64,000 bases of DNA from Meghimatium bilineatum. Taxonomy: Eukaryota > Mollusca > Gastropoda > Stylommatophora > Philomycidae. Each line of letters begins with the position of its first letter. Within the stretch, counting starts at the first letter, position 1. Below are positions 1 through 64,000 of the stretch, piece after piece. Under the pieces are notes generated by a model that saw only the letters and a list, made by a program, of their open reading frames with translations, ran no database searches and was not told the DNA's origin. Where the stretch lies: assembly GCA_034231615.1 (NCBI GenBank), contig CM067312.1:4319001-4383000 (forward strand). The letters are read 5' to 3'. The position numbers were made by a program, and so were the translations under genes.

Positions 1-95
1 ATAAATATGACTCTTACAACATGAATGGCAGATAACAGAGTTGCTATTCTTTGCTCTCATTTAGGGCCTCAGAAACACAGGCACAACTATTTGTA
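1..95 (-). mobile_element. SINE-B fragment (5' part of the element)
   Basis: The sequence 'gttgctattctttgctctca' followed by 'tagggcctcagaaacacag' matches the 5' end of the SINE-B family, which is better preserved at 6790-7075 and 58405-58668. The copy runs off the left edge of the window and is diverged. It lies downstream of the ubinuclein stop codon. Confidence 0.5.
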
Positions 96-497
96 TTTTC
101 TCAGGGATCTACTAATCATCATGCAGTGACTTGGAAAATATTGGCATGGATGTTAGACAAGAATGTTTGTTATCCCCAGCAACCTGTTCTATAGTTTTAC
201 AGAAGGTGATGAGACAAATATTGTTAGAGTTACAGGTGTGTCTATAATGCTCCACGGAGAACTGAAAGAAATAAGAAAACTTCACTGTAGGTTACCAGAC
301 ACCCTGAAGTAGGTTATTAGGCTGAAGTAGGTTACCGGCCTGAAGTTGGTTAGTTTAAATTTAAAAATACCTTTACGGTGAGATGTCGCTTTCAGTCACG
401 GACATTAACTTACTTGGATTATATCTGAGCTTCTAACCATCAAAAAGATAGTACAGGTCACAGCTCTGGTAATCCAATCACCTAGATTTCCAGAGAA

Positions 498-503
498 TTT
501 TAT
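498..503 (-). promoter_or_regulatory. candidate poly(A) signal of the ubinuclein gene
   Basis: This is the first AATAAA hexamer on the minus strand downstream of the TGA at 1573; I saw none between. If it is used, the 3' UTR is about 1.07 kb and contains the whole 24-bp minisatellite. This is inference from one hexamer. Confidence 0.22.
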
Positions 504-504
504 T

Positions 505-1522
505 TAAAGAAGATTGGTGAATTATCCAGATAGAAGATTGGTGAATTATCCAAATAGAATATTGGTGAATTATCCAAATAGAATATTGGTGAATGATCCA
601 GATAGAATATTGGTGAATGATCCAGATAGAATATTGGTGAATGATCCAGATAGAAGATTGGTGAATTATCCTTAAAGAAGATTGGTGAATTATCCAGAAA
701 GAAGATTGGGGAATTATCCAGATAGAATATTGGTGAATTATCCAAATAGAATATTGGTGAATGATCCAGATAGAATATTGGTGAATTATCCAGATAATTG
801 ACTAAAAAGGATTGGTGAATGATACAGATAGAAGATTGGTGATTTATCCAGAAAGAAGATTGGGGAATTATCCAGATAGAAGATTGGTGATTTATCCAGA
901 TAGAAGATTGGTGAATGATCCAGATAGAAGATTGGTGAATGATCCAGATAATTGACTAAAAAGAATTGGTGAATGATACAGATAGAAGATTGGTGAATGA
1001 TCCAGATAATTGACTAAAAAGGATTGGTGAATGATACAGATAGAAGATTGGTGAATGATACAGATAGAAGATTGGTGAATGATCCAGATAATTGACTAAA
1101 AAGGATTGGTGAATGATACAGATAGAAGATTGGTGAATGATACAGATAGAAGATTGGTGAATGATCCAGATAATTGACTAAAAAGGATTGGTGAATGATA
1201 CAGATAGAAGATTGGTGAATGATACAGATAGAAGATTGGTGAATGATCCAGATAATTGACTAAAAAGGATTGGTGAATGATACAGATAGAAGATTGGTAT
1301 TTATCCAGATAGAAGATTGGTGAATGATACAGATAGAAGATTGGTGAATGATCCAGATAATTGACTAAAAAGGATTGGTGAATGATACAGATAGAAGATT
1401 GGTGAATGATCCAGATAGAAGATTGGTGAATGATCCAGATAGAAGATTGGTGAATGATCCAGATAGAAGATTGGTGAATGATACAGATAATTGACTAAAA
1501 AGGATTGGTGAATGATACAGAT
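505..1522. repeat. 24-bp minisatellite just 3' of the ubinuclein stop codon
   Basis: There are about 42 units built on AGATTGGTGAATGATCCAGA plus four bases, so the period is 24 bp and stop-free ORFs appear on the minus strand. From about 940 rightwards a higher-order pattern is visible: a variant unit containing 'ataattgactaaaaaggatt' recurs every 57-86 bp (near 947, 1004, 1084, 1164, 1250, 1355 and 1488). The array starts about 50 nt past the ubinuclein stop, so it is either 3' UTR or immediate downstream sequence. Confidence 0.95.
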
Positions 1523-1572
1523 AAATGACTATCAAATTATTATAAAAATAAAATACAATAGTATGCCACAAT

Positions 1573-2637
1573 TCATTTCCCCAAAAAACTGAAAGTATTC
1601 GAACCACCAAACTTTGCTGCTAGTGCTAAATTTTTTAATGCTTGGTCCTCCATAGCTTCTTGGTGCCATATTTGGGATTTAATTTGTTCATAGAGCGAAA
1701 GAGCTGCATTTCCCTCTGGGGACACAGGAGACTTCTGGGGTGATGGAGTGCTGCTTTGTGACAAAGATGTAGAAGTAATATTTAATAAATCGGCTGATAT
1801 ACCGGAAGGTGGCGATGTTGATGAAGATGGTGATTTAGATACAGTGATAGTTAATGGAGTGAGTTTATCTAGAGTTGACAGCTGCCTTGTATTTCCTGCA
1901 CTGCTTATCAAATCAGGAGCAGTATTGTTACTTTGTTGTGGCAATGAACCCATCTTCAAGCTTTGATGAGGTTGCTGGCTTACCTTTTGAACTGAATTTG
2001 TAGAATTCCCTATCACAAACCCAGATTTGAATTGTGAATTTGGAAGGGTAGCAGTTTTCTGTTGGCCGTCATGCTGTGGAGCTATAGATCTGTTCTGAGG
2101 TTCTTGTTTGGAAGACGAAGTGATGCTTTGTGTGACTGGTTCTGATTTGCTAACAATCAGAGCATCAGAGCTGGTACTAACTGTGACGAAAGAGCTTGGC
2201 ACAGACATTTGCTGTTTTCTATTTGCTGGTTGCGATTTTAAACCAGAACTAGACCCCTTCTCCTGTTGCTGATGTTGAGGTGCATGCATCTGGTTTTGCT
2301 GCAATGTTGTATTGCTGTTCTTTGATCCCAGCGACAGTCTTTGAGCATGATTTTCTGGAATGCGATTCACAGCAACAACTGGATTAATAGACTTACTGTT
2401 TGTTACAACAGAGCTGACATTAGCGCAAGATGAGTTTGGAGTTTCTTTACTCACAACCACAGATTGAGATGATCTTATTGCTGCCTTGTTTTGCTGCATG
2501 TTTGCTACTTTGTGTAATTCCTGAGGTAATTTCTGTCCCATAACATTCCCCATTTTCTGCGGTATAACAGATTTCTGCGGTACGGTTAACTTGTGCTGCT
2601 GGGGGTTTTGTTGATGGGTGCTGCTTTGCATCTGTTG
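1573..2637 (-). CDS. UBN1: ubinuclein exon 16 (last; Gln/Ser-rich C-terminus)
   Basis: This encodes aa 719-1072 and the TGA stop. The acceptor on the minus strand is ctactcaccag followed by CAACAGATG. A second in-frame CAG lies 6 nt further, so a tandem acceptor is possible. The region is low-complexity, rich in Gln, Ser, Thr and Asn, with poly-Q-like stretches. The end is more conserved-looking and helical, containing SLYEQIKSQIWHQEAMEDQ and a final FSFLGK. The incoming phase 0 matches the end of exon 15. No annotated domain is recognisable in the tail. Confidence 0.88.
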   Translation of the reverse strand, partial: QQMQSSTHQQNPQQHKLTVPQKSVIPQKMGNVMGQKLPQELHKVANMQQNKAAIRSSQSVVVSKETPNSSCANVSSVVTNSKSINPVVAVNRIPENHAQRLSLGSKNSNTTLQQNQMHAPQHQQQEKGSSSGLKSQPANRKQQMSVPSSFVTVSTSSDALIVSKSEPVTQSITSSSKQEPQNRSIAPQHDGQQKTATLPNSQFKSGFVIGNSTNSVQKVSQQPHQSLKMGSLPQQSNNTAPDLISSAGNTRQLSTLDKLTPLTITVSKSPSSSTSPPSGISADLLNITSTSLSQSSTPSPQKSPVSPEGNAALSLYEQIKSQIWHQEAMEDQALKNLALAAKFGGSNTFSFLGK

Positions 2638-5600
2638 CTGGTGAGTAGATAATACAAAACATGAATATTGGGACAATACTACTAGAAAACAAATTGAGAA
2701 AAGTTATCATCCAAACACTCATTTCTGTTAAATAAAATAATTATCAGCTCAGTGGAAGAATTGGTTGTCCCATCTCACAAATAAAATAACAATTGTTAGC
2801 TCAGTGGAAGAGTTGGTTGGTCGTCCCATTTCACAAACACAACTAAGTTAAACTTACTTGTGGTTTGAATCCACATTCATGGTGTTTCTAACTACCGGTA
2901 TTAACAAATATTCAACAAACAATTATTCAACAAACAACCATTAAACAAACAACTATTAACACATATTCAACAAACAACTATTCAACAACTACTGGATATT
3001 CAACAACTATTCAACACCTATTTAACAAATATGTAACAAACAGCAATTTAACAAACAACTACTCAACAAACAAATATTCAACAAACAACTATTCAACAAT
3101 TACCAGGTATTCAACAACTATTTAACAATTTACAAACTATTCAACAAACAACCATTAAACAAACAAAATATTAATGCATATTCAACAAACAACTATTCAA
3201 CAACTACTGGGTATTCAACAACTATTCAACATACAACTATTCAACAACTACCAGGCATTTGTTCTTTTTCAGTTTTCATTCTCAAACTCCCACTGGTTCT
3301 CTCTTGTTGCAGGACCATGGTCCTATTAGATTTCCAGCAGGATGTAGTCCAGAGAATGGAAATGTGTTGTGTTGCCGTTTTATTTGCACCAATGGCCCAA
3401 CACATTCGTCTTCGGCAGGTACCGGGTATTTAACAAACATCTATCAGGTATTCAACACCTATTTAACAACAATTTAACAAACAACTATTCAACAAACAAC
3501 TATTCAATTCAACAAACAACTATTCAACAAACAAACAACTATTCAACAAACAACTATTCAACAAACAACTATTCAACAAACTATGCAACAAACATCTATA
3601 AAACAAACAATTATTCAACAACTACAATTAGTTGAATAGAAATGATCTAGTGATTGTCTTCCATAAATTATAACACGATTTATGGGAGTGGGGGGGTGGT
3701 CTGACATAGTTTGACAGTTGCTGAGGGGTGGGGTTTTGACTAAAGGAGACCTCAACAGTACTGTTCCTTGTTCCTTATACACAAATTAATTGTTTGAATT
3801 TCAAATATAAATTGGTAGCATATTCAGGATGTAGCCATTGAACCAGCATGTTTTGCTTATAATGATTTTCTAGGCAATATAAATATGTTCAGTAGTTTGC
3901 CATTGCTTGCTGAATGGTTCAGATGCATAATAGCCTGTGATGGGAATCAAACCTAGTACATTGGCCATCAGGCATGCTCTGTACCATGCTGCAATAGAAC
4001 TGGACAAATTTTGAAATACTTTTCTAGATATGTGATACATTATTTCGGATTGAAAAAAATTATAACAATTGCACATTAATTTCTGAAGACCCATGTCTTC
4101 CATTTCTGCAATTCTAATAGCCAATGTGCATATATTTTAAGGCAAGTCTATCCATCATAATCCTCTTTGTTCAGCTCTCCTATAAGTGTTCACTTTTCTC
4201 CACCTGTTATTCTGCATACATTCTTCTTGTCTTTATCTGCTTGAGATACAGACAGCCCACAGACTGCCGCATATCCTGTGCACCATTTTAAACTAAAGGA
4301 AACCCTGAGACAAATTTTAATCATAATTATATCTTCTTCAACATTCATTCTCAAACTCCTGCTAGATCTCTCTTGTAGCAGGGCAATGGTCTACTAGATC
4401 TCTCTTGTAGCAGGACAAAAGTCCTACTAGATCTCTCTTGTAGCAGGACAACAGTCCTACTAGATCTCTCTTGTAGCAGGACAACAGTCCTACTAGATCT
4501 CTCTTGTAGCAGGACAACAGTCCTACTTGATCTCTCTTGTAGCAGGACAATTTTCGGTCCTACTAGATCACTCTTGTAGCAGGACAATTTTCGGTCCTAC
4601 TAGATCTCTCTTGTACCAGAACAATGGTCCTACTAGATTTCCAGCAGGATATAGTTTAGAGAACGGAAATGTATTGTCAAAATTCTATTTGCGCAAATGG
4701 TTAAACACATCTGTCTTCAGCAGTTAATCATTATATAATAGTTGAAATAATGTGTGTTGTTCGTCCATCACAAGTGATGATGACCATTTGTTACATCCAC
4801 TTTTGAAAATTCAATTTTAGTTATGTCCTTGATTATGAGTTTGTAGATGGCTAATGAGCCCTATTCGAGCTGTAAATGTCCTTGGACAGTTTGGACATGG
4901 AATAACGACTGTAGACGGATCTTGGTCTATCCGTGACTTTCTAGCTGCTCTCCGCTGTTGAGCTGCTGCATTTCTCTTCTTTTCACAAGATGATGCGCTC
5001 TTTTTTATTTTAGAACGCCATGTAGATCTATTTTGTGCAAGTTCTTCCCATGTATCGTGGTCTATTTCAAAGGCTTTCAGTGAGTTCTTTAACAAGTCCT
5101 TGTAGCGCTTCCTTTGGCCACCTTGAGATCGTATACCCTTCTCTAGCTCACCATAGAGAAGTATCTTTGGCAGACGATGGTCTGGCATACGCACCAAATG
5201 ACCTGCCCAACGAATCTGTGTCTGCATCAGGATCGTGTCAATGCTTGGGATACCAGCTCTATCTAGGATAGTGGTATCTGGAATCTTGTCTTGCCATCTG
5301 ATATTCATAACTGTTCTGAGACAATTTGTATGAAAATGATTGAGTTTTTTCACATGACGTCTATACACAGTCCATGTTTCACCAGCGTATAGCAGCACTG
5401 GAAGTACCACTGTTCTGTAAATTTTCAGCTTAGTCTGTAGGTTAATGCCATTTCTACGCCAAACATGTGCGTACAATCTGCCGAAAGTACTGCTTGCTTT
5501 GGCGATCCTTGTATACACTTCATCATCAACGTTGGCATTTTGTGATAACGTACTGCCTAGATATGTGAATCTATTCACAACTTTCAGTGCTACACCATTT

Positions 5601-8600
5601 ACCTTTATGCAGGGCTCGAGATAGCTTTTGCCAAGTGCTGGTTGTAACATGACTTCTGTTTTCTCTGTGTTAATGGTAAGCCCAAAGTTGGTACAGGCTT
5701 TGGAGAATCTGTCTATAATACATTGTAGATCAGCCTCAGAGTTGGCATTTAGGGCACAGTCATCAGCAAATAGAAGATCCCTGATTGTGTGTGATTTAAC
5801 TTTGGTTTTTGCTCGAAGCCGCCGAAGGTTGAACAATTTTCCGTCTATGCGATAGGTGATGTTTACTCCCAGGTCTAGATCTCTGAAAGCATCATCCAAC
5901 ATAGCAGAGAACATGATGCTAAATAGGGTAGGTGCTAATACACATCCTTGTTTTACTCCATTTGAGACAGGAAAGCTTTCAGGTAACTCTCCATCATCCT
6001 GAACACTAGCTTGCATTCCATCATGCAATTGCTGCACCATTGAGTAAATTCCTGTGGACATCCATACTTTGCCAGAATCTTCCACAGACCACAGTTGAAA
6101 TAATAACTTTAATAGCACAGCTATAAATATTGTAAACAGAAGTAACAATAACAATTACACATTATAATTTGAACCTATAGACAGTTTATAAAGGTAAAGG
6201 TAGGTCCTATGGCATCTGCCATCGGGGATGAAGATAACTCTTCATGTACTAAGCCGCAGCAACTATTAGGTGGGGTGGCCAGTTCCCTTCCTTGCTGTTT
6301 TCAAAATAACTGTCAAGCTTGAGTCTTTTTTGTAAATTTTCAATGGTTTTAAGAGCTGCAGTAGCTCAATTGTTAATGAACTCGTTCCTAGTTGGGTGAT
6401 CCTGGTTCACATGGAAACAGTTTTAAATAACCGGCTATAGGTCGAGCAAGCATAAGGAAATGAGTACCACATCTTCTAGGAAATTAAAAGTGGCTGGTAT
6501 GATGTCAACTACACTATATATAGTTATGTCGCTGGTAAATGACAAATATGTGCCTGAAACTGTTTTGTCCAATATGTTTCAATGCATGGAAAAGTGAAGA
6601 TTTACTTTTAATTTAAATGTCACGCTACAGACATGTATGTCAACAAAACGTTCTCAAAAGAAAATGTCAAACAACTTTATGTTTTTAAATGTGCAATAAC
6701 CTTTAGCACACTGAGCTAAAATTGTGTAATTTCCACCATTTTTGAGTTTCATTTAAGTTTGTGGTGAAATTATTGTATTTTGTTGTTTCTTCTTCTTCTT
6801 CTTCTGCGTTCGTTCTCATACAAGATACTCCTGCAGATTGGATGTAGTCCAGAGAACGGAATGCGTTGTGTCATGGTTTACAGCAGTGCTGCGATATCTG
6901 CGCCTTTCTGTCTGACACATCCGACTTCAGCATGGCTTTGGGTCTCTGACCCTATATGGGATGGGACAGCCAACTCCATCCCATAACCTCCTTAGTCGTC
7001 TTTTACGGCGTGCATGGAAGGTAAACAGTGTTGCTATTCTTTGCTCCCCTTTCGGGCCCTGGCAACACACGGGCGGTTGTTAAAATTCTTATATTTTTAT
7101 ATTGTATAAGGATTCCACATTCAGTTATCTTTCTTTTGATACCTTATATGACCTTCCATAGCTAATACTTTTTCTTCAGGAAGCTTGCACCCAAATCATG
7201 TTGCTGTCCACAAATTTAGCCTAAAATTAATTATACATTCCAACCCCGGGAATAATTCCATTTTGAAAGAGTTAACAGTTCTTTCTTTCTGATTAAAAAA
7301 ATGTTTATGCATAGACAGCTAAAGGTTGTGCTAATGACATCAATCTTTATTTTGCATGTAGAATAAAAATTCCTTTTGGAAAGGATGAATACAAATTATA
7401 GTAAAAGTTAATCCCTATGAAATAGACTTCTATCAAAACTGCTGGTTGAGGTAGTCTGCTTCTTAGAAATGACCATCACTTTAGTCTATTGTGATTTAAG
7501 CTGGCTTTTGGGATAGGCTGTCTTTTATGATTTAGACTGTCTTTTGTGATTTAGGTTGTCTTTTGTGATTTAGCACAAAGACAACTTCCATAAGGGAACT
7601 CTTCTATCTAAGATGATGCCATGGCAAAAATGAATAAAGCTGTAATAAAAATATGTAAATAAATCAATGGTAAAGAAAAATAAATTAAACAGGTTACTAG
7701 AAAAACTTACCGTAACTATGAATAAAAATAGATAAAATAGTATATAAAAACATACAATAAAACTAAACAGGACTATTCGCCACGTATCGGTCCAAATTTA
7801 TTTTTCTTTACCATTTGTCGTTTGGTTTCTGCTGCACCCTCCACTTTGTTGGACACCCTCCGACCATTTGATTATTTGTAAATAAATCAAACAGGTTGAA
7901 TAAGAAAATGAGTGTAAACATCTTAGCATGTTTCAATCATGGAATAACACATCAACAGGCACAAGTAAACTTACTGCAATAGATCTTGGAGCTACAGATG
8001 AGGGTGCTGCATTTGGAGGGAATCCTGAAGTTTTTGCTGCAACAATACTCCTTGGCGCTGGCATCTGAGGCGACTCCAAAACCGGAGTTGGAGTTACTCT
8101 TTTCAAAGAGGAATTGGATGAGTTATCCACTAGCTTCTGTGGTAAAATTGTGGTAGTTGATGCTGCTGCTGATGCCACTGGCTGTGGTAAAGTTGTGGTA
8201 GCTGATGCTGCTGTTGATGCCACTGTCGTTTTGAAAGACTGTTTGCTCATTTTACTATCAGAGGATGGCTGTAGATTAGGCTGAGAGGTTGAACATACCT
8301 GAGATGATGATGTCACTAATCCCAAATTGGGCACGCTCGAGTTGGGAAGGCTTACATCTATAATGCTATTGTTTTCTTCATCGCTATCCACATTACTGGA
8401 AATCTCGATTACATCTTCTGTTTTGGACATGTGCGGAAGGACACTCTCTAAGTTGGATGAAGCTGGTTCTATACTAGTAGAAGGTCGTCTTTGTTTCCCT
8501 CTGTCAAAGAAAAATCATTACAAATAAAATTTTCAATTATTTATTACACGCACTACATTTTAATTAACCTTTTGATTGTTTCTCCGACGAAGACAGATTT

Positions 8601-11600
8601 GTCAGGACATTGGCGCAAATAAAACGGTGACACAACACATTTCCATTCTATGGACTACATCCTGCTGGAAATCTAGTAGGTCCATTGTCCTGCTACAAGA
8701 GAGCTCCAACGTGAGTTTGTGAATGAACACAAAAGAGCTCCAACGTGAGTTTGTGAATGAACACAAAAGAGCTCCAACGTGAGTTTGTGAATGAACACTA
8801 AAGAAGAATATTCTTTTGTTCCTTAGGAATTACAAAAGATGATGCTCATGCTTCATATGAGCAATATGGGGGGGGGGGATCATTCCTCTCCAGAGCTTTC
8901 TTTCATAGCCAGAATACCAAAATCTCAGCGGTTTGCAATGTTTTTAGAAGGGACAATCTGTTTAGAAGGGGATCATTTACCCTTTGTCAATGTATAATTC
9001 TCTTCTGTGTATTGCCTTGTATATTATCTAATTCATCTGCATTATCTCATACAACATCTCCATTATCTCATACATCTCCATTATCTCATACAACATCTCC
9101 ATTATCTCATACAACATCTCCATTATCTCATACATTTCCATTATCTCATACAACATTTCCATTATATCATACATCTCCATTATCTCATACAACATCTCCA
9201 TTATCTCATACATCTCCATTATCTCATACAACATCTCCATTATCTCATACAACATCTCCATTATCTCATACATCTCCATTATCTCCATTATCGCATACAT
9301 CTCCATTATCTCATACATCTCCATTATCTCATACAACATTTCCATTATATCATACATCTCCATTATCTCATACAACATCTCCATTATCTCACACATCTCC
9401 ATTATCTCATACAACATTTCCATTATATCATACATCTCCATTATCGCATACATCTCCATTATCTCATACATCTCCATTATCTCATACAACATCTCCATTA
9501 TATCATACATCTCCATTATCTCATACAACATTTCCATTATATCATACATCTCCATTATCTCATACAACATCTCCATTATCTCATACATCTCCATTATCTC
9601 ATACATCTCCATTATCTCATACAACATCTCCATTATCTCATACATCTCCATTATCTCATACAACATCTCCATTATCTCATACAGCATCTAACTCTTATAC
9701 AATTTCTTCAAAATACAATTAATGAATGTTGTATCCAAATTATATCTATATATATTTATACTCACTGTTGTAACACGCCCTTTGTCATATCTTCATGTGC
9801 TTTCCTGCTCTCCTTGTACAGCATTCTAAGGAAACACATTTTTGTGAAAACCACAATTGAAAACAAATTCTGTAACAATAAGTTTCATTGTTAAATTTAT
9901 TATTGTACATTTTTTTTTATCAGTGAAACTGAAACAATAATACATAATTTCTCAGTAATTTCCCATCTAGAACACACAGGAGCTCAACAACGACACGCCA
10001 TTCTCATGTGTCCTGTGTCAACATTTCCATGACTTCAAAGTCAACTTAATATCTGTTTTGCATCTCCAAATCCTGACTTTTGTCTTATTTTTTTCTCATT
10101 CCATAATGGTTTTAGAACAAGACCTTTCTTTGTTACTTTATTAGCATGTCTTTTTAATATAAGCTCTCTCCAGAAATTCAGGCACTTGTCTTGGCTTTGG
10201 GTATCATTGCTTGATCTGTGCAGTTATTTTAGATAATGGAATTTGTAATTATAAAAGATGTTTTCACTGGACTTTTACAGTGGAATAACTCATACAAGAT
10301 ACACGTAGTCGACCCAAATCCAACTCCCTGCTCACAGTTTCCATTCAGAAACTGACACTAACTGACATATTGGCACAGTGGGTGACAAACCTTCATAGCT
10401 GAAATTCTCAATATACTCTAAATTCTCCCAACCTATCAAGAGATTGAAATGCTGACACAGACTAGGGAAACTCTCAAAATAAGGCATGCTGAAAACTGAT
10501 ATTCTAGGCCTACACAGCGAAACTTAAACTACAGCACAACGTATTCACTCTCTCCAGCATAAATCATACAACAAATTTTGCTGGTTAACTGATAGTCAAC
10601 ACAGATAAATCCATCATAACCTCATAAACCATCCATCCATAACCATTCAAGGTCCTAGGGGTACTGCATAATAATGAATGTAATGAAATATGTCTATATT
10701 ATATATGAATGTAATAACTCATAATGAATGTAATGAAAAATGTCTACATTATATAAGAATGTAATAGTTGTAATAATGTAATGAAAAATGTCTACATTAT
10801 ATAAGAATGTAATAACTCGTAATAATGTAATGAAAAATGTCTACATTATATAAGAATGTAATAACTCGTAATAATGTAATGAAAAATGTCTACATTATAT
10901 AAGAATGTAATAACTCATAATGAATGTAATGAAAAATGTCTACATTATATATGAATTTAATAACTCATAATGAATGTAATGAAATCTACATTATATATGA
11001 ATGTAATAACTCATAATGAATGTAATAAAAAATGTCTACATTATATAAGAATGTAATAATTACCGTGTCTGCATCCAACCCTGTGGCCATAAAGGTTTTA
11101 AATCTGAGTCTAGAAATGCTTTCAGATATTCTTCTGCAGTTTGATTACGTGACCTGCAAATACTGAAGAGCTTCATCTTTGTTGACACAATCTGTAGAAG
11201 TAGATCTCTGAAACAGAAATAATACATATAATAAGTGTTTTGTACCATACCAAAAATGGATGTGCTGGACTGGAAGGCAAAAAATAATGCAGCACTACAG
11301 TGAAACCAACAGCACGACATACTTCACACTCTCCCGCAGAAATCACACAAATTTCCATGTTGGTTATCAGCAAACGAAAGCAGAAGTGTTTTGTCTGAAC
11401 TGACATTCACCATCTAAAATTCTTGATCTGTAGTTGTTCCATCAAAATAAATGGTTATGTCATATCATGTTTGTGATACATTTTTCCTGGTTGATAACCT
11501 TGATGTTTTATTCTTTCTTACACTTCATCAGAGCCAGCATCATAACACCAGAGATATTCTTATAAGTAATTTGGGAGCAGAAGTAGTGCCATGTTAACAG

Positions 11601-14600
11601 AGTGGCCCAGAACCTATAACAAGGCATTGTTACTATAAACAGGAATTTCTACTATAAACAGGGATTGCAACTATCTTCTTCTTCTTCATTCGTTCTCAAA
11701 CTCCTGCAGATTAGCAGGATGTAGTCCGGAGAACGATGGAATGGGACAGCCAACTCCATCCCATAACCTCCTTAGTCGCCTTTTATGACATGCTTGGAAG
11801 GTAAACAGTGTTGCTATTCTTTGCTCCCCTTTCGGGCCCGGTAACACACGGGCGCACGGATTGCAACTATAAACAAGGATGTTACTATAAACTGGGATGA
11901 TTGCTATAAACAGGTATTGTTCAGTTGTTAGATATGTGTGGTGCTTAGCTCTTGAGTTCAGTGTGTAGGGAAGACCATCAGTTATACATGTGTAGTGCTT
12001 AGCTCTTGAGTTCAGTGTGTAGGGAAGACCATCAGTGAGATGTGTGTGGTGCTTAGCTCTTGAGTTCAGTGTGTAGGGAAGACCATCAGTGAGGAAATTT
12101 CACTGTCACTACAATCAGTATGACTATGGAGACTATGGCGGTTGCAAAGATCTTGAATTAAACTGGGACATAAATACAACTTATGTCTGAATTTTCTGTT
12201 ACTCCACAGAATAATACAAGTACAAGTGAACTGTGTTTATTAAAGGTATCTGGAGGCAGTGATCTTGAGGCAATGATAAGAAGCAGTGATCTTGAGGCAA
12301 TGATAGGAAGCTGTGATCTTGGGGCAATGGGAAGCAGTGATTTTGAGGCAATGGGAAGCAATCTTGAGGCAATGGGAAGCAGTGATCTTAAGGCAATGGG
12401 AAGCACCTACCACCACCCGGCACATGGTAGAAAGAGTAAATACTTGCAACCCCAGGGATCGGATAAGTCAGTAAGTGTAAGTAACTTAGAAACATGCTTG
12501 TCAATCGACAGAGAACTGGAACTATTAGTCTTAATGCAATTGTGGGATTATTCAGGGAAATCGGAACACCATTGGATGTGTCATGTGCATTATGACGATG
12601 ATCTGATGATTAATTAGTTACAGATCTAACAGCTAAACATTATTGACCAACCTGATTTCAGAGTTCCACTTAAATTTCCGCCATGGACTTCTAGGTTTCT
12701 TCCTGTTGTCAGATTTGTCTTCCCCTTCACTTTCTGTGGATGCTTCCTCCTTTCCATCTGTGTTTTCTTCCTTTGATCCAGACTCCATTCTGGATTATTC
12801 CGTTAAAACTTATTATTGTTTAACAATTATCAATCAACAACCAAGCTAACAACAACACAAAAGACAGCTTTTTAACTCTTAAAACATGAGATTCCACTTA
12901 CATTGGCATTCAGTTCATTTTTATGAGAAGCCATTTCCAGTTACTTTTAACACTTTATTTATCAGCAATTCAGCACACGCTTATCTCTGTATATTTTTAT
13001 GTTTAACACCTGTTCTTCCGTGACTTTTCTGATTATCATGGTTTTGGTTTTTGTCATTTATGTTTCAAGTAAGCCTAATTTTGTCATTGTAGTATTGACG
13101 CTTTCTGGTACTTAGCAATGTTAGACGTTTGTGGTTCTCAAGGAATTTACATACCTGCGCAGTGTCTGTTGTTATTTGTGTGTCGGCCAACTGGTTCATA
13201 TTCATTGTAGCTTGAAAATATACATGTTGGGAGTCGACTAAAATTACATATATTTTAGGGATGCTGTATGGTTGAAAACATAAAACGTGTTGACTCGGGG
13301 ATGAGTGAGTCAACTTGCACATCAGTCCCTTCTTATGACATGCATTAACCGTGTGGCAACCCTGGCCTGCACTTCTACATTATAACATGCATCGGCCATG
13401 TGGCAACCTTGGCCTGCACTTCTAGTTTATAACAAGCATTGACCATGTGGCAACCTTGGCCTGTATTTTTAGCTTATAACATGCATTGGCCATGTGGCAA
13501 CCTTGGTCTGCACTTCTAGTTTATAACATGCATCAACAGTGTGGCAACAACCTCGGTCTGCACTTTTAGTTTATAACAAGCATCGACCGTGTGTCAACCT
13601 TTGATGCATTTCTAGTTTATAACAAGCATCGACTATGTGGCATCCTTGACCTGCACTTCTAGTTTATAACATGCATCGACCATGTGGCAACCTTGGCCTG
13701 TACTTTTAGTTTATAACATGCATCAGACGTGTGGCAACCTTGGTCTGCACATATAGTTTATAACATGCATCGAACATGTGGCAACCTTGGCCTGCATTTC
13801 TAGTTTATAACAAGCATCAACCATGTGGCATCCTTGACCTGCACTTCTAGTTTATAACATGCATCGACCATGTGGCAACCTTGGCCTGTACTTTTAGTTT
13901 ATAACATGCATCAGCCGTGTGGCAACCTTGGTCTGCACATATAGTTTATAACATACATCGAACATGTGACAACCTTGGCCTGCATTTCTAGTTTATGACA
14001 TACATCGAACGTGTGGCAACCTTGGCCTGCATTTCTAGTTTATGACATACATCAAACGTGTGGCAACCTTGACTTCTAGTTTTTCCTGCAAAAAACAGGG
14101 CCACTGTCTTCTTTCCAGGTATATTATAGGGGGCGACTAAAGAAAGTTGGAGAATAGGCCAACAACCTGTCAACGCTGTGTAAAAAGTTTTTGTCACTGC
14201 ATGTCTTCCCTTGATTTCTTACTTTTGTCTTCAGTCATAATCTATGTGAATGGCAGAGAGCTGCAGGTCAGTGAACATTGTACTTTTGTCTCTTTTGTGG
14301 CAGACTGGTAGGTGTGCCATCACTTAGTGTGTCATCACTGCAAATGGGTCAATAGATCTGTCGGAAGAATGATGAACTAGTTGGCCCAGAAGTATATACT
14401 GCATTCATGGCAAGACGTGATGAACCTGGTATGCTCAAATACCTCCCCTCAGGAACTAAACATGCATCCATAAACCCTCTTAACACAACCGTGCCCAACC
14501 GAGATAGCAAACCATATATGTGTCGTATGAGTGTCACTTCAGTTACTTAACACAACCGTGCCCAACCGAGACAGCAAACCTTATATGTGTCATATGAGTG

Positions 14601-17600
14601 TCACTTCAGTTACTTAACACAACCGTGCCCAACCGAGACAGCAAACCTTATATGTGTCGTATGAGTGTCACTTCAGTTACTTAACACAACCGTGCCCAAC
14701 CGAGACAGCAAACCTTATATGTGTCGTATGAGTGTCACTTCAGTTACTTAACACAACCATGCCCAACCGAGACAGCAAACCTTATATGTGTCGTATGAGT
14801 GTCACTTCAGTTACCTAACACAACCGTGCCCAACCGAGACATCAAACCTTATATATGTCGTATGAGTGTCACTTCAGTTACTTAACACAACCATGCCCAA
14901 CCGAGACAGCAAACCTTATATATGTCGTATGAGTGTCACTTCAGTTACTTAACACAACCGTGCCCAACCGAGACAGCAAACCTTATATGTGTCGCATGAG
15001 TGTCACTTCAGTTACTTAACACAACCATGCCCAACCGAGACAGCAAACCATATATGTGTCGTATGAGTGTCACTTCAGTTACTTGACACAACCGTGCCCA
15101 ACCGAGACAGCAAACCTTATATGTGTCGCATGAGTGTCACTTCAGTTACTTAACACAACCATGCCCAACCGAGACAGCAAACCATATATGTGTCGAATGA
15201 GTGTCACTTCAGTTACTTAACACAACCGTGCCCAACCGAGACAGCAAACCTTATATGTGTCGCATGAGTGTCACTTCAGTTACTTAACACAACCGTGCCC
15301 AACCGAGACAGCAAACCTTATATGTGTCGCATGAGTGTCACTTCAGTTACTTAACACAACCGTGCCCAACCGAGACAGCAAACCATATATGTCGTATGAG
15401 TGTCACTTCAGTTACTTAACACAACCGTGCCCAGCCGAGACAGCAAACCTTATATGTGTCGCATGAGTGTCACTTCAGTTACTTAACACAACCGTGCCCA
15501 GCCGAGACAGCAAACCTTATATGCGTCGTATGAGTGTCACTTCAGTTACTTAACTGAGAAAAAGCTGTGCTATTGTCTGAAAGGCTATAAGCTGTTAAGA
15601 GCTACCTGTTCACAGGGATTATTTAATCATCATAATCATCATTGAGATATGCATAGCATGTCACAGTTTTCTAATCTTTGAACCCTTTCATGACTACAAA
15701 TGGGAGAGTTCATTGTATAAAATATCCGATTTATTCAACTGTAAATACGCATGTGGTTGCATCTGTGGGTCTCATCAATGGCCCACTAGACATACCACCC
15801 ATGCAACAGAAAACCATAGTGGATGACATGCCGTTATATTGAGGTTATCTTCTTAGAGAAGCTTCATGGCATATACAATTATGCTTTTATTTTGTTGTTG
15901 AAATGTGTTTCATGTTTACTTGAATACATATGTATGCACCCTCTGTGGTTGGGAGGGAGCCAGAGATGTACTGTGTAGCATTGGGGAGGAGGAAACTGAC
16001 AGCACTGTTTTTTTCCTATGCAGAAACCCATCATAGAGGCACAGTGACTCAGGACGTGACAATCCTTTTGACTTGAACATTTGGTTGCATGCCTGAAGCG
16101 ATAGAGAAGTTCGGCATAACCAGTAGTCAATTGGTGGTGGGGAATGAGCACAGTGAATCCTATCTTGGCTACAGTGACTAGGAGCAGTGCATAGGTTGAA
16201 ACCTACCTTCCTGGAGGTGTCATAGTTATTCTCTGGCTCTGTCCCAGGGTGGGCTGAAAAACCACAGACTTCCCAGCAATATAATGTCATTTAATGGCAT
16301 TAGGTCTAAGGGCATGAGACCATGGACCGCTGGATCAGCAACCAACCAACCAACCATTCAACTGTAAATCATCAACAGCCACCATTTCCTCTTCTTTAAA
16401 TCAGTTCTCAAACTTCTGCTGGTTTATTGGAAGCAGTCCAGAGAAAGAAATGTGCTATGTCATGATTTAAAGCTTAGCTGCGATATATGTCTTCTGGCCT
16501 GACACATCAGACTTCAGCATTGACAGCTACTAATTAAGGTGTAACATTTACATGAAAACTGTTGTCAATTATTGATAACATAAAATTCCTTTCTACAATA
16601 TAATAATTATTTTTTCTTCTGTGTTTGTTCTCAAACTCCTACAGTTTAGCAGGATGTAGTCCAGAGAACTGAATGTGCTACATCACGGTTTACAGCATAG
16701 CTGCAATATCTGCACCTTTCGGTCTGACACATCCGAATTCTTCTTCTTCTTCTTCAGCATTCATTCTCAAACTCCCACTGGATTTCTCTTGTAACAGGAC
16801 AATGATCCTACAAGATTTCCAGTTGAATGTAGTCCAGAGAATGGAAATGCGTTGTGTTGCCGTTTTATTTGCGCCAGTGGCCCAACACATCCGTCTTCGG
16901 ACATCCGAATTCAACAGCAATAATAATAAGATGCATAACCTGTCAGTGTCGTAGGGATGTCACACCGGTGACACCAGCAGAAAAAGTTCTACAAATATCT
17001 CTATCTTAAGCCATTCAGAGGAGTGTAGAAAAATCATGCCTAGACCATTCCTTGATGTTATCAATCCAAGACTAAACATTTTCTCCTTCCACCCTCGACC
17101 GCTTTTTGCAAAATAGTTTTATAAATACAATTTGCAATAGTTTTATAAATACAATAAGGCAATAAAGTATTTGTCTGCAACACACATAACAGACACACAT
17201 ACACAGCAGACACACATAATAGACACACATACACAGTAGATACACAGCAGACACACAAAACAGACACACAAAACAGACACAAATAATAGACACACACAGC
17301 AGACACAAATAATAGACACACACAGCAGACACAAATAATAGACACACACAGCAGACACAAATAATAGACACACAAAGCTGACACAAATAATAGACACACA
17401 AAGCAGACACAAATAATAGACACACAAAGCAGACACAAATAATAGACACACACAGCAGACACAAATAATAGACACACACAGCAGACACAAATAATAGACA
17501 CACACAGCAGACACAAATAATAGACACACAAAGCTGACACAAATAATAGACACACACAGCAGACACAAATAATAGACACACACAGCAGACACAAATAATA

Positions 17601-20600
17601 GACACACAAAGCAGACACAAATAATAGACACACACAGCAGACACAAATAATAGACACACACAGCAGACACAAATAATAGACACACACAGCAGACACAAAT
17701 AATAGACACACACAGCAGACACAAATAATAGACACACAAAGCAGACACAAATAATAGACACACACAGCAGACACAAATAATAGACACACAAAGCAGACAC
17801 AAATAATAGACACACACAGCAGACACAAATAATAGACACACACAGCAGACACAAATAATAGACACACACAGCAGACACAAATAATAGACACACACAGCAG
17901 ACACAAATAATAGACACACACAGCAGACACAAATAATAGACACACACAGCAGACACAAATAATAGACACACACAGCAGACACAAATAATAGACACACACA
18001 GCAGACACAAATAATAGACACACACAGCAGACACAAATAATAGACACACACAGCTGACACAAATAATAGACACACACAGCAGACACAAATAATAGACACA
18101 CACAGCAGACACAAATAATAGACACACACAGCAGACACAAATAATAGACACACAAAGCAGACACAAATAATAGACACACACAGCATACACAAATAATAGA
18201 CACACACAGCAGACACAAATAATAGACACACACAGCAGACACAAATAATAGACACACACAGCAGACACAAATAATAGACACACACAGCAGACACAAATAA
18301 TAGACACACACAGCAGACACAAATAATAGACACACACAGCAGACACAAATAATAGACACACACAGCAGACACAAATAATAGACACACACAGCAGACACAA
18401 ATAATAGACACACACAGCAGACACAAATAATAGACACACACAGCAGACACAAATAATAGACACACACAGCAGACACAAATAATAGACACACAAAGCAGAC
18501 ACAAATAATAGACACACACAGCAGACACAAATAATAGACACACACAGCAGACACAAATAATAGACACACACAGCAGACACAAATAATAGACACACACAGC
18601 AGACACAAATAATAGACACACAAAGCAGACACAAATAATAGACACACAAAGCTGACATACTTTGCTTTCTGTACATCAAGCTCATGCTGTTCCTCTAACT
18701 CCGGCATCACTTTGATAATGGCTGTCCAGAATATATAAAAACTAGAAATAGTGAGCATGAAACAAAACATTTGACACAATCTTAGTGTCTTCATAATTCC
18801 CTAGACATAAAAACAATAATCCTGTCTAAATATCTTTTTATCCTTCATTTTTTTCTTAAACTTCTTCAAATTGAGATTGACGTTCCAAGAATAGAATGAG
18901 TTATGTCACAGTTTACAGTTTGACTATATCTACACTATTTGGTCTGAGACAATGATACATCTGAATTCTGCATGGCTTCCTGGATTTTATATTTTACGCA
19001 TGCGGTTGCATCTGTGCATCTCACCAATGGCCCACTAGACAAACCACCCATGCAACAGAAAACCTTAGTAGATGACATGCCGTTATATTGAGGTTTATCT
19101 TCTTATAGAAGCTTCATGGCACATCATCTATACAATTATACTCCTTGTGCTGTTATTTTGTTGTTGAATTGTGTTTCATGTTTACTTGAATATAACAATA
19201 GAGAAGTTCGGCATAACCAGTAGTCATTTGGTGGCGGGGAATGAGCACAGTGAACCCTATTTTGGCTACAGTGGCTCGGGGCAGTACATAGGTTGAAATC
19301 TTCATTCCTGAGGTGTGATAGTTATTCTCTGGCTCTGTCCCGGGGTGGGACGAAAATCCACTGACTTCCCAGCAATATAATGCCATTTAATGGCATTGGG
19401 TCAAAGTGCATGAGCCCATGGACAGCTGGATCAGCAACCAACCAATTAACCCAGGTTCTGCATATCTTCTAGGCTGCTTTGACCACAATGGGATGGGATA
19501 GCAACCACTACCCCATTTTCTTTTATTGCGTTCATTTTCAAACTCCTTAAGATTGCAAGATGTAGTCCAGACAATAGAATGTAGTGTGGTTTATCAGAGA
19601 ATAGAATGTAGTGTGGTTTATCAGACAATAGAATGTAGTGTGGTTTATCAGACAATAGAATGTAGTGTGGTTTATCAGACAATAGAATGTAGTGTGGTTT
19701 ATCAGACAATAGAATGTAGTGTGGTTTATCAGACAATAGAATGTAGTGTGGTTTATCAGACAATAGAATGTAGTGTGGTTTATCAGACAATAGAATGTAG
19801 TGTGGTTTATCAGACAATAGAATGTAGTGTGGTTTATCAGACAATAGAATGTAGTGTGGTTTATCAGACAATAGAATGTAGTGTGGTTTATCAGACAATA
19901 GAATGTAGTGTGGTTTATCAGACAATAGAATGTAGTGTGGTTTATCAGACAATAGAATGTAGTGTGGTTTATCAGACAATAGAATGTAGTGTGGTTTATC
20001 AGACAATAGAATGTAGTGTGGTTTATCAGACAATAGAATGTAGTGTGGTTTATCAGACAATAGAATGTAGTGTGGTTTATCAGACAATAGAATGTAGTGT
20101 GGTTTATCAGACAATAGAATGTAGTGTGGTTTATCAGACAATAGAATGTAGTGTGGTTTATCAGACAATAGAATGTAGTGTGGTTTATCAGACAATAGAA
20201 TGTAGTGTGGTTTATCAGACAATAGAATGTAGTGTGGTTTATCAGACAATAGAATGTAGTGTGGTTTATCAGACAATAGAATGTAGTGTGGTTTATCAGA
20301 CAATAGAATGTAGTGTGGTTTATCAGACAATAGAATGTAGTGTGGTTTATCAGACAATAGAATGTAGTGTGGTTTATCAGACAATAGAATGTAGTGTGGT
20401 TTATCAGACAATAGAATGTAGTGTGGTTTATCAGACAATAGAATGTAGTGTGGTTTATCAGACAATAGAATGTAGTGTGGTTTATCAGACAATAGAATGT
20501 AGTGTGGTTTATCAGACAATAGAATGTAGTGTGGTTTATCAGACAATAGAATGTAGTGTGGTTTATCAGACAATAGAATGTAGTGTGGTTTATCAGACAA

Positions 20601-23600
20601 TAGAATGTAGTGTGGTTTATCAGACAATAGAATGTAGTGTGGTTTATCAGACAATAGAATGTAGTGTGGTTTATCAGACAATAGAATGTAGTGTGGTTTA
20701 TCAGACAATAGAATGTAGTGTGGTTTATCAGACAATAGAATGTAGTGTGGTTTATCAGACAATAGAATGTAGTGTGGTTTATCAGACAATAGAATGTAGT
20801 GTGGTTTATCAGACAATAGAATGTAGTGTGGTTTATCAGACAATAGAATGTAGTGTGGTTTATCAGACAATAGAATGTAGTGTGGTTTATCAGACAATAG
20901 AATGTAGTGTGGTTTATCAGACAATAGAATGTAGTGTGGTTTATCAGACAATAGAATGTAGTGTGGTTTATCAGACAATAGAATGTAGTGTGGTTTATCA
21001 GACAATAGAATGTAGTGTGGTTTATCAGACAATAGAATGTAGTGTGGTTTATCAGACAATAGAATGTAGTGTGGTTTATCAGACAATAGAATGTAGTGTG
21101 GTTTATCAGACAATAGAATGTAGTGTGGTTTATCAGACAATAGAATGTAGTGTGGTTTATCAGACAATAGAATGTAGTGTGGTTTATCAGACAATAGAAT
21201 GTAGTGTGGTTTATCAGACAATAGAATGTAGTGTGGTTTATCAGACAATAGAATGTAGTGTGGTTTATCAGACAATAGAATGTAGTGTGGTTTATCAGAC
21301 AATAGAATGTAGTGTGGTTTATCAGACAATAGAATGTAGTGTGGTTTATCAGACAATAGAATGTAGTGTGGTTTATCAGACAATAGAATGTAGTGTGGTT
21401 TATCAGACAATAGAATGTAGTGTGGTTTATCAGACAATAGAATGTAGTGTGGTTTATCAGACAATAGAATGTAGTGTGGTTTATCAGACAATAGAATGTA
21501 GTGTGGTTTATCAGACAATAGAATGTAGTGTGGTTTATCAGACAATAGAATGTAGTGTGGTTTATCAGACAATAGAATGTAGTGTGGTTTATCAGACAAT
21601 AGAATGTAGTGTGGTTTATCAGACAATAGAATGTAGTGTGGTTTATCAGACAATAGAATGTAGTGTGGTTTATCAGACAATAGAATGTAGTGTGGTTTAT
21701 CAGACAATAGAATGTAGTGTGGTTTATCAGACAATAGAATGTAGTGTGGTTTATCAGACAATAGAATGTAGTGTGGTTTATCAGACAATAGAATGTAGTG
21801 TGGTTTATCAGACAATAGAATGTAGTGTGGTTTATCAGACAATAGAATGTAGTGTGGTTTATCAGACAATAGAATGTAGTGTGGTTTATCAGACAATAGA
21901 ATGTAGTGTGGTTTATCAGACAATAGAATGTAGTGTGGTTTATCAGACAATAGAATGTAGTGTGGTTTATCAGACAATAGAATGTAGTGTGGTTTATCAG
22001 ACAATAGAATGTAGTGTGGTTTATCAGACAATAGAATGTAGTGTGGTTTATCAGACAATAGAATGTAGTGTGGTTTATCAGACAATAGAATGTAGTGTGG
22101 TTTATCAGACAATAGAATGTAGTGTGGTTTATCAGACAATAGAATGTAGTGTGGTTTATCAGACAATAGAATGTAGTGTGGTTTATCAGACAATAGAATG
22201 TAGTGTGGTTTATCAGACAATAGAATGTAGTGTGGTTTATCAGACAATAGAATGTAGTGTGGTTTATCAGACAATAGAATGTAGTGTGGTTTATCAGACA
22301 ATAGAATGTAGTGTGGTTTATCAGACAATAGAATGTAGTGTGGTTTATCAGACAATAGAATGTAGTGTGGTTTATCAGACAATAGAATGTAGTGTGGTTT
22401 ATCAGACAATAGAATGTAGTGTGGTTTATCAGACAATAGAATGTAGTGTGGTTTATCAGACAATAGAATGTAGTGTGGTTTATCAGACAATAGAATGTAG
22501 TGTGGTTTATCAGACAATAGAATGTAGTGTGGTTTATCAGACAATAGAATGTAGTGTGGTTTATCAGACAATAGAATGTAGTGTGGTTTATCAGACAATA
22601 GAATGTAGTGTGGTTTATCAGACAATAGAATGTAGTGTGGTTTATCAGACAATAGAATGTAGTGTGGTTTATCAGACAATAGAATGTAGTGTGGTTTATC
22701 AGACAATAGAATGTAGTGTGGTTTATCAGACAATAGAATGTAGTGTGGTTTATCAGACAATAGAATGTAGTGTGGTTTATCAGACAATAGAATGTAGTGT
22801 GGTTTATCAGACAATAGAATGTAGTGTGGTTTATCAGACAATAGAATGTAGTGTGGTTTATCAGACAATAGAATGTAGTGTGGTTTATCAGACAATAGAA
22901 TGTAGTGTGGTTTATCAGACAATAGAATGTAGTGTGGTTTATCAGACAATAGAATGTAGTGTGGTTTATCAGACAATAGAATGTAGTGTGGTTTATCAGA
23001 CAATAGAATGTAGTGTGGTTTATCAGACAATAGAATGTAGTGTGGTTTATCAGACAATAGAATGTAGTGTGGTTTATCAGACAATAGAATGTAGTGTGGT
23101 TTATCAGACAATAGAATGTAGTGTGGTTTATCAGACAATAGAATGTAGTGTGGTTTATCAGACAATAGAATGTAGTGTGGTTTATCAGACAATAGAATGT
23201 AGTGTGGTTTATCAGACAATAGAATGTAGTGTGGTTTATCAGACAATAGAATGTAGTGTGGTTTATCAGACAATAGAATGTAGTGTGGTTTATCAGACAA
23301 TAGAATGTAGTGTGGTTTATCAGACAATAGAATGTAGTGTGGTTTATCAGACAATAGAATGTAGTGTGGTTTATCAGACAATAGAATGTAGTGTGGTTTA
23401 TCAGACAATAGAATGTAGTGTGGTTTATCAGACAATAGAATGTAGTGTGGTTTATCAGACAATAGAATGTAGTGTGGTTTATCAGACAATAGAATGTAGT
23501 GTGGTTTATCAGACAATAGAATGTAGTGTGGTTTATCAGACAATAGAATGTAGTGTGGTTTATCAGACAATAGAATGTAGTGTGGTTTATCAGACAATAG

Positions 23601-26600
23601 AATGTAGTGTGGTTTATCAGACAATAGAATGTAGTGTGGTTTATCAGACAATAGAATGTAGTGTGGTTTATCAGACAATAGAATGTAGTGTGGTTTATCA
23701 GACAATAGAATGTAGTGTGGTTTATCAGACAATAGAATGTAGTGTGGTTTATCAGACAATAGAATGTAGTGTGGTTTATCAGACAATAGAATGTAGTGTG
23801 GTTTATCAGACAATAGAATGTAGTGTGGTTTATCAGACAATAGAATGTAGTGTGGTTTATCAGACAATAGAATGTAGTGTGGTTTATCAGACAATAGAAT
23901 GTAGTGTGGTTTATCAGACAATAGAATGTAGTGTGGTTTATCAGACAATAGAATGTAGTGTGGTTTATCAGACAATAGAATGTAGTGTGGTTTATCAGAC
24001 AATAGAATGTAGTGTGGTTTATCAGACAATAGAATGTAGTGTGGTTTATCAGACAATAGAATGTAGTGTGGTTTATCAGACAATAGAATGTAGTGTGGTT
24101 TATCAGACAATAGAATGTAGTGTGGTTTATCAGACAATAGAATGTAGTGTGGTTTATCAGACAATAGAATGTAGTGTGGTTTATCAGACAATAGAATGTA
24201 GTGTGGTTTATCAGACAATAGAATGTAGTGTGGTTTATCAGACAATAGAATGTAGTGTGGTTTATCAGACAATAGAATGTAGTGTGGTTTATCAGACAAT
24301 AGAATGTAGTGTGGTTTATCAGACAATAGAATGTAGTGTGGTTTATCAGACAATAGAATGTAGTGTGGTTTATCAGACAATAGAATGTAGTGTGGTTTAT
24401 CAGACAATAGAATGTAGTGTGGTTTATCAGACAATAGAATGTAGTGTGGTTTATCAGACAATAGAATGTAGTGTGGTTTATCAGACAATAGAATGTAGTG
24501 TGGTTTATCAGACAATAGAATGTAGTGTGGTTTATCAGACAATAGAATGTAGTGTGGTTTATCAGACAATAGAATGTAGTGTGGTTTATCAGACAATAGA
24601 ATGTAGTGTGGTTTATCAGACAATAGAATGTAGTGTGGTTTATCAGACAATAGAATGTAGTGTGGTTTATCAGACAATAGAATGTAGTGTGGTTTATCAG
24701 ACAATAGAATGTAGTGTGGTTTATCAGACAATAGAATGTAGTGTGGTTTATCAGACAATAGAATGTAGTGTGGTTTATCAGACAATAGAATGTAGTGTGG
24801 TTTATCAGACAATAGAATGTAGTGTGGTTTATCAGACAATAGAATGTAGTGTGGTTTATCAGACAATAGAATGTAGTGTGGTTTATCAGACAATAGAATG
24901 TAGTGTGGTTTATCAGACAATAGAATGTAGTGTGGTTTATCAGACAATAGAATGTAGTGTGGTTTATCAGACAATAGAATGTAGTGTGGTTTATCAGACA
25001 ATAGAATGTAGTGTGGTTTATCAGACAATAGAATGTAGTGTGGTTTATCAGACAATAGAATGTAGTGTGGTTTATCAGACAATAGAATGTAGTGTGGTTT
25101 ATCAGACAATAGAATGTAGTGTGGTTTATCAGACAATAGAATGTAGTGTGGTTTATCAGACAATAGAATGTAGTGTGGTTTATCAGACAATAGAATGTAG
25201 TGTGGTTTATCAGACAATAGAATGTAGTGTGGTTTATCAGACAATAGAATGTAGTGTGGTTTATCAGACAATAGAATGTAGTGTGGTTTATCAGACAATA
25301 GAATGTAGTGTGGTTTATCAGACAATAGAATGTAGTGTGGTTTATCAGACAATAGAATGTAGTGTGGTTTATCAGACAATAGAATGTAGTGTGGTTTATC
25401 AGACAATAGAATGTAGTGTGGTTTATCAGACAATAGAATGTAGTGTGGTTTATCAGACAATAGAATGTAGTGTGGTTTATCAGACAATAGAATGTAGTGT
25501 GGTTTATCAGACAATAGAATGTAGTGTGGTTTATCAGACAATAGAATGTAGTGTGGTTTATCAGACAATAGAATGTAGTGTGGTTTATCAGACAATAGAA
25601 TGTAGTGTGGTTTATCAGACAATAGAATGTAGTGTGGTTTATCAGACAATAGAATGTAGTGTGGTTTATCAGACAATAGAATGTAGTGTGGTTTATCAGA
25701 CAATAGAATGTAGTGTGGTTTATCAGACAATAGAATGTAGTGTGGTTTATCAGACAATAGAATGTAGTGTGGTTTATCAGACAATAGAATGTAGTGTGGT
25801 TTATCAGACAATAGAATGTAGTGTGGTTTATCAGACAATAGAATGTAGTGTGGTTTATCAGACAATAGAATGTAGTGTGGTTTATCAGACAATAGAATGT
25901 AGTGTGGTTTATCAGACAATAGAATGTAGTGTGGTTTATCAGACAATAGAATGTAGTGTGGTTTATCAGACAATAGAATGTAGTGTGGTTTATCAGACAA
26001 TAGAATGTAGTGTGGTTTATCAGACAATAGAATGTAGTGTGGTTTATCAGACAATAGAATGTAGTGTGGTTTATCAGACAATAGAATGTAGTGTGGTTTA
26101 TCAGACAATAGAATGTAGTGTGGTTTATCAGACAATAGAATGTAGTGTGGTTTATCAGAGCAATAGAATGTAGTGTGGTTTATCAGACAATAGAATGTAG
26201 TGTGGTTTATCAGACAATAGAATGTAGTGTGGTTTATCAGACAATAGAATGTAGTGTGGTTTATCAGAGAATAGAATGTAGTGTGGTTTATCAGACAATA
26301 GAATGTAGTGTGGTTTATCAGACAATAGAATGTAGTGTGGTTTATCAGACAATAGAATGTAGTGTGGTTTATCAGACAATAGAATGTAGTGTGGTTTATC
26401 AGACAATAGAATGTAGTGTGGTTTATCAGACAATAGAATGTAGTGTGGTTTATCAGACAATAGAATGTAGTGTGGTTTATCAGACAATAGAATGTAGTGT
26501 GGTTTATCAGACAATAGAATGTAGTGTGGTTTATCAGACAATAGAATGTAGTGTGGTTTATCAGACAATAGAATGTAGTGTGGTTTATCAGACAATAGAA

Positions 26601-29600
26601 TGTAGTGTGGTTTATCAGACAATAGAATGTAGTGTGGTTTATCAGACAATAGAATGTAGTGTGGTTTATCAGACAATAGAATGTAGTGTGGTTTATCAGA
26701 GAATAGAATGTAGTGTGGTTTATCAGACAATAGAATGTAGTGTGGTTTATCAGACAATAGAATGTAGTGTGGTTTATCAGACAATAGAATGTAGTGTGGT
26801 TTATCAGACAATAGAATGTAGTGTGGTTTATCAGACAATAGAATGTAGTGTGGTTTATCAGAGAATAGAATGTAGTGTGGTTTATCAGACAATAGAATGT
26901 AGTGTGGTTTATCAGACAATAGAATGTAGTGTGGTTTATCAGACAATAGAATGTAGTGTGGTTTATCAGACAATAGAATGTAGTGTGGTTTATCAGACAA
27001 TAGAATGTAGTGTGGTTTATCAGACAATAGAATGTAGTGTGGTTTATCAGACAATAGAATGTAGTGTGGTTTATCAGACAATAGAATGTAGTGTGGTTTA
27101 TCAGACAATAGAATGTAGTGTGGTTTATCAGACAATAGAATGTAGTGTGGTTTATCAGACAATAGAATGTAGTGTGGTTTATCAGACAATAGAATGTAGT
27201 GTGGTTTATCAGACAATAGAATGTAGTGTGGTTTATCAGACAATAGAATGTAGTGTGGTTTATCAGACAATAGAATGTAGTGTGGTTTATCAGACAATAG
27301 AATGTAGTGTGGTTTATCAGACAATAGAATGTAGTGTGGTTTATCAGACAATAGAATGTAGTGTGGTTTATCAGACAATAGAATGTAGTGTGGTTTATCA
27401 GACAATAGAATGTAGTGTGGTTTATCAGACAATAGAATGTAGTGTGGTTTATCAGACAATAGAATGTAGTGTGGTTTATCAGACAATAGAATGTAGTGTG
27501 GTTTATCAGACAATAGAATGTAGTGTGGTTTATCAGACAATAGAATGTAGTGTGGTTTATCAGACAATAGAATGTAGTGTGGTTTATCAGACAATAGAAT
27601 GTAGTGTGGTTTATCAGACAATAGAATGTAGTGTGGTTTATCAGACAATAGAATGTAGTGTGGTTTATCAGACAATAGAATGTAGTGTGGTTTATCAGAC
27701 AATAGAATGTAGTGTGGTTTATCAGACAATAGAATGTAGTGTGGTTTATCAGACAATAGAATGTAGTGTGGTTTATCAGACAATAGAATGTAGTGTGGTT
27801 TATCAGACAATAGAATGTAGTGTGGTTTATCAGACAATAGAATGTAGTGTGGTTTATCAGACAATAGAATGTAGTGTGGTTTATCAGACAATAGAATGTA
27901 GTGTGGTTTATCAGACAATAGAATGTAGTGTGGTTTATCAGACAATAGAATGTAGTGTGGTTTATCAGACAATAGAATGTAGTGTGGTTTATCAGACAAT
28001 AGAATGTAGTGTGGTTTATCAGACAATAGAATGTAGTGTGGTTTATCAGACAATAGAATGTAGTGTGGTTTATCAGACAATAGAATGTAGTGTGGTTTAT
28101 CAGACAATAGAATGTAGTGTGGTTTATCAGACAATAGAATGTAGTGTGGTTTATCAGACAATAGAATGTAGTGTGGTTTATCAGACAATAGAATGTAGTG
28201 TGGTTTATCAGACAATAGAATGTAGTGTGGTTTATCAGACAATAGAATGTAGTGTGGTTTATCAGACAATAGAATGTAGTGTGGTTTATCAGACAATAGA
28301 ATGTAGTGTGGTTTATCAGACAATAGAATGTAGTGTGGTTTATCAGACAATAGAATGTAGTGTGGTTTATCAGACAATAGAATGTAGTGTGGTTTATCAG
28401 ACAATAGAATGTAGTGTGGTTTATCAGACAATAGAATGTAGTGTGGTTTATCAGACAATAGAATGTAGTGTGGTTTATCAGACAATAGAATGTAGTGTGG
28501 TTTATCAGACAATAGAATGTAGTGTGGTTTATCAGACAATAGAATGTAGTGTGGTTTATCAGACAATAGAATGTAGTGTGGTTTATCAGACAATAGAATG
28601 TAGTGTGGTTTATCAGACAATAGAATGTAGTGTGGTTTATCAGACAATAGAATGTAGTGTGGTTTATCAGACAATAGAATGTAGTGTGGTTTATCAGACA
28701 ATAGAATGTAGTGTGGTTTATCAGAGAATAGAATGTAGTGTGGTTTATCAGACAATAGAATGTAGTGTGGTTTATCAGACAATAGAATGTAGTGTGGTTT
28801 ATCAGACAATAGAATGTAGTGTGGTTTATCAGAGAATAGAATGTAGTGTGGTTTATCAGACAATAGAATGTAGTGTGGTTTATCAGAGAATAGAATGTAG
28901 TGTGGTTTATCAGACAATAGAATGTAGTGTGGTTTATCAGAGAATAGAATGTAGTGTGGTTTATCAGAGAATAGAATGTAGTGTGGTTTATCAGACAATA
29001 GAATGTAGTGTGGTTTATCAGACAATAGAATGTAGTGTGGTTTATCAGAGAATAGAATGTAGTGTGGTTTATCAGAGAATAGAATGTAGTGTGGTTTATC
29101 AGAGAATAGAATGTAGTGTGGTTTATCAGACAATAGAATGTAGTGTGGTTTATCAGACAATAGAATGTAGTGTGGTTTATCAGACAATAGAATGTAGTGT
29201 GGTTTATCAGAGAATAGAATGTAGTGTGGTTTATCAGAGAATAGAATGTAGTGTGGTTTATCAGAGAATAGAATGTAGTGTGGTTTATCAGAGAATAGAA
29301 TGTAGTGTGGTTTATCAGAGAATAGAATGTAGTGTGGTTTATCAGACAATAGAATGTAGTGTGGTTTATCAGACAATAGAATGTAGTGTGGTTTATCAGA
29401 CAATAGAATGTAGTGTGGTTTATCAGACAATAGAATGTAGTGTGGTTTATCAGACAATAGAATGTAGTGTGGTTTATCAGAGAATAGAATGTAGTGTGGT
29501 TTATCAGACAATAGAATGTAGTGTGGTTTATCAGAGAATAGAATGTAGTGTGGTTTATCAGAGAATAGAATGTAGTGTGGTTTATCAGACAATAGAATGT

Positions 29601-32600
29601 AGTGTGGTTTATCAGACAATAGAATGTAGTGTGGTTTATCAGAGAATAGAATGTAGTGTGGTTTATCAGAGAATAGAATGTAGTGTGGTTTATCAGAGAA
29701 TAGAATGTAGTGTGGTTTATCAGACAATAGAATGTAGTGTGGTTTATCAGACAATAGAATGTAGTGTGGTTTATCAGACAATAGAATGTAGTGTGGTTTA
29801 TCAGAGAATAGAATGTAGTGTGGTTTATCAGAGAATAGAATGTAGTGTGGTTTATCAGAGAATAGAATGTAGTGTGGTTTATCAGAGAATAGAATGTAGT
29901 GTGGTTTATCAGACAATAGAATGTAGTGTGGTTTATCAGACAATAGAATGTAGTGTGGTTTATCAGACAATAGAATGTAGTGTGGTTTATCAGACAATAG
30001 AATGTAGTGTGGTTTATCAGACAATAGAATGTAGTGTGGTTTATCAGAGAATAGAATGTAGTGTGGTTTATCAGAGAATAGAATGTAGTGTGGTTTATCA
30101 GAGAATAGAATGTAGTGTGGTTTATCAGAGAATAGAATGTAGTGTGGTTTATCAGACAATAGAATGTAGTGTGGTTTATCAGAGAATAGAATGTAGTGTG
30201 GTTTATCAGACAATAGAATGTAGTGTGGTTTATCAGACAATAGAATGTAGTGTGGTTTATCAGAGAATAGAATGTAGTGTGGTTTATCAGAGAATAGAAT
30301 GTAGTGTGGTTTATCAGAGAATAGAATGTAGTGTGGTTTATCAGAGAATAGAATGTAGTGTGGTTTATCAGACAATAGAATGTAGTGTGGTTTATCAGAG
30401 AATAGAATGTAGTGTGGTTTATCAGAGAATAGAATGTAGTGTGGTTTATCAGAGAATAGAATGTAGTGTGGTTTATCAGACAATAGAATGTAGTGTGGTT
30501 TATCAGACAATAGAATGTAGTGTGGTTTATCAGACAATAGAATGTAGTGTGGTTTATCAGAGAATAGAATGTAGTGTGGTTTATCAGACAATAGAATGTA
30601 GTGTGGTTTATCAGACAATAGAATGTAGTGTGGTTTATCAGACAATAGAATGTAGTGTGGTTTATCAGACAATAGAATGTAGTGTGGTTTATCAGACAAT
30701 AGAATGTAGTGTGGTTTATCAGACAATAGAATGTAGTGTGGTTTATCAGACAATAGAATGTAGTGTGGTTTATAGCTGTCTGAGATATCTGCACCATTCA
30801 ACCCGACGTGTGTGTGTGAATTTTGAATCACAGTGACCTATGAATTAGAGCAACCTCCCTGGATGCCTTTTATGACGTGTGACAGGTCAGCATATTATTC
30901 TTTGCTCTCATTCTGGGCTCTGGTAACACAGACAATGACAGTTTAGAAACACATTCTGCACTCTGGTAACACAGACAATAACAGTTTAGAAACACATTCT
31001 GGGCTCTGGTAACACAGACAATGACCATTTAGAAACACATTCTGGGCTCTGGTAACACAGACAATGACCATTTAGAAACAGCCATATATACTTCATATAT
31101 TATGAAAATTTTATACAGCAACTCTGAACAACTGAAATAAAAAACAGTTCCATAATGCGGCATTGAAATCATCATGAGCTGACACTCAATGACTGCTGGA
31201 TCAAAGACAAGACAAATGACCATAGCTCCCCAAATTCACTCAAATTTATATGAGAATATAGGTGAACTGCTGACCATGACCTTCAAAATACAAGACTTTA
31301 TGTGCATAAATTTTAATCCCAGGAAGAAGCCCTTGCTTACAAACACCATCATATGCTGTGCCAATTAGGATCTTGTCAGTTTCTAAAACTAAAGTTTACA
31401 AACAGTGTACAAACCTTCTTTGAGCTTCTGCATCGGTACTTTAAGTTGACCCTCTTCTTGTGATTCCCTGAGTTTTTTAGCTCTGCGTTGCAACGTATGT
31501 TTCCCACATGGCAAGTGCTCACCAAGGTGGTTAAAAATGGCCGTCCTACTTCCCCATGCTAGACTGCGAGAGCGAAGTTCAATGCTGAAAAATTGCAGAC
31601 AAAATAATATCCATATACTTTTGTGAACAGCATGTTCTTTACTTTAATAGTGCTATTTTATAATTCAAGCGTGTCCTATACAGGAAATTGCTATTTAATA
31701 TAACTCAAGCATTCATCTATTTCTAAGATTGTATTTTTGGGAGCTGTTTGTGGTAAAACAAATGTCTATCTCAACTGGGAAGTGACATCATAGCGCAAGG
31801 AAGTCAGTGTACCATCTATTGTGCTACTACGACACTCAAAGCTAGTTAGTACACATACTGAAAAAACTCCATATTTTATACAAAGCTAGTTAGCATCAAT
31901 AATATAAGAAAAATACAATCTTCATTTTTTTGGCCACTTCATGAGACAGGGAGGTTTGGAGAACATAGTCTCAACAGGCAAGATTGAAGGCAACAGAGAT
32001 GGAGGGCAAGAACGTGAGAAAATATTAGTTTAACAACCTCGCATGGTAGGGAAACCACAACGATCTTGATACATAATGCTGGAGATAGAGAACTGTGGAG
32101 AGCCATGATCGCTTACGCCAGCCAGTATGGCACCTGATGATGATGATGAGTTAGTACTCACTGAAAAAATACCCATATTTTATAAAAAGCTAGTTAGAAC
32201 TCACTGCAAAAAAAACCCAATATTTTATAAAAAGTTAGTTAGTACTCACTTGGAAAAAACCCCATATTTTATACAAAGCTAGTTAGTACCCAATGAAAAA
32301 AATCCATATTTTATACAAGACAAACAGCAACTCACTCTAACAAAAGCTTATTGACATCATCAGAGAAAAACTGTTTCCTCTCTTTTGCTTCCTTGGCCTC
32401 CTGAAATGAACATCATTCATTATTATTATTGAATCAAAGACACACAAATTATAATTGAATAAAACTAACATGATTTGTTATGATTCAAAGACATCTATAA
32501 ATTAGTCTCCAGAAGGATCAAGAGATGGCCTCAGTTTCTTCACTTTGTCTCATAGTGCCAGGTTTAAAGACTCAAAAAAAGCCAAAGAGATGACTTGCCC

Positions 32601-35106
32601 GCAGGATGTGTTCCGAAATATGAAGAAGGCCATGTTGGCATTAGTCAGACTTTATTATGGGAAGTTGTACTTGTAATGTATAATCATTCATTCTCAAATC
32701 CCTGCTGATTAGCAGGATGTAGTCCAGAGAATGTGTCACAGTTTACAGATAGACTATGACATCCACGAGTTCTGGACTGACATGTCTGACTTCAGCATGG
32801 TTTCTTTGGGTAACAAACTACCTAGTTGGCAGCCTGTAATATGTGGAGCAGTGCTTGTAGCATAGAGTAAACTACAGTAAGCCGTTCAACTGCTTGCAAC
32901 TGAATTTGAACTCATTACCATTGGCTAGATGTGCTCACTAACTCCACACCACAGAACCTAAGTTGTGTGGGAACTAGGAAGTTGCTCAAGTTGTCTTTCA
33001 TACAACTGCATCAGAAAGACATTTTGTATACACACGACAATATACCAACCATAGACACACTACAAGATATCAGCTATAAACATACTACAATATACCAGCC
33101 ATAGGCACACTACAATATATCAGCCATAGACACACTACAACTTATCAGCCATAGACAAATTACAATATATCAGCTATAAACATACTACAATATATCAGCC
33201 ATAGACACTACAATATATCAGCCATAGACACATTACAATATATCAGCCCTAGACAGATTACAATATATCAGCTATAGACACACTACAATATATCAGCCAT
33301 AGACACTACAATATATCAGACATGGACACACTACAATATATCAGCTATAGACATACTATAATATATCAACTAGACACATTACAATATATCAGCCATAGAC
33401 ACTATAATATATCAGCCATAGACACACTACAATATTTCAGCCAAAGACACACTACAACTTAGCCATAGACATATTACAATATATCAGCTATAGACATACT
33501 ACAATATATCAGCAATAGACACATTACAATATATCAGCCCTAGACAAATTACAATATATCAGCCATAGACACACTACAATATATCAGCCATTCATTCATT
33601 TTCCTTTTGCGCTGAAGTTAGTGCATAGGGCAGAGGTCAGATCTCTACAATTCTGTCTGTTCAAAGCTACTCTGTGCAGTTCTTGAATAGTATGAATATT
33701 GGTTGTTTTACTTTCTCTAAGTATTGTTCTTCTGAGTGTTTCTTTTGGTCTACCCCTTGCTCTTTTGCCTGTAGGTATCCATTCAAGAGATTGGTGGTGT
33801 ATTCTTTTTGTGTCTGCGCGTAGGACATGCCCGATGTAGGACCAACGGCGTTTTCTGATAACATCTGTGATGAAATTTTGATGTGTCTCTTCTCTGATTT
33901 TATCATTCGATTTGAATTCACTCCAATGGCTATAGACACACTACAATATATCAGCCCTAGACAAATTACAATATATCAGCCCTAGACAAATTACAATATA
34001 CCAGACATGAACACACTTCAATATGTCAGCCATAGAAACACTACAATATATCAACCATAGACACACTACAATATATCAGCCATAGACACTATAATATATC
34101 AGCCATAGACACACTAAAATATATCAGCCATAGACACACTACAATTATCAGCTATAGACACACTACAATATATCAGCCATAGACACACTACAACTTAGCC
34201 ATAGACATATTACAATATATCAGCTATAGACATACTACAATATATCAGCCATAGACACATTACAATATATCAGCCATAGACACACTACAATATATCAGCC
34301 ATAGACACACTACAATATGTCAGCCATAGACACACTACAATATATCAACCATAGACACACTACAATATATCAGCCATAGACACACTACAATATATCAGCC
34401 ATAGACACACTACAATATATCAACCATAGACACACTACAATATATCAGCCATAGACACACTACAATATATCAACCATAGACACATTACAACATACTAGTC
34501 ATATTTTCAGCTGCATGGACTAACCCTTTTTATGTTATCAATAGCTTCCATAAGCTCAGAAGGTAACTGTGATGGTAACAAGATATTTTTGTCAGACTGA
34601 TTATCTCCCTTGCCTTCATCCCCAGATCTGCTAGACGAGTCTTCCTTCATAGCTTCTTCTACCTGTGGAGGTAACAATGTTAAATATGCGCTATACTGAT
34701 AATTCTGCAGTTATCAACAAAACTATACAATACAATGCCATTTAAAAAAATAAAAGTGTACACAAGAATTCAAGTCAAGCAAGAGAAGACAATATATGTT
34801 TCTACAACAATAAGAAGAAAACGATGGACTTAAATTGAGCATGTAAAATAATTAAAATGGGTACCAAACAGCAAATTAAAAAGAGGAAGACCAACAGAGA
34901 CTCCTCGCAGAACAACAATCAAAGCGGGTATGTCTACGGATCTTAACAAGCAAGAATTACACACAGTAGCATCATATCGCACAAACTGATGAGCTCTGGT
35001 TTCTGCCCTATGCACTGTAGTCGGCGCTGAAGAAACATATATAAATAGATTAGATAGATAGGATACAATAGAATAGGCAGGCAGGCAGGCAGGCAGGCAG
35101 ACAGGC

Positions 35107-35149
<43 letters not shown>

Positions 35150-38100
35150 TGAAAGCCACATGTATAAAACAGCAAGATCATCCACACCTAATATATATTT
35201 TATACTAAAAAATTGTGACTGGGTGTTGTGGGAATATGAAAGGAGAGAAAGAATGGTAACATTACGATCTACCAAGAACATCATACAAAACAATCTATCA
35301 GACAGGCAGGAGTCTACTGGCAGCTAGATCAGTATATTTTCTACGTCCGTGTGTTGCCGGGCCCGAAAGGGGAGCAAAGAATAGCAACAGTTTACCTTCC
35401 ATGCATGTCGTAAGAGGTGACCAAGGAGGTTATGGGATGGAGTTGGCTCTCCCATCCAATATAGGGTCAAGGACCCACAGCCATGCTGAAGTCGGATGTG
35501 TCAGGCCAAAAAGCGCAGATATCGCAGCAATGCCGTAAACCATGACACAACGCATCCCATTCTCCAGACTACATCCTGCTAATCTGCAAGAGTTTTAGAA
35601 TGAATGTAGAAGAGGTATATTGTCTAGATCCAGGAGGATGGTGACATTGTGGGTCTGCATCTGGCGTTAAGCTTAGGGGTGGGAGCTTTAGTTTTTGTTC
35701 TATAAAGAAAGGAGGAGTTGGGATACAAATACTTATACCAAACACCACAAAAATAGAACTCTCATTCACTTCTGGCAAATTATCAACAAATTACAGGTCA
35801 GCATTACAAGAAGCATCAAAGGCTCAAGAGACTCAAAGGAGCAAACATAGTCTCCATGTGTGACTGCATATCAGTTCTCCAGACCATCCAAAATTAACCT
35901 CAAGATCTGATAAAACTGTAGAACTTTTAAATCAACTGTCCAGCAACAATAAATTGGTGCTGAAGTGGATCCCTGCGCACTGCAGAACTGCCCAAAAAAA
36001 AGGCAACTGACAAACTAGCAAAAGCAGGTGCAAATAAAGGAACAATTCTATCGCTGGCTGAAGCAAAAACTCTCACCAAAATAAAATACAAACATACATG
36101 GAGTCAGAGAACAGGCAGCAACTTTCCACAGGACCCCATCCTAAGGCTGAACAGATCACAGCAACTACCATTTTTAGGCTCAGCACAGGATACTGTAGAC
36201 TACAAGCACATCTACACAATTTAAAGGTTTGCCAAACTGACCAATGTCCATGTCAAAAGGGTCCCCAGACTCTAAAACACATTCTGCAGTCATGTCCACT
36301 TTTTGGCGACTTGAGCACTAAAACCTGACTTATCTGGAAGTGAAGCTATGGGGCAACTGTGAAGAATTCTGCCGACAACTGGTTACTGAATTCATTGAGG
36401 TGACCCACGTTCCTGTATAGACTTCTGAGCGCAGGGAACTGATCGCAGAAGAATAAGAATAAGAAGAAATGTTGATTTGGTGTGTGCTAGTCTGCTGAAG
36501 CTATTGTTACTGTCATCAAACGGCTCAAGAGCTCAGAGAATTCACTTCATTGCACACACAAGTGATAAAATCTCAAATATAGAAAAGTCTTGGTTTCACA
36601 ATCTTGACTATTCCTGAACAAAGTAACAGACTCACCTCTACCAGTTCATTTACACCATGTTCTGGGAATTCAGCACTATCCACTGCACCATTAGTTACTG
36701 TAGTTAAGCTTTTGTTGACTGCGCTTACTATAACTGGACTAGATGGGGTGGTTACAGGTGCAGCCTCTTTCTGAGAAGAAGCATCTGGCACAGAATTTTG
36801 CCTGTACATGAAAGCCAAATATTTATAAACAATAATTATCCATTATATATAATTATACAAATTAGATATATTATATATTGAGCACATTAACAATTACATT
36901 TTTTTTCTTCCGAAAAAGTTTTCACATAATTTAAATTCCTGAAGATATGTACTCATATCTTCTGTGGCTAAATTTGTTTAGTGGTACATGGATTTTTAGT
37001 GGTCAGATTTAAACAACACAGTCAGTAACAACACTAGTGAAGCTGCCAAGCTTCTACTTCACTTCAGGGTTGTGATCCTATTGCACCAAAAATGCTTTAC
37101 TGTAACATTGCATGTGTTGAGCCAAACGGTGCAGGTATTGCAGCCAAGCTGTAAACTATGTAACTACAACATAGTAACAGGCAGGAGTTTCAACATAAAC
37201 ACAGAAAAAGATCCATAGTGTAAAAATATTCAATTTTCTGCTTATACACAACATACATTACTAATGAAAATCATAATTCCTGTGTATTCAAAAACTTGGA
37301 GTCTAAAAAGATAGGATTTAAATCATGTGACCTGACCAAAACCATAGTCCGCCCCCATGTAGTTAAACAGGAATTGAATATGAAACAAGTTTCTCCCGCA
37401 GCACTGAAGACAATCTCATTAGAACGCGTGTTTGTAGTTCCATCAGTCATTTATGAGTATATAAGCTCAGTCCCAGTAAGTAAACTGACAGTAATGAGAC
37501 AATAATGTGACAGTAATCTGACTTTCCAAATCTAGCATTTATTGCTTTCTACAATATCAAACTTAAAAATTTAACTAGTCCAACTACGAATTGTAACTTG
37601 ATCAAATGACAACTAAGAATTGTAACTTGATCAAATGACAACTAAGAATTGTAACTTGATCAAATGACAACTAAGAATTGTAACTTGATCAAATGACAAC
37701 TAAGAATTGTAACTTGATCAAATGACAACTAAGAAATGTAACTTGATCAAATGACAACTAAGAAATGTAACTTGATCAAATGACAACTAAGAAATGTAAC
37801 TTGATCAAATGACAACTAAGAAATATAACTTGATCAAATGACAACTAAGAATTGTAGCTTGACCAATTGACAGTTTTAATAAAATGACAATTTTTAATGA
37901 ACTTACAATTTCAACTTATCCAGGATCTTCATTTTTTTCTGCTTGAGACCGAGTTCAAGGTCTTTCACACTTGCAAATTTCTTCTTCTTTTTCTTTCCTT
38001 TCTCTCCATTTCTGTTTTCCAACTGTCTTTTACGCTGACAGACGTATAAAATAACATTACAAAATGGTAAATAAATAAATAAAAGCATACATACTACCAC

Positions 38101-41100
38101 ATAACAAATGTCAGTAATAAAAGTAAATTTAGCACACACACACAAAAACAAAACAAAAACACTGCATGGTTTATCATGTGAGATAAAAACTTCAACATTA
38201 GTAATAATTACTAGGAAATTTACAACAAAGTGACCTTTTTCCCAAAAACAAAAAAAAGGTTTTAATTTAGAATTATTTTTGGGGGGAGGGGGTGTCCAGC
38301 CTGAAATCTATATCAATATGGAAAATTCTTATTAGTGACATCTATGGTTCCAGTTCTTTGTCGGTTGGCATAGGTGCTCCGATCTCCACTTGAATGTATC
38401 AACCATTACGTAATAGCTGAATGTTCCTGTTCTTTGTTGGTTGACCAACATTCTTCTAAACCCACAGTAGCAGCTAAACCCACAGTAGCAGCTAAACCCA
38501 CAGTAGTAACTAAACCGACAGTAGCAACTAAACCCACATTAGCAACTAAACCCACAGTAGTAACAAAACCGACAGTAGCAACTAAACCCACAGTAGTAAC
38601 AAAACCCACAGTAGCAACTAAACCCACATTAGCAACTAAACCCACAGTAGCAACTAAACCCACAGTAGCAACTAAACCCACATTAGCAACTAAACCCACA
38701 TTAGCAACTAAACCCACAGTAGCAACTAAACCCACATTAGCAACTAAACCCACATTAGCAACTAAACCTACATTAGCAACTAAACCTACATTAGCAACTA
38801 AACCCACAGTAGCAACTAAATCCACAGTAGTAACTAAATCCACAGTAGCAACTAAACCCACAGTAGCAACTAAACCCACATTAGCAACTAAACCCACAGT
38901 AGTAACTAAACCCACATTAGCAACTAAACCCACAGTAGCAACTAACTACTGCCTGACCTCAATGTTATCTATAAGACCTACTGCCTGACTCAATGTTTTC
39001 TAAAAGATCTACTGCCTGACTCAATGTTTTCTATAAGATCTACTGCCTGACTCAATGTTTTCTATAAGATCTACTGCCTGACTCAATGTTTTCTATAAGA
39101 TCTACTGCCTGACAATGTTTTCTATAAGATCTACTGCCTGACTCAATGTTTTCTATAAGATCTACTGCCTGACTCAATGTTCTCTATAAGACCTACTGCC
39201 TGACCTCAAACTTTCAGACTTCATCTCCTGAAATCCTATCAATTCTAAAAAAGAAGTTTGTCTCAGAGACAGTACGAGGACCTCCTAATTTTGACTGGAT
39301 AAGCAGGGAAGATTACAGAGGGAGGGACAGTGAGAATAATTATCAGCAACGGACATGTGGCACAGAGAAGAAGGGAACAATCAAAATGTATTTCCATATT
39401 CACAACTTATTGTACATGACAATCTGTTGAATACATAAATAGTACTTATGTAAAATACACGATCAGCTTCAACACGCAGATGATCAGACTATTCTTCTTC
39501 TTCATCGTTCTTCAGTCAGATATCAGGTTACAGCACCAATAGCTTCAATGAATTGTGTGATTCGCTTCAGGTCATCCATCCCCTCAAGTCTGGAAGCAGT
39601 GCCATCTCAGTAGGCCATATTTTCTCCCTCTCTTCTTGGTCGAGTTGACAGGCATGAAGAATATCAGACTATTAGGTACATGTATTTTAAAAATGTAGAT
39701 AACAGCATTTAAGACAGTTTCAATCTGAAGGTCTTTTTCAAGAAAATACAAGACAAACAGTAAAAATAATGCTACTATCACAAATGTATTAAATGGCAGA
39801 CATTTAACAGCAGAGACACCCAAGGTAATAATAACATATGTACCCACAAGTATTGTAGAAGAGACGTGCATTTTAAAAAATATAGGGAATGAGAACAAAA
39901 TAAAAAAACTATGCCTGAAAATAACATGAGCAACAACACAACAGAGGCCCACCACACTAGTCTAAATAAATGAATTATTTATATTAAGACCAAATGGCTT
40001 ACAGGTACCTTAACTGTAATATATAGCTATTTCAAAGGGCGTACATAGTTCTATCATTTGTGGTGCAAGATTTTATTGCCATGACCTGAATGAGGAAGAT
40101 ATACAATCAACAAGCTACGGAAACTACTAGCAGCATGCCCTTTGTCGTATGATGAAAGAGATGGGGTCCTATGAGTATATTCGTGTGACAAATGTACCAC
40201 CAGATCTAGTATTACCACATGCACTTCATACCTTCATAGCTTTAAATTTCTTAGCTAGGGCTGCTCCTGTTTCATCGTCGCTCTCCGAGTCCAGAACTTT
40301 CTGCTGATATAAAATTACATATATCCACAATTACATATATCCACAATTACATATATCCACAATTACATATACCCACAAATGCTTATATCCACAATTACAT
40401 ATATCCACAATTACGTATATCAACAATTACATCCAAAACAAAAATGTCGAATAATGCATGTTTCCAATTAGGGTGTTGCAGGGAAAGATTACAAAAAATT
40501 ACAACACAAAATTATCTTAATTGTTCATTCTCTTTGAATGTGCATAAAACTGCAATTTTGTTGCATTCAATTTTCTGAAAAAATAATTTGGGTTAGATGA
40601 AATACAAATAGCAGACCGCCTGTGAGGGAAGCAGAGAATAGCAACACTGTTTACCTTCCATGCATGTTGTAAGAGGCGACTAAGGGGGTTATGGGGTGGA
40701 GTTGGCTGTCCCATCCAATATAGGGTTAATGTAACCCAAAGCCATGCTGAAATCAGATGTATCAGGCTGAAAGGCTAAGATATCACAGAAATGCTGTATA
40801 CCATGACACAGAGCATTATGTTCTCCGGGCTCTATATCCTGCTAATCTGCAGGAGGTTGAGAAATTTGCCTGACACTCTATCCTGGTATCAATAGATTCA
40901 CAGAACTTTCTACCTGATTGGTTGGTTGGTTCGTTGGTGATCCAGTGGTCCATGGGCTCATGCCCTTTGACCCAATGCCATTAAAATGGCATTATATGAG
41001 TGGGAAATCTGTGGATTTTTGGCCCACCCCTGGTCAAAGCCAGAGAATCACTATCACACCACCAGGAAGATAGGTTTCAACCTATGCACTGCTCCGAGCC

Positions 41101-44100
41101 ACTGCAGCCAAGATAGGATTCACTGTGCTCATTTCCCGCCACCAATTGACTACTCGTTATGCTGAACTTCTCTATTGCTCAACTCAAAGCATGCAACCAA
41201 GAAGTCAAAAAGATTGTCACGTCCTGAGTCACTGTGCCTCTATGATGGGCCTCAGCCACATGAAATAATAGTGCTATCTGTTTCCTCCTCCCCATTGCTG
41301 TGCAGTACATCACTGGCTCTCTCCCAACCACAGAGGGTGCATACATATATACAAATAACAAAACATAAAACACATTGCAACAACAAAATAAAAGCATGAG
41401 AAACACAATTGTATAGTTGACGTGCCATGAAGCTTCTATAAAAAGAGAACCTCAATATAACGGCATGTCACCTACTAAGGTTTTCTGTTGCATGGATGGT
41501 TTGTCTAGGGGGCCATTGGTGAGACTCACAGACACAACCGCATGCGTCCTGCTACAAGAGAGATCGAGTGGAAGTTTGAGAATGAACACTGAAGAAGAAG
41601 AAGAATCACAAACAAACCATTATAAATAGTGAATCCAAAATGAGGCCTGAGGGATGTGCTAGGATATACTAGTCAAAAATCAAAAAAGTGTTTCTATGGA
41701 TAAATATTTTAAAAACTTGTTTCTTGTCCAAACCTTTTTCTTCTTTCTCATGACTTGTATACTGTTGAACTCATTCGACGAATCTTCATCCAGACACTTA
41801 AAGTCAAGCTTGCCCTGGTTGATGTAGAAACCTCCATGTTGCGTTGTCAAGACAGATGGCACTACTTCATCATGCTGTTTTGATGGGAAATATTCAGAAA
41901 AGATCAATAAATTGTGACTATAAAACAACACAAGAGACCATAGTTAGGAGAAGGCATGTTGTTGTCTGTCGTTATTCAATTGCTGCAGAGTAGATCTACT
42001 CTTAGCAACTGAATGCCATTCTTTAAAAAGCACAAGTGTTCTAAGTTGACTTTATTTGATCCAAACAGTTGAATTAATGACTGTTAAGTTGACTTTATTT
42101 GATCCAAACAGTTGAATTAGTGACTGTTATGAATGTTTGCAAGTTGACTTTATTTGATCCAAACAGTTGAATTAGTGCCTGTTACGAATGTTTGCAAGTT
42201 TACTTTATTTGATCCAAACAGTTGAATTAGTGACTTTTACGAATGTTTGCAAGTTATTTTTCAGGAAGTTAAGAGGGAGGACTGTCAATAATGAGATGTT
42301 TGGTTGTTTCGTTGAAATAAGAAGTGTCTTCATGTGGACACGACATGCAACAGCCAATAAGAAATGTCTTCATGTGGACATGACATGGAACAGCCAACTC
42401 CACCCCAAAACGTCCTTAGTTGTCACCTATAACATGCGTGACAGATAACTGATGATATTCATTGCTCCTCTTTCAGGTCCCAACACATGTGAATGCAGTT
42501 GTTCCAATGGCAGCATTTAAATCAAAGTGCCAGTGGTGTAGGTGATCATGTTTCTCCACAACTCTTTCTCTTGTGCTGTTAATCAGTTCAGTTGGTGACA
42601 TTTTCTCATGACACATTGTCAACATATCCAGAGATTTCTATCTTCCTCTGTCTCCTTTCCCCTTCAACTTTCCAGTTGTTACTAACTGTTCAATATTTCC
42701 AGTTATCACATGCCCTAAAAAACTTGACTGTCTGCTTCTAATTTGTCTTTTTTACTTCAGCATCTCTGAGGACTTCCACATTTGTTTTCTTGGCTGTCTG
42801 TGGAATTTTCATCATTTCTCTAAAAAAAAAAAAAAAAAAACTCAGTAGGGCAACATTTAACCTTCACCGCGCCGTTGTTAAATCTGTTTGACAAAAAAAA
42901 GATGGCTGCTGTTTACCGTTGTCAAGTGCACTCGCGCAAGTAGACATTGTGCGAAATAGACCCACGACAGCCTAATCACAGCATGTATGTAGTTCAGGGC
43001 ATGCGCAATCGAAGCCGGTACCAGTTCACGTCCGCCCTGTCTATTTGTTATAATTTACTGTAGCGTCCAGACATTGTTTCATCGCATTTTCCGACAGCAA
43101 CAATGGATACAATTTATTTTGAGTTCGTTATGGATCCCGATTCGGATGAGGAGGAAAGTGTGCCGCTAACAGATGCAGATATCGCTCCAATAGATGATGT
43201 GTTGTTAGTTAGAGATAATAGTGATACTGATTCAGTTGGCAGCGTGCCCGATGACGACATATTGGAAGAAGAAATTGTTGGAAATTCTAGTGTACCTTCG
43301 GGGTATAGCCATGATTGGCTTAGCAACTTCGATGAAGTTGTTGGACCTATAGGCTTAGCTGATGACATTAGTGCTGTAGACGTGTTTCCTTTGTTTATTA
43401 CAGATGATATTGTGAACATGTTGGTAACTGAAACTAATCGTTACGCTAAGCAGGTTAGTGATTCGAAGGGACAGGCCGCCGGCAATGCATCTCGTGTGAA
43501 GATGTGGAAGGAAGTCACAGCTGATGAGATGACAGCTTTTGTTGCTTTGGTGCTCTTGATGGGACTGACCAAACGTTCCTCCTTTGAATTGTATTGGTCT
43601 AATGATGGTCTCATCGAGATGCCTGGGTTCAGGAATATCATGAGTAGGAATAGATTTTTAGCTATTCTTTCATTCCTGCACCTTGTAGACAACACAACAG
43701 CTGTTGCACGAGGGCAACCGGGTCACAGCAAGGCGTTCAAGATACAGGGGTTTGTTGACAAACTTATTCCTCTGTTCCAACAATATTATGGCCTCTCCAA
43801 AGAAATCAGTATCGATGAAAGCATGATTGCTTTCAAGGGTAGGACTAGTCTTATGCAGTAAATGTTCAAGAAACCCTCAAAGTGGGGTATAAAGTCTTGG
43901 GCACTGGCTGACTCGAAGACTAGTTATCTCTGGAACTGGAAGCTGTACCTTGGGAAGGAGGACATCTATGACAAAGAGAAGGGATTGGCTCACTGTGTTG
44001 TGAGTAATTTGTTGGCCGCAATGCATGGTAAGGGCCATATTGTCTACATGGACAACTTCTTTTCCTCTCCAGCCCTTTTCAAGGAGCTTGCCGAGAACCA

Positions 44101-47100
44101 GATAGGCGCCTGCGGCACACTACAATTGAATCGCAAAGGGGTCCCCCGTGCGTTGAAGGGTCTAAAACTCAAGGCTGGTGACCCACTTCGTACTGATAGT
44201 GCTGACAACATGCTTTACATGTCATGGTATGACAAGAGGCAAGTAAATTTGATGACATCTGTACACGATGCGCAGACCTTCAATAGGAAGGTCCGTTCCA
44301 AACGTCATGGTGGAAATGTGAGGGATGTGGTAAAACCATGCGCAATACAGGCCTATACCCGTCATATGGGAGGCGTTGATCGTGTTGACAAGCAGCTAAC
44401 ATATTATATGTTAGGCCACAGATCCTGCAAGTGGTGGAAGAAAATTTTCTTTTACTTGTTGGAAGCTTGCTTTGTAAATGCAATTGTCCTGTGGCGGGCC
44501 AAACATCCTGGCCGAGTCAAGGCGGAAAAATTTCGCTTGCAGATAGTTCATGGGCTTCTTCAGAGTTGCAACTCTAGGCCTTCTTCTTCCAGTGCCGGAA
44601 GAAGAACAAGCCACCCACCGGATAGGTTGACAATAGGACCAACACACCATATTGCTATAAATCCTAAACGGTTGTCCAGTGGCAAGCCTGCGCTTCCTGA
44701 CTGTGTCGTCTGTTCAGATCGGTCAAAGAAGCGTCACCAGACTCAGTACGTGTGCGCAGCATGTCAGGTCACTCTGTGCCCCTACCCCTGCTTCCATAGA
44801 TACCACACATTGGTACATTTCAAAATTGATTGTTCCTCTGAGCTGCACAGCATGTAGGAGAGCAGCACAGCCTGTAGGTTTACTCCAGAGCTGCATGGCC
44901 AGTGGGTAAGTCATTTGTGTTGTTTGTTTTTATGTAATTTTAAAATAAAAATTGTCTTCACCTTTTGCGCAAACCTCGGGTAGGATACATAAAAAAAAAC
45001 CAATTACACACAAATTTGTAGTATTCAGTTCTGCATTTAAATCTGTTTAAATTATTTTAAAATCTCTAATAGCAAAAATGTTATTGAGTTTTCCGAACAC
45101 CCATGTCTTGTTGTTTCTGTTGGTTTTTTGCGCAAAAAAGGTGTTCACTTCCTGCGCAAACCCCGGATATGTTACATAAAAATTTAAAAAATATACATAC
45201 ATTTGCGGTATTCAATTCTGCATTTGCACGAAAAAAAAAAATTTTTTATCACGAATAACAAAAAAGTTATTGCATTTCCGTAACACCAACCAGAAAAGAC
45301 GAAAATTCTCAAAAAAGAATCCGGTGGCAGGAAGAGGTTTTGTATTTTTTAATCCGGCTTGCTAAAGGTTAGGTGAGCAGAATTACACTCAGTGATGCCA
45401 ACACCATCTCCCAAACTTCACTTATTGGCAAGTAGAACTGTCTGAATACATCTGACTGAAATAACCGGTACACGTTGCACTTCACAATTTACATGTGTCC
45501 TTGACCCACAAAAGAACAGAGAGAGGGTTAGAGAGTTACAGGTTGGATGAGTTTTCAAACAAAAATTGTAAAAAGGGTGCAGTACTAGTAGATGCCACCA
45601 CATGTTTAATTATTTCCCTTGTCTATGCTTATAAATTTCATGTTCATCATTTAATAATTGAAATATTTATTTAGGGTTGGGGTTAGTTATGTAAAGCACA
45701 TATCTTAAACCTAACCTAAACCCTAAAATAAATTAATATTGAACTAATTAAATGATGAACATGAAATTTACAAACATAGACAAGGGAAATATCTCGACAA
45801 TGTGGTGGCATCTGCTTGTACTGTACCATAAAAAGCATTAAATACACCAAGTATGATTTTCACGACTTATTCATCAACTGGAACCCAGTTTTACTGCAGT
45901 CTTTCTCACGTTTAATCTTTTTTTCATCATTCATTCTCAAACTCCCGCTGGATCTCTGTCATAACTGGACAATAGTGCTACTAGATTTCCAGCAGGATAT
46001 AGTCCAGAGAATGAGCATGTATTGTGTAGCTGTTTTATTTGTGCAATGACTGACACATTCATCTTTGGAGATATCTTGTAAATTAAGAACTAAAATTTAA
46101 ACTTACAGCTTCAGTGTTGTCGATGAAAGGATCATCCTCATCGTAACCCTCTCCTGGATCATAGAAGTCATCCATCTCTTGGGTTCGTTTCCTCTTGCCT
46201 GAATACAGTTTTTTCGTTCCCTGGTTAGATCAAACATGGAAATATGTTATTATAAATACAAGTTTCCAATGACAAAAAAGTATGAGAATGAAAATAGAGG
46301 CAGTTGCTAAATTACTGAAAAATTGTGGTAGCAAAAGATTTAAAACATGGAGCACTGAGAACAAAATAATACAAAATACAACTACAGCTGGGAACAAATG
46401 AAATGACAAAACAATATATATATTTAGATGAATTATTTCTATTTAGACCAAATGATTTTGAGTACCATATTGCAATATATGATGTTTCCAAGGGTGAACC
46501 TAGCTTTTAAGATTTTAATTGCAGTGGCTTGACATGGACACCCAAGATTGTCTGTGCCATTGAAATGTACAGCAACAGGAGTAATAGATTTGTGGTTAAA
46601 CTCATGAAGATGAAACAGTCATCAGCAAGTCTAATGGTTCCCTGATATATGTCAAGTCTGCAAGAGTGTGAGAACAAATGAAGAAGATTGATTGGCTACT
46701 ACCCATACTCTACACATAAAAATAAAATATAAAATATGCATTTCGATATTACTTTTATCAAAATAAAGAGTGGACACAACTCATAAACACATGCACATAT
46801 CATGTAATGGCATTGGGCACTATTATCATGAGATGGGGCACTATTATCATGAGATAACAAACTGCATCAATAAGATGTGAAAACAGCTACTCTCCATACA
46901 TAGAAATAAGAAGAGGGGTAAGACAAGGATGCATTTTATCACCAAGCCTATTTAATATCTACACAGAGAATATCTTTAAAAATATAGAAGAAATACCAGG
47001 ACTCAAGATCAATGGGAAAATAATAAACAACATTAGATATGCAGATGACACTGTTCTTTTAGCAGAAAGTGAACATGAACTACAAAGACTAATAGATCAA

Positions 47101-50100
47101 GTCAATAAATCAAGTAATGAATATGGACTGGATATAAACATTCAAAAAACAAAAACCATGATAATCAGCAAAGACACAGAAGAACAGGAGGTAAACATAA
47201 ACATACAGGGAGAGAAACTACAACAAGTAAAACAGTATCAATATCTTGGACACATAGTCACAAATGATGGCAGATGTGAAACAGAAGTTAAAAGGAGAAT
47301 AGGAATGGCTAAAAGTACCTTCAATGACATGAGGAAATTATTAATATCTAAACAAATTACAAACAAGTTAAAAATGAGAATTATAAAATGCTACATCTAT
47401 TCCATATTAATGTATGGCTCAGAAACATGGACACTAAATAAACAATTAGAAGACAAAATTGATGCCTTTGAGATGTGGGTATATAGAAGAATAGGGAGAA
47501 CATCATGGAAATAGAAGAAAACAAATAAAGAGGTGCTAAAGACACTTAAAATGAAGAAAGAACTACTAAGAGAAATAAAGATCCGGCAAATAAAATACTT
47601 TGGACACATTAAAAGACATGACACCCTACTTGAAGGTAAAGTCAAAGGGAAGCGAGCAAGAGGTAGGCAGAGATACAAGTGGGAGAGTAACATTACACGA
47701 TGGACAGGTTACAGTCTAGCAGAGTGCACCACCAAGACAAGAGACAGGAGATGTTGGAGATACGTTGCAGCCAACCTTCGTTGCGGAGACGGCACTTGAT
47801 GATGATGATGATATCATGAGATGGGGCATTATTGTCATGAGATGGGACATTATTATCAAGAGATGGGGCATTATTGTCATGAGATGGGGCACTATTATCA
47901 TGAGATGGGGCACTATTGTCATGAGATGGGGCACTGTTATCATGAGATGGGGCACTGTTATCATGAGATGGGGCATTATTGTCATGAAATGGGGCACTAT
48001 TATAATGAGATAGGGCTTACATAAAACACAGGTTTATATAACCGCTTCAATCAGACTGCATAATCGGACTATAACTAAAACTAGTGGGTAATGATGCGCA
48101 CACAAGAAAACATACAAATTACAATACACAAATCATATTCAATGTTTCAACCAAAAGGTTGAATCATTACCCACTAGTTTTAGTTATAGTCTGTCATGTC
48201 TGATTGAAGCGATTATATAAACCTGAGTTTTACGTAATTCTAATTGTTGTTACGTTTCACGCAGTTACATTGTATTGATTGTCATGAGATAGGGCTATAT
48301 TCCATTATTGTTACTTACATATTTGGCTTCAAATCTCTGTGCAATGGCTGCAACATCTTTGTCATCATCATCATCCAGGAAACTGCCATTCACCGGCTGA
48401 AAAGAAAGATAACAACATACAATGTTGATGTTATGTAGTCACACTGAAAGACTGGGAATTGTAGCAGTGGCTAAATCATCCACTGACCAAGTGATTTAGA
48501 ATTTAGATCAATCATCACTCGTTGCCTGCCCCTCCCTCCCCCCCCCCCCCCATAAAAATTAGTTATTATGGTACAGTACCATTTGATAGGACTACAATCT
48601 AACTTTTTATAAAATCTGCACCAATCAGAAAGTTTGTGTAATTATGTGATGTCACTAACTAGATACAAAATGGCTAACATAATTTAAAGTTTGTTGAGCT
48701 TACCTGTGACCAATAAAGATGTATTACCCTAGCCCTAGCTCTAACCCCACCCCAACCCAAAGCTTAGCCCTTTTCCCAGTCTTTTCCCACCCTGCAATCT
48801 TCCTAAATAAATATCTCCACCCATTGTTGGGTAATTACAGCCAAGGGAAATAGTCGCTGAAAAAAAACACCAAGATTTTTCATTTCATTTTTCGCAAAAC
48901 ATTGAGTCCTGTTTAACAGTTTTACATCTTATTTATATAATATTTATTTTCATATTTGGGTTACTACAGCCCACACCTAATAGTTGGAATTTCTCTGGCT
49001 ATCTGGTAATTATATATTTCTGTAGTTGAATTAGCTATCAGAACAGGATATTTGCTCTGTCAGGTCCAAAAACTGCATAATTGCTACGTTCTAGAGGAAC
49101 ACTAGTAAGACAATTCTGATCAGCCATTGGTTAGCCATCTCAGTACTTATGGTAATAGGTAAAGGTAAGATGAGTTATGAGCCACCATCCTAACACACAG
49201 TTTTCCATAAGTGTCCAGGTGCCTGGTCAGCATCACTTACCGCATTTTCTCATAAGCGACTGCGCAATTCCTTAACCTCAGAACATTTACTCTTACCTTC
49301 CTGGTGACTGGATGAACTACAGTAGTTATTTTTATTTCTAGCCACGAATAATAAGTGGACTCGAAACCCGAGTTTGATGGTCAGTGGGCAAACAATTTAA
49401 TATTACACTATAGTGGTTCCCAAATCAGTAAAACTGCGTACCTATGAGGCAGACTAAACTAAACTACATTTACCTTAATTGCTTTGTCAGGTACATTAAA
49501 TAGAAAAATGGTATCACAAAATAAGTATAACACTGGGACACGTGTTCAACTACATTGTTACACTCCCCAGGAATTACAAGCAAAAGAGCTCTTGTACCCT
49601 TTCTGCAGTGGAAAGGCTTCTGAGCTTTATTTCAGACATAGAAGACTCCATCTTTCGTAAACTTGCAAGACTTTGACAAGACTCCAACTCTCAGAAACAT
49701 GCAAGACTTTGACAAGACTCCAACTCTCAGAAACCTGCAAGACTTTGACAAGACTCCAACTCTCAGAAACCTGCAAGACTTTGACAAGACTCCATCTCTA
49801 AGCAACCTGCAAGACTTTGACAAGACTCAGGAACCTGCAAAACTGACAAGACTCAGCAACCTGCAATACTTTGACAAGACTCATCAACCCACAAGACTTT
49901 GACAAAACTTTCAGCAACCTGACAGACTTTGGCAAAACTCAGCAACCTGCAAAACTGACAAGACTCAGCCACCTGCAATACTTTCACAAAACTTTCAGCA
50001 ACCTGATAGACTTTGGCAAGACTCTCAGCAACCTGTAAGACTGTGACAAGACTCTATAAGCAACCAGCAAAACCATGACAAGACTCTCAGCAACCTGCAA

Positions 50101-53100
50101 GTGCAAGACTTTGACAAAACTCTCAGCAACCCACAAGACTTTGACAAGACTCTCAGCAACCTGCAAGATTTTGACAAAACAGTAACCTGCAAGACTGTGA
50201 CACGACTCTCAGCAACCTGAAAGACTTTAACAAGGCTCTCAGCAACCTGCAAGACTTTGACAAGACTCTCATCAACCTGCAAGACTATGACAAGACTCAG
50301 CAACATGCAAGTGTTTGACAAGACTCTCAGCAACCTGCAAGACTTTGACAAAACAGTAACCTGCAAGACTGTGATAAGACTCTCAGCAACATGCAAGACT
50401 TTGACAAGACTCAGCAACCTGCAATACTTTGACAAGACTCAACAACCTGCAATACTTTGACAAGACTCATCAACCCACAAAACTTTGACAAGACATTCAG
50501 AAACCTGTAAGACTGGGACAAAATTATCTCAGCAACCTGCAAGACTGTGACAAAATTATCTCAGCAACCTGCAAGACTTTGACAAGACTCATCAACCTGC
50601 AAGCCCACGACTTCACAAACAAGGCAGATGTTAACGCACCACACAACAGCCCAGTTATCAAACCAACAACGTCGCATACAAGGCAAATGATAAAATACCA
50701 AAGCACAGAGATTTCCATCATACGATGAAGCAGGCATCGCAGATGAGTTTTCCTGTAGGGAGGTATAGATGAGTTTTCCTGTAGGGAGGTATAGATGAGT
50801 TTTCCTGTAGGGAGGTATAGATGAGTTTTCCTGTAGGGAGGTATAGATGAGTTTTCCTGTAGGGAGGTATAGATGAATTTTCCTGTAGGGAGGTATAGAT
50901 GAGTTTTCCTGTAGGGAGGTATAGATGAGTTTTCCTGTAGGGAGGTATAGATGAGTTTTCCTGTAGGGAGGTATACATGAGTTTTCCTGTAGGAAGGTAT
51001 AGATGCGTTTTCCTGTAGGGAGGTATAGATGAGTTTTCCTGTAGGGAGGTATAGATGAGTTTTCCTGTAGGGAGGTATAGATGAGTTTTCCTGTAGGGAG
51101 GTATAGATGAGTTTTCCTGTAGGGAGGTATAGATGAGTTTTCCTGTAAGGAGGTATTTATATTTTTTTTTAAAGCATTAGTGTGTTTTCGTGAATAATAT
51201 CCTCTAGATCATAGGTCCCCAAAGTGGGTGGTACCGTCCCCCAGGGGCCGCTGAAGTCATCTAGTGGGTGGAGGTGATAGTGGTACCAAAAGAAATTGGG
51301 ATGGGGCTTTCAGGCGGTATAGGAGGACAGTGGCTCCCAGTAAAATATATCCTCATGCAGATTTATCACTTCCACTATTTTGGAAGGAACTAGGAACATG
51401 TCAATTGTATCTTCTGAATTAGTTATGTCATCACTATAATTTGGTGTCTCAGAGAGTTGACAGCTCCTGTCTGAGCGAAAATCATCAAAAGTAACTAAAA
51501 CGCAGGCCTCTTTGATATTTTTTTTATTATTATTATTTTAATTGAGCTTATTACAATGATAAGTATAATTGCTACTGCAATCTTCTGCCCATGAGCGAGT
51601 TACATTGAAATCCCGTTATAACAACTTGGTCCGGACAAACAAAATATGTATGTAATAACTGAAATTCGCTATATACAGTGTAAACAATAAATAGAATTGG
51701 GGATCTTGAAAAGTGTTGTTATATAGGGAAATGTGTTATAATAGGATGTGCTGTAGAGGGATTCCCCATCATAAATAACAACAGATAATTTCACACTGTG
51801 ACGAGAAGCAGGTGGACTTAATATTTCTCAGAAATAAACAACAAATGTTAGAGTAAAATCAATCAGTTTTAAAGACAAAGGACGTTTGTTTGTTGTTTTA
51901 AAACAGACGTAAAAGTAATCTCGCATGTAGCAGTAAAGTATTTGGTTAACATAAAAATATATATTAGCGATATATAAAAATATCTTTAAATAGCTTATAT
52001 TTCGGCTGTTGGTCGGAGAGGAGTTAACGCCATTTTTTTATGTCTATTGTCTGTCCCCAGATGAATGATGGTTGATCGTATTTACACTTGCCGTTAAGCG
52101 TGGGGGTGGGGACTTAAGCTGTCGTTCCATGGCTAGATGTGTCGCCGTGAATGCATTTAGTCCATGTTTGTTCAAGGCTATCTTGATGTTTTCTATCCAC
52201 CGATTTCTTGGTCTACCTTTGGTTTTACGCCCGGATATTCTTTTGTTATATACTCTTATTGGTATTTGGTTTGGGTTCATTCTCATAAGGTGACCGAACC
52301 ATTTTACTTGCTGTCTCTCAATATGTTCAATACATAATATTATACCAACTCTTTTCCTAATTTCTTCATTTCATTTTTATATACTAAAAAAAAAATACTA
52401 CGAAGGTATCAATAAACCTGTAACACACCAGGTCGTAGGGGTACCAAATTGGATGTTTCAGCACAGAGTCCTCCAGCGATTTCTATCTTCAAGAATGCTC
52501 TCCCCTCGACGGTTCCCTGTAGTATTTTGACAAGAAATCATGTCTGCATATATGTCCAAACCATACCATTTTTCGTTGTTTCACTATTGAAAGTTTCACT
52601 AGTTGCTGTAGAATGTCTCATTATTGAAAGTTTCACTAGTTGCTGTAGAATGTCTCATTATTGAAAGTTTCATTAGTTGATGTAGAATGTCTCATTATTG
52701 AAAGTTTCATTAGTTGCTGTAGAATGTCTCATTATTGGAAGTTTCACTAGTTGATGTAGAATGTCTCATTATTGAAAGTTTCATTAGTTGCTGTAGAATG
52801 TCTCACTATTGAAAGTTTCATTAGTTGATGTAGAATGTCTCACTATTGAAAGTTTCATTAGTTGATGTAGAATGTCTGATTATTGAAAGTTTCATTAGTT
52901 GATGTAGAATGTCTGATTATTGAAAGTTTCACTAGTTGATGTAGAATGTCTGATTATTGAAAGTTTCATTAGTTGATGTAGAATGTCTGATTATTGAAAG
53001 TTTCATTAGTTGATGTAGAATGTCTCACTATTGAAAGTTTCATTAGTTGATGTAGAATGTCTGATTATTGAAAGTTTCATTAGTTGATGTAGAATGTCTG

Positions 53101-56100
53101 ATTATTAAAAGTTTCATTAGTTGATGTAGAATTTCTGATTATTGAAAGTTTCATTAGTTGCTGTAGAATGTCTCATTATTGAAAGTTTCATTAGTTGATG
53201 TAGAATGTCTCATTATTGAAAGTTTCATTAGTTGATGTAGAATGTCTGATTATTGAAAGTTTCATTAGTTGCTGTAGAATGTCTCATTATTGAAAGTTTC
53301 ATTAGTTGATGTAGAATGTCTGATTATTGAAAGTTTCATTAGTTGATGTAGAATGTCTCACTATTGAAAGTTTCATTAGTTGATGTAGAATGTCTGATTA
53401 TTGAAAGTTTCATTAGTTGATGTAGAATGTCTGATTATTGAAAGTTTCATTAGTTGATGTAGAATGTCTGATTATTGAAAGTTTCATTAGTTGATGTAGA
53501 ATGTCTGATTATTGAAAGTTTCATTAGTTGATGTAGAATGTCTGATTATTGAAAGTTTCATTAGTTGATGTAGAATGTCTGATGATTGAAAGTTTCATTA
53601 GTTTATGTAGAATGTCTCACTATTGAAAGTTTCATTAGTTGATGTAGAATGTCTCATTATTGAAAGTTTCATTAGTTGATGTAGAATGTCTGATTATTGA
53701 AAGTTTCATTAGTTGATGTAGAATGTCTGATTATTGAAAGTTTCATTAGTTGATGTAGAATGTCTCACTATTGAAAGTTTCATTAGTTGATGTAGAATGT
53801 CTCATTATTGAAAGTTTCATTAGTTGATGTAGAATGTCTGATTATTGAAAGTTTCATTAGTTGATGTAGAATGTCTGATTATTGAAAGTTTCATTAGTTG
53901 ATGTAGAATGTCTGATTATTGAAAGTTTCATTAGTTGATGTAGAATGTCTCACTATTGAAAGTTTCATTAGTTGATGTAGAATGTCTCATTATTGAAAGT
54001 TTCATTAGTTGATGTAGAATGTCTCACTATTGAAAGTTTCATTAGTTGATGTAGAATGTCTCATTATTGAAAGTTTCATTAGTTGATGTAGAATGTCTCA
54101 TTATTGAAAGTTTCATTAGTTGATGTAGAATGTCTCATTATTGAAAGTTTCATTAGTTGATGTAGAATGTCTCATTATTGAAAGTTTCATTAGTTGATGT
54201 AGAATGTCTCATTATTGAAAGTTTCATTAGTTGATGTAGAATGTCTCACTATTGAAAGTTTCATTAGTTGATGTAGAATGTCTGATTATTGAAAGTTTCA
54301 TTAGTTGATGTAGAATGTCTGATTATTGAAAGTTTCATTAGTTGATGTAGAATGTCTGATTATTGAAAGTTTCATTAGTTGATGTAGAATGTCTCACTAT
54401 TGAAAGTTTCATTAGTTGATGTAGAATGTCTCATTATTGAAAGTTTCATTAGTTGATGTAGAATGTCTCACTATTGAAAGTTTCATTAGTTGATGTAGAA
54501 TGTCTCACTATTGAAAGTTTCATTAGTTGATGTAGAATGTCTGATTATTGAAAGTTTCATTAGTTGATGTAGAATGTCTGATTATTGAAAGTTTCACTAG
54601 TTGATGTAGAATGTCTCATTATTGAAAGTTTCATTAGTTGATGTAGAATGTCTGATTATTGAAAGTTTCATTAGTTGCTGTAGAATGTCTCATTATTGAA
54701 AGTTTCATTAGTTGATGTAGAATGTCTGATTATTGAAAGTTTCATTAGTTGATGTAGAATGTCTCATTATTGAAAGTTTCATTAGTTGATGTAGAATGTC
54801 TGATTATTGAAAGTTTCATTAGTTGATGTAGAATGTCTCATTATTGAAAGTTTCATTAGTTGATGTAGAATGTCTCATTATTGAAAGTTTCATTAGTTGA
54901 TGTAGAATGTCTGATTATTGAAAGTTTCATTAGTTGATGTAGAATGTCTCATTATTGAAAGTTTCATTAGTTGATGTAGAATCTCTGATTATTGAAAGTT
55001 TCATTAGTTGATGTAGAATGTCTGATTATTGAAAGTTTCATTAGTTGATGTAGAATGTCTGATGATTGAAAGTTTCATTAGTTGATGTAGAATGTCTCAC
55101 TATTGAAAGTTTCATTAGTTGATGTAGAATGTCTCATTATTGAAAGTTTCATTAGTTGATGTAGAATGTCTCATTATTGAAAGTTTCATTAGTTGATGTA
55201 GAATGTCTGATTATTGAAAGTTTCATTAGTTGATGTAGAATGTCTCACTATTGAAAGTTTCATTAGTTGATGTAGAATGTCTCATTATTGAAAGTTTCAT
55301 TAGTTGATTTAGAATGTCTGATTATTGAAAGTTTCATTAGTTGATGTAGAATGTCTGATTATTGAAAGTTTCATTAGTTGATGTAGAATGTCTGATTATT
55401 GAAAGTTTCATTAGTTGATGTAGAATGTCTGATTATTGAAAGTTTCATTAGTTGATGTAGAATGTCTCATTATTGAAAGTTTCATTAGTTGATGTAGAAT
55501 GTCTCACTATTGAAAGTTTCATTAGTTGATGTAGAATGTCTCATTATTGAAAGTTTCATTAGTTGATGTAGAATGTCTCATTATTGAAAGTTTCATTAGT
55601 TGATGTAGAATGTCTCATTATTGAAAGTTTCATTAGTTGATGTAGAATGTCTCATTATTGAAAGTTTCATTAGTTGATGTAGAATGTCTCATTATTGAAA
55701 GTTTCATTAGTTGATGTAGAATGTCTCATTATTGAAAGTTTCATTAGTTGATGTAGAATGTCTCATTATTGAAAGTTTCATTAGTTGATGTAGAATGTCT
55801 CACTATTGAAAGTTTCATTAGTTGATGTAGAATGTCTGATTATTGAAAGTTTCATTAGTTGATGTAGAATGTCTGATTATTGAAAGTTTCATTAGTTGAT
55901 GTAGAATGTCTGATTATTGAAAGTTTCATTAGTTGATGTAGAATGTCTCACTATTGAAAGTTTCATTAGTTGATGTAGAATGTCTCATTATTGAAAGTTT
56001 CATTAGTTGATGTAGAATGTCTCACTATTGAAAGTTTCATTAGTTGATGTAGAATGTCTGATTATTGAAAGTTTCATTAGTTGATGTAGAATGTCTCATT

Positions 56101-59100
56101 ATTGAAAGTTTCATTAGTTGATGTAGAATGTCTCACTATTGAAAGTTTCATTAGTTGATGTAGAATGTCTCATTATTGAAAGTTTCATTAGTTGATGTAG
56201 AATGTCTGATTATTGAAAGTTTCATTAGTTGATGTAGAATGTCTGATTATTGAAAGTTTCATTAGTTGATGTAGAATGTCTCATTATTGAAAGTTTCATT
56301 AGTTGATGTAGAATGTCTGATTATTGAAAGTTTCATTAGTTGATGTAGAATGTCTCACTATTGAAAGTTTCATTAGTTGATGTAGAATGTCTCATTATTG
56401 AAAGTTTCATTAGTTGATGTAGAATGTCTCATTATTGAAAGTTTCATTAGTTGATGTAGAATGTCTGATTATTGAAAGTTTCATTAGTTGATGTAGAATG
56501 TCTGATTATTGAAAGTTTCATTAGTTGCTGTAGAATGTCTCATTATTGAAAGTTTCATTAGTTGCTGTAGAATGTCTCATTATTGAAAGTTTCATTAGTT
56601 GCTGTAGAATGTCTGATTGAAAGTTTCATTAGTTGATGTAGAATGTCTGATTATTGAAAGTTTCATTAGTTGATGTAGAATGTCTCATTATTGAAAGTTT
56701 CATTAGTTGCTACTTACGTCGAAAATATCAAACAGTTGCCTAAAACTGATATAATGGGGGGGGGGGGTGGGGGCGTTACATTTATGTTTTGCAAAAGGGG
56801 CTGTGGCCCAAAAAAACAGTTTGGGAACCTATGCTATAGATAGATTAAATATGTGGCCTTTTTTTAAAAGAATCGCGGTGGTGATGTGGGGGAAGGGTTA
56901 CCCACCTTTTGTCAAAATGTTTAGTACTAAATGTCATGTTATCTTACTGTTCAACACCTCCCAAACCACGGGATTGTGCAGAAGAAAGTCTTGATGGTGG
57001 AAGTGACAATATTAACAACGGATGAAAAGGTGTAGATAATTATACTTCGCTGTATTCTAGTTCTCTCACACAATGTACTCCGTTCTTAACAAAGCTGCGC
57101 TCTGCCTTGTATAATGTTTTTAAATAACACAGATTGTGGAACGTTCACACAACATAAAATAGTTGAACGTGAAATTACATATTACACATAGATCTATTCA
57201 ACATTGATGTAGTCAGTCAGTCGGATCCTCTTTTGCCAAGTTTGACACAGGGCGGATGTTATAGTTCTCCATGCCTGTTGGTCAGTTGCTAAGGATTGCA
57301 GGTCCTGTGCATGTATGTCTGTTGATTTTAATTCATTCATAAATTTCTTCTGGGCGTTGTTTTTGGTCTTCCCTGTTTTCTTTACCCGTCTGGTGTCTAC
57401 ATGAAGACTTGTCATGGAATTCTAAGTATGTGGCCGATGTAGGTTTAGCGGCTTTTTCTGATGATGTTCGTCAGATATTCTTTTTTTGTCTCCTCTCTTA
57501 ATATGTCGTTTCTTCTTCGGCGTACATTCTCAAACTCCCACCAGATCTCTCTTGTAGCAGGACAATTGTCCTACTAGATTTCCAGCAGGATTTAGTCCAG
57601 AGAATGGAAATGCGTTGTGTCACCGTTTTATTTGCGGCAATGGCCCGACACTTCCGTCTTCGGCGGGGTATGTCGTTTGATTTGAAGTCTTTCCAAATGA
57701 TTTTTCTGAGGTATCTATTGTCGAAGGCAACTAACTTCGTATCCATTATTGCGGTAGACTTCCAACTTTCACATCCATATGTCAATGATTGAATCACACT
57801 TGCACTGAATAGTCGCAGTTTGATGTGTTTACTTGCGATCTTCGATCTCCAGATGTTTCAAAGTTTGTTAAAGGCGTTGGGAGCGAGAGCGTTTGCGTCT
57901 TGATTTAGTGCATTATCAAAATGAAGCGAAGATACAAGTCATGCTGAAGTCGGATGTGCCAAGCCGAAAGGCGCAATATCACATCAATACTGTAAACCAT
58001 GACACAACGCATTCAGTTCTCCGGACTACATCCTGCTAATCTGCAGGAGTTTGAGAACGAACACAGAATACTAAGAAAAAATGCATGCCGTAATCTCACA
58101 CAAGAATGTACTAACAAGGTAGGAAGTTGCAGCCGAAAAAACAAAATGATCTACAGGTGAAAGAATAACACATTTAGTAAAATATTTTTAATTTGACATC
58201 TCAAAATGTATATTGTTCTGTCTCGACATCTGTCAGTAGATTATTTAGTACAATTTCATAACTGACAGATTTATGCCACGCACGGTTACAGAATATCTAA
58301 AATGTTACATGTGAAAAATTAACGAAACAAATAATAAAGGAATAACATCGAGAGAAACATGCACATTCCAAATGTATCTAGAGAGCAACGCTTCACTCAC
58401 TTCGTTTGCGTTCTTTCTCACACTCCTGCAGGTTAGCAGGATGTAGTCCAGAGAACGCAATGCGTAGTGGCATTGTTTACAGCCTGTCTGCTATATCCAC
58501 ATCTTTCGGTTTGACACATTTGACTTCAGCATGGCTGCCGGGTTAATTTGATGGCCAACTACCCCCCCCCCCAAGCTATTTAGTCGCCTCTTATGATATG
58601 CATCACTAGTAACAGTTTCAGTATTATTTGCTCCCCTTTCGGGTCCCGTCGACACACGTGGGAGAACTAAACTCACTGACCTGCCTAGTTATACATTTGC
58701 CTCAATTTCGAGACGGCACAGAAATCTGAATAACAAAGTGTAGATTTGGTGTAGACAAAGTGTACACTGTTCACTTTAAAAGTGAAGTGGGTCAAAACAC
58801 ACCCCCGTATTCCTCCGCGACACCAGGTGATTTTTAAACAGCTGATGAATGTAAAAACAATATTGAAACGACATTTTAAAAATACATTTAAAAAACTAAA
58901 TTTAAAAACAATATTATTGGGCACTTAACAATCGAGTTTAATGATTAGAATGCGTTCTGCGTCCAACAACCAATCAGAAGCACTGACCCACTTCACTCTT
59001 AAAGTGAACGGAGTTTATAGACGAGTTCGTTTATTTATTTTTTAGTTTTACTCTCGCAATTCAATATTACATTTCTAGTCCCAGGGTCGACAACCATTTT

Positions 59101-62100
59101 TGCTCCGAATACAGAAATACACAACTGGTCGCGGACCGGATGAATAAAGATCTAATCTGAAAGCCAGTCACCTAGATAAGAGGGGGAATTTGAGTGTTCA
59201 GACACCCCCCCCCCCACACACACACACAAAATCCGAACATGACTTTGGTACTAGAAACTTATCCAAAACGGGGGTGGGGGGCAAAAACCAAAAAAACCAC
59301 TCCGGTATCAGTTTTTCACAAAAGAGTCATTCAATTATGCATCACAATGGCGATCTGACAACATAACGCGTGAATGACCGTATTTTTCCCATCACCCCTG
59401 CCCCCTCTCCATCTCTGACGAGAGTATATCTACGCTCCTGCTAAAAGCTTAGTTATATAGGCTAATGTTACTCAGTATACAGTTTAACATTTGTGTAACT
59501 CGTGGACATTTACATAGACCTAGATATATATATATGAAGAACATATGGTGAACAACCAAAATGGATATGTCGTGACTTTTTACTGTATAGAAGACCTGTT
59601 TGCAGAATTAATTAGGCCTTTCTTCTTCTTCAGCGTTCATTCTCAAACTCCCGCAGAAACCGCAGAAACTCTTGTAGCAGGACAATGGTCCTATTAGATT
59701 TCCAGTAGGATGTAGTCCAAAGAATGGAAATGCGTTGTATCGTCGTTTTATTTGCGCCAGTGGCCTAACACATCCGTCTTCGGCGGGAAAAAATTAGGCA
59801 TTGATTCGTTAAGTTTATGCTTATTCTCGTGAACTCTGTTGGTCACTATTTATATACTTAGGGCGAGACCATCGGGACAATAGTAGATCTGTTCGCAGAA
59901 TTAATTAAGCCTTCATTTGTTACTTTTCCATGGTTTTAAGGGGCAGTGCAGCGCAGTGGTTAGCGTACTAGCTTAGCATATGAGTACTCATGGGTTAATT
60001 CCTCAGGTGAGGCGGAAATGTTTTTCAGATCGCAAAGGCTCCCGAGTCGGTCCATCCTTAATTGGGTACCGAATTAATCCGGAAAGTAAATACTACGAGG
60101 GAGAGGAGATGGCTACCATCCTCATATAGCAGTGCAACTGAAATGTGAGATCGCTGACATCTCATATCCCTACGGCATTAATAAATGCTATGAGTTAACT
60201 TAATTAATTCTGTTGAAATGTCTTTATTAGAGAAGGTCGTGTTTGGGGTTGCCTTTGTTATTTTTTGGAATGCACGAGAATAAATCCAAAAAAAGTAACG
60301 AATCGACCCTACTTAATTCTGTGCAAAGATCTATTACAGACGAGCAGGGTATTACTCGTGTCTCAACAAGCACAAGCACTTCGCTCTTACTGGTTTAAGC
60401 CCTATGCACCATATGCGGCGATGGAACATTGACATTTAGGTACATATAAATGTATACAATTTATTAACGTTATGTGGTTCTACACCGGACACGACATCAG
60501 TTCTTGCATTCTTTGTTTAGAAGCACTGCGGTTACGATCTTTGAGTACTGGCGGGCTGGGTAATTTGGGTCGGTGGGTCAAGGTCTAGTCTGTCCAGTAT
60601 TGGGACCTCGTGAGCACAGAGAAAGAATACATCGCAGCACTGAAATCGTTGGGGAGCGACAGCCGCAGCCCTATGTTCCACAGGGAACTGGACGGAAATA
60701 TATATATATATATATATATATAGAAAAAACTGTCAAGAACGCAAGTTTTTACCATCGAATGAGGATGTGTCGGGCCAATTGGCGCAAAAAAACAACTCAT
60801 TTCCATTTTCTGGACTACACTCTGCTGGAAATCTTAGGACCGCTGTTCATGTTACATGAGAGATCCAGCCGGAGTTTGCGAATGAAAGATGACGGAAATT
60901 GGACAGTGTACACGATTTGTCTGCTATATTTGAACCCGAGAAACCTCTATGGGTTTTTAACAGCACTTGGTCATTCAGCGAGTTTTAACGAGGCACACGC
61001 AGCCCGCGAGACATAAACGAGGGCAAGAATAATATGGCGTACCAGTTCTCTACGCGAAAACGCCGTCAACGAATAAGCGGCAGGAGAAATCCAACATGAC
61101 CTCCCCTGCCGTGAACCCGAAACCCCGATATCATCAATCTCTGATAAATCGATATATATGACTACTCTGTGGTCTGACACAGTGCGAGTGCAGAATGAAT
61201 CGAACCTGGACCCACTCACCCGCTCCCCGACTTTTCCACCTGTGCCATGAAGGTTTATGTTCTAAAATTAGATCGTGACCTACTTTTTAACTTCAAGACT
61301 AAAACAGCAATTGTAATTCTCTTAATTGTCATTATTTCATTTGAAACAAAATTCATATATTAATAAATCAAAATTAAACTCATTAATCAAAACAAAATAT
61401 AAATATGCAAAGCAAAGTCAAATGTCCATCAACAGAACCTTTCATGATTCATCGATCGTCAAATGACACCCACAAAAATCACAAAGGCTGGATTAAACAA
61501 AATGGAAGCATTCTTATCAGACGATTTTATCAAAACTGACAGGCCCCACCAGGTTCCTGTTAACATCTACATTAAGTTAACAATCCTGACAATTAGGCCA
61601 ACACATCTGAGCCCCGACAGCAGCACACATTCCTGTTTTTCAAATATATAATTGCGTGTCATCGTCCTTGGCCTGTATATGCTTCATCATAGTTGCTATG
61701 GCAACTGAGAAAGTAACGTTTTCTTGTTTTACGTCAAAACACAAGATTCAAACCCTCATCTTTCCACACACAACTGATGTTTCGTGGATGTCATAGTTCC
61801 AATTTGGAGTCATCCTGTTTGCTGAATCGCGTAGAACTAGAGATGATGAACAGGGAAGCCGTTCAGATTCTGCGTTCGCGCATAAGCCCCCTCGTGTTCG
61901 GGGTCGTCTTGATATTGAACATGGGAAGGACGAGATGGAAAGACAGAAGAGAGAAGGAAAGGAGAAATAAAATAACTTGATAAATATAATGCATCTTGAT
62001 CACAAAATATTTATAAATAAATTCTAAAATGGCAGAGTCACGTCAAAATATTATTTCGACTGTTTTGTTGGGGGCGATTACGAAGCATCGAAATGCATTT

Positions 62101-62588: not shown

Positions 62589-62671
62589 TTCCGTCAAGAT
62601 ATTAACATTTTTTTCCAGCTGTGTCTTAAGAAATAAATCCTTTTATTGTCCGTCTGAAATATAGGAGGGTA

Positions 62672-62692
62672 AATCTACCGCCATTTTGCGCC
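62672..62692 (-). promoter_or_regulatory. UBN1: YY1-like element / probable promoter region of ubinuclein
   Basis: The minus strand reads GCAAAATGGCGGTAG, close to the YY1 consensus AANATGGCG, which in animals often sits at or just downstream of the start site of TATA-less housekeeping promoters. It lies about 95 nt upstream of the ATG, next to locally GC-richer sequence. The ATG within it would open a 13-codon upstream ORF that stops at 62643, if transcribed. Confidence 0.45.
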
Positions 62693-62699
62693 CTGACGA

Positions 62700-63600
62700 C
62701 ACAACGAATCTCCTTCCGGGGAGGGTATTCTCGATTGAGTACTCATTTCACTAATAGGGTTGATGTATCTAAACATACATGATTATCACTATTAATATAA
62801 TTCTCATATAACATAACCTTATTAAATAAATAATTTAGCTAAATATATATGATGCAACTAAATGTATCTATTTCAACTGTATTATAAGTATAATATACGT
62901 TATGCAATGTTATGCTGCATTACCTATTCTATTAATAGTCAAAATGTATGTGTTCTTCCTGTGACCTAGGAATCCCCTTTGTTATGTAATGTGAGATGTA
63001 CGTGTACGCGTAGAAAATACTTTTATAAAATAAAAACCTAATTTTGTTCAAGCAATTATAATTCTTACTTCGTCTCTACTTTTGGTTCATTAGTTTATTT
63101 CCGTTATTTCTCTTCGTAATCAGTAAAATGCATTCGTAAGTAAATATTGACCTTTCAACAAGGAGACCTAGTAATTGATATTGACCGAATTCAAAATTTA
63201 GTGACGTTTAATGAAACATTGATGATAAACACTATTTTTTAATATTTAAAAAATGCATATATTATTGTAAAAAATATGTGTTCCTTATTTGTGTGTGTGA
63301 TCGGCAATGTTTACATCGAAGACTATTCTGTCTCCTTATATCTGTGTACGACTGTTTGATAGGACAGTATTTGTTACCTATTCAAGTTTCATATGCTTCT
63401 GTTCTGTGTACAGCAGCACCTTGTAGACAAGATATTATGGGGCGTGGAATGTGATTATTACCAGAAGAGGTTTGAACAGTCGATTGTTAACAATTAATCT
63501 AATGCAATTTTTCAATAAAATTTGCTTAAAATGGAAAAGATCAATAAGGTACGGCGAAAATGGTCTAGTCAGTAGGTTATCTTCTGTTTGAGTCTAGAGA
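62700..63600. other. upstream intergenic sequence
   Basis: AT-rich flank 5' of ubinuclein. I see no exon of a neighbouring gene and no known element. Confidence 0.5.
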
Positions 63601-63603
63601 CTA

Positions 63604-63992
63604 GTGAGTGTTTGAAATCTATCTAGATTACATGTTTGAAAGCTATCTAGATTACATGTTTGAAATCTATCTAGATTACATGTTTGAAATCTATCTAGAT
63701 TACATGTTTGAAATCTATCTAGATTACATGTTTGAAAGCTATCTAGATTACATGTTTGAAATCTATCTAGATTACATGTTTGAGTCTAGTGAGTGTTTGA
63801 AATCTATCTAGATTACATGTTTGAAATCTATCTAGATTACATGTTTGAAATCTATCTAGATTACATGTTTGAAATCTATCTAGATTACATGTTTGAGTCT
63901 AGTGAGTGTTTGAAATCTATCTAGGTTACATGTTTGAAATCTATCTAGATTACATGTTTGAGTCTAGTGAGTGTTTGAAATCTATCTAATAG
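63604..63992. repeat. 24-bp minisatellite TTTGAAATCTATCTAGATTA
   Basis: Units 'gtttgaaatctatctagatt' plus 'acat' (about 14), with a spacer 'gagtctagtgagt' that recurs every few units, giving a higher-order repeat. It may extend past the right edge of the window. Confidence 0.95.
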
Positions 63993-64000
63993 AAGAAAAA

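Follow-up and report, generated by a model that had tools for sequence, protein, structure and literature searches.

In the 64,000-nt stretch of Meghimatium bilineatum DNA analysed here (CM067312.1, positions 4,319,001-4,383,000; hereafter the window, in whose positions all coordinates are given), an 11.2-kb tandem array with a period of 27 bp and 415 copies occupies the greater part of one intron in a ubinuclein gene. The reading that we consider very probable, taken as a whole, is that of a recently homogenised large minisatellite that arose by local duplication inside a short-form copy of the SINE-B repeat, itself nested in an older SINE-B within that intron. Four elements of this reading are supported by the sequence: that the copies are nested, where the unit comes from, that the array is intronic, and that its units are almost completely identical. 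The features of the locus, in order, are the following:

18661..18721, minus strand: ubinuclein exon downstream of the array-bearing intron, with acceptor GGACAG and donor GTATGT
18722..31414, minus strand: ubinuclein intron of 12,693 bp, 88% of which is the array
18853..18987, plus strand: copy 1, the older SINE-B, consensus about 40-170
18988..19455, no strand assigned: insertion in copy 1, a dispersed element of roughly 455 bp
19456..19516, plus strand: copy 1 continued, consensus about 150-212
19517..19567, plus strand: left part of copy 2, the array-bearing SINE-B, with a degenerate TTC-rich end and consensus about 23-74
19568..30773, plus strand: main array, 415 units of 27 bp, variable at unit position 5 only (C/G), apart from one 1-bp insertion
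30774..30807, plus strand: right part of copy 2, consensus about 105-141
30808..30851, no strand assigned: 44 bp of unassigned sequence separating copy 2 from the point where copy 1 resumes, with nothing else in the window matching it at better than E 0.14
30852..30930, plus strand: copy 1 continued, consensus 212-296, joining 19516 without a gap
30909..31080, plus strand: second small array of four 43-bp units, the unit starting (by eye) within the last part of copy 1 and extending into its flank
31415..31584, minus strand: ubinuclein exon upstream of the array-bearing intron, with donor GTTTGT

The intronic position of the array, proposed in a preliminary description of this DNA, was borne out by the identification of the minus-strand ubinuclein gene. 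Exons spliced across the array-bearing intron match UBN_AB (E 2.3e-45; 171 aa). Together, the exons on either side of the array score 66.3 bits, versus 44.4 for the first alone, and an acceptor CCAG at about 12789 keeps the frame into a further exon, exon C.

The same description had reported an 11.2-kb array of 27-bp units at 19571..30773, and our reading of all 415 units agrees with it, apart from a start at 19568. Unit position 5 is a C in 374 units and a G in 41. The only 1-bp insertion falls in unit number 244 (counted from 0), which makes the G at position 5 of that unit ambiguous. Units 2-243 form a run of 242 identical units spanning 6,534 bp, and 36 of the 41 G units lie within the last 76 units of the array. 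Because all nine other aligned SINE-B copies read GAGAA at the corresponding site (by eye), with a G at unit position 5, G is taken as the ancestral base and C as the derived one; the units adjoining both flanks are nonetheless of the C type, which counts against our preferred explanation. The term "satellite" used previously is generous, and "large minisatellite" describes the array better, as there is one known locus and the unit is of 27 bp.

It is difficult to assemble uniform arrays this large, and the length and uniformity seen here could in part be products of the assembly, with a true array that is shorter, longer or more varied, and with rare variants that the assembler could have smoothed. 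Such a distortion, which is compatible with the origin proposed here, is in our opinion unlikely but has an appreciable chance of being real; against it, the G/C mosaic and the single 1-bp insertion were both kept, and blind smoothing would tend to erase both.

At either end, the array gives way to the remainder of copy 2 (19517-19567 and 30774-30807). On the right, where copy 2 amounts to about 34 bp only (a further point against our explanation), the stretch 30774-30812 matches SINE-B better than all of 2,000 shuffles. The earlier view that the array is bracketed by two halves of one SINE-B therefore stands for these two pieces and fails for 30852-30930, which belongs to the older copy 1: assignment of the entire right flank to the copy that holds the array was ruled out, as 30852-30930 rejoins 19516 at consensus position 212. 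When the pieces of copy 1 are joined at that position, the score is 92 (59 + 33) with no gap, and in a rough simulation assuming uniformly distributed ends such an exact join occurs in about 0.7% of cases. Because both pieces break at position 212 and rejoin gaplessly, we consider the array-bearing copy to be nested in the older element. Copy 1 is further interrupted by the roughly 455-bp element at 18988-19455, which recurs twice more in the window, both times as a pair of pieces (15746-15926 with 16082-16355, and 41547-41361 with 41187-40920). An imperfect duplication, TTCTGCATGGCTTC / TTCTGCATATCTTC, flanks this element; its exact core of 8 bp was equalled in length by 25 of 1,000 shuffles. 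With a single unit retained, copy 2 is 82% identical to the SINE-B consensus (91/111 aligned bases), and copy 1 is 77% identical (187/242); these values imply that both SINE-B copies had inserted long before the array was last homogenised.

A simpler arrangement would have one full-length SINE-B split by the array, with the upstream SINE-B pieces as a separate fragment that ends nearby by chance. A one-copy model through 30930 does reach a score of 71 over consensus 23-296, and the nesting comes without a clear target-site duplication: for copy 2 no convincing one was found, the best common string, AGCAACC, being equalled by 111 of 1,000 shuffles, while the ends of the one-copy model gave 6-bp strings only. 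We nevertheless regard a single split element as improbable, given the join at position 212, the 44 bp at 30808-30851, which have no significant SINE-B match (30806-30855 is equalled by 1,571 of 2,000 shuffles), and the existence of a short SINE-B form, supported by five other short copies tested, all of which end at consensus 153-168.

With respect to the unit, our results support the earlier proposal that it derives from within the very SINE-B copy that holds the array. It aligns to SINE-B from CAGAGAA to GGTTTA (consensus 74-105), the left flank ends at consensus position 74, where the unit begins, and the right flank resumes after it, so that the unit matches, in correct order and phase, the SINE-B segment absent between the immediate flanks of the array. 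When the flanks were kept constant, none of 5,000 shuffled units reached the score of the G unit, and likewise none that of the C unit; the array collapsed to one unit scores 52, versus 36 for two units and 9 when no unit is retained, and also beats three or four. On its own, the unit is a modest match to SINE-B, and the resemblance appears strong in context only: the G-unit score was reached by 20 of 5,000 shuffles and the C-unit score by 180 of 5,000. Among 27-mers taken from elsewhere in the window, 299 of 4,134 scored at least as high as the G unit, although this control is not clean because SINE copies are themselves among the 27-mers. Judged from the copies in the window, the unit shares homology with an inner segment of a SINE family that also occurs elsewhere in the genome. 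An exact scan of prokaryote contigs for the unit gave no matches, as expected for an animal-type sequence.

That a pre-existing 27-bp satellite from elsewhere was inserted into, or exchanged with, the SINE is quite improbable. A doubled C unit searched by BLAST at E 0.05 against the array-masked window, SINE-B copies included, gave no match, as this scenario would have it; yet no match to the unit occurs in the window outside the arrays, and the unit matches the very stretch missing between the two flanks.

The process by which the array would have formed can be outlined as follows. A short-form SINE-B (copy 2) would have inserted into the older one (copy 1) in the ubinuclein intron, and the array would have started when 27 bp within copy 2 were duplicated locally in tandem, the first duplication possibly arising through slippage or through break repair with little or no common sequence. 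Sister or homologous copies may then have undergone unequal exchange or gene conversion, by which the array grew and the derived C unit spread over most of it, while an older mixture of G and C units was left towards its right end. A duplicated block of 22 units in the G/C mosaic is only suggestive of unequal exchange: its exact-repeat length was reached by 5 shuffles and 17 Markov strings, out of 1,000 each, and in a looser gapped test 52/500 and 59/500 controls were as good.

The preliminary description had also proposed that the segment was closed by a CAG common to both ends, but this is not in the present sequence, where the right junction is TTTATAGC and the right end GGTTTATAGC, and the ends of the array have no exact bases in common (TAGTC/CAGA and TTTAT/AGCT; by eye). 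The segment is kept in eight of the nine other SINE-B copies, with CAG at both ends in four of these eight and not in the other four; the distance from CAG to CAG is 31 bp in three copies (c6827, c16624 and c58411) and 21 bp in one (c32687). As the array-bearing copy has a 5-bp loss, closure at CAG would predict a unit of 26 bp, not 27.

Most likely, the array has no function of its own, and a role for it or its transcript, for example in host-gene regulation or as small RNAs, is very unlikely indeed: its place in a ubinuclein intron, its strong strand asymmetry (GC skew about 0.55) and the one minus-strand frame that stays open through all 11.2 kb could be taken in favour, but an open frame can follow from a unit whose length is divisible by 3 and which contains no stop in the phase concerned, its uniformity is accounted for by recent expansion, four units are predicted to fold only weakly, and there is no Rfam match at gathering score anywhere in the window.

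SINE-B is a real family, with nine other copies aligned in the window, in both orientations, and further fragments listed. Its designation as a SINE is the label of the preliminary description, and "retroposed repeat" is the safer name. With regard to a possible head derived from an RNA polymerase III gene, Rfam gave no match at gathering score in the window and no meaningful one for a full copy with E allowed up to 10, and ARAGORN predicted no tRNA. A target-site duplication was clear at one of the four copies tested (13 bp, GGATTGCAACTAT, around 11676-11857; 0/1,000 shuffles), and the best strings at the other three did no better than 112, 114 and 594 of 1,000 shuffles; with this one clear case in four, the family would qualify as a dispersed short element with target-site duplications. 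An exact scan of viral contigs for a SINE-B piece gave no matches, as expected for an animal-type sequence, and a literature search with pieces of the SINE sequence found no paper.

Two other arrays in the window, at 4357-4638 and 8695-8804, are set in SINE-A copies in a similar manner, which speaks for the explanation preferred here. We obtained 28 arrays from 69 tandem-repeat rows by merging overlapping ones and dropping ten short or simple ones (303-352, 11614-11674, 11866-11912, 35078-35149, 37479-37522, 42316-42397, 44840-44878, 46815-46855, 58866-58908 and 60698-60722). The list used for the masked BLAST differs from the one used for coverage in that it splits 49642-50603 in two and omits 3465-3621. 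SINE-A or SINE-B is touched by four of the 28 arrays, at three loci, versus 2.9 expected from their 10.2% share of non-array sequence, a coverage that for SINE-B leaves out matches lying wholly in the outer consensus ends. The idea that these elements are preferred cradles was therefore rejected: within the window, their copies are no more favoured as starting points for arrays than other sequence. Because the four were recognised from BLAST, alignment and reading, SINE-derived arrays may be missed if diverged. It is possible, though we hold it doubtful, that the window reflects a genome in which minisatellites arise and grow readily, making up about 43% of the gene region, and in which one 27-bp piece of a nested retroposon very recently grew to 88% of a ubinuclein intron.

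How a large array arose can often hardly be read from it any more. At this locus, the source copy, the older element that encloses it, and the ancestral and derived bases of the unit are all readable in one place, so that the path by which one copy became a long uniform array can be tested step by step with reads and related species. If copy number varies between individuals, the birth of the array, the spread of the derived unit and homogenisation could be followed stepwise here. The kind of event is already known, since SINE-derived minisatellites and satellites have been published; Alu-derived minisatellites were reportedly described by Jurka and Gentles in 2006, a work cited by Ahmed and Liang (2012).

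The SINE-derived satellites (sSats) of squamate reptiles, with up to about 1,000 units, are alike in being tandem arrays from part of a SINE, in that longer arrays are more uniform, and in carrying a longer SINE-like sequence at one end, or at both in minor variants (Vassetzky et al. 2023, PMC10702118). They differ in having units of about 70-290 nt, many loci and a subtelomeric preference, whereas the array described here has a 27-bp unit and one known locus, and is intronic and inside a nested SINE. In-place duplication of a SINE piece is also seen among human tandem repeats derived from Alu and other transposable elements (Ahmed and Liang 2012, PMC3389668), where most cases (6,817 of 7,276), like the present array, have neither direct repeats at their flanks nor truncated units at their ends, and mean unit numbers for Alu subfamilies are 2.30-2.42, versus 415 here. 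Lineage-specific tandem growth involving a SINE in an intron is likewise found in the B1-rich cluster of Sfmbt2 intron 10 in mouse and rat, which grew in two phases; that cluster, however, has far larger units and, in mouse, microRNA genes, whereas the present array is without a known RNA family (PMC3212979).

The 27-bp array sits within an intron of a ubinuclein gene, which confirms the intronic position proposed in the preliminary description, as exons of this gene were found on both sides of it.

Ubinuclein exons, each matching or filling UBN_AB (PF14075), the ubinuclein middle domain, and the array
31415-31584, minus strand, ubinuclein exon
19568-30773, 27-bp array, period 27, 415 copies (Tandem Repeats Finder)
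18661-18721, minus strand, ubinuclein exon, 61 bp
about 12652-12789, minus strand, ubinuclein exon
about 11063-11207, minus strand, ubinuclein exon

The 61-bp exon was missed by Pfam on its own, and joining it to the exon across the array raised the UBN_AB score from 44.4 to 66.3 bits; all four exons joined matched profile positions 44-207 of the domain with an E-value of 2.3e-45. Exons 31415-31584 and 18661-18721 are separated by an intron of 12,693 bp (18722-31414), of which 11,206 bp are array. Reading of every unit showed that position 5 is C in 374 of the 415 and G in 41, and that beyond this only unit 244 (0-based) deviates, by a 1-bp insertion that leaves its G ambiguous. Units 2-243 are all alike, and the G units are clustered, with 36 of the 41 within the last 76 units, one at unit 1, and four at 244-270. 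On the minus strand, which is that of the host gene, one frame is open from end to end of the array (19568-30773; 3,735 codons), probably as a by-product of the 27-bp period. A 26-bp array (17208-18657) runs up to the GTATGT that forms the 61-bp exon's 5' splice site, so that the intron there starts with a minisatellite (17180-18660).

That the unit is an internal segment of the dispersed repeat labeled SINE-B, as initially proposed, was borne out when the array was considered in its context. Against a majority sequence (the consensus) built from nine copies in the window, with the array-bearing copy left out, the left flank fits as far as position 74, the unit covers 74-105 but has lost 5 of the bases there, and the match resumes in the right flank. 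The best fit was obtained with the array collapsed to a single unit, as keeping 0, 1, 2, 3, or 4 units between the flanks gave scores of 9, 52, 36, 13, and -11, respectively, and none of 5,000 shuffled units set between the real flanks equaled the observed score, for G unit and C unit alike. Without its flanks the unit fits less well (score reached by 20 of 5,000 shuffles for the G unit and 180 of 5,000 for the C unit), and BLAST at E 0.05 against the window with its arrays masked gave no match for a doubled C unit; the claim of origin hence depends on the unit and its place jointly. Since all nine other copies, in an alignment judged by eye, carry GAGAA, and thus G at position 5, we read G as the ancestral state and the majority C as derived.

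The preliminary description also held that two halves of one SINE-B bracket the array. This stands for the immediate flanks, which belong to the same copy (copy 2), and fails for the distal right flank, which comes from a different insertion (copy 1).

SINE-B pieces around the array
18853-18987, copy 1, first piece, consensus 40-170
19456-19516, copy 1, second piece, consensus 150-212
19517-19567, copy 2, left part (copy 2 overall, consensus about 23-141)
30774-30807, copy 2, right part
30852-30930, copy 1, third piece, distal right flank of the array, consensus 212-296

Copy 1 ends at consensus 212 upstream of the array and begins again at 212 beyond it, and the joined pieces score 92, the exact sum of 59 and 33, so that the join is gapless; in a rough simulation with uniform ends, 0.7% of cases joined this exactly. 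No SINE-B homology was detectable in the 44 bp at 30808-30851 (in a test on 30806-30855, 1,571 of 2,000 shuffles equaled the score). Together with the gapless join, this indicates that the array-bearing copy is a short one; early ends, at consensus 153-168, are common to all five other short copies tested. These alignments support a nesting of copy 2 within the older copy 1. Counted against nesting is that copy 2 has no convincing target-site duplication, the AGCAACC common to both sides being equaled by 111 of 1,000 shuffles. A clear duplication was seen in one of four SINE-B copies tested, and Rfam and ARAGORN searches found no recognized polymerase III head for SINE-B; SINE is therefore kept as a label only. 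The first two pieces of copy 1 are parted by a dispersed element of ~455 bp, with two further copies in the window, surrounded by an imperfect duplication whose exact core is 8 bp (as long in 25 of 1,000 shuffles).

The array would have started with a 27-bp tandem duplication within copy 2. The closing CAG previously proposed for both unit ends is absent from the present junctions (left TAGTC/CAGA, right TTTAT/AGCT), which have zero bases in common in phase. CAG is found at both segment ends in four of the eight other copies keeping the segment (ends 31 bp apart in seven, 21 in one). Closure by a shared CAG, with the 5 bases lost here, predicts a unit of 26 bp where 27 is observed, and would need one extra T followed by a change at the right end; a staggered break whose ends were joined with no bases in common explains the unit equally well. 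Growth from that duplication may have proceeded via unequal exchange or gene conversion, because the derived unit has spread and an older mixture is left at one end. An apparent 22-unit block repeat, if real, would fit these processes; two tests of it disagree, as it was reached by 5 and 17 of 1,000 randomized strings in one and by 52 and 59 of 500 in the other.

Identity to the consensus is 82% (91/111) for copy 2 with one unit and 77% (187/242) for copy 1, whereas the 11,206 bp of the array show zero substitutions apart from the two-state position 5, so that, by mutation alone, fewer than about 3 sites (95% bound) would have changed since the last homogenization. Provided that rare variants were not smoothed by assembly and that the consensus is close to the inserted sequence, such a difference suggests that the last homogenization postdates the insertion of the copy, being younger by two to three orders of magnitude.

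By our own merging of Tandem Repeats Finder rows, 28 arrays occupy 27,227 of the 64,000 bases, about 43% of the window. Copies of SINE-B and of SINE-A, another short repeat, are not enriched as array start sites in the window (4 of 28 arrays versus 2.9 expected), and what stands out is a general ease of array formation. The array at 30909-31080 begins in the end of copy 1. A SINE-A copy (4335-4718) holds a 33-bp array of 8.3 copies (4357-4638), for which an imperfect direct repeat spaced 33 bp apart, as seen by eye in another copy (16772-16786 and 16805-16819), may have been the seed; a minus-strand copy (8588-8804) carries about three units of a 34-bp array at its start (8695-8804). A SINE-B with a clear 13-bp target-site duplication is itself enclosed by a short array with units of 18-19 bp (11614-11912), an order of events opposite to that of the 27-bp array. 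The window also contains DDE_Tnp_1_7 transposase matches in two neighboring ORFs with a single stop between them (43064-44854), and RVT_1 reverse transcriptase fragments (4820-6154, minus; 46858-47511, plus).

No earlier description of this M. bilineatum locus appeared in the titles and abstract openings searched, in a partial coverage of the literature. The 27-bp array is a further case of an already known kind, that of SINE-derived arrays. In squamates, arrays of such origin are described in which units of about 70-290 nt recur up to about 1,000 times (PMC10702118), a B1-rich tandem cluster is placed within an intron in mouse and rat (PMC3212979), and the human catalog lists 7,276 tandem repeats derived from transposable elements, the majority without flanking direct repeats, and credits Alu-derived minisatellites to Jurka and Gentles 2006 (PMC3389668).
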